Assembly: GCA_021736445.1 (NCBI GenBank)
Contig: JAIPGA010000005.1
Coordinates: forward strand, 1 to 56,217
Source of the DNA: Synergistales bacterium
GTDB taxonomy: Bacteria > Synergistota > Synergistia > Synergistales > Aminiphilaceae
Length of the DNA stretch: 56,217 nt
Direction of reading: 5' to 3'
Below the pieces are notes generated by a model, which saw only the letters and a program-made list of their open reading frames with translations, made no database searches and was not told where the DNA came from. The translations under genes were made by a program, and so were the position numbers. Shown here one piece after another: positions 1 to 56,217 of the stretch (within the stretch, counting starts at the first letter, position 1; each line of letters opens with the position of its first letter).

Positions 1-25
1 AACGGGCGGATGTCCTCCGCCCGTT
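1..25. terminator. Perfect inverted-repeat terminator at window edge
   Basis: AACGGGCGGA and TCCGCCCGTT form a perfect 10-bp stem around a 5-base loop. On the plus strand it is followed by a short T-rich stretch (TTTTCTCT from base 31), so it could end a gene lying left of the window. On the minus strand it lies just past the stop of the small membrane protein, so it may serve both sides. Confidence 0.6.
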
Positions 26-55
26 CGGCCTTTTCTCTCCCCAACATCCGTCCGG

Positions 56-478
56 CTAGTCGTCGATATCGAGGTCGTCATCGTCGAAATTGTCGAAGAA
101 CTGCTCCAGCTTGGTCAGGCGAACCGTGTCGGCGGCATCCTCCCACTGCTGCAGCACCCGATTCTGCTTTCTTCTGGTCCGCCACACGCCGCTGGCGACC
201 ATCAACGGCCCCATACCGAGACAGACAGCAATGCCGATGAAATAGTAGGATTTCTCCTGTTCCCGCCGGTCGTTTTCTATCATGATCTGCACCCGCTCCT
301 CGGTGGAGCGCAGGACAATCTCCCCCCGTTCCTCCAGAGCCACGGGATCGTAGTCCTCTCTGATCTGTTCGAAGGCCGCCGGATCGTAGAACAGGGCCAG
401 GAAAAGCCCGAAAGAGAGCACAAGCAGACCGGCGATCACCCGCGGTGATTTCAGGTACCGCACAACCATTCCCTTCAT
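56..478 (-). CDS. Small membrane protein of unknown function
   Basis: I do not recognise this 140-residue protein. It has two predicted membrane helices, one near residues 10-30 and one near 80-100. Between them lies a charged, Glu/Arg-rich segment of about 50 residues that is probably outside the membrane. The C-terminal tail is helical and ends in a run of aspartates. The start at 478 is chosen because AGGAGGG (488-494) sits 9 bases upstream; a frame-extended start at 523 has no such site. The gene is divergent from the TetR regulator and does not obviously belong to the efflux operon. Its stop is followed by the hairpin at 1-25. Confidence 0.6.
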   Translation of the reverse strand: MKGMVVRYLKSPRVIAGLLVLSFGLFLALFYDPAAFEQIREDYDPVALEERGEIVLRSTEERVQIMIENDRREQEKSYYFIGIAVCLGMGPLMVASGVWRTRRKQNRVLQQWEDAADTVRLTKLEQFFDNFDDDDLDIDD

Positions 479-764
479 AACGCTCCCCCCTCCTGTAGCC
501 GCCGGCAACGCCACGACGATCACTTTGTGTCAGTATAGCACAAAAGCAGCACGATCTCCTCCGAATACTGCGCCGGCCGACAATCCTCTCTTGGGTATCC
601 CTCCACAGTCCCGGTACCTTCGCTGCCGAACCGGCTCTGTTCTGTCTCCCCCGGCAGGATAATCCGCAAGCCCACGACGGTCAGCCACCTGTAACGATCT
701 CTCAACAGTCTTCCCCAGATTGTTGACCTGCCGAATATTTGGCAGTACCATTGCTTCCCGAGAA
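479..764. other. Divergent intergenic region, no gene seen
   Basis: This spacer lies between the small membrane protein and the TetR operator. It should hold the leftward promoter. An 86-codon frame on the minus strand (520-780) has no ribosome site and no recognisable features, so I do not call it. A TTGACC at 723-728 resembles a -35 element but has no good -10 partner at the right distance. Confidence 0.4.
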
Positions 765-791
765 TTGACCGACCGGTCAACAGAATAAAAT
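765..791 (+). promoter_or_regulatory. TetR-type operator overlapping the efflux promoter
   Basis: TTGACCGACCGGTCAA at 765-780 is palindromic at 14 of 16 positions and has the TGAC...GTCA arms typical of TetR-family operators of RND pumps. Its left arm, TTGACC, can also serve as a -35 element, with TAAAAT (786-791) as the -10 after a short 15-base spacer. A regulator bound here would block RNA polymerase, so tetR and the pump would be autorepressed. If transcription begins near 798, the ATG at 790 cannot be the translation start. Confidence 0.6.
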
Positions 792-849
792 GACAGGTTA
801 TTCGGCCCGAAGCACCGAAACCTGTATCCAGAAAAGAATGGGTGGAAGA

Positions 850-1482
850 ATGCCGGAGTTAGCGGACAAAAAGAAGGAACTCCTGGAAGAGCTCATGAAG
901 GGGACCATCTACGACGCTGCCTGGTCGCTCATGAAAGAGAGCGGCTGGGAATCCTTTTCCATGGGGAGGCTGGCGGAACGGGCGGGCGTCTCCAAGGGGA
1001 CGATCTACAACTACTTCAAGGACAAACGGGAGCTTCTCTGGTTCATTTTAGACAAAGGAATCGAGGAGGTCACCGCAACACTGGACCAGCTGATCGCCTC
1101 GGCCTCGAGCTGGCGGGAGGCGCTGGAAAAGGCCCTGCGGTACGAGATGGTCCAGCGCGAACGGCACGCCGGGGTCATCGTATCCATCATGCACGCGATC
1201 CACCAGGACAGGGAGCTGCAGCAACGCGCCCAGAGCTCGGAATTCCCCGTGGACCGGATCCGCAGGCGCTACAGACAGATTCTGGAAGGAGGAGTGGAGA
1301 GCGGCGAATTCCGGGAGATCTCCGTGGATACCCTGGAGATGCTCTGTTTCTCGCTCCTCATCGGAACGGCGAAGATCTGGAACGTCGGCAATGGGGACGT
1401 AACCTCCGGTTCCATAGCAGACACCGTGTTTTCCATCCTGCAGAAAGGTCTGTATACAGAAAGAGGGACTGACGGACAGTGA
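850..1482 (+). CDS. TetR/AcrR-family transcriptional repressor
   Basis: The product is a 210-residue TetR-family regulator, probably a repressor of the adjoining efflux genes. Residues 15-60 form the usual helix-turn-helix domain; the recognition helix includes AGVSKGTIYNYFKDKREL, a highly typical TetR signature. The rest is an all-helical ligand-binding and dimerisation domain that cannot be matched to a ligand by eye. The start at 850 is preferred because GGTGGAAG lies directly upstream and the predicted transcript starts after the ATG at 790; ATG 838 is also possible. The stop overlaps the pump start by four bases (GTGA), so the two are translationally coupled. A good candidate operator is at 765-780. 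Confidence 0.88.
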   Translation: MPELADKKKELLEELMKGTIYDAAWSLMKESGWESFSMGRLAERAGVSKGTIYNYFKDKRELLWFILDKGIEEVTATLDQLIASASSWREALEKALRYEMVQRERHAGVIVSIMHAIHQDRELQQRAQSSEFPVDRIRRRYRQILEGGVESGEFREISVDTLEMLCFSLLIGTAKIWNVGNGDVTSGSIADTVFSILQKGLYTERGTDGQ

Positions 1483-4400
1483 AGATTACCGACAAGGCAC
1501 TCCAGCGACCGGTCACCGTACTCATCGCCATGATCGCCCTCATCCTCTTCGGCGCCTTTACGCTGACGAAGATGAACATGGCCCGCATGCCCGACATCGA
1601 CTTCCCCGCCGTGGCCATCACCACCGTCCTCCGGGGGGCCACGCCGACGGTCATCGACAACGACGTCACCGACGTGATCGAAGAGGAGGTCAACACCATC
1701 TCGGGGATCGAGAACCTCACCTCCTACAGCTACGAGGGCCGTTCGGTCATTGCGGTGGAGTTCCAGCTCGGCGAGGACATCGACGCAGCCGCCGCGGACG
1801 TGCGGGACAAGGTGAATCTGGCGCAAGCCAACCTTCCCGACGACGCGGAGGCACCCATCATCCAGAAGGTGAACCCCATGGACTCGGCGATCGTTACGCT
1901 GGCCGTCACCGGCGACGGCTCCTACCAAAGGAAGTCGGACTTCGTGGACAACGTGGCCAAACCGAGCCTCCAGACCGTACGGCATGTGGGGAACGTGGAC
2001 ACGCCGGGCTTCCGGGAGCGGGAGATCCGCATCTGGATCGACCCGACAAAACTGGAGGCCCGGGGACTCATTGTGGACGACGTCAAGGACGCCATCAGGA
2101 ACAAGCATGTCGAGCTTCCGGCGGGGAGCATCGAGACGGAGCGGCACGAATACGACATCCGCCTCGAAGCGGAATACGACTCGGCGGAGACGCTGCGGGA
2201 GCTCCCCATCGTCGCCCGCCAGGGCAGCGTCATCCGTCTGGAGGACGTCGCCAGGGTGGAAGACGGCTACGAGGACAAGGACTCCATCGCCACCTACAAC
2301 GGAAGGGAGACCATCCTCCTGCAGGTGAAAAAACAGCGCGGCGCCAACGAGGTGGCCCTTGCGGAGGGCATACTGGAAGAGGTGGACCGTATCAGGAACC
2401 AGGCCCCCGAAGGGGTCTCGCTGCAGGTGATCTCCAACACCGCAACCTTTGTCAAACAGTCCATGGGCGGTGTCCGCAACGACCTCTTTCTGGGGGTGGC
2501 GCTCTGCTCGCTGGTCATGCTGATCTTCCTGCAGACCATACGGGCCACCTTCGTCACCATCGTCGCCATTCCGGTGGCGCTCCTGGGCAGCCTGCTGATC
2601 CTCCACGCCAACGGGATCACCATCAACAACCTCAGCATGCTGGGTCTCTCCCTCTCGGTGGGGATGGTCATCGACAGCACCACGGTGGTGCTCGAAAACA
2701 TCCACCGTCATATGGAGCTGGGGGAGTCACCTCTTTCGGCGGCCTCCATGGGGACCAGCGAGGTGGCCTTCGCCGTCCTGGCGGGCGTGGCCACCACGGT
2801 GGCCGTCTTCGGGCCCATCGCCACCATGGGGGGGATCATCGGGCGGATCTTCTACGCCTTCGGCGTTACGGTGGTCACCACGATTCTCATCTCCCTGGCC
2901 GTCTCGCTGACACTCACCCCCTTCCTCTCCTCCCGGCTGCTCCGGCGCGACAATCCCGGCGCCCTGGCGCGCATCGCCGAAAAGCTGCTGGGGAGGCTCA
3001 CCGCCGGCTATCGGTGGCTCCTGACGGTGGCCACCAGACACCGGATCGTCACCATGGGGGTGGCCATCGCCGTCTTCGCCACGGGGATCTACCTGGCGGG
3101 CCACCTGGGGACAGGCTTCACCCCCACCGAGGACCGGGGCGACTTCTTCGTGGAGATCGAGCTGCCCAACGACAGCTCCACCGAGGAATGTCTCCGGATG
3201 GCCAGGGAGCTCTCCGCGGTCGTGCGGGAGAACCCCTACGTGGACTACACCTTCACCACCCTCGGTTCCGGCATGGGATCGGAGATCTACAAGGGACAGA
3301 TCAACACCTATCTGATCGCCAAGGACAAGCGGCCCGGCTACGAAGAGATCATGCAGCAGCTCCGCGGCTCCCTGGCGGTCTACCGCAATGTGGACTTCAC
3401 CCTGGGCGACTTCGGCGGCGCCGATGTAGACCTGACACTGCTGGGCAACGACACCTACCAGCTGGCCGCCATCACCGACAAGATGAAAGAGGACCTCGCC
3501 AAAACAGGGAAGCTGGTGGACATCAACACCGACGTCCGGCTGGACAAACCGCGGCTGGACATCGACATCAACCGGGGTCTGGCCAGCGACATGAACGTGA
3601 ACATCCGGGCACTGGCCCAGGAGGTACAGGCCTACTTCGGCGGCGTGGATGTGGGGGTCTTCAAGGACCGGGGGAACCGCTACGACATCCGTTTGCAGGC
3701 GGCGGGGGCCTTCCGGGACAGCCCCGAGAGCCTGCGGAACATAACCATCCGCAATGGGAAGGGCCAACTGGTCAGCACAGCCGGTCTGGTGGATGCCGAG
3801 ATGGACACGGGACCGAACATGATCCCCCGCTACAACAGACAGCGGTCCATCACCCTGTCGGCGAATACGGCCCAGGGGGTCGCCACGGGAGCGGGCGTCG
3901 CCCTGGTCCAGCAGACCTTCCGGAAGTACGAACCCGCCGACGGGAGCGTACGGGTCGTCTCCACCGGCATGTCAAAGATTATGAGAGAGAGCTTCGGCTA
4001 TCTCATCGAAGCCATCGTGATCGCCATTATCCTGGTCTACATGGTGATGGCCGTGCAGTTCGAGTCCTTCCTGCATCCGCTGACCGTCATGTTCGCCCTG
4101 CCGCTGATGACGGCAGGAGCCTTCGGGGCGCTGATGGTCACCCGCCTGGACCTGGACATCATGGGGATGATGGGCATCATCCTGCTGATCGGCATCGTGG
4201 TGAACAACGCCATTTTGCTGGTGGACTTCATCAACCAGCGACGGGAACGGGGCATGGGCAAACTCGGGGCCGTTCTGGACGCCGCTCCGCTCCGCCTCCG
4301 CCCCATTCTGATGACAGCGCTTTCCACCAGCTTCGGCATGCTGCCCATCGCCCTGGGACTGAGCGAAGGCTCGGAGTTCCGGCAGCCCATGGCCGTAGCG

Positions 4401-4598
4401 GTCATCGGCGGGCTGATCACCTCCACGCTTCTGACGCTCTTTGTCATCCCCACCGCCTACCTCATTGTGGATGATACGGTGGAGCTGGCCAAGCGTCTGC
4501 CGGCGAAGGTCTTCAGAAAAAAAGGAAAGAACGAACAACCGGAAACAGCGCAGCAGCGGAACGAGATACCGGGCAGAGAACGCTCAGGGGGGGAATAG
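1479..4598 (+). CDS. RND-family inner-membrane efflux pump (HAE1/AcrB-like)
   Basis: This 1039-residue protein has the full length and layout of proton-driven RND exporters: helix 1, a large periplasmic porter loop, helices 2-6, a second loop, and helices 8-12. Recognisable parts are the N-terminal MARMPDIDFP stretch, GMVIDSTTVVLEN in helix 4 and GIVVNNAILLVDF in helix 10. The AcrB proton relay (two adjacent Asp plus a Lys) is present here only as Asp399-Ser400 with Asn-Asn in helix 10. That pattern is common in RND pumps outside the enterobacterial type. Start is GTG 1479, overlapping the tetR stop. It should export drugs, detergents or metabolites with the TolC channel and adaptor that follow. 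Confidence 0.93.
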   Translation: MKITDKALQRPVTVLIAMIALILFGAFTLTKMNMARMPDIDFPAVAITTVLRGATPTVIDNDVTDVIEEEVNTISGIENLTSYSYEGRSVIAVEFQLGEDIDAAAADVRDKVNLAQANLPDDAEAPIIQKVNPMDSAIVTLAVTGDGSYQRKSDFVDNVAKPSLQTVRHVGNVDTPGFREREIRIWIDPTKLEARGLIVDDVKDAIRNKHVELPAGSIETERHEYDIRLEAEYDSAETLRELPIVARQGSVIRLEDVARVEDGYEDKDSIATYNGRETILLQVKKQRGANEVALAEGILEEVDRIRNQAPEGVSLQVISNTATFVKQSMGGVRNDLFLGVALCSLVMLIFLQTIRATFVTIVAIPVALLGSLLILHANGITINNLSMLGLSLSVGMVIDSTTVVLENIHRHMELGESPLSAASMGTSEVAFAVLAGVATTVAVFGPIATMGGIIGRIFYAFGVTVVTTILISLAVSLTLTPFLSSRLLRRDNPGALARIAEKLLGRLTAGYRWLLTVATRHRIVTMGVAIAVFATGIYLAGHLGTGFTPTEDRGDFFVEIELPNDSSTEECLRMARELSAVVRENPYVDYTFTTLGSGMGSEIYKGQINTYLIAKDKRPGYEEIMQQLRGSLAVYRNVDFTLGDFGGADVDLTLLGNDTYQLAAITDKMKEDLAKTGKLVDINTDVRLDKPRLDIDINRGLASDMNVNIRALAQEVQAYFGGVDVGVFKDRGNRYDIRLQAAGAFRDSPESLRNITIRNGKGQLVSTAGLVDAEMDTGPNMIPRYNRQRSITLSANTAQGVATGAGVALVQQTFRKYEPADGSVRVVSTGMSKIMRESFGYLIEAIVIAIILVYMVMAVQFESFLHPLTVMFALPLMTAGAFGALMVTRLDLDIMGMMGIILLIGIVVNNAILLVDFINQRRERGMGKLGAVLDAAPLRLRPILMTALSTSFGMLPIALGLSEGSEFRQPMAVAVIGGLITSTLLTLFVIPTAYLIVDDTVELAKRLPAKVFRKKGKNEQPETAQQRNEIPGRERSGGE

Positions 4599-4599
4599 G

Positions 4600-6051
4600 A
4601 TGGATTTCCGGCAGAACACACAACCAGTCACAGGCCAACAGAACCCGTCCCTGTCTGGAGGCAGGACGGGAACGCCATATCCCGGCAGAGTGGTGCCAAG
4701 CAATCATCGGCTCTCTTTTTGTCCTCTGGGCATACTCCTGGCAGTACTCTGTATGACACTGACGATGCTCCAGCCCACGGGCGCACAGGCCGCAGAGGAG
4801 CTCACCCTCCAGAGGGCCGTCAAGATCGCCCTGCTCAAGAATCTGGACATCCAGTCGGCAAAGCAGGAGCAGGTGAAGGCCAGAGGAGGCCTCAAGGTCG
4901 CCGAAGGCGCCCTCTATCCCTCGTTGACCCTGAAGGGGGGCTATACCCGGCAGAAGGAGACCGCGGCCACCCCCGACGAGGACGTCTACAACGCCGGCGC
5001 CACCGTCTCCTTCCCCCTCTACCAGGGTGGCAAACTGCGGGCCTACCTCCGTCAGGCCTACAAGGCCGACAAGCTGGCCGACAGCACCGTGGAGGCGACC
5101 CGCGAAGAGATCATCTACGCCGTCTACGCAGGCTTCTACGACATCCTGCTCCAGAAAGCCAATGTGGCCACCGCCCGGGACGCCCTGGCCTACGCGGAGG
5201 ACTACCTCGAGGAGGTCAAGGCCAGGCGTGAGCTGGGCATGGCCACCACCCTGGAGGTAACACGTGCGGAAAAGCTGCTGGTGGGCAGCCGGCAGAACCT
5301 CATCGCCGCTCGGAACGGCCGGGAACAGAGGCGGATCGATCTGCTGAAGCTCCTCCGCCTGCAGGGACACCCCGACACGGAAATCGACGGGATGCTCTCG
5401 CTCAAGCCGGTGGAGTGCAACCTCAAACGCTCCCTGGAGTACGCCCTGGACAACCGGCCCGACCTGGAGCAGCTCCGCATGAAAGCGCAGATCCAGGAGG
5501 ACCAGATCAGCGTGGCGAAAAGCAACCTGAAACCCCAGGTCACCGTGGCGGGCACCTTTCAGTACGACGACCCGTCCCTGCGTGAAGGGGCCGACAAGGA
5601 CAGCTGGTACCTCTCGCTCAACGTGGAGATCCCCGTCTACGACAGCGGCGTCACCGAAGGCAGGGTCACCAACGAAACGGCGAAACTCGAACAGGCGCGC
5701 CAGGCGGTGGAGCAGAAGCTGGACACCATCGAAGCGGAGGTACGGACCGCCCTGCTCAACATCGAGACCGCCAGGAACGCCGTGGCGGAAGCCGAAAAGA
5801 ACCTGGAGCTGGCCCGGGAATCCCTGCGTCTCGCCGATGTGGGCTACCGGGAGGGTGTGGGCACCCAGCTGGATGTGCTGGACGCCCGAGCGGAGCTGAC
5901 GGAGGCCCGGACAGCATACTCCGCCGCCGTGACGGAGCACAACCTCGCCCTGGCGCAACTCCGCAAGGCCGAAGGGCGGATGGTCGCCTTCGCAGAAAAC
6001 AGGGTCACCGGAAAGGAGAAGGACAATGAACAAGACGGAACACAGCCATAG
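4600..6051 (+). CDS. TolC-family outer-membrane efflux channel
   Basis: The 483-residue product is a TolC/OprM-type protein that would form the outer-membrane exit duct of the pump. After an unusually long N-terminal region comes a hydrophobic signal segment ending AQA before AEELTL. The body shows the two-fold repeated helical hairpins and short beta strands of the family, with long Ala/Glu/Lys-rich coiled coils. The chosen ATG lies one base after the pump stop and follows GGGGGGG; a GTG just before the hydrophobic segment is an alternative that would give a normal-length signal peptide. The 3' end overlaps the adaptor gene by 26 bases. Its presence supports a diderm host. Confidence 0.92.
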   Translation: MDFRQNTQPVTGQQNPSLSGGRTGTPYPGRVVPSNHRLSFCPLGILLAVLCMTLTMLQPTGAQAAEELTLQRAVKIALLKNLDIQSAKQEQVKARGGLKVAEGALYPSLTLKGGYTRQKETAATPDEDVYNAGATVSFPLYQGGKLRAYLRQAYKADKLADSTVEATREEIIYAVYAGFYDILLQKANVATARDALAYAEDYLEEVKARRELGMATTLEVTRAEKLLVGSRQNLIAARNGREQRRIDLLKLLRLQGHPDTEIDGMLSLKPVECNLKRSLEYALDNRPDLEQLRMKAQIQEDQISVAKSNLKPQVTVAGTFQYDDPSLREGADKDSWYLSLNVEIPVYDSGVTEGRVTNETAKLEQARQAVEQKLDTIEAEVRTALLNIETARNAVAEAEKNLELARESLRLADVGYREGVGTQLDVLDARAELTEARTAYSAAVTEHNLALAQLRKAEGRMVAFAENRVTGKEKDNEQDGTQP

Positions 6052-7198
6052 ACGCCGCGGCGCTCTGGGATGGATCGTGCTCGCCGCTCTCCTCCTGTCG
6101 TGCAGCGACGCCACCCCGGAGACGGCATACGCCGCAGAGGACAGCAACGAAACAGAAGGGCAGACAACCACGGTAACGGTGCTGGAGCTGGAGCCGCAGA
6201 AGCGATTCACCACAGGGTTCACCGTCAACTGCACGCTCAAGGCCTACCGGGATGTGGTGGTCTATCCGAAGGTCACCGCCCGGCTCGTGGCCTATCCCGC
6301 CGAGGAAGGCGACGAGGTGGAAGAAGGCGAACCCCTGGCGGAACTGGACCACCGGGATATCGACGCCCAGGTTGGCTCGACGAAGGCCCAGATCGCCGTG
6401 GCCCTGGCGGAGCTGGAGAGCGCCAAGGCCAGTCTGGACAACGCCGAGGTGGAATACAACCGGTACAAGACGCTCGTCGACAAGGGCTACGCCACCACCC
6501 AGCAGCTGGACGCCAAGGAGACGGCCTACACCCAGGCCAAGGCCCAGGTGCGCCTCGCCAGAGCCTCGGTGCAGCGGCAGCGCTCGGTCCTGAAGGAACA
6601 GAGGGTTCTGCTCACCGAGTACACCCTCAACAGCCCCATCGACGGCACGCTCCTTGACGACTACGACCACACCCCGGGCGAGATGATCTCCCCGTCCACA
6701 CCGGTGGCCCATGTGGGGGTGATCCAGCGCCTCAAGGCCGTCCTCAACCCCGAGGCCGCCAAGGCCCGGAATGTCCGAAAGGGGATGAAGGCCTCCGTCA
6801 CCACAGACAGCGTGCCTGGAAGGACCTACCGGGCCGAGGTCATCCAGGTGGCCTCCCAGGTGGATGCCGACACCCGGACGATTGAGGTGAAACTACTGGT
6901 GGACAACAGAGACGGCGAACTCAAACCGGGGATGTTCGGCCGGGCAAAGCTCATCGTAACGGAGGCGCGGAACGCGCTGGTGGTCCCGCAGGACGCCTGC
7001 CTCGAATCGAACGGCCAGTGCCACGTCTTTGTAGCGAGGGACGGGGTGGCCCGAAGGGTCGAGGTCGTGACGGGACCGTCGGACGGACGGCATGTGGTGG
7101 TCGAACAGGGGCTGTCGGCGGGGGATCTGGTGATCCTGAGCGACATGGAAACGCTGCAGGAGGGCGACCGGGTGAGCATCAGCGAGCGCCGTTCGTAA
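6026..7198 (+). CDS. Efflux periplasmic adaptor lipoprotein (HlyD/AcrA family)
   Basis: This 390-residue membrane-fusion protein bridges the RND pump and TolC. The N-terminal signal ends in a lipobox (LLSC, Cys near residue 26), so it is probably lipid-anchored to the inner membrane. It then shows the split biotinyl-lipoyl domain, a helical hairpin rich in Ala/Lys/Glu (about residues 110-200), the second lipoyl half (NSPIDGTLL), and beta-barrel and membrane-proximal domains ending QEGDRVSI. AAAGGAGAAGG precedes the ATG inside the tolC end. The adaptor is last in this operon, whereas in most RND operons it comes first. Confidence 0.92.
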   Translation: MNKTEHSHRRRGALGWIVLAALLLSCSDATPETAYAAEDSNETEGQTTTVTVLELEPQKRFTTGFTVNCTLKAYRDVVVYPKVTARLVAYPAEEGDEVEEGEPLAELDHRDIDAQVGSTKAQIAVALAELESAKASLDNAEVEYNRYKTLVDKGYATTQQLDAKETAYTQAKAQVRLARASVQRQRSVLKEQRVLLTEYTLNSPIDGTLLDDYDHTPGEMISPSTPVAHVGVIQRLKAVLNPEAAKARNVRKGMKASVTTDSVPGRTYRAEVIQVASQVDADTRTIEVKLLVDNRDGELKPGMFGRAKLIVTEARNALVVPQDACLESNGQCHVFVARDGVARRVEVVTGPSDGRHVVVEQGLSAGDLVILSDMETLQEGDRVSISERRS

Positions 7199-7281
7199 CC
7201 ATAGGACCCGGGAACAAAAAACACAAAGAGCGGTCGGTGCGCCACGCCCTGCCGCTATGACATAAAGGAGCACCATAACGA

Positions 7282-8667
7282 ATGAGCACACAAAGAGAAT
7301 ATATGCTGGCGAACCAGCCGATTCTCGGCCTTCTCTGGAGACTCTCCCTCCCCGCGGTGGTCGGGATGTTCTCCATGAGTCTCTACAATCTGGTGGATAC
7401 CATCTTCATCGGCCACAGCGAGGGGGCCATCGGCATCGGCGGGCTCTCCATCGCCTTCCCGCTGCAGATCTTGATGGGCAGCCTGGGGGGCATGCTGGGA
7501 ATCGGGAGCGCCTCGATCATCTCCCGGAGTCTCGGCGCAAAACGCTACCGCCATGCGGCGCAAACTTTGGGGACCTGCGTCATCGCCTCGGTCCTGATCG
7601 GCGCACTGCTCGCCATTGGAGGGACTGTCGCGCTCCACCCCATTCTCCGGGCCTTCGGCGCCACGGAGCGCATCCTCCCCTTTGCGGCGGAGTATATGGG
7701 GATCATCCTCCTCGGTTCGCCGCTGATCATCTTCAGCATGGCCATGAACAACGTCATCCGCTCCGAAGGGGCCGCCGCGATCGCTATGGGAACCATGCTC
7801 GTAGGGACCGCCTTCAATATCGTCTTCGACCCGATCTTCATCTTCGGCTTCGGCATGGGCATCAAAGGCGCGGCTGTGGCCACGGTGCTCTCCCGCATCT
7901 TCGTCGCGGCCTGGATCATCTGGTTCCTCCGGTCCGGCCGGAGTATCATCAAGGCCACCCTCAAGGACATGCGGCTCCGCCTCCCCATCCTCCGCGAAGC
8001 CCTCTCGATCGGGGCACCCACCTTGATCAGGATGGGGTCAACGAGCTTCGTCTTCGGCCTGATCAACCAGACCCTGGCCGGCTACGGCGGCGACATGTCC
8101 ATCGCCCTCTTCGGCATCAACAACCGCATCATCGCCCTCGGCGTCATGCCGATGATCGGCATCGCCCAGGGACTCCAGCCGATCGTGGGCTACAACTACG
8201 GAGCCCGGAACTACCTGCGCGTCCGGGACGCCATCAAGAAGGCGGGAATGCTCGCCACGGCAGTGGGGTTTTTCATTTCCATGACGATGCTGATCGCCCC
8301 CTCCCAGGTGATCCAGCTCTTTACGGGCAATCCACAGCTGCTGCAGGAGGGACCGGCGGCGCTGCGGCTGATGATATCCGGGTTCACGCTGGTAGGGTCT
8401 GTCCTGATCTCGGGCATTGTCTTCCAGGCTCTGGGGAAAACACGGCCCGCCCTGATCATCAATCTCTCCCGGCAGGTGCTCCTGCTGGTCCCGCTGGTGC
8501 TCATTCTCCCCCGTTTCCTCGGCGTTACCGGCGTCTGGTGCGCCTTCCCCATCGCCGATCTGCTCTCTTTCCTGCTGGCGCTCTTGCTTATTCTGCCGGA
8601 GATCCGGAGGCTCAACGAGGAGTGCGAAGGCCCCCTGGCCCCCTGCTACAACAAATCCACGCAGTAA
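7282..8667 (+). CDS. MATE-family multidrug/cation exporter
   Basis: The 461-residue protein is a MATE exporter with twelve hydrophobic segments in two homologous halves. Family marks include LSLPAVVGMFSMSLYNLVDTI near the N-terminus, GIGSASIISRSLGAK in the first half, and GIAQGLQPIVGYNYGAR in the second half, all typical of the DinF/NorM/MepA-like groups. It would exchange toxic cations for protons or sodium ions. The start has AAAGGAG about 11 bases upstream. It follows the adaptor gene by 83 bases on the same strand with no terminator seen between them, so it may be the last cistron of the TetR-controlled operon. A strong inverted repeat lies downstream. Confidence 0.93.
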   Translation: MSTQREYMLANQPILGLLWRLSLPAVVGMFSMSLYNLVDTIFIGHSEGAIGIGGLSIAFPLQILMGSLGGMLGIGSASIISRSLGAKRYRHAAQTLGTCVIASVLIGALLAIGGTVALHPILRAFGATERILPFAAEYMGIILLGSPLIIFSMAMNNVIRSEGAAAIAMGTMLVGTAFNIVFDPIFIFGFGMGIKGAAVATVLSRIFVAAWIIWFLRSGRSIIKATLKDMRLRLPILREALSIGAPTLIRMGSTSFVFGLINQTLAGYGGDMSIALFGINNRIIALGVMPMIGIAQGLQPIVGYNYGARNYLRVRDAIKKAGMLATAVGFFISMTMLIAPSQVIQLFTGNPQLLQEGPAALRLMISGFTLVGSVLISGIVFQALGKTRPALIINLSRQVLLLVPLVLILPRFLGVTGVWCAFPIADLLSFLLALLLILPEIRRLNEECEGPLAPCYNKSTQ

Positions 8668-8680
8668 CCACCGTATCACC

Positions 8681-8727
8681 AGAGAGGGATTCCCTCGACT
8701 CCGCCGGAGAAAAGGGAATCCCTCTCT
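8681..8727. terminator. Bidirectional terminator between convergent genes
   Basis: A perfect 14-bp stem (8681-8694 with 8714-8727) encloses a 19-base loop and sits exactly between the MATE gene and the convergent protease gene. There is no strong T-run on either side, so it may act as a transcription barrier or an mRNA 3'-end stabiliser. Confidence 0.6.
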
Positions 8728-8732
8728 GTCAC

Positions 8733-9395
8733 TCAATCGCCTCCCGACGACAACCCAAAGTCCCTACTCGCCTCTTTGTAAAACGAGGTGATCCCTGCAA
8801 CGGTGCACACCCCGGGCAGGTACTCGCCGGGCGCCCGCTCGGGGATGTAGGCCGTGACGATCCCCACCACATGGAGGTTTCCCTGGGTTGTGACGATGAA
8901 GGCGGGTCCGCCGCTGACCCCGCTCATGGCCTCGCCGTTCATGAGATAGGATTCGGACTGCGGGAGGGCCGTGCTCACGCGACCGCTGAAAAAGGAGAAG
9001 TGGTCCGGCAGGATGGAGGGGAACCCCGCCCATCCCACCTCGTTGCCCACGTGGAGCGGCTCGTCCTCCACGGTGAGCGAGGGCATCTCCACCGATTGGG
9101 GATGCCGGTCATGAGAGAAAAAGATCACCGCCAAATCACTTTCAGGGTGGCGGTAAACCGTCCGCCCTTCAGGAGAAATCAGCTGTTCCACACCACTTTC
9201 GGCATGGATGATCCGGATCGGCTCGTTCCACCCCTCCGCATGCGAGATGACATGATTGGCGGTGGCGATACAGCAGAGCTGCCGTTCCTTGTCGTAGCTG
9301 AGGATGCACCCCGTCCCCGTTCCTCTGGATATCCGGATCTTGCAGGCAAAGGGATAGAGCTGCTCGATCGCATGGGACCAGACCGTTCCGCCCAT
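8733..9395 (-). CDS. Trypsin-like serine protease without signal peptide
   Basis: This 220-residue protein has the chymotrypsin-fold peptidase layout. The catalytic triad is visible as His48 in ATANHVI, Asp87 in HPESDLAVI and Ser161 in SGVSGGPAF. It is essentially a bare protease domain, with no PDZ domain and no signal peptide or membrane anchor from the chosen start. That start has GGAGGC about 10 bases upstream; a longer frame beginning at 9497 adds an N-terminal piece but lacks a ribosome site. Cysteines at residues 18, 30, 41 and 42 suggest a reducing, cytosolic location. The substrate is unknown. It is convergent with the MATE gene and divergent from the catabolic island. Confidence 0.8.
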   Translation of the reverse strand: MGGTVWSHAIEQLYPFACKIRISRGTGTGCILSYDKERQLCCIATANHVISHAEGWNEPIRIIHAESGVEQLISPEGRTVYRHPESDLAVIFFSHDRHPQSVEMPSLTVEDEPLHVGNEVGWAGFPSILPDHFSFFSGRVSTALPQSESYLMNGEAMSGVSGGPAFIVTTQGNLHVVGIVTAYIPERAPGEYLPGVCTVAGITSFYKEASRDFGLSSGGD

Positions 9396-9532
9396 TTCCT
9401 GTACGCCTCCTTCCGCATCACACTGTGGGTACCCTTTCCCTTCGGAATAGGCTATCCTATGGGGAAAGAGAACAATCCAACGCAAAAAGTCAGCCATGTT
9501 TCTTACGACAGCGCAACACCCCGTAACACCAC

Positions 9533-9544
9533 TATGGTACCATA
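9533..9544. promoter_or_regulatory. 12-bp perfect palindrome upstream of the catabolic operon
   Basis: TATGGTACCATA is a perfect palindrome lying 46 bases before the first gene of the molybdenum hydroxylase operon. Its TGGT...ACCA arms resemble sites bound by GntR/FadR-type regulators. No regulator gene adjoins it, so the assignment is tentative. Confidence 0.4.
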
Positions 9545-9589
9545 AGAACAGACTTTATCCGGCACCAAGGCCGCAAAGGGGGCACGACA

Positions 9590-10402
9590 ATGGAATGGCA
9601 CACTCCCACTTCGATGGAGGATGCGCTGAATCTGTTGCGAACCGAGAGGAGCGCGCTTCACGGGGGCGGAACAGGGCTGCTCGCCGCCGGGATAGAGCGA
9701 TACAGCCATCTTGTTGATCTCGCCGGTCTGGACCTGGACAGGATCGCGATCCGGGCGGACGGAAGCATCGATATCGGCGCCACCTGCACCTTCGCCGAGA
9801 CCGCCCAAGGTCTTGATGCGCTCCAGCCGGGACATATCCTGGTCCAGTCGCTCTCCAGAGCCGCCTCCACACCGCTGCGGAACCGCATCACCATCGGCGG
9901 CAGTCTGGGGTACATCCCACCCTGGTCCGATCTGGCCGCACCGCTGGCCGCCCTGGACGCCACGGTCCACACCCTGTCGGCGGAAGGCGAAAGGGAAACC
10001 CCCTTTCCGAATTTTCTCGACAGGTCCCGGCAACCCCCTCAACCCTTCCTGGTCACGGACGTCACCCTCCCGCCGGAGCGCTGGAAGGGCTGGTACCACC
10101 GCCTGGTGCGGACCGCCTTCGACTATCCCCGCGCCACCATGGCCATCCTCCTGCAGACCGGGGAAGAGCACGTCAGGGAGGCCCGGATCGCCGTAGGGGG
10201 AACCCGTGGACGGGTGACGGTGCTCGCCGAGGTTGCGGGGCGTCTCCAGGGACATCCGCTCGGGGCGGAACCCCCCGACGACCTTCTCGCCGACACAGAG
10301 CTTGCGTTCCCCGACAAACCGCAGGCCTCCGGGGAGTATCTCGCCGAAGCCGCGAAAATCTGGCTCTTCCGGGGCATCCGACAGCTTCTGGAGGTGGCAT
10401 GA
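9590..10402 (+). CDS. Molybdenum hydroxylase FAD-binding subunit (YgfM/CoxM-like)
   Basis: This 270-residue protein is the electron-transfer flavin subunit of a xanthine dehydrogenase-family enzyme. The two FAD contacts typical of the family are seen as HGGGTGLLAAG near residue 25 and TIGGSLGYIPPWSDLAAPLAALDA-like sequence near 105-130, followed by the C-terminal domain. Its short length and the downstream order (FAD, iron-sulfur, molybdenum subunit, then ssnA) recall YgfM from the E. coli purine cluster. AAAGGGGG lies upstream of the ATG. It overlaps the next gene by four bases. It would pass electrons from the 2Fe-2S subunit to NAD or another acceptor. Confidence 0.88.
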   Translation: MEWHTPTSMEDALNLLRTERSALHGGGTGLLAAGIERYSHLVDLAGLDLDRIAIRADGSIDIGATCTFAETAQGLDALQPGHILVQSLSRAASTPLRNRITIGGSLGYIPPWSDLAAPLAALDATVHTLSAEGERETPFPNFLDRSRQPPQPFLVTDVTLPPERWKGWYHRLVRTAFDYPRATMAILLQTGEEHVREARIAVGGTRGRVTVLAEVAGRLQGHPLGAEPPDDLLADTELAFPDKPQASGEYLAEAAKIWLFRGIRQLLEVA

Positions 10403-10869
10403 TGGAAGGCAGATTCACGATCAACGGACAAGAACACAGCATCCTCTTTCCACCCGGGGCCACACTGCTCGACGTGCTCCGCGGCGAGGGGTTCACCGAC
10501 GTCCACGAGGGCTGCCGCGAAGGGGTCTGTGGCGCCTGCGCCGTGGTGCTCGACGGCAGGCTGGTCAATTCCTGCCAGGTCCTGGCGGCGAGCGCCCGGG
10601 GCCGGGAGATCCTCACCGCCGGAGGACTGGGGACACCGGCCTCGCCGCACCCGATCCAGCAGGCCTTTGTGGACGCCGGCGCGGTGCAGTGCGGGTTCTG
10701 CACTCCAGGAATGGTGCTGGCCGCCTGGTGTCTCCTCCGGGAGAATCCCGCACCGACGGAGGAGGAGATCAAAAGCGCGCTGGACGGCAATCTCTGCCGC
10801 TGCACGGGATACAAGCATATTCTTGAAGCGGTCCAGCTGGCCGCAGAGAGGATGAACACCGATGACTGA
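10399..10869 (+). CDS. Molybdenum hydroxylase [2Fe-2S] subunit (CoxS/XdhC-like)
   Basis: A 156-residue iron-sulfur subunit. It holds two binuclear clusters: a plant-ferredoxin-type site in CREGVCGACAVVLDGR with a later SC, and a second site in CGFCTPGM followed by LCRCTGYKHI. This is the standard architecture of the small subunit of CO dehydrogenase/xanthine dehydrogenase-type enzymes. It relays electrons from the molybdenum site to FAD. GGAGGT precedes the start, which overlaps the FAD-subunit stop (ATGATG; either ATG could be used). It overlaps the molybdenum-subunit gene by eight bases, so all three subunits are translationally coupled. Confidence 0.93.
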   Translation: MMEGRFTINGQEHSILFPPGATLLDVLRGEGFTDVHEGCREGVCGACAVVLDGRLVNSCQVLAASARGREILTAGGLGTPASPHPIQQAFVDAGAVQCGFCTPGMVLAAWCLLRENPAPTEEEIKSALDGNLCRCTGYKHILEAVQLAAERMNTDD

Positions 10870-13207
10870 GACCAGAAGCGTTTCCACTTCACCGGCCCGG
10901 GTCGACGGCCTCGCGCTGGCCACCGGACGGGCACACTTCACGCCGGACATCCCGCTGGAGCATCCGCTCCACGTCGCCCTGGTCGCCTCGCCCCACGCCT
11001 GTGCCGAGGTGGAATCGGTGGACGCCGAGGCCTGCCTGGCCGTGGAAGGGGTGGTCACCGTGCTCCACTGCCACAACGCCTACGAGAGGATGCCGCCGGT
11101 GCTCTTCACCACCGCCGGCCAGGGATCGCCGGAGCCTTCCCCCTACGACACCCGGCTTTTCAACCGGAAGGTCCGCTACGCCGGCGAGCTGGTGGCGGCC
11201 GTGGCGGCCACCTCCAGGGAGGCCGCCCGGGAGGGCGCCCGCCGACTGGAGGTCTCCTATACGCCACTCCCCGCCAATACAGACCCCGAACAGGCCATGG
11301 AGCCCGGCACGCCGGTCCTGCACGGCGAGGAGGCCCACACCGTTATCGATGTCCCCTACGCGCCGGAACGGAACATGGCCGCCGCCACCACCTTCGACCA
11401 CGGCCGCTTCGAGTCGGCCTACAAGGGCGCGGAGCGGCGGATCGACGTCTCCTTCACCACCCAGCAGGCCAGCCACTGCGCGCTGGAACCCCACAACGTG
11501 GCCGTCTCCTTCGACGACCAGGGGCGGCTGGTGATCACCAGCTCCACCCAGGTGCCCTTCCACGTCCGCCGGATCACCGCCCGGGTGCTCTCCATCCCCC
11601 TGCGGACGGTGCGGGTGATCAAGCCGAAGGTAGGCGGCAGCTACGGCGGCAAGCAGGAGGTCTTCCTGGAGCCCGTGGCCGCCCGCATCGCCCTGGATAC
11701 GGGCCGTCCGGTGCGGCTGCAGCTCACCAGGAGGGAGGTCTTCACCATGGCACGGACGCGCCACCCCATGCGCACCCGCATCCAGGCGGGCTTCGGCAGC
11801 GACGGGGAGATCGCGGCGCTGGCCATGGACTGCCTGATGGACACCGGTGCCTACGGCACCCACGCACTGACGGTGCTCAGCAATGTGGGCTCCAAGGTGC
11901 TCCCGCTGTTCAACAAGATCGACAATATCCGTCTCCGGGGGCATGCGGTCTACACCAACACCACCCCCGGGGGCGCCTACCGCGGGTACGGCGCCACCCA
12001 GGCCTACTTCGCCTTCAACCAGGTGCTTGACATGATCGCCAGGGAATGCAAAGAGGACTTCGTTTCCTTCGTCAAGAGGCGGCACATCAGGGAAGGCGAG
12101 ACATCGCCGGTCTTCGCCGCCATCGGAGAGGGAACGGAGGGGGTCGCCCAGACCATCGCCTCCTGTACGCTGTCGGAGTGCCTCGACAGGGGGGCCGCGG
12201 CCATCGGCTGGCACGACAAGCGAGACCAGCGGCAGAAAACGGCGACGGGACGGATCCGCGGTGTCGGCGCCGCCGTGGCCATGCAGGGCTCGGGCATCCC
12301 TCTGGTGGACATGGGGAGCGCCGCCATGAAGGCCAACGAGGACGGCTCCTTCAACCTCATGGCCGGGGCCACGGAGATCGGCACGGGATCGGACACCATC
12401 TGCTGCCAGATCGCCGCCGAGGCCCTGGACACCGACCCCTCCATGATCATCCCCCACACCTCAGACACCGACACCACTCCCTTCGACACCGGGGCCTACG
12501 CTTCATCTGGAACCTATGTCTCCGGCAAGGCGGTGGAGAAGTGCGCCCGCAACATGCGGCGCAACCTGCTCCGCGCCGCCGCAGAGGAACTGGCCGTGAG
12601 CAGCGACGAACTCACCGTGGAAAATGGCGTCATCCGCCACAGCTCCGACCCCTCGATCCACCTTTCCTACGGCGAACTGGTGGGCCGGCGGCTCTACAAT
12701 CACCACCAGGAACAGCTCCAGGCCTTCGCCTCCCACTGCCCCACCAGTTCGCCGCCGCCTTTCATCGCCCAGTTCGCCGAGGTGGAGGCAGACCCGGAAA
12801 CCGGCGAGGTGCGGGTGACGGCCTTTGTCAGCGCCGTGGACTGCGGGATCGCCATCAACCCGCAGCTGGCCCGCGGGCAGGTGGAAGGCGGCGTGGTGAA
12901 CGGCATCGGCTTCGCCCTTACCGAGGAGTATCTCCGGGACAGCAAGAGCAGGATGACCAACCCCTCTTTCGGCGGCTACAAGATCCCCGGGGCGCCGGAC
13001 ATCCCGGCGCTCACCACGATCCTTGTGGAGTCCCGCGAACCCACCGGTCCCTACGGGGCCAAATCAATCGGGGAGGTCTGCATCAACGGTCCAGGGCCGG
13101 CCATCGCCAACGCCATCTACGACGCCCTGGGGGTGCGGATGCACCACCAGCCCTTCACCCCAGAACGGGTCTGGAGGGCCCTGCGGGAACAGGAGGGACG
13201 GCGATGA
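10862..13207 (+). CDS. Molybdenum hydroxylase catalytic subunit (XdhD-like)
   Basis: This 781-residue protein is the molybdopterin-binding catalytic subunit of a xanthine dehydrogenase-family hydroxylase. The N-terminal hammerhead domain (about residues 10-110) is followed by cofactor-binding segments such as PKVGGSYGGKQE, GGAYRGYGATQAYFA and TEIGTGSDT. The active-site glutamate is present in GAKSIGE close to the C-terminus, so it should be catalytically competent. Such enzymes hydroxylate purines, pyrimidines or other N-heterocycles with water as oxygen donor. Context (SsnA next, nucleoside importer downstream) favours a nucleobase. The exact substrate cannot be told from sequence. It overlaps ssnA by four bases. 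Confidence 0.92.
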   Translation: MTETRSVSTSPARVDGLALATGRAHFTPDIPLEHPLHVALVASPHACAEVESVDAEACLAVEGVVTVLHCHNAYERMPPVLFTTAGQGSPEPSPYDTRLFNRKVRYAGELVAAVAATSREAAREGARRLEVSYTPLPANTDPEQAMEPGTPVLHGEEAHTVIDVPYAPERNMAAATTFDHGRFESAYKGAERRIDVSFTTQQASHCALEPHNVAVSFDDQGRLVITSSTQVPFHVRRITARVLSIPLRTVRVIKPKVGGSYGGKQEVFLEPVAARIALDTGRPVRLQLTRREVFTMARTRHPMRTRIQAGFGSDGEIAALAMDCLMDTGAYGTHALTVLSNVGSKVLPLFNKIDNIRLRGHAVYTNTTPGGAYRGYGATQAYFAFNQVLDMIARECKEDFVSFVKRRHIREGETSPVFAAIGEGTEGVAQTIASCTLSECLDRGAAAIGWHDKRDQRQKTATGRIRGVGAAVAMQGSGIPLVDMGSAAMKANEDGSFNLMAGATEIGTGSDTICCQIAAEALDTDPSMIIPHTSDTDTTPFDTGAYASSGTYVSGKAVEKCARNMRRNLLRAAAEELAVSSDELTVENGVIRHSSDPSIHLSYGELVGRRLYNHHQEQLQAFASHCPTSSPPPFIAQFAEVEADPETGEVRVTAFVSAVDCGIAINPQLARGQVEGGVVNGIGFALTEEYLRDSKSRMTNPSFGGYKIPGAPDIPALTTILVESREPTGPYGAKSIGEVCINGPGPAIANAIYDALGVRMHHQPFTPERVWRALREQEGRR

Positions 13208-14520
13208 GCCTGGGGATCGGCGGCGGGCCGGTGGCCGACGGGGCGGAGGTCTTCCTCTCCCCGGGCGCCCTGCTCGTCGAAGACGGCAAGGTCGCCGAGA
13301 CCGGATCCCCCGAGGAGATCCGGAGCAAAGCCGATGAGTACATCGACACCGGAGGGCGGCTGATCCTCCCGGGGCTGGTGAACTTCCACAGCCATTTCTA
13401 CTCCGCCCTGGCCCCGGGACTGATTCCGGCCGAACCGCCCAAGGATCTCCCGTCCATTCTGCGGGGTCTCTGGTGGCGGCTCGATATGGCACTGGACCGG
13501 GAGAGCATCGCGGCCAGCGCCCTGACCGGGGCCGCCGAGGCGGCCAGGCACGGGGTCACCACCGTCTTCGACCACCACGCCTCCATGCAGACCCCCGAGG
13601 GGAGCCTGGAGACCATCGCCGGGGAACTGCGCAGGGTGGGCATCCGGGGCTGTCTCTGCTACGAGATCACAGACCGGGCCGGCACGGACCAGGTGGCCCG
13701 GCAGATCGAGGAGAACGTCGAGTTCGCCCGGCGGCACAGAGACGATCCCTTCTTCAAGGGCACCATGGGGCTCCACGCCAGCCTGACCCTCTCCGAGGAT
13801 ACCCTGCAGGCCGTTTCCGCGGCGGGCGACCTCCCCGTCCACATCCACTGCGGCGAGGGCGCCGCCGATCTGGCACGCTGCCAGACGGAGGGCTACGCCG
13901 GGCCGGTGGACCGGCTGCACCGTCACGGCCTGCTCTCCCGCGACGCCATCCTGGTCCACTGCATCCACCTCTCCCCCCGGGACCGGGAGATCCTGGCCGA
14001 TCTCGACCCGGTGGTGGTCACCAACCCGGAATCCAACGCCAACAACGGCGTGGGGCACTTCGACGGGGAGGGGCAGCCCCGATTCGTCCTGGGCACCGAC
14101 GGGATGAGCCAGGACATGACGGCCTCGCTGAAATCGCTCTTCCTGATGGCCCACCCCGCACTTCCGCTGGAACGACTGCAGTCGGCCTTCTTCCCCCAGC
14201 GGATCGAGCGACTGCAGCGCTGGTTCCCGGAGACGGGGACCTTCGCCCCCGGGAGCGACGCCGATGTGGCGGTGCTGGACTACATCCCGCTGACGCCCAT
14301 CAGCCGGGACAGTCTGGCGGCCCATCTGGTCTTCGGCGCCAAGGGGGGCGACGCCTGGCTCACCCTCTGCGGCGGCGAGGTGGTCTGGCGTCAGGGGATG
14401 TTCACCAGCCTGAACTGGCCGGAGGAGGCAGACCGTATCGGCCCCATCGCGGCGGCGCTGCACCATCGGTTCTACGCACAGACAGCCCCGGACAACTGGA
14501 TACATTTCGGAAAGGAGTGA
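13204..14520 (+). CDS. ssnA: SsnA-type metal-dependent amidohydrolase
   Basis: This 438-residue protein belongs to the amidohydrolase superfamily, cytosine deaminase/guanine deaminase-like group. Metal ligands are visible: His62 and His64 in NFHSHFY, the histidine of VHIHCGEG, the histidine of ILVHCIHLS, and the aspartate of LGTDGMSQD. The PGLVNFHSHFYSALAPG region is characteristic of SsnA, which in E. coli lies in the xdhD/ygfM/ygfK purine cluster. It probably hydrolyses a C-N bond of a hydroxylated heterocycle made by the preceding enzyme; this role is inferred from context. The start is the ATG overlapping the upstream stop by four bases; the frame stays open further upstream but only as a shadow. 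Confidence 0.85.
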   Translation: MSLGIGGGPVADGAEVFLSPGALLVEDGKVAETGSPEEIRSKADEYIDTGGRLILPGLVNFHSHFYSALAPGLIPAEPPKDLPSILRGLWWRLDMALDRESIAASALTGAAEAARHGVTTVFDHHASMQTPEGSLETIAGELRRVGIRGCLCYEITDRAGTDQVARQIEENVEFARRHRDDPFFKGTMGLHASLTLSEDTLQAVSAAGDLPVHIHCGEGAADLARCQTEGYAGPVDRLHRHGLLSRDAILVHCIHLSPRDREILADLDPVVVTNPESNANNGVGHFDGEGQPRFVLGTDGMSQDMTASLKSLFLMAHPALPLERLQSAFFPQRIERLQRWFPETGTFAPGSDADVAVLDYIPLTPISRDSLAAHLVFGAKGGDAWLTLCGGEVVWRQGMFTSLNWPEEADRIGPIAAALHHRFYAQTAPDNWIHFGKE

Positions 14521-14524
14521 TCCC

Positions 14525-15436
14525 ATGGCGGACTGCACGGTACAACTGAACGGCATCGATTTCCCCGGCCCCGTCCTCCCCGCGGCGGGTCCCAACGTCA
14601 ACGACGGCGCCCAGCTCCGGGCGGCGGTGCAGGGAGGCGCCGGCGGCATCGTGACCAAGACGGTCTCCACGGTGCCCGCCTCCTACCCCAAGCCCTGCAT
14701 CGCCAAGAGCGGCGACGGGCTGCTGAACAGCGAGACCTGGTCGGAACGGGATGTCCGGAGCTGCCTGGAGGACTACAAAACAGCACGGGAGCTGGGCGTG
14801 CCGCTGGTGCTCTCCATCGGCTACAGCCCCGACGAGGTGGCGGAACTCGGCGGATTGCTGGAGCGGGAGGTGCAACCCCACGCCATCGAGTTCTCCACCC
14901 ACTACTCGGGCACCGACCACACCCCGCTGCTGGAGGTAGCCAGGGCCCTTCGTGGGGCCGTGGCCTGCCCCATCTGGATGAAGCTCTCGCCGGCGCTGCA
15001 GGAACCGGAAGCCCTGGCCCGGGAGGCCTCGGCATACGTGGATGCCTTCGTGGCCGCCAACTCCCTGGGCCCGGCACTGGACTTCGACGTGGAGCATCCC
15101 GTCCCGCTTCTGGGCTCGGACCACGGCCAGGGGTGGCTCTCCGGTCCCGCTGTGCTGCCCATCAACCTGGAGCTCGTCTACCGTCTCGCCGGCGCCCAGG
15201 ACAAGCCGGTGATCGGCGCCGGCGGGATCGCCACCGGCATTGACGCCGTGAAGTACATCATGGCCGGCGCACATCTCGTCCAGGTCTGTACGGCGGCGCT
15301 CCGTACCGGCCCCGCCGCCTACGGACGGATCGCCGGGGAGGTGGATCAGTGGCTCGACGGCCACGGATTCGGCTCGCCGGCGGAGATTCGGGGGCGCTAT
15401 CCCCTCGGGCCGGGGAAAGGGGACGCTCCACGATGA
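14525..15436 (+). CDS. Dihydroorotate/dihydropyrimidine dehydrogenase-like flavoprotein
   Basis: A 303-residue TIM-barrel protein of the PyrD/PreA family. It keeps the N-terminal GP...DG segment, the KTVST substrate-loop region, the GWLSGPAVLPI loop and the C-terminal FMN-phosphate site GAGGIATGIDAVKYIMAGA. The usual catalytic loop N-(I/L)-S-C-P-N is not present; residues 122-129 read EFSTHYSG instead, so the classical catalytic Cys/Ser position is changed. It lacks the iron-sulfur domain of PreA. AAAGGAG precedes the ATG. Lying between ssnA and a second hydroxylase, it probably reduces or oxidises a pyrimidine-like or opened-ring intermediate. Substrate and direction are unknown. Confidence 0.8.
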   Translation: MADCTVQLNGIDFPGPVLPAAGPNVNDGAQLRAAVQGGAGGIVTKTVSTVPASYPKPCIAKSGDGLLNSETWSERDVRSCLEDYKTARELGVPLVLSIGYSPDEVAELGGLLEREVQPHAIEFSTHYSGTDHTPLLEVARALRGAVACPIWMKLSPALQEPEALAREASAYVDAFVAANSLGPALDFDVEHPVPLLGSDHGQGWLSGPAVLPINLELVYRLAGAQDKPVIGAGGIATGIDAVKYIMAGAHLVQVCTAALRTGPAAYGRIAGEVDQWLDGHGFGSPAEIRGRYPLGPGKGDAPR

Positions 15437-17709
15437 GCAAAGGGGTCACCGGACAGTCCATCCCCCGCGTCGACGGGATGGAGAAGGCCACAGGGGTGAC
15501 ACGCTACCTGGCGGATATGACACCAACGAATGCCTGGTACGGCGGGGTGGTGCGCTCCCCCGTCGCCAGGGGCCGGATTCGGACCATCCGGTTTGCCCCG
15601 GGATTCGACTGGTCCCGGGTGGTGGTCCTCACCTCCGCGGACCTGCCGGGGCCAAACCAGGTGGCCATGGTCCGCAACGACCTCCCGATCCTCGCCGAGG
15701 AGGAGGTGCGCTTCGCCACCCAGCCGGTGGTCCTGCTGGCGGCTCCTTCCAAAGCGCTGCTGCAACAGGCGCGGGAGGCCGTCACCCTGGAGATCGACGA
15801 GGAGGAACCGGTGCTCTCCCTCGACGACGCCCTGGCCGGCAGGGGACCCGTCTACGGTGAGGATAACATCATCGCCGCCTACGACATCCGCCGGGGCGAC
15901 CTGGAGGAGGGCTTCGCCCAGGCGGACCGGATCATCGAAGAGACCTACCGCACCGGCTACCAGGAACAGCTCTATCTGGAGCCCCAGGGGGTAGTGGCCG
16001 CACCGAAGCCCCGCGGTGTGGAGGTTGTGGGCTCCATGCAGTGCCCCTACTACGTGAAAAACGCCCTGGTCCGGGGTCTGGCCCTTCCAGAGGATGCGGT
16101 CACCGTCCGGCAGGCGCCCACGGGGGGCGGTTTCGGGGGCAAGGAGGACTATCCCTCGGTGCTGGCCCTCCAGGCGGCACTGCTTGCCCTCAAGGCGGAG
16201 CGGCCGGTCCGCCTCCTGCTGGACCGCGAGGAGGACATCCTCTGCACGCCCAAACGCCACCCCTCGCAGATCAGGGTGCGCACCGGCGTCCGGAACGACG
16301 GGACGCTCACGGCTCTGGAGATGGACGCCGTTCTCGACGGCGGCGCCTACACCACCCTCAGCGTGGTGGTCCTCCAGCGGACGGTGCTGCACGGCCCCGG
16401 CGCCTATCCCGTCCCGAACGCCCGGGTGCTGGGTCGGGTTGCGGCCACCAACACACCGCCCAACGGCGGCTTCCGGGGTTTCGGGGCCCCCCAGGGGATC
16501 TTCGCCATGGAGCGCCACATGGACCGTATCGCCGGCGAGCTGCAGATGGATCCGGCGGAACTCCGGCTCAAAAACTGCTTCAAAAATGGCGACCGTTTCC
16601 ACTACGGACAGCAGCTGGAAGACGGCGCCAACGCCGGGGCGGTCCTGCGCGCTGCCATGGAAGAGAGCGACTACCTCCGGAAACGGGAGGAATACGCCAG
16701 GGAAACGGGGAATCGGCGGCAGGGTATCGGGATTTCGCTCTCCCTCCACGGCGGCGGCTTCACCGGCTCCGGCGAGGTGGCCATCGACGGCCACGCCCGG
16801 GTGAGAGCCACCGGGGCGGGACAGGTGGAGCTCAGGGTAGCCGGCTGCGAGATCGGTCAGGGAGCCTCGACGGTCCTGGTCCAGCGGGCCGCCGACACAC
16901 TGGGCCTCCCCTGCACCGCCGTCCGCCACCCCGCGCCGGACACCGATGAGGCGCCGGACAGCGGCCCCACCGTGGCCTCCCGGACCACCGCCTTTGTGGG
17001 CACCATGGTGGAACGGGCCTGTCAGGATCTGCTCGCCCATCTGCGCGAAGCGCTTGGCAGCTGGTACGGTCTGGAACCGCAACAGATCACCCTGGAAGAC
17101 GGGCGCATCCACGGCCCCAAGGACATTCTCTGCAGCTTCGCCGAAGCGGTGCGACGCCACCTCTACGAGCGGGGACCGCTGGAGGGCTTCGGCGGCCGGG
17201 ATCCCTCGCAAACCAACCGATGGGACGAGGAATCCTTCCGTGGCGAGGCCTACCGGAACTACTCCTGGGCGGCCCACGTGGTGGAGGTGGAGACCCACAG
17301 GGACACCCTGGAGATCCGCCCCACCAGGGCCACACTGGCCGTGGACGCCGGGGAGATCGTCAACCCCATTCTGGCCAGAGGACAGGTAGAGGGGGGCGCG
17401 CTGCAGGCCTACGGCTACGGCTACCTGGAGCACCTGGACATCGAAGGGGGCCGCTACCGCGACGGCCACCTGACCACATACCAGATCCCCACGGCCCTGG
17501 AAGCGCCGGATTTCTCCGTCCTTTTCCTGGAGACCGGGGAAGAGACGGAACCCAAGGGGCTGGGCGAACTCCCCATGGACGGCGGCGCGCCGGCCATCGT
17601 GGCCGCCGCGGGGCAGGCGCTGGGGATCTTCGGCACCTCGGCGCCACTGACCGCCGAGGAGATCGCCCTGCTCCTGCAGGCAAAGGAGGGGGACCGCCAT
17701 GCGCCTTAG
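15433..17709 (+). CDS. Second molybdenum hydroxylase, catalytic subunit
   Basis: This 758-residue molybdopterin-binding subunit belongs to the same superfamily as the protein at 10862 but is clearly a separate lineage. Family segments are the hammerhead start IPRVDGMEKATGVTRY, the cofactor loop APTGGGFGGKED, GGFRGFGAPQ, AGCEIGQGAS and the active-site glutamate in EPKGLGELPMDGGAP. The glutamate and glycine-rich loops are intact, so an active enzyme is expected. It starts at an ATG overlapping the flavoprotein stop by four bases. Its partner is the fused FeS-FAD protein that follows. Two hydroxylases in one operon suggest two sequential oxidations of one ring or two substrates. Confidence 0.9.
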   Translation: MSKGVTGQSIPRVDGMEKATGVTRYLADMTPTNAWYGGVVRSPVARGRIRTIRFAPGFDWSRVVVLTSADLPGPNQVAMVRNDLPILAEEEVRFATQPVVLLAAPSKALLQQAREAVTLEIDEEEPVLSLDDALAGRGPVYGEDNIIAAYDIRRGDLEEGFAQADRIIEETYRTGYQEQLYLEPQGVVAAPKPRGVEVVGSMQCPYYVKNALVRGLALPEDAVTVRQAPTGGGFGGKEDYPSVLALQAALLALKAERPVRLLLDREEDILCTPKRHPSQIRVRTGVRNDGTLTALEMDAVLDGGAYTTLSVVVLQRTVLHGPGAYPVPNARVLGRVAATNTPPNGGFRGFGAPQGIFAMERHMDRIAGELQMDPAELRLKNCFKNGDRFHYGQQLEDGANAGAVLRAAMEESDYLRKREEYARETGNRRQGIGISLSLHGGGFTGSGEVAIDGHARVRATGAGQVELRVAGCEIGQGASTVLVQRAADTLGLPCTAVRHPAPDTDEAPDSGPTVASRTTAFVGTMVERACQDLLAHLREALGSWYGLEPQQITLEDGRIHGPKDILCSFAEAVRRHLYERGPLEGFGGRDPSQTNRWDEESFRGEAYRNYSWAAHVVEVETHRDTLEIRPTRATLAVDAGEIVNPILARGQVEGGALQAYGYGYLEHLDIEGGRYRDGHLTTYQIPTALEAPDFSVLFLETGEETEPKGLGELPMDGGAPAIVAAAGQALGIFGTSAPLTAEEIALLLQAKEGDRHAP

Positions 17710-19060
17710 ATGTACCGTCAACGGCAGAACGACCGAGTGCAGCACCCATCCGATGCGGCGACTGCTGGATATCCTCCGGGAGGATCTGGGGCTCACCGGC
17801 ACCAAGGAGGGCTGCGGCGAGGGGGAGTGCGGCGCCTGTACGGTGCTTCTGGACGGTGCCCCCGTCACCTCCTGCATGGTCCCGGCGATCCAGCTGGAGG
17901 GACGGGACATCCGCACCATCGAGGGGATCGGCTCCCCCAAAGCGCCCCACCCGCTGCAGCGGCTCTTTGTGGAGGAAGGGGCCGTCCAGTGCGGCTTCTG
18001 CACCCCCGGCATGATCCTGGCCGCACTGGCCCTCCTGCAGGACAACCCCACACCGGACAGAGCAGCCATCCGCTTCGCACTCTCGGGCAACCTCTGCCGC
18101 TGCACCGGCTACGAAGCCATCTTCCGGGCCGTCGAGCGGGCCGCCGCAGAGGATGTGCCGACATTCCCGCCCCGGGAGGGGATGCAGAACGACACACCAC
18201 AGTCCCCGCGCTTCGACCCCGGGGAAGAAGGACGCTTCACCGTCCCCCGGACGCTCGACGAGGCGCTGGAACATCTGGCCGAGCACCCCGGAGCGCGGGC
18301 GGTTCTGGCCGGCGGCACCGACGTGATGCCCGATATGCGCAAAAGGGGCACGCTTCCGGAAAGCGCCGTGGACATCTCCAGGCTGCCGGAGCTGCACCGG
18401 ATCAGGGTGCAGCGGGACCGACTCCACATCGGCGCAGGGGCCACCAATGCAGAGCTGCAGCGAAACCCCAATGTCCAGGCCCACTTCCCCTGCCTTGTCG
18501 AAGCGGCCCGCCGATCCGGTGCGCCGACCATCCAGCACCGGGCCACCATCGGCGGCAACCTGATGACCGCCTCCCCGGCGGCGGACCTCCCGCCGCTGCT
18601 CATGGCGCTGGACGCCTCGGTGACGCTGGCCTGCTCGGGCGGAACGCGCACCATCCCGGTGGCGGAACACATCACCGGCTACCGGGAGACCGCCTGCCAC
18701 GGGCAGGAGCTGCTCACCGAGATCTCCATCCCCCTGCCCGGAAGAGGACGTGTGCAGCGTTTCTCCAAGCGCGCCACCCGGCAGGGGCTCTCACTGGCCC
18801 GGGTCGCCCTGGGATGCAGCGCCGGACTGTTCGAAGGCAGGCTTGGGGATGTGCGGATCGCCTGCGGCTCCATGACGCCGGTGCCGATGATGCTGGAGGA
18901 GGTCATGGCCTTTCTTGAGGGGAAGCATCCGGACAGCGAAACCATCCGCCGGGCCGGCGAACTCGCGGCGGCCGCGGTGGAACCGCGGAAGACCCCGCAT
19001 TTCAGAAAGCACGCCACAAGGGGCCTGGTGGAGCAATTCCTGAGGGAGTTCCAGCCATAG
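17699..19060 (+). CDS. Fused [2Fe-2S]-FAD subunit of the second molybdenum hydroxylase
   Basis: This 453-residue protein joins two subunits that are separate in the first enzyme. Residues 1-155 are the two-cluster iron-sulfur domain (CGEGECGACTVLLDG, CGFCTPGM, LCRCTGYEAI). After a short linker, residues 180-450 form the FAD domain (AGGTDVMPDMRKR, TIGGNLMTASPAADLPPLL). The fusion resembles the XdhA small subunit of bacterial xanthine dehydrogenases. AAAGGAGGGGG precedes the start, which overlaps the catalytic-subunit gene by 11 bases. It completes a two-gene hydroxylase of composition Mo plus FeS-FAD. It is the last gene before the BMP transporter unit. Confidence 0.92.
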   Translation: MRLRCTVNGRTTECSTHPMRRLLDILREDLGLTGTKEGCGEGECGACTVLLDGAPVTSCMVPAIQLEGRDIRTIEGIGSPKAPHPLQRLFVEEGAVQCGFCTPGMILAALALLQDNPTPDRAAIRFALSGNLCRCTGYEAIFRAVERAAAEDVPTFPPREGMQNDTPQSPRFDPGEEGRFTVPRTLDEALEHLAEHPGARAVLAGGTDVMPDMRKRGTLPESAVDISRLPELHRIRVQRDRLHIGAGATNAELQRNPNVQAHFPCLVEAARRSGAPTIQHRATIGGNLMTASPAADLPPLLMALDASVTLACSGGTRTIPVAEHITGYRETACHGQELLTEISIPLPGRGRVQRFSKRATRQGLSLARVALGCSAGLFEGRLGDVRIACGSMTPVPMMLEEVMAFLEGKHPDSETIRRAGELAAAAVEPRKTPHFRKHATRGLVEQFLREFQP

Positions 19061-19279
19061 CACCGGGAAGGCATGCATGGAAACAATGCATTACGGTTGT
19101 GCTACAATGCAAGGCACAGTCATGACATGGCAGAGGGCACTGCAGCCGATGCCGCTGCAGGAGTCTGCCTGGTTGCGGAATGGGGGTGGTACCTCCGGAA
19201 GGAAGCAACAACGCAACTGCAGAGACAGCTGCTGGAGGGCTCCAACCGATATCGACAGGTACAGAAAGGGTGCATGCAC
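19061..19279 (+). promoter_or_regulatory. Leader of the BMP nucleoside-transport unit
   Basis: A -10-like TACAAT at 19103-19108 suggests a promoter; no good -35 is seen. About 165 bases of leader follow. They can form two hairpins: CTGCAG...CTGCAG around 19140-19160, and a larger one closed by GTTGC/GCAAC (about 19173-19208) that contains GGGGGTGGTACCTCC. The core GGGTGGTACC resembles the conserved T-box sequence, but no specifier stem or terminator is evident. A structured leader is plausible; its class is not established. Confidence 0.35.
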
Positions 19280-20278
19280 GTGAAACAGATGAAAGGTATT
19301 GCGGTACTGGCGCTCGTTGTCTGCCTCGCCGCCTTCGCCGCGGCGCCGGCCATGGCGGAATCCAAGGCTCCGGGTGACTACAAGATCGTCCTGCTCCTCC
19401 CTGGACCGATCAACGACCAGAGCTGGAACGCCACCAACTACAACGGCCTGGTGGCCTGCAACGAGAGCCTGGGCACCAATATGGAGTACGTGGAAAACGT
19501 CCAGGCCAGCGACTTCGAGTCCACCTTCCGGAACTACGGCGAAAGGGGCTACGACCTGGTGATGGCCGCCGGGACCCAGTTCGACGAAGCGGCCAACCGG
19601 GTGGCGCCCAACTACCCCGACACGGTTTACTGTGTGGTCAACGGGATGGTCACCGAGGCACCCAACGTCCGCCCCATCCTGCCCAAGGAGTACGAGGGCA
19701 GCTATCTCGGCGGGCTCATCGCCGGCTACACCACCGAGAGTGGCAAGATCGGTCTGGTCGGGGGCTTCCCGAACAAGCTGATGATCCGGCTGCTCAACAC
19801 CTACGAGCAGGCCGCCCGGATCGGCTCGCCCCAGGTGGAGGCCCTGCGGGCCTACGCCAACTCCTGGAGCGATGTCTCCCTGGGCAAACAGATGGCCGGC
19901 TCCATGATCGACAAGGGGGCCGACGTGCTCTTCTTCTACGCCAACCAGGTAGGGCTCGGAGCCATCCAGGCCGCCAAGGAGGAGGGCGTGAAGTTTGTCG
20001 GTTTCGCCAGCAACCAGAACGGCATCGCGCCGGAGACCGTCGTCGCCAGCGTCTACTTCGACTTCGAGGAGATGTACAAGTGGGCGGTGGGCAAGTTCAT
20101 GGACGGCTCCCTGAAACCGGAGGTCAACGAGGTAGGGATCGCCCAGGGTGTGGTCAAGGTGGCCTACACCGACGCGGTACCCCAGAAGGTCAGGGACACG
20201 GTCAGTCAGGCCGAGAAGGCCATCGCCGGCGGCACACTGGCCCGGTTCCTCTCCCAGTTCCCGGAATCCCTGGACTAG
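19280..20278 (+). CDS. BMP/PnrA-family nucleoside-binding protein of ABC importer
   Basis: The 332-residue product is a periplasmic solute-binding protein of the basic membrane protein (Med/PnrA) family. Characterised members bind purine nucleosides. It has a typical signal peptide ending AMA before ESKAPGDY and no lipobox cysteine at the right place, so it is probably soluble in the periplasm. The mature part opens with KIVLLLPGPINDQSWN, typical of the family, and has the two-lobed layout expected (VKFVGFASNQNG...). GTG 19280 is preferred over ATG 19274 because AAAGGG lies nine bases upstream of it. A strong terminator follows, so it is probably made in excess over the membrane components downstream. 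Confidence 0.88.
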   Translation: MKQMKGIAVLALVVCLAAFAAAPAMAESKAPGDYKIVLLLPGPINDQSWNATNYNGLVACNESLGTNMEYVENVQASDFESTFRNYGERGYDLVMAAGTQFDEAANRVAPNYPDTVYCVVNGMVTEAPNVRPILPKEYEGSYLGGLIAGYTTESGKIGLVGGFPNKLMIRLLNTYEQAARIGSPQVEALRAYANSWSDVSLGKQMAGSMIDKGADVLFFYANQVGLGAIQAAKEEGVKFVGFASNQNGIAPETVVASVYFDFEEMYKWAVGKFMDGSLKPEVNEVGIAQGVVKVAYTDAVPQKVRDTVSQAEKAIAGGTLARFLSQFPESLD

Positions 20279-20297
20279 CCGACAGCAGAACCACTCG

Positions 20298-20332
20298 CAA
20301 CACCCTTCCTGATGGAAGGGTGTTGTTTTTTT
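20298..20332 (+). terminator. Rho-independent terminator after the BMP gene
   Basis: CAACACCCTTCC and GGAAGGGTGTTG form a perfect 12-bp stem with a four-base loop (TGAT), followed by seven T. It separates the binding-protein gene from the ATPase and permease genes. Partial read-through would explain unequal expression of the transporter parts. Confidence 0.92.
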
Positions 20333-20358
20333 CTCCATTCCCGGATTTCGTGTACTAT

Positions 20359-21921
20359 ATGGGAAGCCTTGGGAAAAGGAGGCATCACGCCATCGATACC
20401 GCCCTTGCAATGCACGGGATTACCAAACTCTTTCCCGGCACGCTGGCCAACGACCGGGTGGACCTTGATGTGGGCAAAGGAGAGGTCCTCGCGCTGCTCG
20501 GGGAAAACGGCGCCGGCAAGACCACACTGATGAAGATCCTCTACGGGATGTACCAACCCGACGAAGGGGAGATCCGCATCGACGGGAATCCCATCGCCAT
20601 CCGCTCCCCCCAGGACGCCATGAGACGGGGCATCGGGATGATCCACCAGCACTTTACACTGATCCCCGTCCACTCCGTAGTGGAAAACATCCTCCTCGGC
20701 GGGGGACCGCCGGGGCAGCGACCCCCCAAACCGCGGGAAGCAGCGGAACAGATCCGCGAGCTGGGACAGCGCTACGGCCTGGAGGTGGACCCCTGGGCGC
20801 TGGTCCGCCAGCTCCCCGTAGGACACCAGCAGCGGGTGGAGATCCTCAAGGCGCTCTACCGCGAGGCGCAGGTCCTCATCATGGACGAGCCCACGGCGGT
20901 ACTCACCCCCCAGGAGACAGAGAGCCTCTTCGGCTTCATCCGGGAGTTCACCGAATCGGGCCGCTCGGTGATCTTCATCACCCACAAGCTCGGCGAGGTC
21001 ATGTCCATCGCCGACCGGATCACCGTCATGCGCAACGGTCGGGTGGCGGGAACCGTAGCCAAAGCCGAGGCTGACGAGCACAGTCTGGCCAGGATGATGG
21101 TGGGCCGCGATCTGCATCCTCCCCAGCGTGACGACAACCAGCGCCCCGGCGCGGCGGTCCTCGAGATCGACGGTCTTTCCCTCCGCGGCGACCGGGGCAA
21201 CCGGGTGGTCCATCAGCTGGACCTCCAGGTCCGCACCGGGGAGATCTTCGGCATCTGCGGCGTCAGCGGCAACGGCCAGGAGGAGCTGGCCGAAGCGGTC
21301 TGCGGCCTCCGCAGTGCGGAAGAGGGCTCCATCACCCTTCATGGGCGACGCGTCGAAAACCAGTCACCGCGGGAGATGATCCGGGAAGGTGTGGGCTATA
21401 TCCCCGCCGACCGTCTTCGGGAAGGCCTGGTGCCGGAGATGTCGCTGGCGGAGAACCTGATCCTCAAAAGCCCTTCGGATCCGCCCTACGCCCGAGGGGG
21501 GGTTCTCCGCTGGCCGGAGATCTACGAACGCGCGGGGGAAGAGGCCGAGGCCTTCTCCATCAAAGCACCGGCGCTGGGTTCCAAAACCCACACCCTCTCC
21601 GGGGGCAACCAGCAGAAGGTGGTGGTGGCCAGGGAGATCAGGATCGGCACCACCCTCCTGGTGGCGGTGCAGCCAACCCGCGGTCTGGATCTGGGAGCGG
21701 CCGACTACGTCCACTCGGTCCTGCTGGAGGAGCGCCGGAAGGGAAAGGCCATCCTGCTGATCTCCACGGAGCTGACGGAGATCATGGCGCTCTCCGACCG
21801 GATCGGCGTGATCTACGAGGGACGGATCGCGGGCACCTTCGACAGGGACGACGCCGACGTCCAGACACTGGGACTGCTCATGGCGGGGATTGGGGGGAAA
21901 CGCAATGGCACCACAGGATAA
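20359..21921 (+). CDS. Duplicated ABC ATPase for nucleoside import (BmpB/NupO/RbsA-like)
   Basis: This protein of about 520 residues has two ATP-binding cassettes. Domain one has Walker A GENGAGKTT, a divergent signature region (QLPVGHQQRVEIL) and Walker B VLIMDEPTAVLTP. Domain two has a degenerate Walker A (GVSGNGQEEL), signature LSGGNQQKVVVAREI and QPTRGLD in place of a full Walker B. This asymmetry is usual for CUT2/BMP-type importers. The start is uncertain. ATG 20359 overlaps a likely -10 (TACTAT); ATG 20410 lacks a ribosome site; the only good site, AGGAGG (20377-20382), points to an in-frame ATC at 20392. It is coupled to the two permeases that follow. Confidence 0.9.
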   Translation: MGSLGKRRHHAIDTALAMHGITKLFPGTLANDRVDLDVGKGEVLALLGENGAGKTTLMKILYGMYQPDEGEIRIDGNPIAIRSPQDAMRRGIGMIHQHFTLIPVHSVVENILLGGGPPGQRPPKPREAAEQIRELGQRYGLEVDPWALVRQLPVGHQQRVEILKALYREAQVLIMDEPTAVLTPQETESLFGFIREFTESGRSVIFITHKLGEVMSIADRITVMRNGRVAGTVAKAEADEHSLARMMVGRDLHPPQRDDNQRPGAAVLEIDGLSLRGDRGNRVVHQLDLQVRTGEIFGICGVSGNGQEELAEAVCGLRSAEEGSITLHGRRVENQSPREMIREGVGYIPADRLREGLVPEMSLAENLILKSPSDPPYARGGVLRWPEIYERAGEEAEAFSIKAPALGSKTHTLSGGNQQKVVVAREIRIGTTLLVAVQPTRGLDLGAADYVHSVLLEERRKGKAILLISTELTEIMALSDRIGVIYEGRIAGTFDRDDADVQTLGLLMAGIGGKRNGTTG

Positions 21922-23035
21922 CACCCCAGGGGAGAACGCCTCCCCCCTGCAGAAGCGTGTGAAGGCACGGGACCGCTCGATCTCCATGCTCCTCTGGCCG
22001 CTCTTCTCCGTGGCCTGCGGTCTGGCCGCCAGCGGTCTCATGATGATGCTGCTGGGGAAAAATCCGCTGGCTGTCTACGGAACACTCTTCGGCTACGCCT
22101 TCCGGGATCTCTACAACGTGGCCGACATCTTCGCCAAGGCCGCCCCGCTGATCCTCACCGGCCTCGCCTTCGGCTTCGCCTTCCGCTCCACCCTCTTCAA
22201 CATCGGCGGCCAGGGGCAGTTCTACCTCGGCTGCGTGGGCGCCGCATCCTGCGCCCTGGCCTTCGGGAACCTTCCCGCCTTCCTCCTGCTCCCCCTCTGT
22301 CTGGGGGCGAGCATCCTGGCCGGCGGCGCCTGGGGCGCCTTCGTGGGCTTCGCCAAGGCCCGCTTCCAGGCCAACGAGTTTCTCGTCAGCATGATGTCCA
22401 CCTACGTGGCCATCGCGGTGATGAATTTCCTCCTCCGGGGACCTCTCAAGGAGAGCAAAGGGGAATACCCGCAGACCGACGTGATCGCCGAGAGCGGCTG
22501 GATCCCCACAATGATCCCCCACACCAGGCTGCACTGGGGCTTTGTGATCGCCCTGGCTGCGGCGGTGCTGGCCTATATCGTCCTCTGGCGGACGAGCCTG
22601 GGATTCAGGATCCGCGCCGTGGGGATGAACCGGGACGCCGCCCGCTACGCCGGGGTGGACGAGAAGCGCATCTTCATCGTCGTCTTTTTTCTCAGCGGCG
22701 GCTTCGCCGGACTGGCCGGGTTCATGGAGGTCAACGGCATCCAGCACATGCTGGTGCAGGGATTCAACCCCATGCTGGGGGCCGAAGGCATCGGTATCGC
22801 CATCCTCGGCAACGCCCATCCGCTGGGCATCGTCCTCTCGGCGCTGCTCTTCGGCGCCCTCAAGGTGGGCGGCACCCTGGTGGTGCAGACATCGGCCATT
22901 CCAGCCAGTATCATCGGGATCATGGAGGGTTTCGTGATGGTCTTCGTGCTGCTCTCCTACGCGCTGCAGGACAAGCTGGCGGTACGGCGGAAAAAACGGG
23001 ATATCCAGTCGCGGAAGGAGGGTGACAGCCAATGA
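21905..23035 (+). CDS. Nucleoside ABC transporter permease 1 (YufP/NupP-like)
   Basis: This 376-residue inner-membrane permease has about nine to ten hydrophobic segments after a basic N-terminal stretch. Features of the branched-chain/BMP permease family (BPD_transp_2) include RSTLFNIGGQGQFYLG, the EFLVSMMSTYVA region and RAVGMNRDAARYAG, the last probably contacting the ATPase. The ATG at 21905 is favoured by GGGGGG seven bases upstream; it lies within the ATPase gene (17-base overlap). With the second permease it would form the membrane channel for nucleosides delivered by the BMP protein. It overlaps the second permease by four bases. Confidence 0.9.
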   Translation: MAPQDNTPGENASPLQKRVKARDRSISMLLWPLFSVACGLAASGLMMMLLGKNPLAVYGTLFGYAFRDLYNVADIFAKAAPLILTGLAFGFAFRSTLFNIGGQGQFYLGCVGAASCALAFGNLPAFLLLPLCLGASILAGGAWGAFVGFAKARFQANEFLVSMMSTYVAIAVMNFLLRGPLKESKGEYPQTDVIAESGWIPTMIPHTRLHWGFVIALAAAVLAYIVLWRTSLGFRIRAVGMNRDAARYAGVDEKRIFIVVFFLSGGFAGLAGFMEVNGIQHMLVQGFNPMLGAEGIGIAILGNAHPLGIVLSALLFGALKVGGTLVVQTSAIPASIIGIMEGFVMVFVLLSYALQDKLAVRRKKRDIQSRKEGDSQ

Positions 23036-23952
23036 TGCTCACCGGTTTGCTGGCCCGGGCACTGCAGATGAGCACGCCGCTGATGATCGGTGCGCTGGCC
23101 GAGGTCTACGCCCAGCGCACCGGAGTGATGATCATCGCCATCGAGGGCATCTTCCTGATGGGCGCCTGGGGCGGTTTTGTCGGCGCCTACCTGTCGGGCA
23201 GCCTGCTGGCCGGCTTCGCCCTGGCCATGGCGGTGGGGACGCTCTCCGCGCTGGTCTACGCCACGCTGACCATCAAACTCAAACAGCACCAGATCGTCAC
23301 GGGGACAGCCTTCAACATCTTCGCCGCGGGGGTGGCGCTCTACCTCTACCGGGTGCTCTTCGGGGTGCCGCTGCTGCCGCTCACCGTGGATCCCCTGCCC
23401 AGCCTGGCCATCCCGCTGCTGTCGGAGATCCCCGTCATCGGCAAGGCGCTCTTCGACCAGAACATCCTCACCTATCTGACCTTCCTTCTCCTTCCGGCGG
23501 GGTACTGGGTGCTCTTCAGGAGCCGGGTGGGACTCATCATCCGCTCCACCGGCGAGAACCCCGAGGCGGTGGACGCCGCAGGCATCAGTGTGGAGAAGGT
23601 GCGGTTCCTCACAACCCTCTTCGCCGGGGCGCTGGACGGACTGGCCGGCGCCTTCTACTCCCTGGGATTCCTGGGCATGTACACCAACGACATCATCGGG
23701 GGACGGGGCTGGATCGCCTTCGCCATATGCTTCCTGGGCAACTGGAACCCCCTGGGGGCGCTGCTGGGGGCCCTGGTCTTCGGCCTGGCCGACGCGACGG
23801 CCATCGTCCTGCAGACCTCGGGCGTCAAGCTCATCCCCAACGAGTTCCTCATCGCCATCCCCTATATCCTCACCATCGTCGCCACCATGGCCCGAAAGCA
23901 CTTCAATGTCCCCACCAAGCTGGGGACACCCTACATCAAGGAACGAAAATAG
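23032..23952 (+). CDS. Nucleoside ABC transporter permease 2 (YufQ/NupQ-like)
   Basis: The 306-residue permease is the partner of the preceding protein. It has about eight to nine membrane segments and the family marks TPLMIGALAEVYAQRTGVM near the start, IAIEGIFLMGAW, and RSTGENPEAVDAAGISVEK, the likely ATPase-docking loop. Start ATGATG overlaps the permease 1 stop by four bases. The operon ATPase-permease-permease together with the upstream BMP gene completes a nucleoside importer. The dihydropyrimidinase gene follows after 18 bases, linking uptake directly to ring hydrolysis. Confidence 0.9.
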   Translation: MMLTGLLARALQMSTPLMIGALAEVYAQRTGVMIIAIEGIFLMGAWGGFVGAYLSGSLLAGFALAMAVGTLSALVYATLTIKLKQHQIVTGTAFNIFAAGVALYLYRVLFGVPLLPLTVDPLPSLAIPLLSEIPVIGKALFDQNILTYLTFLLLPAGYWVLFRSRVGLIIRSTGENPEAVDAAGISVEKVRFLTTLFAGALDGLAGAFYSLGFLGMYTNDIIGGRGWIAFAICFLGNWNPLGALLGALVFGLADATAIVLQTSGVKLIPNEFLIAIPYILTIVATMARKHFNVPTKLGTPYIKERK

Positions 23953-23970
23953 CAGCGAGGAGGTGTCTCG

Positions 23971-25323
23971 ATGTACGATCTGGTCATACAAGAGGGAACG
24001 GTGGTCACCCCCCAGGGGTCCTTCCAGGCTGACGTGGCCTGCAGCGATGGGCGGATCGCCGCCCTGGGGATGGACCTTCAGGGGGAGACCACCATCAATG
24101 CGGAAGGGAGGTATCTGCTGCCGGGGGTGGTCGACTCCCACACCCACATGTCGCTCCATCTGCCCGCAACCACCTCCAGCGACGACTTCCACACCGGCAC
24201 AAAGGCGGCGGCCTGCGGCGGCGTGACGACGATCATCGATTTCACCGGCGGGGCGCCGGAGCGTCCTCTGGCCGAGGATATCGCCAACCGCAGGAGGGAG
24301 GCGGAGCCTGCCGTGGTGGACTACGCCTTCCACGCCGAGATGATCGGGTGGCGTGCCGGCGAGGAGGCACAGATCCGCGCGGCTGTCCGGGAGGGCGTGA
24401 CCAGCTTCAAATTCTTCACCGCCTACGGCGCGTCGGGACGCCGCTCCGACAACGGGGTGCTCTACCACGCCATGAAGGAGATCGCCGACCTGGACGCCCT
24501 GGCAGTGGTCCACGCCGAGGACGACGCCATCATCGCGTCGCTGGAAGGGGCGCTCTCCGAAGAGGGGAAAGGCCGGATGGAAGCGCTGGCGGACACCAGA
24601 CCGGATTTCTGCGAGGCCTCGGCGATCGGCCAGGTGGCCTTTCTGGCGGAACTCACCGGGGCCCGTACCCATATCGTCCACGTCAGCTCCGGTCTCGGCG
24701 CCGAACAGGTCATGGCGGCCCGGGAACGGGGTGCGCCGGTCACCGGCGAGACCTGCCCGCAGTACCTCCTGCTCACCGAGGAATGCTACCGCCGGCCCAG
24801 GGGGCACCGCTACGCCGCGAGCCCGGCCCTGCGGACACCGGTGGACCAGGAGGATCTCTGGGAATCCCTCCGTGAGGGGATCCTCCAGACGGTGGTCACC
24901 GACCACTGTCCTTTCACCAACGCCCAGAAAGAGTGGAAAGGGGACTTCCGCAAGCTCCCCTACGGGCTGCCGGGGGTGGAGACACTGCTCCCCCTGGTCT
25001 ATTCCGAGGGGGTCACCACAGGCCGCATCACCTTGGAACAGATGACGGCGCTGCTTTCCGCCAATACGGCGCGGATCTTCGGTCTCTCCCCGCGCAAGGG
25101 CGCCATCCAGCCCGGTTCCGACGCCGATCTGGTCATCTTCGACCCCCGGGCCGCCTGGACGGTGACCGCCGACAGCCTCCACATGCACACCGACTTCTCC
25201 CCCTACGAAGGACATCGGGTACAAGGCGCCGTGGAGACCACCATCTCACGCGGGGAGGTCATCTACAGCGACGGCAGCTGCATCGCCGAACGGGGCAGGG
25301 GGAGGTTTCTGCACCGACGGTAA
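23971..25323 (+). CDS. Dihydropyrimidinase/hydantoinase (D-hydantoinase family)
   Basis: A 450-residue cyclic amidohydrolase. The binuclear metal site is complete: His57 and His59 in DSHTHM, carbamylated Lys147 in SFKFFTAYG, His181 in VVHAEDD, His237 in HIVHVSS and Asp311 in VTDHCPF. Such enzymes open dihydropyrimidines or hydantoins to N-carbamoyl amino acids. In anaerobic purine clusters the homologue is called HyuA. AGGAGGTG lies upstream of the ATG. It is the last gene of the transporter operon and has a terminator downstream. No ureidopropionase or carbamoylase is found in the window, so the product must be processed elsewhere. Confidence 0.92.
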   Translation: MYDLVIQEGTVVTPQGSFQADVACSDGRIAALGMDLQGETTINAEGRYLLPGVVDSHTHMSLHLPATTSSDDFHTGTKAAACGGVTTIIDFTGGAPERPLAEDIANRRREAEPAVVDYAFHAEMIGWRAGEEAQIRAAVREGVTSFKFFTAYGASGRRSDNGVLYHAMKEIADLDALAVVHAEDDAIIASLEGALSEEGKGRMEALADTRPDFCEASAIGQVAFLAELTGARTHIVHVSSGLGAEQVMAARERGAPVTGETCPQYLLLTEECYRRPRGHRYAASPALRTPVDQEDLWESLREGILQTVVTDHCPFTNAQKEWKGDFRKLPYGLPGVETLLPLVYSEGVTTGRITLEQMTALLSANTARIFGLSPRKGAIQPGSDADLVIFDPRAAWTVTADSLHMHTDFSPYEGHRVQGAVETTISRGEVIYSDGSCIAERGRGRFLHRR

Positions 25324-25373
25324 CGGCAGCACCCTCAACGGACACTGCGCCGACAGTGCCATTGGGATACCAA

Positions 25374-25410
25374 GCGCCCGGCCCCATGCACGGAGCCGGG
25401 CGCGTCTTTT
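25374..25410 (+). terminator. Rho-independent terminator of the catabolic island
   Basis: GCGCCCGGC and GCCGGGCGC make a perfect 9-bp stem with a 12-base loop, followed by GTCTTTTC. It lies between the dihydropyrimidinase gene and the convergent peptide-transport operon. Confidence 0.8.
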
Positions 25411-25435
25411 CTCACTGTGCCGTACACGTACCGAC

Positions 25436-26389
25436 CTAGTAGAGATGGCAGGCCACGAGATGACCCTCGGTGACCTCGCGGGCCGCCGGCTTCTCCTGTT
25501 TGCAGCGTTCCATGACGTGGGGGCAGCGGGGATGGAAACGGCAGCCCGGCGGCGGCGTGACCAGATCGGGCACCGTCCCGGGGATCCCCTCCAGCTCGGT
25601 GCGTTCATCCGACGGGATGGCCTGCATCAGCCCCTGGGTGTAGGGATGCTGGGGGTTGAAGACCACCTCGCGCACCGTCCCCACCTCGGCGATATCGCCG
25701 GCGTACATGACGCCGACCCGATCGCAGGTCTCGGCGATCACCGACATATCGTGGGTGATCAGGAGCACGCTGGAATGCTTCCTCTGCACCAGCTCCCGCA
25801 AAAGGATCAGCACCTGGGCCTGCACGGAGACATCCAGGGCCGTGGTCGGCTCGTCGGCGATCAGCAGAGGCGGCTCCGAGGAGAGCATGAGCGCGATCAT
25901 CACACGCTGTGCCATGCCGCCGGAGAGCTGATGGGGGTAGTAGCGGGCCACCTTCTCCGGCTCGGGGATGTTCACCTCGGCCAGCCTGTCAACAGCTGCC
26001 TTCCGCGCCTCATTCCTGCCCATGCTGTGGGAAAGCACCTCGGCGATCTGCTCCCGGATGCGCATCACCGGATTGAGGGCCGCGATGGGATGCTGCATGA
26101 TCATGGTGATCTCCCGACCCCGGATGGTGTCGCGCACCCTCTTTTTGTCCATGGAGAGCAGATCTTCGCCCTTGTAGAAGATCCTTCCTCCCTCGATCCG
26201 CCCGGGATTGCGGACCAAATCGAGGATCGCCGAGGCGGTGACGCTCTTGCCGCACCCCGTCTCCCCGACAAGTCCGAAAAACTCCCCCTCCTTGATCTGG
26301 AGGTTGACCCCGTTGATGGCACGCACGATCCCGCGGTAGGTATGGAAGTTGACGTAGAGGTCCTGGATATCAATCAGCGTATCGGCCAT
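25436..26389 (-). CDS. Dipeptide/oligopeptide ABC transporter ATPase (DppD/OppD-like)
   Basis: This 317-residue ATPase has Walker A GETGCGKS, signature LSGGMAQRVMIA and Walker B LLIADEPTTALDV. The C-terminal extension with conserved cysteines (GCRFHPRCPHVMERC...) is the peptide-importer type, which often binds an iron-sulfur cluster. It energises uptake together with the OppF-like ATPase at 31322. It starts at an ATG sharing one base with the upstream permease stop (TAATG) and is the last gene of the minus-strand operon. The terminator at 25374 lies beyond its stop and may function in both directions. Confidence 0.93.
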   Translation of the reverse strand: MADTLIDIQDLYVNFHTYRGIVRAINGVNLQIKEGEFFGLVGETGCGKSVTASAILDLVRNPGRIEGGRIFYKGEDLLSMDKKRVRDTIRGREITMIMQHPIAALNPVMRIREQIAEVLSHSMGRNEARKAAVDRLAEVNIPEPEKVARYYPHQLSGGMAQRVMIALMLSSEPPLLIADEPTTALDVSVQAQVLILLRELVQRKHSSVLLITHDMSVIAETCDRVGVMYAGDIAEVGTVREVVFNPQHPYTQGLMQAIPSDERTELEGIPGTVPDLVTPPPGCRFHPRCPHVMERCKQEKPAAREVTEGHLVACHLY

Positions 26390-27288
26390 TAGTCTCCCCT
26401 TCTCAGATGCGGGTCAGAGATGTCACGGATTCCGTCCCCCAGAAGGTTGAAACCGAAGACAGTCACGAGGATGGCAAGCCCCGGGAAGGTGGGCACCCAC
26501 CACTGGTTCACGAGGAAATCCCGCCCGGTACTCACCATGAGGCCCCACTCCGGCGTCGGCGCCTGGGCTCCCAGACCGATGAAACTCATCCCGGCGGCGA
26601 TGCGGATGACGTTGCCCATGTCCAGCGTCGCCCGGACGATGGTCGTGGACGAACAGAGCGGCAGGATGTAGGAGAAGAGGATCTTCCACTTGGGCGTCCC
26701 CACGGAACGTTCGGCCTCGATGAAGGTGCGCTCCTTGATGCTCAGCGTTTCGCCGCGGGCGAGACGGGCGTAGGTGGGCCAGAGGGTCACCGCGATGGCG
26801 ATCATCGTGTTGACCAGACTGGGGCCGAGGGCCGCCCCGATGGCCATGGCCAGCACCAGGCGCGGGAAGGCCATGAAGGTATCGGCGAGCCGCATGATCA
26901 CCTCGTCGAGCCAGCCGCCGAAGTAGCCCGCCACAATCCCCAGCAGGACACCCAGCGGCAGATCGATGAGCAGGACGATGATCATGATCTTCAGCGCAAG
27001 GCTCGTTCCGTAGAGCACCCGGGTGAGGATGTCGCGCCCCAGTTCGTCGGTACCCATCCAGTGGGCTCCCGACGGGGCCTGCAACCTGTTGCCGAGACTC
27101 ATCTCGACGGGGTCGTAGGGAGCGATGAAGGGGGCGATCAGGGCCACCACAACCAGCCCCAGAACGATGGCGAGTCCCGCAATGGTCAGCTTGCTCTTCC
27201 TGACGGCGAAGAGGATCTCCCGTATCTGCGAGAATTCCGACGCATGCCGCTGTTTCCAGTTTGAGAATCCTTCTCGAATCGTACTCAT
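26389..27288 (-). CDS. Dipeptide ABC transporter permease (DppC/OppC-like)
   Basis: A 299-residue inner-membrane permease. The N-terminal cytosolic part leads into a first helix and the DppC-specific segment LQAPSGAHWMGTDELGRDILTR. Then come five more helices including the EAA-type loop ERTFIEAERSVGTPKWKI, which docks the ATPases. The start ATG 27288 has AGGGG six bases upstream; ATG 27294 is two codons earlier and lies directly against that site. It follows the DppB-like gene within a few bases and overlaps the ATPase gene by one base. Together with DppB it forms the translocation channel. Confidence 0.93.
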   Translation of the reverse strand: MSTIREGFSNWKQRHASEFSQIREILFAVRKSKLTIAGLAIVLGLVVVALIAPFIAPYDPVEMSLGNRLQAPSGAHWMGTDELGRDILTRVLYGTSLALKIMIIVLLIDLPLGVLLGIVAGYFGGWLDEVIMRLADTFMAFPRLVLAMAIGAALGPSLVNTMIAIAVTLWPTYARLARGETLSIKERTFIEAERSVGTPKWKILFSYILPLCSSTTIVRATLDMGNVIRIAAGMSFIGLGAQAPTPEWGLMVSTGRDFLVNQWWVPTFPGLAILVTVFGFNLLGDGIRDISDPHLRRGD

Positions 27289-27297
27289 GGGCATCCC

Positions 27298-28308
27298 CTA
27301 ATATCTCACTCTCGGGTCCAGGAAGCCGTACAGCAGATCCACGATGAGATTACTTGTGGCGTAGCAGACGGCGATCAGCGTTACCGAACCGACAACGGCG
27401 TTGAGGTCCAGGGCGAGGAAGGCGTTCACCGAGTACCGGCCCAGGCCGGGATAGCCAAAGACCGTCTCCGTCAGCACCGAGCCCTCCAGCATGAACCCCA
27501 CGGAGATTCCGATCATGGTGATCACCGTGATCGAGGCGTTCTTGAAGGCATGGCGGAGGATCACCGTCCGTTCCGGCAGCCCCTTGACGCGGGCCGTGCG
27601 GACATACTCCTCGTTGAGGATCTCCAGCATGGAGGAACGGGTCACCCGCCCGATGTAGGCCGTCTGGATCCATCCCAGCACCAGCGCAGGCCCCAGAAGA
27701 TGATAGAGGGCGTTCCAGAATTTCCCGAACTGTCCGGCAATCAGGCTGTCGATGGTGTACATACCGGTGACGGTAGGTGGGGGCGCCATGGTGATATCCA
27801 GCCTCCCCCCCGCCGGGAGCAGCTGGAGATGATAGAAAAAGACCAGAATGATCAGAAGCCCCAGCCAGAACGCGGGCATGGAGATCCCCACCAGGGAGAA
27901 GATTCGGCTCAACGTGTCGGGCCACCTGTTCCGTTTCACCGCTGCGATGATCCCCAGGGTGATCCCGAGGAGTATGGCAATGATCATGGCGAAGGCGACC
28001 AGCTCAAAGGTGGCGGGGAAATATTTCTTCAGGTCCGTGGTAACCGGATTGTTCGTGCGCAGCGCCACCCCCAGATCGAGGGTCGCCACCCCCTTGAGCG
28101 TCTGAAAGTACTGCTGGTGCAGGGGGAGATGCAACCCCAGCATACGCTCTGTCTTCTCCACCAGCTCCTGCGGGGCGTTCTCGCCGAGGATGGCCCCCAC
28201 CGGATCCGCCGGAACGATGTGGGAGATGATGAAGGTGACCGTCACCACCCCGAAGATAACAACAAAAAAGAGTGCCAATCTTTTCAGTACAAACCGACCA
28301 AAACTCAT
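27298..28308 (-). CDS. Dipeptide ABC transporter permease (DppB/OppB-like)
   Basis: The 336-residue permease has six helices and the DppB-type features: an N-terminal helix, then IVPADPVGAILGENA and the long extracytosolic segment, and the EEYVRTARVKGLPERTVI docking loop. The C-terminal LLYGFLDPRVRY is a classical DppB ending. GAGG lies eight bases before the ATG. A 141-base gap with a strong hairpin separates it from the binding-protein gene upstream, while DppC follows almost directly. Confidence 0.93.
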   Translation of the reverse strand: MSFGRFVLKRLALFFVVIFGVVTVTFIISHIVPADPVGAILGENAPQELVEKTERMLGLHLPLHQQYFQTLKGVATLDLGVALRTNNPVTTDLKKYFPATFELVAFAMIIAILLGITLGIIAAVKRNRWPDTLSRIFSLVGISMPAFWLGLLIILVFFYHLQLLPAGGRLDITMAPPPTVTGMYTIDSLIAGQFGKFWNALYHLLGPALVLGWIQTAYIGRVTRSSMLEILNEEYVRTARVKGLPERTVILRHAFKNASITVITMIGISVGFMLEGSVLTETVFGYPGLGRYSVNAFLALDLNAVVGSVTLIAVCYATSNLIVDLLYGFLDPRVRY

Positions 28309-28395
28309 TCGTCATTCCTCGCACGTATCAGGATTCTCGGAATGCGGCTTACCCGGGGAAAGCACAACCGGACATCACCCCAGCCCCACTGTATT

Positions 28396-28424
28396 CCCGG
28401 TGGCGGATCACCTCCGCCACCGGG
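28396..28424. repeat. Strong intercistronic hairpin downstream of the peptide-binding protein
   Basis: CCCGGTGGCGG and CCGCCACCGGG form a perfect 11-bp GC-rich stem with a 7-base loop, 26 bases past the stop of the binding-protein gene and 88 bases before dppB. There is no T-run on the minus strand. It probably protects the 3' end of the binding-protein message or attenuates read-through into the permease genes. Confidence 0.6.
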
Positions 28425-28449
28425 CTCTTCACTCCCGTGCAGGCCGTGT

Positions 28450-30009
28450 CTACTTGTCGAGCTCCACGATCTGCAGCGGCGTCTCGGTCAACGGATTGAG
28501 ATGGAAGTTCTTCACGGCATCGCTGAGACCGATCTGCCCCGAGAACTGATAGAGGATCTCAAAGACGCCCTCGTCCAGCCACTTCTTCTGGATCTCTTCG
28601 TAGAGGGCCGCGCGCTTCTCGGTATCCTGGATAAACTGCGCGTCCTCGACCATCTGCGTCAGTTCGGGATTGGCGTAGCCGTTCCGCCAGGCAAGCTGTT
28701 TGATCTTCGCATCGTCACCGGTGGTCCGGCAGTGGGCGAAGGGCTTGGCCATGGCGTCGGGGTCGCCGTAGTCGGCACCCCAGCGGGCGATGACCACTTC
28801 AAGACCCTGCTTCCGATACTTGCCGAGCAGTGTGGTGTAGGCCATGGTCTGCAGGTTGGTCTTGATCCCTACGGCGTCGAGGTTCGCCTTGGCCACGGTG
28901 CCGGCGGTGGCGAGGAATTCCGGTACCGTCAGGTCGATCTCGATCCCGTCGGGATAGCCGGCCTCCGCAAGGAGTTCCCTGGCCCGCTCGGGATTGTGGG
29001 GGAAGGGATCACCGGCGTAGTGAGCGAACATCCCCTTGGGGATAAAGGAGTGCAGCTCACTCACGCCGCCGCCGATCGCCTGTACCATGCCTGCGGTGTC
29101 GATGGCGGACTTGACGGCCTGCCGCACCTTCACGTTGTCCAAAGGCTCCTTGGTGGCGTTCATGGCGAGATAGATCTGTTTGAACATGGGCGTGACGGTC
29201 GTGCGGAGGCCTTCGGCCTGCTCAACCTCGGGGATCTGATCGTACTCGAGGTTCCAGGCGATGTCGATCTTGCCGCGTTTCAGCTGCAGCAGCTGGCTTG
29301 AGGATTCGGGGATATCCACCATCACGATGCGGTCGATCTTGGGCTGCTCGCCCCAGTAGTGGGGGTTCGCCTTCAGGACGATCCGCTCGTTCCTCGACCA
29401 GCTGTCCAGCACGTAGGGACCGCTTCCGGCGGAGGTCCTGTCCAGATAGGCACTGCCAAAGTCGCCGTCTTCTTCGTGTTCCTGCCAGGCGGACATCTCC
29501 ACAACGCCGGAGACGTAGGTCATGCAGGACATGACCAGCTGCGGCGAGTAGGGCTCGTCCATCTCCACCTTGATCGTGTTGCCTTCGGCGCTGATGTCGT
29601 CCTCTCCAACACCGAACTGGGTGAGGATCCAGGAGGGACTGGCACCCATGGCGACGACCCGCTTCAGGGAATAGACAACATCCTCCGCCTCCAGGGGATG
29701 GCCGTTGGAGAACTTGACCCCTTCACGGAGCTGGAACTTCAGGGTCTTCCCGTCCACATTCCAGTCCGTCGCCAGGCAGGGTTCGATCTCGCTGGCGGAA
29801 CCGGGTTTGAACTTCACCAGACTGTCATAGATGTTGTTGAGCATCCAGTGCCCTTCAACCTCGTAGCATGCCGCCGGATCGAGCGTCACGATGGTTCCGG
29901 TGTTCATCCCGATCACCAGCGTCTTCTCCGCGGAAGCGACACCGGCGGCCGCCATGACCACCATCACACTGAACAGACTCAGCACCAATAACCGTTTCCA
30001 ACGCTGCAT
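28450..30009 (-). CDS. Peptide ABC transporter substrate-binding protein (family 5)
   Basis: This 519-residue periplasmic protein binds peptides for the transporter. A signal peptide ends ASA before EKTLVIG. The mature protein shows the family-5 layout: TLDPAACYEVEGHWMLNNIYDSLV at the front, FQLREGVKFSNGHPLEAEDVVYSL, and the TSAGSGPYVLDSW region. The lack of a lipobox fits a diderm. GGGAGG lies about eight bases before the chosen ATG; the frame extends 71 codons further but without signals. It sits between the epimerase gene (upstream, 157-base gap containing a TACCCG/CGGGTA inverted repeat) and the permeases. Confidence 0.93.
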   Translation of the reverse strand: MQRWKRLLVLSLFSVMVVMAAAGVASAEKTLVIGMNTGTIVTLDPAACYEVEGHWMLNNIYDSLVKFKPGSASEIEPCLATDWNVDGKTLKFQLREGVKFSNGHPLEAEDVVYSLKRVVAMGASPSWILTQFGVGEDDISAEGNTIKVEMDEPYSPQLVMSCMTYVSGVVEMSAWQEHEEDGDFGSAYLDRTSAGSGPYVLDSWSRNERIVLKANPHYWGEQPKIDRIVMVDIPESSSQLLQLKRGKIDIAWNLEYDQIPEVEQAEGLRTTVTPMFKQIYLAMNATKEPLDNVKVRQAVKSAIDTAGMVQAIGGGVSELHSFIPKGMFAHYAGDPFPHNPERARELLAEAGYPDGIEIDLTVPEFLATAGTVAKANLDAVGIKTNLQTMAYTTLLGKYRKQGLEVVIARWGADYGDPDAMAKPFAHCRTTGDDAKIKQLAWRNGYANPELTQMVEDAQFIQDTEKRAALYEEIQKKWLDEGVFEILYQFSGQIGLSDAVKNFHLNPLTETPLQIVELDK

Positions 30010-30166
30010 CCTACCAACCTCCCTTAGGTATGTGTTGGATGTGTTCCGGACGCGCGGAACCGCTCCGCCGCCCCATGGCAACCCCACCACTCCCGGCCGG
30101 TACGCATTTCCGCCGATAGGTTGCTTTTGCACGGCACCTGCGTACCCGACACGGGTAGCGATGGAA

Positions 30167-31276
30167 TCACTCGACACTGACGCAGGGACACTGCGCCAGA
30201 AACTCGCGTTCGTAATCGGCACCGTGGCCGGGCGTGTCCGGCAGCGTGATCGTGCCGCCCTCGTAGACCGCCCCGTCTGTCACCGGATCGACATTCATGT
30301 TGCGGTGGCCGTCGAGATCGGCAAAGCGGATGTTGGGCCTGGCCGACATCAGATGGGCCGCCGCCGTCAGAGGAAGCCGGGATTCGGTCATACAGCCCAC
30401 CATGCAGGTCATGCCGCAGGCCTCGGCGATGGCGTTCACCTGCAGGGCATGGTGGATACCGCCCGTTTTGGCCAGTTTGATATTGAGGTAGTCGCAGCAG
30501 CCCCGGGATGCCAGCTTGAAGGCGTCATGATGGCCGAAGACCGCCTCGTCGGCCATGACCGGTATGGATGTCCGCTCCCGGAGCCGCCGCAGCCCTTCGA
30601 AATCCCAATGGGCCAGCGGCTGCTCGCAGTACTGGATCCTCAGCGGCTCCATGGCCTGCAAAATACGGACGGCCGTCTTGAAGTCCCACCCCTGGTTGGC
30701 ATCCAGACGGATCGCCACATCAGGACCGACAGCCTCCCGCACCTGTTCAACCCGGTAGAGGTCCTCGTCCAGGGTGCGTCCGAGCTTCACTTTGATAGCG
30801 TCAAAGCCTTCTTTTTTGTATTCCAGCGCCTTCGCCGCCATCTCCTCCGGGGGGGCGAGGCTCACGGTGTTGTCGGTCACCACGGTACGCTTCGGCCCAC
30901 CGAGCAGGGCATAGAGCGGCATGCCGGCGATCTTCCCCAGCAAGTCGTAGAGAGCGATATCGAAGGCGCTTTTGAGTGCGCTGTTCCCGTGAAGCGCCCT
31001 ATCGAGGGTGCGGACCGCGCCCTCGATATCCCAGGCGGCACGGCCCAGCAGTCGCGGGGCGATCTCCTCGCCCACAGCCACCGCGCCGCACTGGGTCTCC
31101 CCCGTCACCGGGGGATTGGGGCGCGCCTCGCCCGTCCCGTACAGGCCGTCTTCGGCGTAGATACGGGCAATGATGTTGTGGGCACAGCTGATCTCGGCCA
31201 GTGAGGTCCGGAAGGGTTCCAAAAGCCCGAAATCAGCCTTGTACAGTTCGATCCCGGTGATCCGATTCTGCTTCAT
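30167..31276 (-). CDS. Dipeptide epimerase (enolase superfamily, MLE subgroup)
   Basis: A 369-residue enzyme with the enolase-superfamily fold. The acid-base lysines are Lys162/Lys164 (AIKVKLG) and Lys267 (NIKLAKTGG). The metal ligands are Asp192 (RLDANQGW), Glu218 (CEQPL) and Asp243 (MADEAVFG). The Asp320-x-Asp322 motif (ADLDGH) binds the substrate amino group and marks dipeptide epimerases such as L-Ala-D/L-Glu epimerase. The start at 31276 is preferred because GGGAGAGG lies six bases upstream but touches the ATG at 31282. Within a peptide importer operon it probably converts L/D-dipeptides, for example from cell-wall turnover; the exact dipeptide is not predictable by eye. Confidence 0.88.
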   Translation of the reverse strand: MKQNRITGIELYKADFGLLEPFRTSLAEISCAHNIIARIYAEDGLYGTGEARPNPPVTGETQCGAVAVGEEIAPRLLGRAAWDIEGAVRTLDRALHGNSALKSAFDIALYDLLGKIAGMPLYALLGGPKRTVVTDNTVSLAPPEEMAAKALEYKKEGFDAIKVKLGRTLDEDLYRVEQVREAVGPDVAIRLDANQGWDFKTAVRILQAMEPLRIQYCEQPLAHWDFEGLRRLRERTSIPVMADEAVFGHHDAFKLASRGCCDYLNIKLAKTGGIHHALQVNAIAEACGMTCMVGCMTESRLPLTAAAHLMSARPNIRFADLDGHRNMNVDPVTDGAVYEGGTITLPDTPGHGADYEREFLAQCPCVSVE

Positions 31277-31321
31277 CTGCATCCTCTCCCGACATAGGCA
31301 AGCACACTATAAACAAGCCGC

Positions 31322-32272
31322 TCAGTGGAGGTGACAGGCCACGCAGTGGCCGTCGCCCAGGTCTTTCAGCTCGGGACGTTCCGTTTCACAGATAGAACCG
31401 ATTTTTTTGAAACAACGGGTATGGAAGGGGCACCCCTTCGGGGGATCGATGGGGCTGGGGATCTCGCCCTGGAGAATGATCTTGCCGCCACGTTTGTCGG
31501 GATCCAGCTTCGGCGTCACCGACATGAGCGCTTCGGTATAGGGGTGGAGGGGGTGCCGGAAGATCGCTTCGGTCCTGCCGATCTCCATGATCCGGCCGAG
31601 GTAGAGGATGGCGAGCTTTTCGGTGAAGAGTCTGACCACAGAGAGGTCGTGGGTGATGAAGAGATAGGTGAGATCCAGCTCGTCCCGGAGACGCTTCAGC
31701 AGTTTCAGCACCTCTGCCTGCACCGAGACGTCCAGCGATGACGTGGGCTCGTCGAGCACCACCAGTTCCGGATCCAGGATCAGGGCCCTGGCGATGGCCA
31801 CTCGCTGCCGCTGCCCTCCGGAAAGCTCGTGGGGATAGCGATAGAGGTGCTGTTCGTTCATCCCCACCAGGGAGAGAAAATCCCCGACCCGTTCGATCAT
31901 CTCCTGCTCGTTGGCGACCAGGCCGTGGGTGCGGAGCCCCTGACCGACGATATCCTTGATCTTCTTTCTCGGATGGAGCGACGCGTAGGGATCCTGGAAG
32001 ACGATCTGCAGCTTGCGCCGCAGCCGTTTTTCGTGTCCGAGATCGAGGCCGGTGATGTCCTGTCCGTCATAGGATATCGTGCCGGATGACGCATCGAGCA
32101 GCTTCAGGATCACCCGACCCAGGGTGGTCTTGCCCGAACCCGATTCCCCGGCGATGCCGAAGATGTCGCCCCGGTTGACATTCATGGTGACCGCGTCAAC
32201 GGCCTTGACGGTTCTGTGTGCATCAAGCGGAAAGTGTTTCGACAGCCTTTCGAGTTCCAGCAACGTACCCAC
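31322..32272 (-). CDS. Dipeptide/oligopeptide ABC transporter ATPase (DppF/OppF-like)
   Basis: This 316-residue ATPase has Walker A GESGSGKTT, the QDPYASLHPR segment specific for peptide importers, signature LSGGQRQRVAIARAL and Walker B VVLDEPTSSLDV, followed by the Cys-containing C-terminal motif (GCPFHTRCFKKIGSIC). It is the first gene of the operon, while its partner DppD-like ATPase is the last; usually the two ATPase genes are adjacent. The start is GTG 32272 with AAGGGTGG upstream. A convincing promoter lies at 32413-32441. Confidence 0.93.
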   Translation of the reverse strand: MGTLLELERLSKHFPLDAHRTVKAVDAVTMNVNRGDIFGIAGESGSGKTTLGRVILKLLDASSGTISYDGQDITGLDLGHEKRLRRKLQIVFQDPYASLHPRKKIKDIVGQGLRTHGLVANEQEMIERVGDFLSLVGMNEQHLYRYPHELSGGQRQRVAIARALILDPELVVLDEPTSSLDVSVQAEVLKLLKRLRDELDLTYLFITHDLSVVRLFTEKLAILYLGRIMEIGRTEAIFRHPLHPYTEALMSVTPKLDPDKRGGKIILQGEIPSPIDPPKGCPFHTRCFKKIGSICETERPELKDLGDGHCVACHLH

Positions 32273-32605
32273 GAGTCAATCCACCCTTATCATTCGCTTT
32301 TTCAGGCCTCGTCGGCGGAACCGCTGTCCGGGGGCCTCCACCCACCTTCCAGCGGTATGCCGCACTGCCGGCACAGGAGTTGGCGCTCCCTCTCAACAAA
32401 GAGTTTAAATCAACTGTACCTACTTTGCGGTTCATCGTCAAGTGATCAAATCCTCTCCTCCCTTACACCACACCTACCTCTTTTCCGGAATGAAGGATAC
32501 AGCCACACTGCGCCAAGGGGATGCCGGTTTTGTAAACCAAAACATAACAGACGTTTACGCAATGCCGGGACACCCAGACGGGGCAGCACGTTTCGGAAGG
32601 TTTTC
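32273..32605. other. Upstream region of the peptide-transport operon, no gene
   Basis: This 333-base spacer holds the operon promoter (32413-32441) and about 130 bases of untranslated leader. Upstream of the promoter are two AT-rich inverted repeats: GTTTTG/CAAAAC (32527-32543), and GTAAAC (32532-32537) paired with GTTTAC about 15 bases later. They may be regulator sites. A 72-codon frame over the leader (32223-32441, minus) runs into the ATPase gene and has no ribosome site; I do not call it. Confidence 0.5.
32413..32441 (-). promoter_or_regulatory. Sigma-70-type promoter of the peptide-transport operon
   Basis: On the minus strand TTGACG (32441-32436) and TACAGT (32418-32413) are separated by exactly 17 bases. 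It would start transcription near 32406, about 134 bases before the GTG of the first ATPase gene. Confidence 0.7.
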
Positions 32606-33592
32606 TCAGAAGGGACGCAGAAACCAGATCACCAGCACCACCAGAGGCAGGAGGGCGACCAGGGCAACAAGCCAGAAGTGCTGCTCAATCCTGGCGATCA
32701 GGCTCTCCTCCGGAGCCGAAGTGGTGTCCGGGCGAACCTTGAGATTCGTCTCCGCCTCCGCATAGGCGTCTCGTTCCCCCGGAAGCTGCAGTGCAAGATG
32801 ATACCCCTCTTCCCCGCTCTCAACGGAGACCACCGTGGCCGTGAGCTTCCCGTCGAAATCGGGATCCTTTCCGGCCAAGGTCTGGAAGAGCGGGCTGGTT
32901 TCCGGAAGGGTGACGACAATGCCGTCGCCCTTCCGGAGCGTGTTGAGCATCCTGCCGTTCAACGGGTCCATCACGAGATGGCACTCCTCCCCCTGCTTTC
33001 CTTCCTGCTCCCCGGAAACAGGGGGGCCGGCGGGTTCCTCCCTGTTCTGCGCGATGATCGCTTCGAACCGGCGGAAATCCAGCCGTTCCAGTCGGAACTG
33101 GACGGTGGCGTGGAGCTCCGGAAACTGGCTCCGGACAATGCCGCCGATCTCCTTTTCCAGTGTCCGTTGCGCCTCCTGTTCGTCGGCCAGGACGAGGCGG
33201 TCCACCCGCCAGGGCGTCACCCTGTTCCGCCAGATGGGTTCCATGGTCTCTTCGATATAGCTCGCCTTGCTGTCCTGTTCTTTTCCTTCGCCTTCCCCGC
33301 CTTCACCCCGATCCCCGCCGCTCTCCGCGGCGGATGCGCCCTGCTCCGCCAGGAGTGTTTCAAGGGCCGCCACAAAGGACTCGGGACCGACGAAGGCCCC
33401 GGAGGGATCGGCAATCCCGGCGGGATGCTCCTCGAAGCCTGCAAGGACAACCTGCCGCAAATACAGAACCTGTTTCCCTTCGCTGATGTAGGCAAAGAGA
33501 TAGATGAAATTGTTCCTGTCCTTGCGGCCCCGCAGGACGACACTGCCGTAGACGATATTGCTGGGCCGTGCTCTCTCATTCTCCCCGGACAT
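32606..33592 (-). CDS. Tail-anchored protein of unknown function
   Basis: I do not recognise this 328-residue protein. It has no signal peptide. The N-terminal 85 residues look like a compact mixed domain (NIVYGSVVLRGRKD...). A linker rich in Gly/Glu/Asp (about residues 85-110) follows, then a second soluble domain (about 115-285). The last 23 residues are one hydrophobic helix ending WFLRPF, so the bulk should face the cytosol while anchored by its tail. ATG 33592 is used; GTG 33598, two codons earlier, has better spacing to GGAGG. A terminator for the preceding gene at 33672-33703 limits the 5' end. No neighbour suggests a function. Confidence 0.7.
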   Translation of the reverse strand: MSGENERARPSNIVYGSVVLRGRKDRNNFIYLFAYISEGKQVLYLRQVVLAGFEEHPAGIADPSGAFVGPESFVAALETLLAEQGASAAESGGDRGEGGEGEGKEQDSKASYIEETMEPIWRNRVTPWRVDRLVLADEQEAQRTLEKEIGGIVRSQFPELHATVQFRLERLDFRRFEAIIAQNREEPAGPPVSGEQEGKQGEECHLVMDPLNGRMLNTLRKGDGIVVTLPETSPLFQTLAGKDPDFDGKLTATVVSVESGEEGYHLALQLPGERDAYAEAETNLKVRPDTTSAPEESLIARIEQHFWLVALVALLPLVVLVIWFLRPF

Positions 33593-33671
33593 CTCCACAT
33601 TCCACCTCCCCGACAGTGGACAAACCGTCGTGTTCCCCCTTCCCGGGCTGCAAACCCTCCCGGAAGTGCCG

Positions 33672-33703
33672 AAAAAAAGAGACCCCGCTCTCTCGCGAGG
33701 TCC
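33672..33703 (-). terminator. Terminator of the NifX-like gene
   Basis: On the minus strand GACCTCGC and GCGGGGTC form an 8-bp stem (one G-U pair) with a 6-base loop, followed by TCTTTTTTTC. It lies 33 bases beyond the stop of the gene at 33736 and shows that the tail-anchored protein gene is a separate unit. Confidence 0.85.
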
Positions 33704-33735
33704 CGTCACTGCATGGTACCGGTACAGCCGATATC

Positions 33736-34152
33736 CTACCCCGGCTCCTCGCCGAACACGGGAACCTCCCCACAGGGCTCCCCCCTGGAACGCTGCGAAA
33801 GGAGCTCTTCAAGACGATCAAAGGAAGCCCGGAGCACCTCCAGGGCGTCATCGATAGACTCCGTCCGGACCACCACCGGCTGGTAGGTCGACACGGCAGC
33901 CATACGCCGGAAGTTGGGACTCACCTGCCGCGCCAGGAGCAGATCGGCGTCCTCCACCAGCGAGAGAACCGCCTGCATCTTATTCCCCGCTCCGTGATCC
34001 ATCTCCCGGACCGTATTCTCCCGCTGTCCACAGGGCTTCGGCGGAGCATCGCTGAAGATATCATACAGCAAGAACAACGGCGTGTCTCCAAGATGACAGT
34101 CGGCGATACACCGGCCATCCTCGGAACCAGCAACAACACGGAAACATCTCAT
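33736..34152 (-). CDS. NifX/NafY-family (dinitrogenase FeMo-cofactor-like) protein
   Basis: This 138-residue protein belongs to the small NifX/NifB-C-terminal domain family. It has DGRCIADCHLGDTPLFLLYDI near the start and HGAGNKMQAVLSLVEDADLLLARQVSPNF in the middle; the second stretch contains the usual cofactor-carrier region. Stand-alone members occur in many anaerobes without nitrogenase and are thought to carry or handle metal clusters. The last 45 residues are an extra helical tail (IDDALEVLRASFDRLEELL) not typical of the shortest members. AAGGAGGGG lies before the ATG. It is divergent from the poly-glutamate genes, and no nif genes are present in the window. Confidence 0.78.
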   Translation of the reverse strand: MRCFRVVAGSEDGRCIADCHLGDTPLFLLYDIFSDAPPKPCGQRENTVREMDHGAGNKMQAVLSLVEDADLLLARQVSPNFRRMAAVSTYQPVVVRTESIDDALEVLRASFDRLEELLSQRSRGEPCGEVPVFGEEPG

Positions 34153-34194
34153 GGAACCCCTCCTTGAACAGATCCTTCGGACTTGGCGGCCATC

Positions 34195-34215
34195 CTCTCC
34201 CTTTGGTAGGGAGAG
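34195..34215. promoter_or_regulatory. Inverted repeat between nifX-like and pgsB genes
   Basis: CTCTCCCT and AGGGAGAG form a perfect 8-bp inverted repeat with a 5-base spacer, midway between two divergent genes. No T-run follows on either strand, so an operator is more likely than a terminator. A -10-like TACAAT at 34291-34296 could serve the pgs genes. Confidence 0.4.
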
Positions 34216-34327
34216 ATAGGCTCCCAGGTATGTAGGATACCGTTACGGAGATTGGTTCTCAACACCTCGCTTCAAGAAAAGGGGGTAGAGTACAATAGGG
34301 AGAATGCTGTACAACTGGAGGGCATCC

Positions 34328-35398
34328 ATGTCTGACGGACTCGGCACCTGGCTTCAGTCATGCCGGACACCCACCGCTCGAAAAATCGCCGATGTCCCCT
34401 GCAGGGTTCTGGTGACGGGAAGCAGGGGGAAGAGCAGCGTGACCCGTCTCATCCACGCCGGCCTCTCGGCGGAGGTGTCCGGCTTTGCACGGATCACCGG
34501 GGTTCTGCCCAGGGAGATCGCACCTGACGGTTCCATGTCGCTCATCCTGCGTCACGGGCCGGCCCATGTCGCCGAGATGCGCTGGTGGCTCCGCAGCCTC
34601 CCTGCCCGGACGGAGGGGATCGTGCTGGAAAACAGCGCGGTCAGTCCGGAGCTCCAGCCGTTGGCGTCACGCTGGCTCGCCCCGCACATCGTCGTGATGA
34701 CATCACTCCGGGCCGACCACCCCGAACAGTGGGGACCCTCCATCCGTGGGGCGCTCCATGCTGTCGCGGCAGGCATACCGGAGGGCGCCACGGTGGTGCT
34801 CCAGGGCGACGATGCAGACCGCAGGGAGGTGCGTCGACTGCTGGAGACCGGGAAATCCTGCCGGCTTCTGCCCGCCTCCGCCGCAACGGAAGACCACCGC
34901 TCGAAAAACCGCGCCCTCGCCGAGACCGCCTGCAGTGTTCTGGGTTTCCGTTCTTCGGCCGCAACCGCCGCAATAGGGGGGCTCCCTCCCGATTTCGGCG
35001 ACTTCCAGATCTTCCGCAGCAAGACCACGGAGCTCGCCGGCGCCTTCACGGCCAACGATCCGGAGAGCACGGAGCTGCTCTTTACATCCCTGGGGTGGCC
35101 GCCCGGGGAGACCACGGTGCTCTACAACCACCGCACCGACCGCCCGCAGCGGTGGCGGCAGTTCAAACCCTGGCTCGCGGGGAGGCCCTGGCAGAGGGTG
35201 CTGGTCACCGGCGACCGCCCTTTCCGTTCCGGCAAGGTGGGGACCTTCGTCCGCTGCCGCGACGCCGGGGAGCTGGACCGCTGCATCCGCGGCCTTCCCC
35301 GCGTCTTCGGCTGCGGCAACATCGCCGGCGCCCCCCTGCACTGGCTTCTGGACCGGTATCCCGGGGCTCTCTCCGCGGAAGGGAGGCGCAACCTATGA
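34328..35398 (+). CDS. pgsB: Poly-gamma-glutamate synthase ligase subunit PgsB/CapB
   Basis: A 356-residue amide ligase. Residues 27-40 (VLVTGSRGKSSVTR) contain the P-loop typical of PgsB/CapB and related Mur-ligase-like enzymes, in which ATP activates the carboxylate of glutamate. The conserved VLENSAVSPELQ and MTSLRADHPEQWG segments follow at the expected spacing. It is somewhat shorter than the Bacillus enzyme (about 390 residues). The start at 34328 is preferred because GGAGGG lies five bases upstream; the ATG at 34304 would fall next to the predicted transcription start. It overlaps pgsC by four bases. With PgsC it should polymerise glutamate at the membrane. Confidence 0.87.
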   Translation: MSDGLGTWLQSCRTPTARKIADVPCRVLVTGSRGKSSVTRLIHAGLSAEVSGFARITGVLPREIAPDGSMSLILRHGPAHVAEMRWWLRSLPARTEGIVLENSAVSPELQPLASRWLAPHIVVMTSLRADHPEQWGPSIRGALHAVAAGIPEGATVVLQGDDADRREVRRLLETGKSCRLLPASAATEDHRSKNRALAETACSVLGFRSSAATAAIGGLPPDFGDFQIFRSKTTELAGAFTANDPESTELLFTSLGWPPGETTVLYNHRTDRPQRWRQFKPWLAGRPWQRVLVTGDRPFRSGKVGTFVRCRDAGELDRCIRGLPRVFGCGNIAGAPLHWLLDRYPGALSAEGRRNL

Positions 35399-35829
35399 GC
35401 CCCTACGAAGCGGCGACCATCGGGATCGGCATCGCTCTGGGGATGTTCTACTACGCCCGAACGGGATGGGGGTGCGGCGGGATCATCACACCGGGGTTCC
35501 TGGCCCTCTCTCTCAACGCTCCCTCGACACTGCTGCTCTCGCTGGGGGTGGCCGCGGCCGTGGCGTTGCTCCTCCGCGGGGCGGTCCGGGTCCTGGGTGT
35601 CTTCGGCCGCCAACGGATGGCTCTGGCCCTCCTGCTGGCGCTGCTGCTTCGTCTCGGCCTCTCGCTGCACTGGGCGGCCGATTCGCTCTGGCTCGGCTGG
35701 GTCATCCCCGGGTTGATCGCCGCCGATCTGGAACGTCAGGGACCGGTGCACACCATCGCCGCCGCCTCGGCCACGGCGGGAGCAACCGCCATGATCACCG
35801 CAGTCGGGGGGTGGCTCCTGTGGCCGTAA
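35395..35829 (+). CDS. pgsC: Poly-gamma-glutamate synthesis membrane protein PgsC/CapC
   Basis: This 144-residue, strongly hydrophobic protein matches PgsC in size (149 residues in Bacillus) and in the feature MFYYARTGWGCGGIITPGF-like N-terminal loop between helices 1 and 2. It has four to five membrane segments. PgsC forms the membrane part of the synthase with PgsB. GGGAGG lies ahead of the ATG. It overlaps pgsB by four bases and the next gene by about ten bases, so all three are translationally coupled. Confidence 0.82.
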   Translation: MSPYEAATIGIGIALGMFYYARTGWGCGGIITPGFLALSLNAPSTLLLSLGVAAAVALLLRGAVRVLGVFGRQRMALALLLALLLRLGLSLHWAADSLWLGWVIPGLIAADLERQGPVHTIAAASATAGATAMITAVGGWLLWP

Positions 35830-36857
35830 AGCACCCACTGCCGAACAAAAAAGCCAGGTCAACAGGATGGCTTCTGCTGCTGGGCATCCTGCTGCCACTC
35901 CTCTGGTACGGGGGGAGTATCGGTTTCCTCGACAACGAAGAGCAGCGGCTCTGGGAACGGGTGCGCAGGGCGGAGCGATTCCTCCATCAGTGGCGCCGGG
36001 AGCAAGGCTGCGGGGCTTCGGAGGAGGCCGACCCATGGAAACTGGGCCTGATCGGCTACGAATGGAGCCCCCTGACAACCACCCTGGGCAGCCTGCCGGC
36101 CAAGCGCACCGCCTGCCACCCTTCCTGGGCCGTCAGCTCCCTGGAGTGGTTCGACCGCCTCCAGCTCGCCGAGGGCGACCGAATCGCCATTCTCAGCTCC
36201 TCCTCCTTCCCGGGATTGCTGCTCAACCTCCTGGCGGCCGCGGAATCCCGAAACCTGGAGATCCTGCTCATCCTGTCGCTGGGGGCCTCCACCTGGGGCG
36301 CCAATGTGCCGGAGTGCCCCTGGCCGACTCTGGCGGAGACGCTCCGGCGACAGGGACTGCTCCACACAAAAGCCCAATGGCTGACACCGGGAGGGGGTGG
36401 GGAACACGGAGGCGGGGTCCCCCCGGAAGGGATGGCGCTGATGCGGGAAACGGCCCGGCTCACCGACATCCCCCTGATCGTCGGAGACGATCTCCAGTCG
36501 GTGATCCGCTGGAAGATGGAGCGCCTCGCCACATTCCGGCCGGATCTGGTGGTCTCCATCGGGGGCTCCCACGCCAATATGGGGAGCGACGAGGCGGTTC
36601 TCCAGCTGCCCGGGGGACTCCTCCGTCCCGAAATGCAGGACAATGCGGGAAACGGCGTGATCGGCAAGGCACTCGGTGAGGGAGTCCCGGTTCTCCATCT
36701 CCTGAATCTGGAGGGATTGGCGCGGAAACGCGGCATCCCCTGCAACGCCCCACCGGCGCCCTTCCATATCGACAGGAGGTCCATGATGCTCTTTCTGCCC
36801 GGCATCGCCCTCTTTTTCACGATCCTCCTGCGACACAGACGCTGGGAAAAGGTATAA
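35820..36857 (+). CDS. pgsW: Poly-gamma-glutamate system protein PgsW
   Basis: The 345-residue product matches the family called poly-gamma-glutamate system protein (PgsW), which accompanies pgsBC in several anaerobes that lack the usual pgsA. It has an N-terminal membrane helix (STGWLLLLGILLPLLWYGG), a large soluble domain probably outside the cytosol (motifs AILSSSSFPGLLLNLLAA and VVSIGGSHANMG), and a C-terminal helix (SMMLFLPGIALFFTILL) before a basic tail. Start is GTG 35820 inside the pgsC end, with GGGGG eight bases upstream. Its biochemical role in polymer export or processing is unknown. Assignment rests on remembered family features and on context. Confidence 0.75.
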   Translation: MAVKHPLPNKKARSTGWLLLLGILLPLLWYGGSIGFLDNEEQRLWERVRRAERFLHQWRREQGCGASEEADPWKLGLIGYEWSPLTTTLGSLPAKRTACHPSWAVSSLEWFDRLQLAEGDRIAILSSSSFPGLLLNLLAAAESRNLEILLILSLGASTWGANVPECPWPTLAETLRRQGLLHTKAQWLTPGGGGEHGGGVPPEGMALMRETARLTDIPLIVGDDLQSVIRWKMERLATFRPDLVVSIGGSHANMGSDEAVLQLPGGLLRPEMQDNAGNGVIGKALGEGVPVLHLLNLEGLARKRGIPCNAPPAPFHIDRRSMMLFLPGIALFFTILLRHRRWEKV

Positions 36858-36894
36858 TGCCCCCGACAACCATGAGCCTGAAAGGAGCCCCACT

Positions 36895-37200
36895 ATGTAT
36901 TTCTACACAGGCGGCCTGGGTTGCCTCGCCGCACTGATCATCGGCATTCTGCTGTTTTCCGGATTCTTCCTGCTGGGGATCATCCTCCTCCCCTTCCTCC
37001 TGGTCTTCGGTGTGGTGCTCTGGATCGTCGGACGGTTCAGGCAGCCGCAACAGCGGCACGACGGGCGCAGCCGGAGCGAGGATACGGAAGCACGCCGGCA
37101 CCAGATAGAGCAGGAGGTCGTCGAAGCGGAGTGGCGGGAAACCGATCATTCCGACGACAAACGCGGCGACGGCAGCGACGAATCCCCGGGAGGCCCCTAG
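36895..37200 (+). CDS. Small membrane protein at the end of the pgs operon
   Basis: I do not recognise this 101-residue protein. It has a hydrophobic N-terminal half that makes two membrane helices in a tight hairpin (about residues 7-27 and 29-47), then a highly charged cytosolic tail rich in Arg/Glu/Asp with a predicted helix near residues 65-85. AAAGGAG lies before the ATG. It follows pgsW by 37 bases on the same strand, so it may belong to the poly-glutamate operon; it is longer than, and not obviously related to, PgsE. Its TAG stop overlaps the stop of the convergent gene in the sequence CTAG. Confidence 0.65.
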   Translation: MYFYTGGLGCLAALIIGILLFSGFFLLGIILLPFLLVFGVVLWIVGRFRQPQQRHDGRSRSEDTEARRHQIEQEVVEAEWRETDHSDDKRGDGSDESPGGP

Positions 37201-37793
37201 CTCCCCTCCTTTCCGCCCATCTCCCCCATACGGCGGCAGAACAGGGCCAGGGAGCGGTTGTGCTCCCTGGCCCTGTTGATATCCCAGTGCAAGAGCACGG
37301 ATTTGATGAAATCCCGTTCCTTCGTCAGAAAGGAACGTCTCCGCTCCCGCACCGCCCTGTGGAAATGATGCAGAAAGACGGCCTTGGGATCCTCGATCCC
37401 GTCGGTAGGCGACATCCCTCTGAAGGAAAGCCCGCTGGCCCTGGTCACCGCCTCGCTGTCGGCCAGCAGCCAGGCCTCCAGGGTCCGGACTACCGGCACG
37501 ACCTCGATGCCCGAACGGCGCAGCCTCCCCAGGTCGCTGCGCTGCCGCGACCCCTCGAGATCGCCGGCATCGACCAAGATCGCCACCACCCCCTCCCGTC
37601 GCTCGCCAAAACGCGCGGCACGGCGGGGGGCACGCTGCAGAAGCCGGTTGACGCCCCCTTCCGCACGGACACGAAGCCTCCATCCCTGCCCGGCGAGGAA
37701 CGGTCTGATCCGCTCCAGCAGGGCCGCATCGGCCGGTCCCTCACAGAGAACAAGGAGATCCCGTCCGCCGGCGGCGGAGGCGGCGCCGCTCAT
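37197..37793 (-). CDS. TOPRIM-like protein, DUF4276-type
   Basis: The 198-residue protein resembles small TOPRIM-fold proteins of the DUF4276/OLD-nuclease-like group. It starts with a hydrophobic strand and acidic motif (LLVLCEGPADAALLERI), has a second acidic motif after a strand (VVAILVDAGDLE), and a later EAWLLADSEAV segment, as in that group. The glutamate and aspartates are placed as in metal-binding TOPRIM sites. Related proteins often sit in defence loci beside an ATPase, but here the partner gene is a peptidase, overlapping by four bases. The substrate and role are unknown. Confidence 0.55.
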   Translation of the reverse strand: MSGAASAAGGRDLLVLCEGPADAALLERIRPFLAGQGWRLRVRAEGGVNRLLQRAPRRAARFGERREGVVAILVDAGDLEGSRQRSDLGRLRRSGIEVVPVVRTLEAWLLADSEAVTRASGLSFRGMSPTDGIEDPKAVFLHHFHRAVRERRRSFLTKERDFIKSVLLHWDINRAREHNRSLALFCRRMGEMGGKEGS

Positions 37794-39721
37794 CGCTCCA
37801 GCTGGAGATGTTCTTTCAGGAAGCGCTCCACGGCCCTGTAGAGATCAAAGCGGTTCTCCTGGTTGGAGAAGCCGTGGCCCTCGTTTTCCTTCACCATGTA
37901 CTCCACCTCGATCCCCTTCTCCCGGAGCGCCTCGACCATCATGTCCGACTCCTTCTTGACCACCCTCGGGTCGTTGGCACCCTGGGCGATCAGCAGAGGA
38001 TCCTCGATCTCCCCGGCGTGGAAGACCGGCGACACCTTCCGGAAGAGGTCGGCATCCTCCTCCGGGTGGCCGATGGTCACGTACATACGCTCCTTCATGG
38101 GTTCCCAGTAGGGCGGGATGGATTCGAAGAGCGTGAAGAGATCGGTAACCCCTACGTAGTCGATCCCGCAGGCGTAGAGCCCGGGTGTTTTGATCAGTCC
38201 CATGAGGGTGGCGTAGCCGCCGTAGGAGGCGCCGAAGATGGCGATCCGTTCGGGATCGGCGATCCCCCGATCGATGAGCCACCGCACCCCGTCGGTGATG
38301 TCGTCCTGCTGCTTCCGCCCCCACTGTTTGAAGCCGGCCTTCCAGAAGTCCTTCCCGTAGCCGGTGGAGACCCGGAAATTCATCTGGAGCACCGCCATCC
38401 CCCGGTTGGCCAGAAACTGCACCAGCGGATCGTAGCCCCAGTGATCCCGCGCTTCGGGACCGCCGTGGGGATGGACAAGCACCGGGAGATCCTTCTCCTC
38501 CCGGCCCGCCGGCAGCGTCAGGTAGCCGTGGATCTCCAGACCGTCCCGGGCGGTGTAGGTGATGGGGCGCTTCTCCGCCAGATGGTCTTCGTCGAGCCAG
38601 GCGTAGAGATCGGCCACCAGCGAGAACTCGCCGGGCTTGTCTCTGTCAAAAAAGTAGAGCTTGCCGGGCATCCGGTCGCTGGTGACGGAGATGATCATCT
38701 TCCGCTCATCCCGGCTGGAACTGGAGATCCCCACCGCGTAGCCCGGGAACCGCTTCCTGAGCATGGCGAAGAAATCCCCGGCCTGCTCGTCGAAGAAGTG
38801 GCGGTGCAGCCTGTCGGTGTAGTAGGTGACGCCGAGCAGGGTGTTTCGGGCGTCAGACCAGATGATCCCCCCCAGATCGACCTCCGGATGGGCGTAGAGC
38901 ATCTCCTCGAACTCCCGTTCCGCCGGATCGTAACGGTAGAGCGCCAGGGTGTCCCGATCCAGATTGGAGAGCATGTAGAGCTTGTCGTTGTCCGCCGTAA
39001 AGCCCGCCGGGATCACCTTGTCGGTGAAGGAGTGGGTCATCAGCTCCTCCCAGTCGGCCCCCTCGGAAGGCCGGTAGAGCAGTGTGGTCTCCAGTCCTTC
39101 CGTTTTGACAGCCAGACGGAGCCGCCCTTCGTGGTCTGTGCCCCAGCCGGTGATGCTGCCGGGATTCTCGGCGATCATCTCCAGCTCGCCATTGTCGATG
39201 TTCAGCCGGTAGACATCGAAGACCCTCCGGTCCCGTCTGTTCATGTCGATCAGGACATGGTCGGGATCGTCCTCGAGGATATCCACAAGCCCGGCGCGGA
39301 CATCCTCGAAGGGCGTGAGACACTGGTACCCGTCGCCGTCGAGGCCCACGGAATAGACCCGGTAGTTCTCGTCGCCGCCTGTATCCTGGAGGTAGATGAC
39401 CTTCTCGCTGTTTCCCCAGCCGAAGGCGCGGATATCCCGGGCTTCGGAATCGGTGATCCGCACCGGCTCCGCCTCGGACCCGATCGGCCGGACGAAGATG
39501 TTCAGCCGATCATGCCAGGGCATGAGAAAGGCGTAGTGCTTCCCGTCGGGGGAGATCCGGAACGAGGCCTTCTCCGGATTGCGGAAGAAATCCTCCATGG
39601 GGATCCTGGGGGGGACGGCCCTTTCGGCCTCCGCCGCCTCCGCCGGCCGGAGAGGCATCACGGCAAGGAGAAATGCCCCAAAGACGATCATCAACAAAAG
39701 ACCTCGCAGTAGAATATGCAT
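37790..39721 (-). CDS. Exported S9-family prolyl oligopeptidase-like peptidase
   Basis: This 643-residue enzyme has a signal peptide (hydrophobic stretch to about residue 22, cleavage near AEA at 27-29). It has an N-terminal beta-propeller of about 350 residues and a C-terminal alpha/beta-hydrolase domain with Ser499 in GASYGG, Asp584 in GANDPRV and His616 in EGHGF. Such S9 peptidases release dipeptides or act on acyl-peptides from short peptides outside the cytosol. That matches the peptide diet suggested by the transporter at 25-32 kb. ATG 39721 follows GGAGG by six bases; an ATG five codons earlier lacks spacing. It is divergent from an Lrp-type regulator. Confidence 0.9.
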   Translation of the reverse strand: MHILLRGLLLMIVFGAFLLAVMPLRPAEAAEAERAVPPRIPMEDFFRNPEKASFRISPDGKHYAFLMPWHDRLNIFVRPIGSEAEPVRITDSEARDIRAFGWGNSEKVIYLQDTGGDENYRVYSVGLDGDGYQCLTPFEDVRAGLVDILEDDPDHVLIDMNRRDRRVFDVYRLNIDNGELEMIAENPGSITGWGTDHEGRLRLAVKTEGLETTLLYRPSEGADWEELMTHSFTDKVIPAGFTADNDKLYMLSNLDRDTLALYRYDPAEREFEEMLYAHPEVDLGGIIWSDARNTLLGVTYYTDRLHRHFFDEQAGDFFAMLRKRFPGYAVGISSSSRDERKMIISVTSDRMPGKLYFFDRDKPGEFSLVADLYAWLDEDHLAEKRPITYTARDGLEIHGYLTLPAGREEKDLPVLVHPHGGPEARDHWGYDPLVQFLANRGMAVLQMNFRVSTGYGKDFWKAGFKQWGRKQQDDITDGVRWLIDRGIADPERIAIFGASYGGYATLMGLIKTPGLYACGIDYVGVTDLFTLFESIPPYWEPMKERMYVTIGHPEEDADLFRKVSPVFHAGEIEDPLLIAQGANDPRVVKKESDMMVEALREKGIEVEYMVKENEGHGFSNQENRFDLYRAVERFLKEHLQLER

Positions 39722-39880
39722 ACTCTTCCTCCTCATTCCATAGGTTCGCTTCCGCACATGATACCACGGCTGCAGGGTGCGGCCGTGGTATCCGGGAGAC
39801 GGACGGGGTCCGCCCCCCAGGCACGTGGAGCGGATCGTTTCTGTCCTCTCTCCCGGTATACAGCGCATGCAATATTTTAG

Positions 39881-39893
39881 TGTGTACAACACA
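39881..39893. promoter_or_regulatory. Candidate operator between peptidase and Lrp genes
   Basis: TGTGT and ACACA flank a three-base centre (ACA), giving an inverted repeat of the size seen in Lrp/AsnC operators. It lies about 90 bases before the regulator start and 160 bases before the peptidase start, in the only AT-rich part of the region. Confidence 0.4.
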
Positions 39894-39981
39894 GTGGAGA
39901 GTAATGGTATCCTATTCCCGCATAGCGCGCATACCACCACCACTATCCCGGGTCCTCCGTCACCGGGAGGGAGGAGCATTG

Positions 39982-40524
39982 ATGAAAAGGTACGAAGCCG
40001 ACGAGGTGGACATACAGATCCTTTCGGAACTGCGGAAGGACAGCCGCATTACGCTCCGGCGACTGGCGGAAACGGTCAATCTCTCCGCTCCAACTGCCCG
40101 GGCCCGTCTGCAGAACCTGGAGATCACCGGGATCATCAAACGGTACACGGTCATTGTGGACTATGAGAGGCTGGGGTATCCGATCCAGGCCTTTGTCCTG
40201 CTGCAGGGGGTTCGCAGGAGCATCGACCACAACGAACTCCTGGCGTGTTTCGAGACCACCCCGGAGATCATCCACTGGTACGGCCTGGCCGGCGGGAAGG
40301 ACTATCTGCTCTTTCTCATCGCCGATTCCTCACAGGCGCTGAAGGAGCATCTGATCACACTGCGGGAGCTCGGCGCCACCTCCACCTTTGTCGCACTGGA
40401 CGGCACCTTCGGCAGCGGATTCCCCACAAAACCGCGCCGGCCCTGGGAGGAGGAACCGCCTGCGGGATATCGGATAGATGACGAGGATCAGGATCACTCC
40501 GAGGGCGACGGCTCGCCGAGGTAG
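39982..40524 (+). CDS. Lrp/AsnC-family transcriptional regulator
   Basis: A 180-residue feast/famine regulator. Residues 8-55 are the AsnC-type helix-turn-helix (VDIQILSELRKDSRITLRRL, then LSAPTARARLQNLE). Residues 65-145 form the RAM ligand-binding domain (QAFVLLQGV..., WYGLAGGKDYLLFLI). An acidic C-terminal tail of about 25 residues follows (RIDDEDQDHSEGD) and runs 31 bases into the convergent kinase gene. The start has GGAGGGAGGAG directly upstream; the frame extends 103 codons earlier without coding character. It probably responds to an amino acid and may control the divergent exported peptidase. Confidence 0.88.
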   Translation: MKRYEADEVDIQILSELRKDSRITLRRLAETVNLSAPTARARLQNLEITGIIKRYTVIVDYERLGYPIQAFVLLQGVRRSIDHNELLACFETTPEIIHWYGLAGGKDYLLFLIADSSQALKEHLITLRELGATSTFVALDGTFGSGFPTKPRRPWEEEPPAGYRIDDEDQDHSEGDGSPR

Positions 40525-42617
40525 AAGAAAAAGGCCGCCCCTTCACCGGCTTCTCCCTCTGCCCACACCCTGCCCCCGTGGCGCGTGACGATGCGCTGCA
40601 CTGTGGCGAGTCCGATCCCGTCGCCGGGGAACTGACGTGGGCTGTGGAGGCGCTGGAAGGGCTGGAAGAGTTTGTGGGCCTGTTCCCCGTCGAATCCCGC
40701 CCCGTTGTCGCGGACGTAGTACACACTCCGTCCTTCCTGTCGCTCGACGCCACACTCCACATGGGGCGCACGGACACCTCGGGTGAACTTCCAGGCGTTC
40801 CCGAGGAGGTTCTCGTAGAGGACCCTGAGCAACCCGTGGTCTCCGAAGGCCGTCATCCCAGGCTGGACCGCAATCCCCACCTCCCGCTCGGGTTCCGCGC
40901 TACGCAGTGTCTCCGCAACCCCCTCGATAAGCGACGAGAGATCCACCTGCTGCCGCTCCATCTCGCTGCGGCTCAATCGAGACAGCATGAGCAGACTGGA
41001 GATCAGATGCTCCATACGTTCCACGCCCTCCCGAATGCGGCGCAGGAAGTGCTCCCCCCGCTGGTCCAGGCGGGAACCGTACTCCCTTTCCAGAAAGGAA
41101 CCGAACCCGCCGATGCTGCGCAGGGGCGCCCGCAGGTCGTGGGAGACAGCGTAGACAAAGGCCTCCAGCTCGCCGTTGGTCGTCTCGAGCGCCGCGGTCC
41201 GCTCCTCCACCAGCTGCTCCAGCCGTTCCCGGTAGCTCGCCAGCTCCGTCTCGGCGGCCTGCCGCTGCCGCTCCTGCTCCCGGCTGTAGAGGGCGAAGGC
41301 GAGGTCGCCGGCCAGTTCGGCCACCAGGTTGTGTTCCTCGCTGTCGTTTTTCAGCTGGGGCGGCAGCGAGAGACCGAGGACCCCGAAACGCCTGTCCCGG
41401 TGCTCCAGGGGTGCGGCGATGTCACAGCAATGGAGACCGTCGCCGTCATGGGCGGAGTCGCGACAGCTCATCCGCTCCAGGGGCACCACCCCATCCCGAG
41501 AGGCCGCAGGGGCTCCCTCCAGACAGGACAGCAGCCATGCACCCATGCCCTCGTCAACGGAGGAACCTGTTTCATCGGAGACATCCGAGCCGGCGACCGC
41601 CTGCACCCCGCCGTCATGGCCACCCAAAACCAGCACAGCCCGCAGATAGCCGCCGTTTTCCGTGAGCAGCCGGACGGAACGGCGGATCAACCGCGATACG
41701 TCATGCTCCTTGGTGCTGAGCTGATTCACGTTCCGGATCGCCGCCAGCACCCTGTTGAGATGATGCACCCTCGCTTCCAGAAAGAGACGATGGCGGATAT
41801 TGCCATCCAGGACTGCAGCGGCGATCAGCGGAACGATGAAATAGAGGTTCCGCATGAAGAGCTCCCGGTGGCTCACCTGGAGCACCGCCACCTCCCAGAA
41901 GGTCTGCCCCGGGACAGCGAAAAAGAGATGGTCCACCAGGGCATCCAGCCCCCAGAGCAGCACGCCGATGAGGATGGCGGCGCTGTAGAGCACGCCGATC
42001 TCCTTCTCGCCCACCCGGCGCTCCAGCCGGAAGATCCGCCGCAGAGGTTTCAGCGCAAGCAGGACATGGGCCATCAGCAGGAGGAGATAGGCGGTGACCA
42101 CATGCTTGGCCACCACCGTGTGCACCCACTGGACAGGGACCTCATTCCAGGCAATGGCAGGGTTCCAGGGGGGAGGATTCATGGAAACAAGCAGGGGGAA
42201 GAGGAGGTAAAAGCCCAGGGTGCTGCACAGGCGGAAGGGGATCTCCACGGCAAAGGAGGAGTAGTACCAGCGGCGGGGCCACACACGCCTTCTGTCAGCC
42301 CAGTAGCCGTGCCAGACCACCCACAGCGTGAAGACGGGGACGGCGTAGAGCACCCCCCAGCCGTCGCCGCTCCAGAGGATCCACATGGTCTGACAGCCGC
42401 CGGCCAGGGCGGCCAGCAGGGCCATCCGCCATCCCCAGGCCAGGGCCACAAGCAGGGGGAAGAGCAGACCGATGAGGATGCTCACCTTGAATTGCGGCGA
42501 GTGGAAGAGCTCCAGATCGAGGAAGTTGGCGGCGAAGCCGGCTGCGCCGAACAGCAGCGCGATAAGGAAGCGGTAGCCCCTGCTTCCTTCCCGGGCGGCC
42601 TGCCGGGCGGAAGACAT
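40494..42617 (-). CDS. Membrane sensor histidine kinase with GAF-like domain
   Basis: This 707-residue kinase has an N-terminal membrane domain of about eight helices (residues 17-290, ending near a short cytosolic stretch), a GAF-like sensor region (about 320-450), a coiled coil, a HisKA domain with phospho-acceptor His493 in AVSHDLRAPLRSI, and an HATPase domain with N-box LLYENLLGNAWKF-like sequence, DNGAGFD and GDGIGLAT. The architecture recalls bacteriophytochrome-like or MASE-type sensor kinases. It follows the single-domain receiver gene by 7 bases and shares its operon. Its 3' end overlaps the lrp-type gene. The stimulus is unknown. Confidence 0.88.
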   Translation of the reverse strand: MSSARQAAREGSRGYRFLIALLFGAAGFAANFLDLELFHSPQFKVSILIGLLFPLLVALAWGWRMALLAALAGGCQTMWILWSGDGWGVLYAVPVFTLWVVWHGYWADRRRVWPRRWYYSSFAVEIPFRLCSTLGFYLLFPLLVSMNPPPWNPAIAWNEVPVQWVHTVVAKHVVTAYLLLLMAHVLLALKPLRRIFRLERRVGEKEIGVLYSAAILIGVLLWGLDALVDHLFFAVPGQTFWEVAVLQVSHRELFMRNLYFIVPLIAAAVLDGNIRHRLFLEARVHHLNRVLAAIRNVNQLSTKEHDVSRLIRRSVRLLTENGGYLRAVLVLGGHDGGVQAVAGSDVSDETGSSVDEGMGAWLLSCLEGAPAASRDGVVPLERMSCRDSAHDGDGLHCCDIAAPLEHRDRRFGVLGLSLPPQLKNDSEEHNLVAELAGDLAFALYSREQERQRQAAETELASYRERLEQLVEERTAALETTNGELEAFVYAVSHDLRAPLRSIGGFGSFLEREYGSRLDQRGEHFLRRIREGVERMEHLISSLLMLSRLSRSEMERQQVDLSSLIEGVAETLRSAEPEREVGIAVQPGMTAFGDHGLLRVLYENLLGNAWKFTRGVRAPHVECGVERQEGRSVYYVRDNGAGFDGEQAHKLFQPFQRLHSPRQFPGDGIGLATVQRIVTRHGGRVWAEGEAGEGAAFFFYLGEPSPSE

Positions 42618-42623
42618 CGGCCG

Positions 42624-43001
42624 TTACCCCTCGCCCGTCAGGGTTTCGATGGCCCTGTCCAGTTCAGGGGGGGAGAAGGGCTTGTGCAGAAGGGCCGTGT
42701 TGGCGATGGCCCGCACCTCCTCCTCGATATCGGCACTGGAGTAGCCCGTAATAAAGACGATAGGGATGTCGGTAAACCCCCGGAGTTCCCTGGCCACCTC
42801 CGTACCGGTCTGTTCCCCCTGGAGGCGCACGTCGAGAAGAAGGCAGTCGGGACTGTGCTCGCGCACCGTTTCGACAACCCGGTCGCCGCGGTGAACCGAG
42901 GCAACCACCTCGTAACCGCGCTGCTGAAGCTTCATCCTGAGGTCCATCACCAGGATCGCCTCGTCATCGGCGATAACAAACGTCTGGATCGATTGCGCCA
43001 T
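42624..43001 (-). CDS. Single-domain response regulator (CheY-like receiver)
   Basis: A 125-residue stand-alone receiver domain. The acidic pocket (Asp12, Asp13), phospho-acceptor Asp57 in LLLDVRL, Thr85 and Lys107 (LLHKPF) are all present, so it should be phosphorylated. It has no output domain. It starts directly after the stop of the upstream kinase (no gap) with AAGGAG inside that gene, and the second kinase follows after 7 bases. It may shuttle phosphate between the two kinases or act by protein contact. Confidence 0.92.
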   Translation of the reverse strand: MAQSIQTFVIADDEAILVMDLRMKLQQRGYEVVASVHRGDRVVETVREHSPDCLLLDVRLQGEQTGTEVARELRGFTDIPIVFITGYSSADIEEEVRAIANTALLHKPFSPPELDRAIETLTGEG

Positions 43002-44843
43002 TTATACCCGCTCCTTGTAGAGACTGTCGGAAAACCGCACAGTCCAGATGGTTCCCCCCTCATCGGGGCATGTGCAGCCGAGGCTTCCCTCCATCTGCTG
43101 TTCCACCACACCGGTCACCGTCTCCAGTCCCAGGGTCTTCCCCTTCCCGGAACGCCACCCTTCGGGCATCCCCACCCCGTCATCGGCAAGGGTCAGCTCG
43201 ATGGTCCCCGGGCCGTCCTTCCGGAGCGCAATGGAGATGTCTCCCCTTCTTCCATCCGGGAAGGCATGCTCCAGAGCGTTGGAGAGCAGCTCGTTGATCA
43301 CCAGTCCATAGGGGATGGCCGTATCGATGGTCACCTCCAGATGTTCGCAGTCAAAGTGGAGCAGCGTCCGGCCCAGGCGCTCGTCGAAGGAACCGAGCAC
43401 GAGACGGGCCAGTTCCTCGGTGTAGCCCTTGAGATCCAGCCTGGAGAGGTTCCCCGACTGGTAGAGCTTCTGGTGCACCAGGGCCATGGAATAGATCTTG
43501 CCCTCCAGCTCGTGGAGTACCGAAGACATCTCGCTGTTCTCCGTGCGTCCCCGACGCATGGAGATCATGGATGCGATGACCTGCATGTTGTTCTTCGTCC
43601 GGTGGTAGAGCTCCTTCAGCAGCACATCCCGCTCGTCCAGGGCATTGCGGAGCTCCTCCCTGCTCCGCACCTGTTCGCTGACATCCCGGGAGGAACCGCA
43701 GAGCCCCATGATGGTCCCCTCTTCGTCCCGCACCGGCACCTTGATGGTGTCCACCACCCGTTTGGTCCCGTTGACATAACGGACGAATTCGCCGCGGTCG
43801 GGCATCCCCTGCAGAACATGCCGGTCGATCTCGCGGATCTCCCGAGCCTCCTCCGCCCGAAAAAGCTCCTCGTCGTTCTTTCCGATGATCTCCCCGAGGG
43901 GCTTGCCGAAGAAGTCCTCCATCGCCGCATTGGCATGGGTATAGACACCGTCGGTATCCTTGAAAAAGACCGTATCGGGGATGGAGTCGAAAACGGCCTG
44001 CAGCTGGGCCTGCCGACCGGCGAGGCGGCGCTCCAGCTCCATCCGTTCCGTGGTCTCCACGGCGATCCCCCCCACCGCCGCGATGTCACCCCCGGACTCC
44101 CGGAGCGGAAAGAGGGTCGTGAGATAGCACCGCTCGCCGTCGTCCCTGGGCACCCTGGTGTCCACGGTCACCACATCGCCGGTCTGGAGGACATGGCGCC
44201 GCCGGGCCACCAGCTGATCGGCCACGTCGGGGGGGACAAGATCATAGGCGGTTTTGCCGATCACCTCATCCCTTCCAACGCCGTGGTGTTCGGCGAAGGA
44301 ACGGCTCGCCAGGATGTACCGCCCCTCCCTGTCCGCCGCATAGATGAGCGCGGAGCTGTACTCCAGCACCCCCTGCAGCTTCTCTTCCATGCTCCGCAGG
44401 GCCCGCTCCGCTTCCTCTCTCCTGGCCCGCTCCCGGGCCTCGCGCACCTCCCGGCGCACCACCAGGGGCAGTCGGTCCAGATGCTCTTTCATTACAAAAT
44501 CGCCGGCGCCGGCACGCATGGCCTCCACGGCCTGCTCCTCGCCGATGGCCCCGGAAACCAGGATGAGCGGGAACGTCTCCCTCCACGGCCGAAGCACCTC
44601 CAGCGCCCGCAGGCCGCTGAAGCCCGGAAGGTTGTAGTCGATCAAAACGGCGTCCCAGTCCGCCTGCGGACCAAGCGCCTCCCGAAGCTCCGCCTCGGTC
44701 TCCACACGGTGGTACTCCACCTGGATTCCCGCCGACTCCAGGGTGAGCACCACCAGCTCGGCATCCTCCTCGGCGTCCTCGACCAGCAGCAGCCGCAGCT
44801 CGTCCACCGCCACAGCATACGGGGAAATCGATTCTTCCTGCAT
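43002..44843 (-). CDS. Soluble hybrid sensor: receiver-PAS-PAS-histidine kinase (HisKA_2)
   Basis: A 613-residue cytosolic protein with a receiver domain first (Asp69 in AVLIDYNLPGFSG). Then come a PAS domain (about 155-270), a second PAS (about 280-395), and a HisKA_2 kinase core with His414 in LYHRTKNNMQVI. The HATPase region carries GLVINELLSNALEHAF and DDGVGMPEG. HisKA_2 kinases often act in light, stress or general stress pathways. A receiver at the N-terminus suggests input from another kinase. ATG 44843 has GGAGGGAGAG upstream. It is the first gene of the signalling operon, with a promoter at 44951-44978. Confidence 0.9.
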   Translation of the reverse strand: MQEESISPYAVAVDELRLLLVEDAEEDAELVVLTLESAGIQVEYHRVETEAELREALGPQADWDAVLIDYNLPGFSGLRALEVLRPWRETFPLILVSGAIGEEQAVEAMRAGAGDFVMKEHLDRLPLVVRREVREARERARREEAERALRSMEEKLQGVLEYSSALIYAADREGRYILASRSFAEHHGVGRDEVIGKTAYDLVPPDVADQLVARRRHVLQTGDVVTVDTRVPRDDGERCYLTTLFPLRESGGDIAAVGGIAVETTERMELERRLAGRQAQLQAVFDSIPDTVFFKDTDGVYTHANAAMEDFFGKPLGEIIGKNDEELFRAEEAREIREIDRHVLQGMPDRGEFVRYVNGTKRVVDTIKVPVRDEEGTIMGLCGSSRDVSEQVRSREELRNALDERDVLLKELYHRTKNNMQVIASMISMRRGRTENSEMSSVLHELEGKIYSMALVHQKLYQSGNLSRLDLKGYTEELARLVLGSFDERLGRTLLHFDCEHLEVTIDTAIPYGLVINELLSNALEHAFPDGRRGDISIALRKDGPGTIELTLADDGVGMPEGWRSGKGKTLGLETVTGVVEQQMEGSLGCTCPDEGGTIWTVRFSDSLYKERV

Positions 44844-44950
44844 TCTCTCCCTCCTCCGGGCAACAGGGAGCCCATCAATATCGGCCCTGCCCGCGATCCG
44901 GGACACGGAACCTCCACAGCATTCTGCCATACCGCAAAACCTGCTTACAT

Positions 44951-44978
44951 AGTATACAACGAAAAGGATGCCGGCCAA
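44951..44978 (-). promoter_or_regulatory. Promoter of the signalling operon
   Basis: On the minus strand TTGGCC (44978-44973) and TATACT (44956-44951) are 16 bases apart, about 108 bases before the start of the hybrid kinase gene. Confidence 0.55.
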
Positions 44979-45035
44979 AATGCGACCCCTCTTGTTTATA
45001 TTGGTTTCTTGCAGCCTTCGGTCAGACAGGACATC

Positions 45036-45047
45036 TCTTCCGGAAGA
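45036..45047. promoter_or_regulatory. 12-bp palindrome between divergent promoters
   Basis: TCTTCCGGAAGA is a perfect palindrome between the leftward promoter (44951-44978) and the rightward promoter (45057-45084). It lies 10 bases upstream of the rightward -35, a common place for an operator or activator site. Confidence 0.35.
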
Positions 45048-45056
45048 CCCTGCCGA

Positions 45057-45084
45057 TTGACGATTCCCCTCTAAAGCGTATGAT
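45057..45084 (+). promoter_or_regulatory. Promoter of the radical SAM gene
   Basis: TTGACG (45057-45062) and TATGAT (45079-45084) are 16 bases apart. Transcription would start near 45091, which rules out the ATG at 45080 and supports the GTG at 45119 as the translation start. Confidence 0.7.
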
Positions 45085-45118
45085 GAACATACAATCGTGT
45101 CTCTCAGAGGTGATTCCT

Positions 45119-46069
45119 GTGCACACATTCGGTCCCGTTCCCTCACGACGGCTTGGGAGAAGTCTGGGGATCAACAATGTCCCCGCCAAGGTCTGCTCCT
45201 ACTCCTGCGTCTATTGCCAGCTCGGACAGATCGGTCGGCTCATCGCCCACCGCGAGGCCTTCTATCAGCCCGAAGACATCTACAAGGACGCCGCAGCGGC
45301 TCTGGAACGCGCCGCCGACGCCCGGGAGGAGGTGGACTACCTCGCCTTCGTCCCCGACGGGGAGCCCACCCTGGACAGCAATCTCGGGCAGACCGCGAGG
45401 CTGCTGAAACGACTCGGCACCCCCATCGCCATCATCACCAACGGCTCCATGCTGTCAGGCGAAGCGGTCCGGGACGACCTGGCATCCTTCGACTGGATCT
45501 GCGTCAAGGCCGACGCCGCCACCGAAGAGGTCTGGAAGCGCGTCGACCGACCCCATCCGGAGCTCGACTTCGCCGGCGTAGTCGACGGCCTTCGTCTGCT
45601 GGCCAAGCACTTCGAGGGGAAGCTCTACACCGAGAGCATGCTCATCGCCGGCTACAACGACGACGAGGCACACATCACCGCGCTGGCCGACCGGATCGCC
45701 GGCCTCCCCCTCGCCGGAAGCTACCTGGCGGTCCCCACCCGCCCTCCTGCGGTCGAAGGCATCACCCCGGCTCCGGACACCGCCCTGGCGGCGGCCTACG
45801 ATCTCTTCCGAAAGAGGGATATCGACGTGGAGATGCTCACCGGCTACGAGGGCAACCGCTTCGCGCGCACCGGCGACCCCGCCGCCGACCTGCTCTCCAT
45901 CACCGCCGTCCACCCCATGCGCGAGGAGGCTATGGAGGCATTCCTCCGCAACAATGCCGGCGCAGACACAGCGCTGCAGCAACTGCTCGACAGGGATGAG
46001 CTGGTCCGCACCACCTGGAACGGCAAGGACTACTACCTCCGCAACCTCCGGCATCTCCGGGATCGGTAA
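45119..46069 (+). CDS. Radical SAM protein (COG0731/Tyw1-like)
   Basis: The 316-residue protein has the radical SAM cluster motif CxxxCxxC in VCSYSCVYCQLG, preceded by the FGPVPSRRLGRSLGIN signature of the COG0731 group, which is distantly related to wyosine synthase Tyw1. The PDGEPTLD and ITNGSML motifs of the barrel follow. The last 70 residues form a small helical, possibly winged-helix domain ending WNGKDYYLRNL. Members of this group have no agreed function. The start GTG has AGAGGTGAT upstream and agrees with the promoter position. It stands alone between two promoters. Confidence 0.87.
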   Translation: MHTFGPVPSRRLGRSLGINNVPAKVCSYSCVYCQLGQIGRLIAHREAFYQPEDIYKDAAAALERAADAREEVDYLAFVPDGEPTLDSNLGQTARLLKRLGTPIAIITNGSMLSGEAVRDDLASFDWICVKADAATEEVWKRVDRPHPELDFAGVVDGLRLLAKHFEGKLYTESMLIAGYNDDEAHITALADRIAGLPLAGSYLAVPTRPPAVEGITPAPDTALAAAYDLFRKRDIDVEMLTGYEGNRFARTGDPAADLLSITAVHPMREEAMEAFLRNNAGADTALQQLLDRDELVRTTWNGKDYYLRNLRHLRDR

Positions 46070-46074
46070 TACGC

Positions 46075-46105
46075 CTGATACACCCTGCGGTGTCTGCGGT
46101 ATAAT
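46075..46105 (+). promoter_or_regulatory. Promoter of the polyferredoxin gene
   Basis: A consensus -10 TATAAT (46100-46105) is preceded by CTGATA (46075-46080) with a 19-base spacer, which is long. A small hairpin, ACACC/GGTGT, lies in the spacer. Confidence 0.5.
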
Positions 46106-46157
46106 CTTGCAGCATCATATATATCCGACAGGTCTCTACAATTTGGGGGGAATGGGT

Positions 46158-47501
46158 ATGCGCACATCAGCAATCCGCCACAGTGTTCTCTTCGGGTTTC
46201 TCGCGTTTCTGACCTGGGTGGGCTACCGCCACCAGCTCCTGGGCGGGGGCCGCGAGGGGGCGCCGACAGTGGATTCGCTCTGTCCCTTCGGCGGTCTGGA
46301 AAGCCTCTACTCCATCCTGACCACCGGTGAGTGGCTGCGGCGGGTCGCCCCCAGCGCCATGATCCTGCTGCTCGGCATCGTCATCATGACGCTGCTCGTC
46401 GGCCGGGTCTTCTGCGGCTGGATCTGTCCACTGGGTGTCCTCGGCGAGTGGACCGCCCGACTGGGGGATCGCCTGGGCATCCGCAAGAGGGTGCCGCCGC
46501 CGAAGATCGACCGGGCCGGGAGGGCGCTGAAATACGGCATCATGGCCGCCATCATCCTCTGGACCTGGCAGGCGGGGACACTGGTGTGGCGCGATTTTGA
46601 TCCCTGGGTGGCCTACATGCACCTCAGCGCAGGCCTCGCGGAGGTCGCCGAACGGCCCTGGGCCTATGTCATTCTCTTCACCGCCGCCATCGGGGCAAGC
46701 CTCTTCGTGGAACGCTTCTGGTGCCGCTACCTCTGTCCCCTCGGCGCGGCCCTGGGGATCCTCCAGCGGTTCAGCCTCGTCAAGGTCCGCCGCACCGGCT
46801 CCACCTGTGTCCACTGCCATCTCTGCGGCACGGCCTGCCCCATGGGGCTCGATCCGGAACAGAAGGACATCGAAACCAGCCCGGACTGCATCGCCTGCGG
46901 CCGCTGCGTAGAGGCCTGTCCTGTGGAGAAAACGCTTCGCTTCGGCGCCGGCACACGTCGGTTCAGCGCCCTCTCCGTGGGTCTCGTCGGACTGCTCCTC
47001 TTTTTCGGCACCTACGGTGCGGCGAAGGTGAGCGGCATGTGGCAGACCTACTCATCGATCTCCTTCTCCGACACCTCCACAATCAACCCCGCCGAGGGCG
47101 TCTACGGCTGGATGTCGGTGGAACAGATCGCCTCGACGGTGCATCTGCCGGAAGAGAAGGTGATCGCCGTGATGCAGCTTCCCGCCGGTATCCCCCGGGA
47201 TACCTCCCTGAAAGAGGTGGAAGGCGTGGACGACGAAGCAGCCAGGGAACACCTGGAAGCCTATTTCGCCGATCAGGGTAGCGGCGGTTCCCCGCCGGAG
47301 ATCCCGAATCCCGACCAGATCCGCGGCTCCATGACCGCCCTGGAGGTGGCCGGCGCCTTCGGCCTCGCCCCGGAAGCAATCTTCGCAGAAGCGGGATGGC
47401 CTGCGGACGCCCCGCACGACCAGCCGCTCAAGGAGCTGGCCGCCGAATACGACCGCGATGTGTCGGAGATCAGGGATGCCGTGGGGAAACTCGTTGAGTA
47501 A
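46158..47501 (+). CDS. Membrane polyferredoxin (NapH/NosR-like) with duplicated C-terminal domain
   Basis: A 447-residue inner-membrane electron-transfer protein. Five to six helices include two CxxxCP motifs at helix ends (CGWICPLG at 86-93 and CRYLCPLG). A pair of [4Fe-4S] motifs follows (CVHCHLCGTACPMG and CIACGRCVEACPVE) as in NapH/NosR/YccM proteins, then one more helix. Residues 317-447 form a domain not found in NapH. It consists of two copies of a roughly 55-residue helical unit beginning GWMSVEQIA and GSMTALEVA and sharing a later P...P.D..LKE pattern. Start ATG 46158 has GGGGGG seven bases upstream. It would pass electrons across or along the membrane; the partner is unknown. Confidence 0.85.
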   Translation: MRTSAIRHSVLFGFLAFLTWVGYRHQLLGGGREGAPTVDSLCPFGGLESLYSILTTGEWLRRVAPSAMILLLGIVIMTLLVGRVFCGWICPLGVLGEWTARLGDRLGIRKRVPPPKIDRAGRALKYGIMAAIILWTWQAGTLVWRDFDPWVAYMHLSAGLAEVAERPWAYVILFTAAIGASLFVERFWCRYLCPLGAALGILQRFSLVKVRRTGSTCVHCHLCGTACPMGLDPEQKDIETSPDCIACGRCVEACPVEKTLRFGAGTRRFSALSVGLVGLLLFFGTYGAAKVSGMWQTYSSISFSDTSTINPAEGVYGWMSVEQIASTVHLPEEKVIAVMQLPAGIPRDTSLKEVEGVDDEAAREHLEAYFADQGSGGSPPEIPNPDQIRGSMTALEVAGAFGLAPEAIFAEAGWPADAPHDQPLKELAAEYDRDVSEIRDAVGKLVE

Positions 47502-47520
47502 GGGAGGTCCGGACCGCCCC

Positions 47521-48051
47521 ATGAAAGGCAGGACAGGCGTCGCTCTCGGTTGCGTGTTGCTGCTTTGCTGTTTCGCGGCGATCCTTCCGCCGGCGGGCGC
47601 CGCCCGGCACGGCGGGGGCACTGACGAAAGCAGAGCCGACTTCGCCGATGTGGACGTCTCCTTCCACATCGGCGACCGGCACCTCTACAGCGGCGAGCGG
47701 ACCACCATCACCGTCACGCTCCACAACGAAGGGTTCTCCACACTCCGGGAGCTCACCGTCACCCTCTACGACAGGAGGGAATGGGGATCCTCCCAGGTGT
47801 TGCACCGCACCTATCTGGAGGTGCTCAAACCCGGCGGGGAACGGGAGATCAAAGCACGCTTCCGCTCCTACCTTGAGGGGGAGCACCAGATCAGACTCCG
47901 GATCGAGGATCCGGACCGGGTCTACCTGGTGGAGCGCAAATCGATCTGGGTGGATGATCTCTTCATCCCCGGCGGCTGCCGCCTCGGCGGCACTCCCCTT
48001 CTCCCGGCGGCGCTGCTGTTGGTTCCGCTGCTTATGGTGCGGGCGCGGTAA
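47521..48051 (+). CDS. Exported beta-domain protein with C-terminal anchor, unknown function
   Basis: The 176-residue product has a signal peptide (hydrophobic to about residue 25) and a single beta-rich domain of about 100 residues (DVDVSFHIGDRHLYSGERTT...). This resembles CARDB/Ig-like modules, with alternating strands and no catalytic motifs. A C-terminal hydrophobic helix (LLPAALLLVPLLMV) and a basic end follow. It is therefore probably an outward-facing membrane-bound beta domain. It starts 19 bases after the polyferredoxin stop, with GGGAGGT 12 bases upstream of the ATG, so the two are likely to be co-transcribed and may work together. Confidence 0.65.
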   Translation: MKGRTGVALGCVLLLCCFAAILPPAGAARHGGGTDESRADFADVDVSFHIGDRHLYSGERTTITVTLHNEGFSTLRELTVTLYDRREWGSSQVLHRTYLEVLKPGGEREIKARFRSYLEGEHQIRLRIEDPDRVYLVERKSIWVDDLFIPGGCRLGGTPLLPAALLLVPLLMVRAR

Positions 48052-48077
48052 ACCGGCCCGCAGCGACAATGCTGCAT

Positions 48078-48095
48078 CGTTACAAAACCGTAACG
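48078..48095. promoter_or_regulatory. Inverted repeat upstream of the arsenate reductase gene
   Basis: CGTTAC and GTAACG are perfect inverted repeats separated by six bases. They lie just before a possible promoter (TTTACA at 48096-48101, TACAGT at 48116-48121, spacer 14). An operator function is plausible; no regulator gene is adjacent. Confidence 0.35.
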
Positions 48096-48162
48096 TTTAC
48101 AGAGACTCCCGATGGTACAGTGGCCCCGGCATAGGCAGATCTCACCACAGGGAGGAATAGCG

Positions 48163-48600
48163 ATGCAACCGATCAAGGTGCTCTTTGTTTGCGGCCACAA
48201 CACCGCGCGGAGCCAGATGGCCGAGGCCTTTCTCCGGGAGTTGGGCGGCCGGGAATTCGCCGCCGAAAGCGCGGGGCTCGAGGCCGGCGAAGCGATCAAC
48301 CCCCTGGCGATCGCAGTAATGCGGGAACTGGGAATAGAGATCGCCGGCAACGAGATGACCAGGGCCTTCGACCTCTACGCCGCCGGCAATCTCTACGACT
48401 ACGTGGTGACGGTGTGCAGCGAGGCCCAGGCGGAACGCTGCCCCGTCTTTCCGGGGATCACCGAACGGCGCCACTGGCCCCTCGCCGACCCCGCCAAACT
48501 GGAAGGAAGCTGGGAGGAACGGCTCGCCGAAACACGACGGATCCGTGACGAAATCAAGGAGAAGGTCCACGCCCTTATCGGGGAAGCCACCGCCGACTGA
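48163..48600 (+). CDS. arsC: Thioredoxin-type arsenate reductase ArsC (LMW phosphatase fold)
   Basis: A 145-residue protein with the low-molecular-weight phosphatase P-loop Cys10-x5-Arg16 (CGHNTARSQ). The two further redox cysteines typical of thioredoxin-coupled arsenate reductases are Cys85 and Cys93 (VTVCSEAQAERCPVFPG), and the general acid is Asp in WPLADPAK. All three cysteines of the disulfide cascade are present, so arsenate reduction is more likely than tyrosine phosphatase activity. GGGAGGAA lies before the ATG. No arsR or arsB is adjacent. Confidence 0.85.
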   Translation: MQPIKVLFVCGHNTARSQMAEAFLRELGGREFAAESAGLEAGEAINPLAIAVMRELGIEIAGNEMTRAFDLYAAGNLYDYVVTVCSEAQAERCPVFPGITERRHWPLADPAKLEGSWEERLAETRRIRDEIKEKVHALIGEATAD

Positions 48601-48736
48601 ATCGAGCGGGGCGTGTCTTCCGGCATTCCCCGACAGTGCTCCTTCTCGGCCGCAGGTAGCCTACGCAGCGCATCCCTCTCTGGTATACTCGCCCTAATCG
48701 GCAGACTACGCCAAGAAACCGATCCGAGGAGGGATT

Positions 48737-49552
48737 ATGATGGCCGATCTGTTTTCCGGGATGCACCCTGTACTCCAGGCCTTCTACGCCACGCTCTTCA
48801 CCTGGCTGGTCACCGCCCTGGGGGCCGCCGTCGCCCTCTTCGGGCGCGAGTTCAGCCAGCGCGTCATGGACGGCATGCTCGCCTTCGCCGGCGGCGTGAT
48901 GACCGCGGCAAGCTACTGGTCGCTCCTGGCCCCGTCCATCGAGATGGCGGGGCACCAGGGGATGATCACCTGGCTGCCGCCGGTGGTGGGCTTTCTCCTG
49001 GGCGGCGCCTTCATGCGCCTCATCGACGTGGTGCTGCCCCACGTCCACCTCACCTCGCCCGCCTCGGAGGCCGAGGGACCAAGCACCTCCTGGCACCGGA
49101 GCGTCCTGCTGGTGCTCGCCGTGACCCTGCACAACATCCCCGAGGGGCTCGCCATCGGCGTCGCCTTCGGCGCCGTCGCCTCGGGACTCCCCTCGGCGAC
49201 TATGGCGGGAGCCGTCGCCCTGGCCCTGGGCATCGGCATCCAGAACTTCCCCGAGGGATTCGCCGTCTCCATGCCGCTGCGCAGAGAAGGGCTTTCCAGG
49301 ATGAAAAGCCTCTGGTACGGCCAGCTTTCCGGGATCGTAGAGCTTTTCGCCGGGGTCATCGGCGCCGCCGCGGTCCTGCTGATCAGGCCGCTGCTGCCCT
49401 ACGCTCTGGCCTTCGCCGCCGGGGCGATGATCTTCGTGGTCGTCGAAGAGGTGGTCCCCGAAGCGGAACGGGGCGGCAATACCGACATGGCGACCATGTG
49501 CTTCATGATCGGCTTCGCCGTCATGATGTCCCTGGACGTGGCCCTGGGATAA
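48737..49552 (+). CDS. ZIP-family metal transporter (ZupT/GufA-like)
   Basis: This 271-residue protein has eight membrane helices. The metal-site motifs are [10 protein letters not shown] in helix 4 and NFPEGFAVS in helix 5, with EEVVPEA in a later helix. These match the GufA/ZupT branch of ZIP transporters, which import zinc, iron or other divalent ions. The loop after helix 3 is short, with one histidine pair (LPHVHL). GAGGAGG lies before the start; ATGATG gives two possible starts. A -10-like TATACT is at 48684-48689. It is convergent with the Mrp operon, 10 bases apart. Confidence 0.9.
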
Positions 49553-49562
49553 CCGGCAGGGA

Positions 49563-50225
49563 TCAGAAGATCCACCGGTGCTCGAGGAACGCCATGGTCA
49601 ACCCCCATGTCCCCAGGCCCACCTTGAGGGCGATCAGGATATTGAGCAGGGGGATCCATCCGCCGCTGAGGAGCGTGCCGTAGGCGCCTGCCGGAGGGGC
49701 GATCCCCCCACAGGTCGCCAGAGCGATCAGAAGGATCGCCGCCCAGGAGAGACGTTCGGCGGAATCCGCTGCAGGTGTTTGCAATCGGACGGTAAGGCGG
49801 TTTTGCATCCCTATGAGCGACTGAGCCACCAAAGAGGTCCCCACCGCCACGCCGGCGGCAAAGCCTCCCCCGGGCTCCAGGTGTCCGCCCAGGGCCAGAA
49901 TGCAGCCGAAGAGCAGCGCAAAATAGGCAGCCCCCTTGAAGACCACCCCGACCACCGGATCGGATGACACCACATAGCTCTGCGGCGGCCTGCCGCCCCC
50001 AAGAAAATGGAGGGAGCCGAGCACGGCAACGGCAAAAACGACCACCTCGAAGGCGGTATCGTAGAGCCGGTTGTGGAGATAGATAGCGGCAACACCGTTG
50101 GGCACACCCCGCTCGGTGCTGACGAGAACGGCATTGTCTTTCCCCGTCTCCCCACAGGGATGCAGCGCGACCACAATAAAGATAAGGACCAGCGCCACAA
50201 GATAGCCCCTACGCACGACGCCCAC
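49563..50225 (-). CDS. mrpB: Mrp antiporter subunit: MbhE-like region fused to MrpB
   Basis: A 220-residue membrane protein. Residues 1-75 look like the MbhE-type piece that usually forms part of the C-terminal end of MrpA (NRLYDTAFEVVVFAVAVLG). Residues 85-220 are a normal MrpB/MnhB domain (SSDPVVGVVFKGAAYFALLF, GGHLEPGGGFAAGVAVGTSL). The start GTG 50225 has AGAGGT six bases upstream; GTG 50216 is the alternative. It overlaps the preceding gene by up to 17 bases and is last in the operon. MrpB is an obligatory part of the sodium/proton antiporter complex. Confidence 0.82.
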   Translation of the reverse strand: MGVVRRGYLVALVLIFIVVALHPCGETGKDNAVLVSTERGVPNGVAAIYLHNRLYDTAFEVVVFAVAVLGSLHFLGGGRPPQSYVVSSDPVVGVVFKGAAYFALLFGCILALGGHLEPGGGFAAGVAVGTSLVAQSLIGMQNRLTVRLQTPAADSAERLSWAAILLIALATCGGIAPPAGAYGTLLSGGWIPLLNILIALKVGLGTWGLTMAFLEHRWIF

Positions 50226-50925
50226 CAAGATACCTCTGTCGCAGTTCCACCACCGTCTCCCTCCCCCCGCCCTCCAGGAACCGAGCGAAGGTCTCCCGGA
50301 GGTCGCGGGCGTTCCGGGAGACCAGCAGCACGTAGGAACCGGTCTGCACGGTTCCCGGTTCCGCACCCTTCTCAAGTCCGGCCTTCTCACGCCGGGCGCT
50401 GAGGATGTCGAACCACCGGCCATCCTGCATGACCATCACCTTGGTCTCCACAACCGGGAAGGCGGCCACATCTTCGCCTTCATCGAAAGGCGACACAAAG
50501 GGACCGACGGCGGCCTCCACAACGCCGCTCCGGAGTGCATCGAGCAGCAGCCCCCGTTCCGTAAAGGCAACGAAACGCGGACGCACCCCGCAGGAATCAC
50601 CGAAAGCACGGAGAAGCTCCACCTCGTAGCCCGTAAGCGCCCTTTTGCCCTCGGAAACCAGCGGCGGCAGCTCCACATACCCCACCCGGAACTCCCCCGA
50701 AGAGGTGAAGACAATCACATAAAGCAGCGTCACCAGCAGCACACCCATCAACGCCTCCGTCACGGCCACATCGGGGGCTCCCATAAGGGCGTAGACAAGG
50801 GCCGCCAGAATCCCAAGCATCCCCCTGCCGATGATGGCGTGGAGGAGATGCCGCTGCCGCAGGGTCAGCACAGCCAGGAGGGGAAGCAGCAGAGCGACGC
50901 CGAGGACGGCCAAATCGGCAGTCAC
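50209..50925 (-). CDS. MbhD-like Mrp subunit fused to a family-3 solute-binding domain
   Basis: The 238-residue protein joins two unrelated parts. Residues 1-75 are three membrane helices of the MbhD/DUF4040 type, normally part of MrpA (HLLHAIIGRGMLGILAALVY, GAPDVAVTEA). From residue 79 it reads like lobe 1 of an amino-acid-binding SBP_bac_3 protein: FRVGYVELPPL, TGYEVELLRAFGDSCGV, LLLDALRSGVVEAAV. Residues 165-235 hold a shorter remnant ending in the family's terminal helix pattern (RFLEGGGRETVVELRQRYLG). The domain is about 157 residues instead of roughly 220, so most of lobe 2 seems missing. With three helices the domain would lie outside the membrane if the N-terminus is inside. GTG 50925 overlaps the mrpG stop (GTGA). 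Confidence 0.8.
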   Translation of the reverse strand: MTADLAVLGVALLLPLLAVLTLRQRHLLHAIIGRGMLGILAALVYALMGAPDVAVTEALMGVLLVTLLYVIVFTSSGEFRVGYVELPPLVSEGKRALTGYEVELLRAFGDSCGVRPRFVAFTERGLLLDALRSGVVEAAVGPFVSPFDEGEDVAAFPVVETKVMVMQDGRWFDILSARREKAGLEKGAEPGTVQTGSYVLLVSRNARDLRETFARFLEGGGRETVVELRQRYLGGRRA

Positions 50926-51209
50926 CGTCGGTCCCCCCGGTCCAGACCGCCGGAAAGGCCCCGGGCCAGCACAAAGGTGATGAACGGCCCCCACAGGAGG
51001 AGCGCCCCCAGGGCGATGCCCAGCGCAAGCCGCTCGCCGGGGAAGCGAAGCATCAGCCCACCGACAACCAGCACCGCTCCAATGGTATCGGAAACGCCGA
51101 GGTACTGGATCCGGACCACCAGGGGGCCGGGCAGACAGAAACGCACCGTTCCCCAGATCATACAGAACGTCCCCAGCGCGAGGAACGCAGCGCTCGCAAC
51201 AGATATCAT
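50922..51209 (-). CDS. mrpG: Mrp antiporter subunit MrpG/MnhG
   Basis: A 95-residue membrane protein with three helices, the size and order expected for MrpG. The LPGPLVVRIQYLGVSDTIGAV stretch corresponds to the family's conserved cytosolic loop region. It starts at an ATG overlapping the mrpF stop by four bases and ends in a GTGA overlap with the MbhD-like gene. It is a structural subunit of the cation antiporter. Confidence 0.85.
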   Translation of the reverse strand: MISVASAAFLALGTFCMIWGTVRFCLPGPLVVRIQYLGVSDTIGAVLVVGGLMLRFPGERLALGIALGALLLWGPFITFVLARGLSGGLDRGDRR

Positions 51210-51460
51210 CCGGTGTGCCCCCGTTCGAGGAAAAGCGCCAGCACGGCGACGCCCAGGTCCCCAAAGAGCAGGATGGCCAGCGCGGGCAACGTCACCCCAG
51301 GCCGCCCCGCGAGCTGTCCCCACACGAGCAGCAACAGCGACCCCTTGATGGAAAGCGAGCCGAAGACGACCACCTTCAGCCAGGTTTCACCGGCCCTTCC
51401 AAAAAACCCGACGAGCAGCACCATCAGGGCAAAGAGCGCACCCAGAACAGCCGTTGTCAT
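51206..51460 (-). CDS. mrpF: Mrp antiporter subunit MrpF/MnhF
   Basis: An 84-residue protein with three hydrophobic helices. The segment VVVFGSLSIKGSLLLLVWGQLAG followed by a last helix with ALAILLFGDLGVAVLALFL fits MrpF, including the acidic residue in helix 3. GAGGAGGGG lies before the ATG within the mrpE end; it overlaps both neighbours by four bases. Confidence 0.82.
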   Translation of the reverse strand: MTTAVLGALFALMVLLVGFFGRAGETWLKVVVFGSLSIKGSLLLLVWGQLAGRPGVTLPALAILLFGDLGVAVLALFLERGHTG

Positions 51461-51846
51461 TGTTTGCCCCTCCTCCCTCTCCAGAGGACATGCACCAGCA
51501 GTTCGCGGTGCAGTCGGTTCACACGGATCACCACCGTTTTCGGTGTCAGCGTCACCAGGTAGACCCGGGAGACAATGGCCCACAGCGAATCGTCGGAGAG
51601 CCGCTCCGTGCGGAACCACCACTGGTGTTTCCGGAAGCAGACCAGGACAAGGGACTCGCCGAGCGCACGCACCACCGCCGGACACAGGCGCGCCAGAAAG
51701 ACCAGCGTCCCGCCCCAGGGAAGCCGGCATCCCAGGAGCCGGTCCAGGAGAAAGCCGAATCCCACGCCGCAGAGCAGGAAGGCCCGATCCGACGTCCCCG
51801 CGAGGGCGATCCACAGCAGGATCCCAGCCGCTCCCACGGGCGTCAC
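51457..51846 (-). CDS. mrpE: Mrp antiporter subunit MrpE/MnhE
   Basis: A 129-residue protein with two to three N-terminal helices and a basic cytosolic domain. The C-terminal part carries the family features RTERLSDDSLWAIVSRVYLVTLTPKTVVI and a final HRELLVHVLW stretch. The start is GTG 51846, overlapping the mrpD stop (GTGA). It is shorter than Bacillus MrpE (158 residues), mostly at the N-terminus. It belongs to the antiporter complex. Confidence 0.84.
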   Translation of the reverse strand: MTPVGAAGILLWIALAGTSDRAFLLCGVGFGFLLDRLLGCRLPWGGTLVFLARLCPAVVRALGESLVLVCFRKHQWWFRTERLSDDSLWAIVSRVYLVTLTPKTVVIRVNRLHRELLVHVLWRGRRGKQ

Positions 51847-53276
51847 GGCAGCATCACCCCCAATGTCCCCGCCAGTACCAGCAGCGTCAGCCCGAGACAG
51901 TGCTCCAGCTCCTCCGGCCACTGGGGAAGCGCAAGGCGGCTCCGCCTCAGGAGAACGAGATAGAGCGACCACCCCAGGGCGATCAAGAGAAGGGATTTGA
52001 ACAGAGAACCCCAGCTCCAGTACCCCACAACCGCCTCCAGCGAGACCAGGGCGCCGAAGACGAGGAGATGATGGGGCGACGGGAGACGCCATTCCGCCCT
52101 GTGGAGACGAACAGGGATGAACAGCAGCTTGGCGAAGGAGAGCGCCGTGCCCAGCGCAGCCAGGGTCATCACCGCAAGCCGCCACCCTTCCAGCCCGTTG
52201 AGAATGGCCGCTTTCGCGCCAAAGGCTCCCAGCCCGGGCAGTCCCGAGATCGCCAGGGCGCCCAGAGCCAGAGGCAGCCATCGCTCCAGCGGAATGCCCG
52301 ACTCCTTGAGTCGCCCCAGGTCCCGTTCCTCCAGTGCGCCGGCCGAAAGGAAGAGCCAGGACTTGAAGAGCCCGTGGGCCAGTGCGTACAGCGCCCCTGC
52401 GGCGGGCACGGCGAGGATGAACCCCACCTGGGACATGGTGTGGTAGGCCAGCATCCTCTTGATATCTTTGGCGAAAACGGCGTAGAGCACACCGTAGAGC
52501 GCGCCCAGAGGAGCCACCACCGAAAGCATCCCGGCGGCAATGGGGGAAAGCATGGCGATACGCAGCAGCGGGATGACCCCCACCTTGACAATCACGCCGG
52601 AGAGCAGCGCCGAAACAGCGCTCTCCGCCTCGCCGTGGACCTCGGGCAACCAGAGCCCCATCACCCACACCCCGCCCTTGACGGAGAGCCCCACCACCAG
52701 CAGAGCGATCGGCACTACGGGAAGCGTGGCCACGGAATCCAGGGAAAAGCTGTTGCTGTGGCCGTAGGCGTAGAGCACGCCGAGCAGAGAGAGCATCATC
52801 CCCGCGTTGCCGATAATCAGGTACTTGATGGCCGACCAGGTCTGCCGCTCTTTGTTGCCCAGGCGGATCAGCAGAAAGGCGATGATCGTGGCGAGTTCCA
52901 CCGAGACAAAGATATTGAAGAGATCGTGGCTGATAAAAACGGCATTGACCGCACCGTGGAGGAAGGCAACCAGCGGTATGCCGAGGTCGGACAATGAGGA
53001 CATGCGGCGGGAGAGAACCACGGTCAGCATCACCAGTGCGCTCATCAGCACCGCAAGAAAGGCGACCCTGTCGAGGAGCAGCTCCACGCCGAAGGAACCC
53101 GAGAAGGAAAGGGAACACACCATGTGCCGCTGCAGCCCGGCGAGAGCGAGCAGCGCGTTGCCGCCGAAAAGCAGGGGGAGAGGCCATCTCCACCGAGCCC
53201 GGATAACGAGAAGAACAATGCCGAAAACAAAGGGGAGGAAGACAAAGGCGACGACACACGCAAACCCGCTGTTCAC
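51843..53276 (-). CDS. mrpD: Mrp antiporter subunit MrpD/MnhD (NuoN/M-like)
   Basis: A 477-residue polytopic protein with about 14 helices, homologous to the proton-pumping subunits of complex I. Marks include the glutamate in FVSVELATI, the lysine of VGLSVKGGVWVMGLWLPEVHGEAESAVSALLSG-type helix 7-8 region, and the histidine and lysines near AYHTMSQVG and LFKSWLFLSAG. It is the only large ion-translocating subunit encoded here, because the NuoL-like MrpA is absent from the window. GTG 53276 is chosen as start since GGGAGG lies eight bases upstream; GTG 53285 would touch that site. Confidence 0.92.
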   Translation of the reverse strand: MNSGFACVVAFVFLPFVFGIVLLVIRARWRWPLPLLFGGNALLALAGLQRHMVCSLSFSGSFGVELLLDRVAFLAVLMSALVMLTVVLSRRMSSLSDLGIPLVAFLHGAVNAVFISHDLFNIFVSVELATIIAFLLIRLGNKERQTWSAIKYLIIGNAGMMLSLLGVLYAYGHSNSFSLDSVATLPVVPIALLVVGLSVKGGVWVMGLWLPEVHGEAESAVSALLSGVIVKVGVIPLLRIAMLSPIAAGMLSVVAPLGALYGVLYAVFAKDIKRMLAYHTMSQVGFILAVPAAGALYALAHGLFKSWLFLSAGALEERDLGRLKESGIPLERWLPLALGALAISGLPGLGAFGAKAAILNGLEGWRLAVMTLAALGTALSFAKLLFIPVRLHRAEWRLPSPHHLLVFGALVSLEAVVGYWSWGSLFKSLLLIALGWSLYLVLLRRSRLALPQWPEELEHCLGLTLLVLAGTLGVMLP

Positions 53277-53289
53277 GCCAGCCACCTCC

Positions 53290-53643
53290 CTAACGGCGCC
53301 ATCGCCGTTCGACCCGTCTGCTGTCCAGGGTGTAGTGGCGCCGGGAAAGCTGCATCACCGAGACAATGAGCAGCGCCAGGATGGAAAAGCCGATCACGAT
53401 GGCCGTAACGATCACCGCCTGGGGCACGGGATCGGCCATCGTACCCGGGGCGGCCGGGGCGGCCAGGATAGGCGCCCGGCCGCCGTGCCAGGCTGAGAGC
53501 ACGTAGAGGCTGATGATACCGGTACTCATGATATCCATGGCGATCACCTTCATCAGGAGATTCCGTTTGATCAGTATTCCACCCAGGCCGATAGCGATCA
53601 CCGCCAGAAGAGCGATACGGACTGCGGTACAGACACCCGTCAT
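53290..53643 (-). CDS. mrpC: Mrp antiporter subunit MrpC/MnhC (NuoK-like)
   Basis: A 117-residue protein with three helices. KRNLLMKVIAMDIMSTGIISLYVLSAW in helix 1-2 and PVPQAVIVTAIVIGFSILALLI in helix 3 match MrpC/NuoK. It is the first gene of the operon. The ATG is preceded by AAGGGGGCGTGGAG. A promoter-like element with a large inverted repeat is located just upstream. Confidence 0.9.
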   Translation of the reverse strand: MTGVCTAVRIALLAVIAIGLGGILIKRNLLMKVIAMDIMSTGIISLYVLSAWHGGRAPILAAPAAPGTMADPVPQAVIVTAIVIGFSILALLIVSVMQLSRRHYTLDSRRVERRWRR

Positions 53644-53677
53644 GTTCTCCACGCCCCCTTTGCCGGATTGCCTGTTG

Positions 53678-53730
53678 AGTGTATCCTCTTTTGGGGTCCC
53701 CCGCAAAGGTGCGCCCTTTGCGAAAGACCC
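53678..53730 (-). promoter_or_regulatory. Mrp operon promoter overlapped by a two-part inverted repeat
   Basis: On the minus strand TTTGCG (53707-53702) and TACACT (53683-53678) are 18 bases apart and would start transcription about 28 bases before mrpC. The -35 lies inside an inverted repeat: an inner 8-bp stem CGCAAAGG/CCTTTGCG (53702-53709 with 53715-53722), then a symmetric three-base gap, then an outer 5-bp stem GGGTC/GACCC (53694-53698 with 53726-53730). Confidence 0.5.
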
Positions 53731-53814
53731 TCCCGGCGGCACCGCAGTACCGGAGAAGCGCGCCGCCTCTCCCCGGGAAGGGCGGCGCACCACCCGGCGG
53801 AATCCTCGAAGTAG

Positions 53815-53842
53815 AAAAAAAGACCCCCATGCGGCGGGGGCC
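53815..53842 (-). terminator. Terminator of the opine dehydrogenase gene
   Basis: On the minus strand a short GC stem (GGGGG/CCCCC pair around a 7-base loop, 53824-53840) is followed by seven T. It lies 50 bases after the opine dehydrogenase stop. Confidence 0.75.
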
Positions 53843-53891
53843 TTTGACGGGAGACGGCACGACGGACCGATCCGGCTGGGGGACAGCCGGG

Positions 53892-54977
53892 TCAGTCGCC
53901 GAGCCGCAGGATCTCCTCTACGTCGAGACCGGCGATCCCGAGCTTCTCCAGCGTCGTTCCTTCCGTAAAGTAGTCCTTTTTGTGCAGCATCGAGGCGAGG
54001 GAGACGGCCATCCTGCTGACATCAGGCCTGTACCCGGCCTTCTCCGCCAGCTCTACGGAGGGAGCGACGAGCCCCGGGACATCCTCGGTGAGATAGCGGC
54101 TCCAGATACTCTGGCCGACAAGATCCTTGTAGGGCGACTCCGGGCTCTGGACATACTCGTAGATCGTGGCGGCGTCGTTCTGCCCGTAGTAGGTCTTCAG
54201 ATAGGAGAGGCAGGGCTCCAGCGTCAGCCCCAGACGCTCCCCGATCTGCAGGCGCTCTTCGTCCATCCGCATCATCAGCTCGGAGACCGAAGGGGTGATG
54301 CCGTCCATATAGTGCCGGAAGGTGTCGCTCTCCCGTTCGATGGCTCCGTAGCTGAGCAGCACCGGCAGCGGGTGGAGGGTGTAGTTGATGTTCTCCAGGT
54401 CCATCTCCAGGAGGTTGCCCGCTCCGGAGTATTCGATGTACCCCTTGAAGATAGCGTTCAGCTCGTCGAGGATCGCCTGGTTGTCCGCAGATGGTGATGT
54501 GGCCACCTTCATGGCGAGCTTGCGTTTGAAGACCATCACCTTGTCGTGGGTGTGGATCCGGCAGGCGTAGGGCATGGTGGAGGTCTCGGAGATGGAGATA
54601 CGGGCCGTCGAGCTCCTCTGTTTCATCATCTGCTTCAGCAGCAGGCCGCCGTAGTTCCCCGGAACGAGCAGCACATGCTGGCCGTCCTTCAGGTGGGGAA
54701 TCATGGCCCGGAAGATCGGCTCGTGGGCGAAGGAGGGCACCACCACCAGCAGATAGGCGGCGTTCTCCATAGCCTCGGCGATATCCATGGTCACCGCGGC
54801 GAGCTCCCCGCCGGCTGTGATGTCGCCTTCCATATACAGCTTCCGCTCTTCACGGAGCTTCCTGTAGTCCTCGGTGGCCTCCAGCGGTTCCCACATGGAC
54901 ACCGGCCGGCCTGTCGCGGCGATCTGAGCCGCCCAGGCCCTGGCGCCGTTTCCACTCCCCAACACGGCAAATTTCAT
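53892..54977 (-). CDS. Opine/octopine dehydrogenase family protein
   Basis: The 361-residue enzyme has an N-terminal Rossmann domain (MKFAVLGSGNGARAWAAQIA) and the C-terminal all-helical NAD/NADP octopine/nopaline dehydrogenase domain (residues 185-350). Characteristic parts are LVPGNYGG after strand 4, ETSTMPYACR, and NYTLHPLPVLLSYG with the catalytic-site histidine. Such enzymes interconvert an amino acid plus 2-oxo acid with an N-carboxyalkyl amino acid. With a TRAP binding protein directly upstream, a catabolic role on an imported opine-like compound is a reasonable inference. GGAAGGGGGAGG lies before the ATG. Confidence 0.88.
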   Translation of the reverse strand: MKFAVLGSGNGARAWAAQIAATGRPVSMWEPLEATEDYRKLREERKLYMEGDITAGGELAAVTMDIAEAMENAAYLLVVVPSFAHEPIFRAMIPHLKDGQHVLLVPGNYGGLLLKQMMKQRSSTARISISETSTMPYACRIHTHDKVMVFKRKLAMKVATSPSADNQAILDELNAIFKGYIEYSGAGNLLEMDLENINYTLHPLPVLLSYGAIERESDTFRHYMDGITPSVSELMMRMDEERLQIGERLGLTLEPCLSYLKTYYGQNDAATIYEYVQSPESPYKDLVGQSIWSRYLTEDVPGLVAPSVELAEKAGYRPDVSRMAVSLASMLHKKDYFTEGTTLEKLGIAGLDVEEILRLGD

Positions 54978-55012
54978 GGAACCTCCCCCTTCCTCTCAAG
55001 GGCTCGCTATTG

Positions 55013-55039
55013 AAAAAAGGGGCGGAATCCCTCCGCCCC
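55013..55039 (-). terminator. Terminator between TRAP binding protein and opine dehydrogenase genes
   Basis: On the minus strand GGGGCGGA and TCCGCCCC form a perfect 8-bp stem with a 5-base loop, followed by six T. It sits 31 bases past the binding-protein stop, so the dehydrogenase needs read-through or its own promoter. Confidence 0.88.
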
Positions 55040-55069
55040 CGGACGATGCTGCCTTTGCCGTTGCAGCGG

Positions 55070-56101
55070 TTACTTCTCGATGACGTATTCCTCCATGCCG
55101 CACCGCTCCATGACACCGTTGGCCCACTCCAGACCGATATCCTTCATGATCACCGGCCAGACCTGGGTGCGGACCTTGTCGGCGATCTCGGCGAGCTGGC
55201 CCTCCTCGGGGCGGACAATCTCGACACCGTAGTCGGCAAGCTTCTGCTCGTTCTTCGCCTGCTGGGGCTGGGCGTTCTCCCAGCGGCGCTCCTCGAAGGC
55301 GGCGGCCGCATCGAGGACACCCTGACGGTCTTCATCGGAAAGGCCCTCGAAGGTCTGCTTGTTCATGTAGAGGTACCACTGCTCGAAGTGGGTGTTCGCC
55401 GGCAGGTAGTAGTCGATGACATCGCGGAACTGGTTGTAGTAGCCCTCGGCGCCGGAACCGACGATCCCGTTGACCACACCGGTCTGGAGCGAGGTGAAGG
55501 CCTCGGAGAAGGGAATCGGCGTCGCCTGGTAGCCCATCGCCTGGGCGGTGAGCTGGAAGGTCTTCATCGGCGGAACGCGGACCTTGGTGTTCTTTTTCAC
55601 TTCAGGGTCGTAGGGGGCGTCGCCGGGCGCCTTGCTGAGCGCCACACCGCCGAAGTAGACGGGATAGCTGGAGAGGTACTGGATGTTCTGCCTGGCAAAG
55701 AGGTCGGCGGCCACCTTCATCAGCTCGCTGCCCGTGAAGAAATGCTCCCGGGCCTCCTCCCAGTTGGTGACAAAGTAGGGAAGGTACACTATCTGAACCC
55801 GTTTGTCGGCAGCCACACCGGGAGGCTGGCAGGCCATCTCCACGGCGCCGACGCTGATCCGCTCGTGGACCACTGTGTAGTCGCCGAGCTGGCTGGCCGG
55901 GTAGACCTCGATCTTGATCCGGCCGTCGGTGTTCTCCGCCACCTTGTCGGCGAACCAGTGCAGGTCCTTGTCGATGGGCGCGCCCTGGGGACGCACGTGG
56001 GACAGCTTCCATACCTGCTCCGCCCTGGCTTCAGCGACACCGCCGACAGCCAGCACAAAGGCCATCACGACAACAAACAGAACGAGAAAACTCCGTTTCA
56101 T
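55070..56101 (-). CDS. TRAP transporter solute-binding protein (DctP family)
   Basis: A 343-residue periplasmic binding protein. The signal peptide ends ARA before EQVWKLSHV. DctP-family features are the LHWFADKVAENTDGRIKIEVYPASQLG segment, the conserved arginine in NTKVRVPPMKTF (carboxylate binding) and the FSEAFTSLQTGVVNGIVG motif. It therefore probably binds an organic acid. The membrane subunits (DctQ, DctM) are not in the window and may be encoded to the right. AAGGAGG lies before the ATG. The terminator after it separates it from the opine dehydrogenase gene. Confidence 0.92.
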   Translation of the reverse strand: MKRSFLVLFVVVMAFVLAVGGVAEARAEQVWKLSHVRPQGAPIDKDLHWFADKVAENTDGRIKIEVYPASQLGDYTVVHERISVGAVEMACQPPGVAADKRVQIVYLPYFVTNWEEAREHFFTGSELMKVAADLFARQNIQYLSSYPVYFGGVALSKAPGDAPYDPEVKKNTKVRVPPMKTFQLTAQAMGYQATPIPFSEAFTSLQTGVVNGIVGSGAEGYYNQFRDVIDYYLPANTHFEQWYLYMNKQTFEGLSDEDRQGVLDAAAAFEERRWENAQPQQAKNEQKLADYGVEIVRPEEGQLAEIADKVRTQVWPVIMKDIGLEWANGVMERCGMEEYVIEK

Positions 56102-56217
56102 TTACAACATCCTCCTTCTCTCTTGCAGCATCCAACCCTCAAAACAAAGGCCCTGAGGGACACAGGGATTCCGCCGTATCATGGCACTCCCCTCTCGCCG
56201 CCGTGTCACACCCCACC
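56102..56217. other. Upstream region of the TRAP binding-protein gene
   Basis: These last 116 bases hold the ribosome site AAGGAGG and, on the minus strand, an inverted repeat CCCTCA/TGAGGG flanking a GC- then T-rich stretch. No convincing promoter or gene is seen; the region runs off the window. Confidence 0.4.

Follow-up and report, generated by a model that had tools for sequence, protein, structure and literature searches.

Mrp antiporters, the MBH and MBS complexes and complex I have a common membrane module, and we know of no described regulatory domain on this module. In substrate-binding proteins (SBPs), lobe 2 forms an insertion within lobe 1, and two crossing strands connect the lobes. 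SBP domains of the SBP_bac_3 family are normally exported. A glutamate on the Na+/H+ path of the membrane module corresponds to E58 of MbsD, E69 of MbhD and E706 of MrpA (PMC7419157, PMC7684303). In the solved structure of MBS, MbsD has a C-terminal extension that enters the cytoplasmic peripheral arm and, in the dimer, contacts the arm of the partner monomer (PMC7684303). Irregular mrp clusters of cyanobacteria have been classed as group 3, and in E. coli one of them functions as a Na+/H+ antiporter (PMC5703873, a review).

The window analyzed here is a stretch of 56,217 nucleotides from a Synergistales bacterium. It contains a seven-gene operon with the order C-D-E-F-G-[MbhD-SBP]-[MbhE-B], in which a domain derived from SBP_bac_3 is joined to an Mrp/Mbh subunit in a real fusion. 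The features of the operon and of the fusion protein are listed in Table 1.

The operon and the MbhD-SBP fusion

The neighboring genes give the MbhD subunit an Mrp/Mbh-type setting, since MrpC, MrpD, MrpG and MrpB were found by Pfam, MrpF was matched weakly and MrpE was placed by its position and motif. Canonical Mrp systems have two antiporter-like subunits, MrpA and MrpD, but only one PF00361 protein is encoded in this operon. The whole source genome has two PF00361 genes, located on two contigs, and the MbhD of its second Mrp-type operon is plain. With its seven genes, the operon would encode an Mrp-type antiporter of Na+ (or K+) and H+ in which the NuoL-like half of MrpA is lacking. A sequence motif points to an MbhE part in the gene that follows the fusion. 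This gene is apparently the same fusion as MbsE of the MBS complex, which, judging by its helix grouping, probably holds MbhE and an MrpB part in one chain.

Other gene groups were noticed in the window. Upstream of the operon and on the same strand, positions 53892-56101 hold a gene of the opine-dehydrogenase type and a TRAP binding protein (DctP) that stands alone. Three plus-strand frames at 34304-36857 resemble, by eye, a poly-gamma-glutamate synthesis set (PgsB/PgsC-like). Also by eye, 9590-25323 resembles a molybdenum-hydroxylase/purine-catabolism cluster with a BMP-type ABC transporter and a dihydropyrimidinase-like gene.

Table 1. Features of the Mrp-type operon and of the MbhD-SBP protein. 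Positions are those of the window; parts of the domain are given in residues of the fusion protein.
Feature	Location	Strand	Basis
MbhE + MnhB/MrpB fused subunit, 217 aa	49563..50216	-	Pfam MnhB, E=6e-12; NCBIfam PRK12567 (subunit B), E=2e-46
MbhD-SBP fusion gene	50209..50925	-	Pfam MbhD and SBP_bac_3; orthologues with the same architecture
MbhD part, residues 1-75, three transmembrane helices	50701..50925	-	Pfam; AlphaFold2 helices
SBP_bac_3-derived domain, residues 76-238	50212..50700	-	Profile match, alignment, AlphaFold2, Foldseek
Lobe 1, N-terminal part	residues 76-153		
First crossing strand, with T161 and K162	residues 153-165		
Lobe-2 stub, with D173	residues 166-191		
Second crossing strand	residues 192-203		
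C-terminal helices	residues 207-233		
MrpG	50922..51209	-	Pfam PhaG_MnhG, E=4e-8
MrpF	51206..51460	-	Pfam MrpF, weak (E=0.015); operon position
MrpE (probable)	51457..51846	-	Inferred from open frame size, place and the TLTP(K/E)T motif of other operons
MrpD, the sole antiporter-like (PF00361) subunit of the operon	51843..53285	-	Pfam Proton_antipo_M, E=4.6e-33
MrpC	53290..53643	-	Pfam Oxidored_q2, E=3e-17

The fusion gene runs from 50925 to 50209 with its stop included and encodes 238 amino acids from a GTG start. The coordinates in the earlier note were correct, with the gene on the minus strand; the plus-strand reading of 50209-50925 is not the gene. The GTG start overlaps the stop of MrpG by 4 nt, and the 3' end overlaps the start of the MbhE-MnhB gene by 8 bases. 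Residues 12-75 match MbhD (PF13244, E=3.2e-16) with 59.6 bits, which is above the gathering cut-off of 27.2. The three MbhD-like helices that had been read from the sequence were seen in the AlphaFold2 model at residues 2-23, 27-47 and 51-75. The MbhD part contains the motif APDVAVTEA. By this motif and the published work, E57 in its TEA is the equivalent of MbsD E58, MbhD E69 and MrpA E706 (PMC7419157, PMC7684303). The position of E57 is occupied by Q in about a third of distant copies.

The C-terminal domain has common ancestry with SBP_bac_3 (PF00497) and shares its lobe 1 fold. On its own, the fusion protein matches this family over residues 86-234 with 24.1 bits (E=3.3e-5), just under the gathering score of 26.4. 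Several relatives score 26.7-38.4 bits, with two distant fused relatives at 38 bits, over the cut-off. Each of the 10 sequences in an alignment of the domain matches SBP_bac_3, and the profile built from them found solved SBPs with E values down to 2.7e-13. Thus, the weak score of the single protein becomes decisive because of the added relatives. AlphaFold2 with 39 sequences gave a mean pLDDT of 89.1 and values of 90-97 for nearly all blocks of the domain, compared to a mediocre 71 in an earlier run with 6 sequences. The top Foldseek matches of the model were all SBP_bac_3-fold proteins (E about 1e-7), and the model of the earlier run had additionally matched 6gpc, the isolated domain 1 of TmArgBP. 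The family-3 binding fold that the earlier note had expected was therefore found by profile, model and structural search.

Most of lobe 2 is lost from this domain. Only 11 residues are left between T161 and D173, followed by a short helix, which agrees with the initial description of lobe 1 plus a shortened second part. The stub retains one acidic residue, D173. Since lobe 2 was cut to this stub, the domain is about 60 residues short, as was seen before. SBP_bac_3 proteins have two lobes that close on a ligand, and with lobe 2 nearly gone the fusion protein does not.

Distribution and trimming of the fusion

A full-length profile (A1) was used for the Synergistota genomes, and a profile spanning the junction of TM3 and the domain (A3) was used for two other phyla with a threshold of E<=1e-8. 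With A1, the fusion was found in 6 of 188 Synergistota genomes, one copy being truncated, and the full-length orthologues in other Synergistota are 48-60% identical. With A3, it was found in 70 of 103 genomes of the first of the other phyla; this count includes shortened forms, matches that cover the first part of the domain only and a few weaker matches, genome G435 among them, that may be ordinary SBPs. An ornithine carbamoyltransferase near the operon in this phylum is nearly identical to 1vlv, which we take to come from T. maritima, and the phylum therefore contains Thermotoga. The third phylum, which is probably Bipolaricaulota, had the fusion in 54 of 100 genomes, again with shortened forms included and with some matches to the first part of the domain only. 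The search for the same fusion in other genomes was thus successful in three phyla at least, and the fusion is not confined to the source genome.

The gene order of the source operon also occurs in a Thermotoga genome and is shared by cyanobacteria. Other Thermotogota have the order E-F-G-[MbhD-SBP]-[MbhE-B]-C-D. The gap between T161 and D173 is about 11-12 residues in Synergistota and Thermotogota (median 12 in the latter) and has a median of 51 residues in the third phylum, where a larger part of lobe 2 is kept. Some single loci are unusual. In L174 of the third phylum (11468-14407), two tandem MrpD-like genes come after the fusion in the operon. In the Thermotoga phylum, the fusion gene of L090 (G432:C13:225162-225766) is split over two frames, and its first piece holds an internal TGA and TAA, so that it could be a pseudogene or an assembly error. 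A Synergistaceae MAG has a truncated copy of 177 aa (L008:1381-1911, minus strand; L035) that has lost most of the second half of the domain and is a stage of decay.

Proteins with a shorter extension were found in 43 of the 117 genomes of the G234 phylum. The two that were scanned both belong to the NCBIfam family PRK07377. One control genome, for which Synechococcus elongatus was reported first, has a match to this family over the cut-off, and the G234 phylum is therefore the cyanobacteria. PRK07377 (NF005628, NF005630) is annotated as "hypothetical protein" and likewise consists of MbhD plus a C-terminal extension, encoded in the mrp operon at the same position, where MrpA is expected (L046, L047, L141-L170). 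The fusion protein matches it over residues 4-138 (E=7e-23) with 81.6 bits, below the curated cut-off of 151. The cyanobacterial extensions, putative remnants of about 110 residues, are shorter than the domain of the source genome and have no Pfam SBP match.

In a tree of the MbhD part, built from 74 columns only, a branch with SH-aLRT 93 sets apart 28 unfused copies, nearly all from Synergistota; a further unfused row on a long branch (L076) is placed outside this group. The proteins of cyanobacteria cluster with the fusions of Synergistota (SH-aLRT 98). In a direct profile comparison, the cyanobacterial extension is only marginally similar to the SBP domain (hhalign E=0.0012, probability 19%), and its putative SBP origin therefore rests mainly on this clustering and on the shared operon order. 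Together, these data suggest that the cyanobacterial extension is a decayed form of the fusion. They also suggest one old fusion followed by trimming, with which the 74-column tree is compatible without being proof. The PRK07377 family deserves a proper name, and the fusion suggests its origin.

Location and possible role of the domain

Averaged within each of the four groups, K/R residues number 1.2-2.8 for the TM1-2 loop and 2.0-3.5 for the 12 residues that follow TM3, with 0-0.04 for the TM2-3 loop between them; the source-genome protein alone has 1 K/R versus 2 D/E just after TM3. By the positive-inside rule, this pattern places the domain in the cytoplasm. The C-terminus of MbsD is on the same side in MBS, and a cytoplasmic location is strongly indicated by the two together. 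The domain is also under purifying selection, with less constraint than the membrane part. Its dN/dS is mostly 0.05-0.45 in close pairs, with lower values for MbhD, and it evolves several times faster than MbhD.

We consider that the fusion is probably the MbhD of an Mrp-type antiporter lacking MrpA, equipped with a one-lobed cytoplasmic accessory domain of SBP origin that docks or stabilizes the complex and/or modulates it. The domain at the C-terminus of this MbhD descends from an amino-acid-binding protein and has in essence a single lobe. It is predicted to lie where the cation path faces the cytoplasm, on the subunit with the key glutamate, and would stabilize or dock the complex at this site, by analogy with the MbsD tail in MBS, and/or modulate antiport by conformational coupling. 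It would not act as a binding protein for uptake. In some lineages the domain may be dispensable, as it evolves faster than MbhD and is truncated in the Synergistaceae MAG.

A possible but doubtful alternative is that the domain senses a solute in the cytoplasm. A residual cleft made of D173, T161, K/R162, G99 and G141 would bind a small solute of the cytoplasm (such as an amine, amino acid or ion) and gate Na+/H+ exchange. Among the 39 sequences, G99 and G141 are invariant and T161 and D173 are kept in more than 90%, and nearly all copies have K or R at position 162. D173 aligns with the Asp that starts the lobe-2 helix in solved SBPs, and this Asp pairs with the ligand amino group in SBPs of the HisJ type. 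In addition, copies from the third phylum retain more of lobe 2, and a single lobe can bind, since TmArgBP domain 1 (lobe 1) in isolation binds arginine, at about 3 uM (PMC7589609). However, G99 and G141 are conserved in SBPs generally and may serve the fold, D173 may only cap helix 174-180, and the near loss of lobe 2 in Synergistota and Thermotogota precludes a Venus-flytrap closure.

The conservation of the pocket, which had been proposed as a check, gave a divided answer. D173, T161 and K/R162 are kept, but there is no conservation at the position of the carboxylate-binding Arg in the "TPER" motif of SBPs, leaving the amino-group Asp as the one retained member of the SBP_bac_3 ligand pair. 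Because of the lost Arg, classic amino-acid binding appears unlikely, while the binding of another solute or ion is possible. We regard it as rather improbable that a widespread and undescribed class of Mrp-type antiporters uses a natural one-lobed cytoplasmic domain to sense an internal solute and set Na+/H+ exchange. If true, such a class would link metabolite level to ion homeostasis.

Another possible explanation is that the domain is a decaying leftover of an old fusion without a present function, caught at different stages of loss in different lineages. This would fit the graded reduction from the third phylum (median gap of 51) through Synergistota and Thermotogota (11-12) to the cyanobacterial remnants, as well as the truncated Synergistota copy and the faster evolution of the domain compared to MbhD. 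However, dN/dS is well below 1 in all groups, the reading frames are open in over 100 genomes, and the C-terminal helices and the T-K/R...D motif are conserved. We find this explanation improbable overall, and the idea of a structural leftover, raised in the earlier note, is unlikely for most copies given the purifying selection.

The same note had considered a domain outside the cell, where an external amino acid would gate exchange. The usual export of SBP_bac_3 domains would agree with this, but such a location is very probably wrong, since the charge pattern in all fused groups and the side on which MbsD ends in MBS both contradict it and the AlphaFold2 helices include no additional transmembrane segment between MbhD and the domain. 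The window is a draft contig. Nothing speaks for a frameshift, assembly or annotation artefact joining two genes, and this can be dismissed, since the same in-frame fusion, which the note had allowed might be absent from close relatives, is present in relatives and recurs in many independent genomes, single-contig ones included. An oddity of the source genome alone is ruled out by the three phyla that carry the fusion.

The preferred reading, an accessory domain for docking or modulation, has several implications. A folded cytoplasmic domain on the subunit with the key glutamate would be a testable handle on regulation or assembly. Its presence in Thermotogota, including species close to T. 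maritima, is favorable for structural work. In addition, the fusion is a natural example of how a binding protein with two lobes can be pared down to one and put to use within the cell.

Comparison with known systems

Both parts of the protein belong to known families. A natural fusion of the two, a nearly lost lobe 2 and a position in the cytoplasm were not found in the papers searched, in which subscription journals were largely uncovered, and these papers also gave no account of an SBP domain on Mrp/Mbh complexes, in agreement with the earlier note. Rather than an accident of a single genome, the domain seems to be an undescribed part of the antiporter for control or docking.

The MbhD part has the same three helices, APDVA..E motif and key glutamate as MbhD and the C-terminal part of MrpA (PF13244; Mrp, MBH, MBS), and the same neighbors, MrpG and MbhE-MrpB. 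Known MbhD members, in contrast, end within about 20 residues of TM3, as unfused copies do, or run into MbhE in MrpA, and no described member has an SBP domain. The C-terminal domain has the same lobe 1 fold with C-terminal helices as SBP_bac_3 proteins and domain 1 of TmArgBP. Unlike SBP_bac_3 proteins, it stands behind a membrane subunit, is predicted to be cytoplasmic, has nearly lost lobe 2 and lacks the carboxylate Arg. Domain 1 of TmArgBP is a one-lobed form made by man, whereas the one-lobed domain described here is natural. The C-terminal tail of MbsD in the MBS dimer likewise extends this subunit into the cytoplasm and is used in assembly (PMC7684303), but it is short and Trp-rich, in contrast to the folded SBP-type domain of the fusion.
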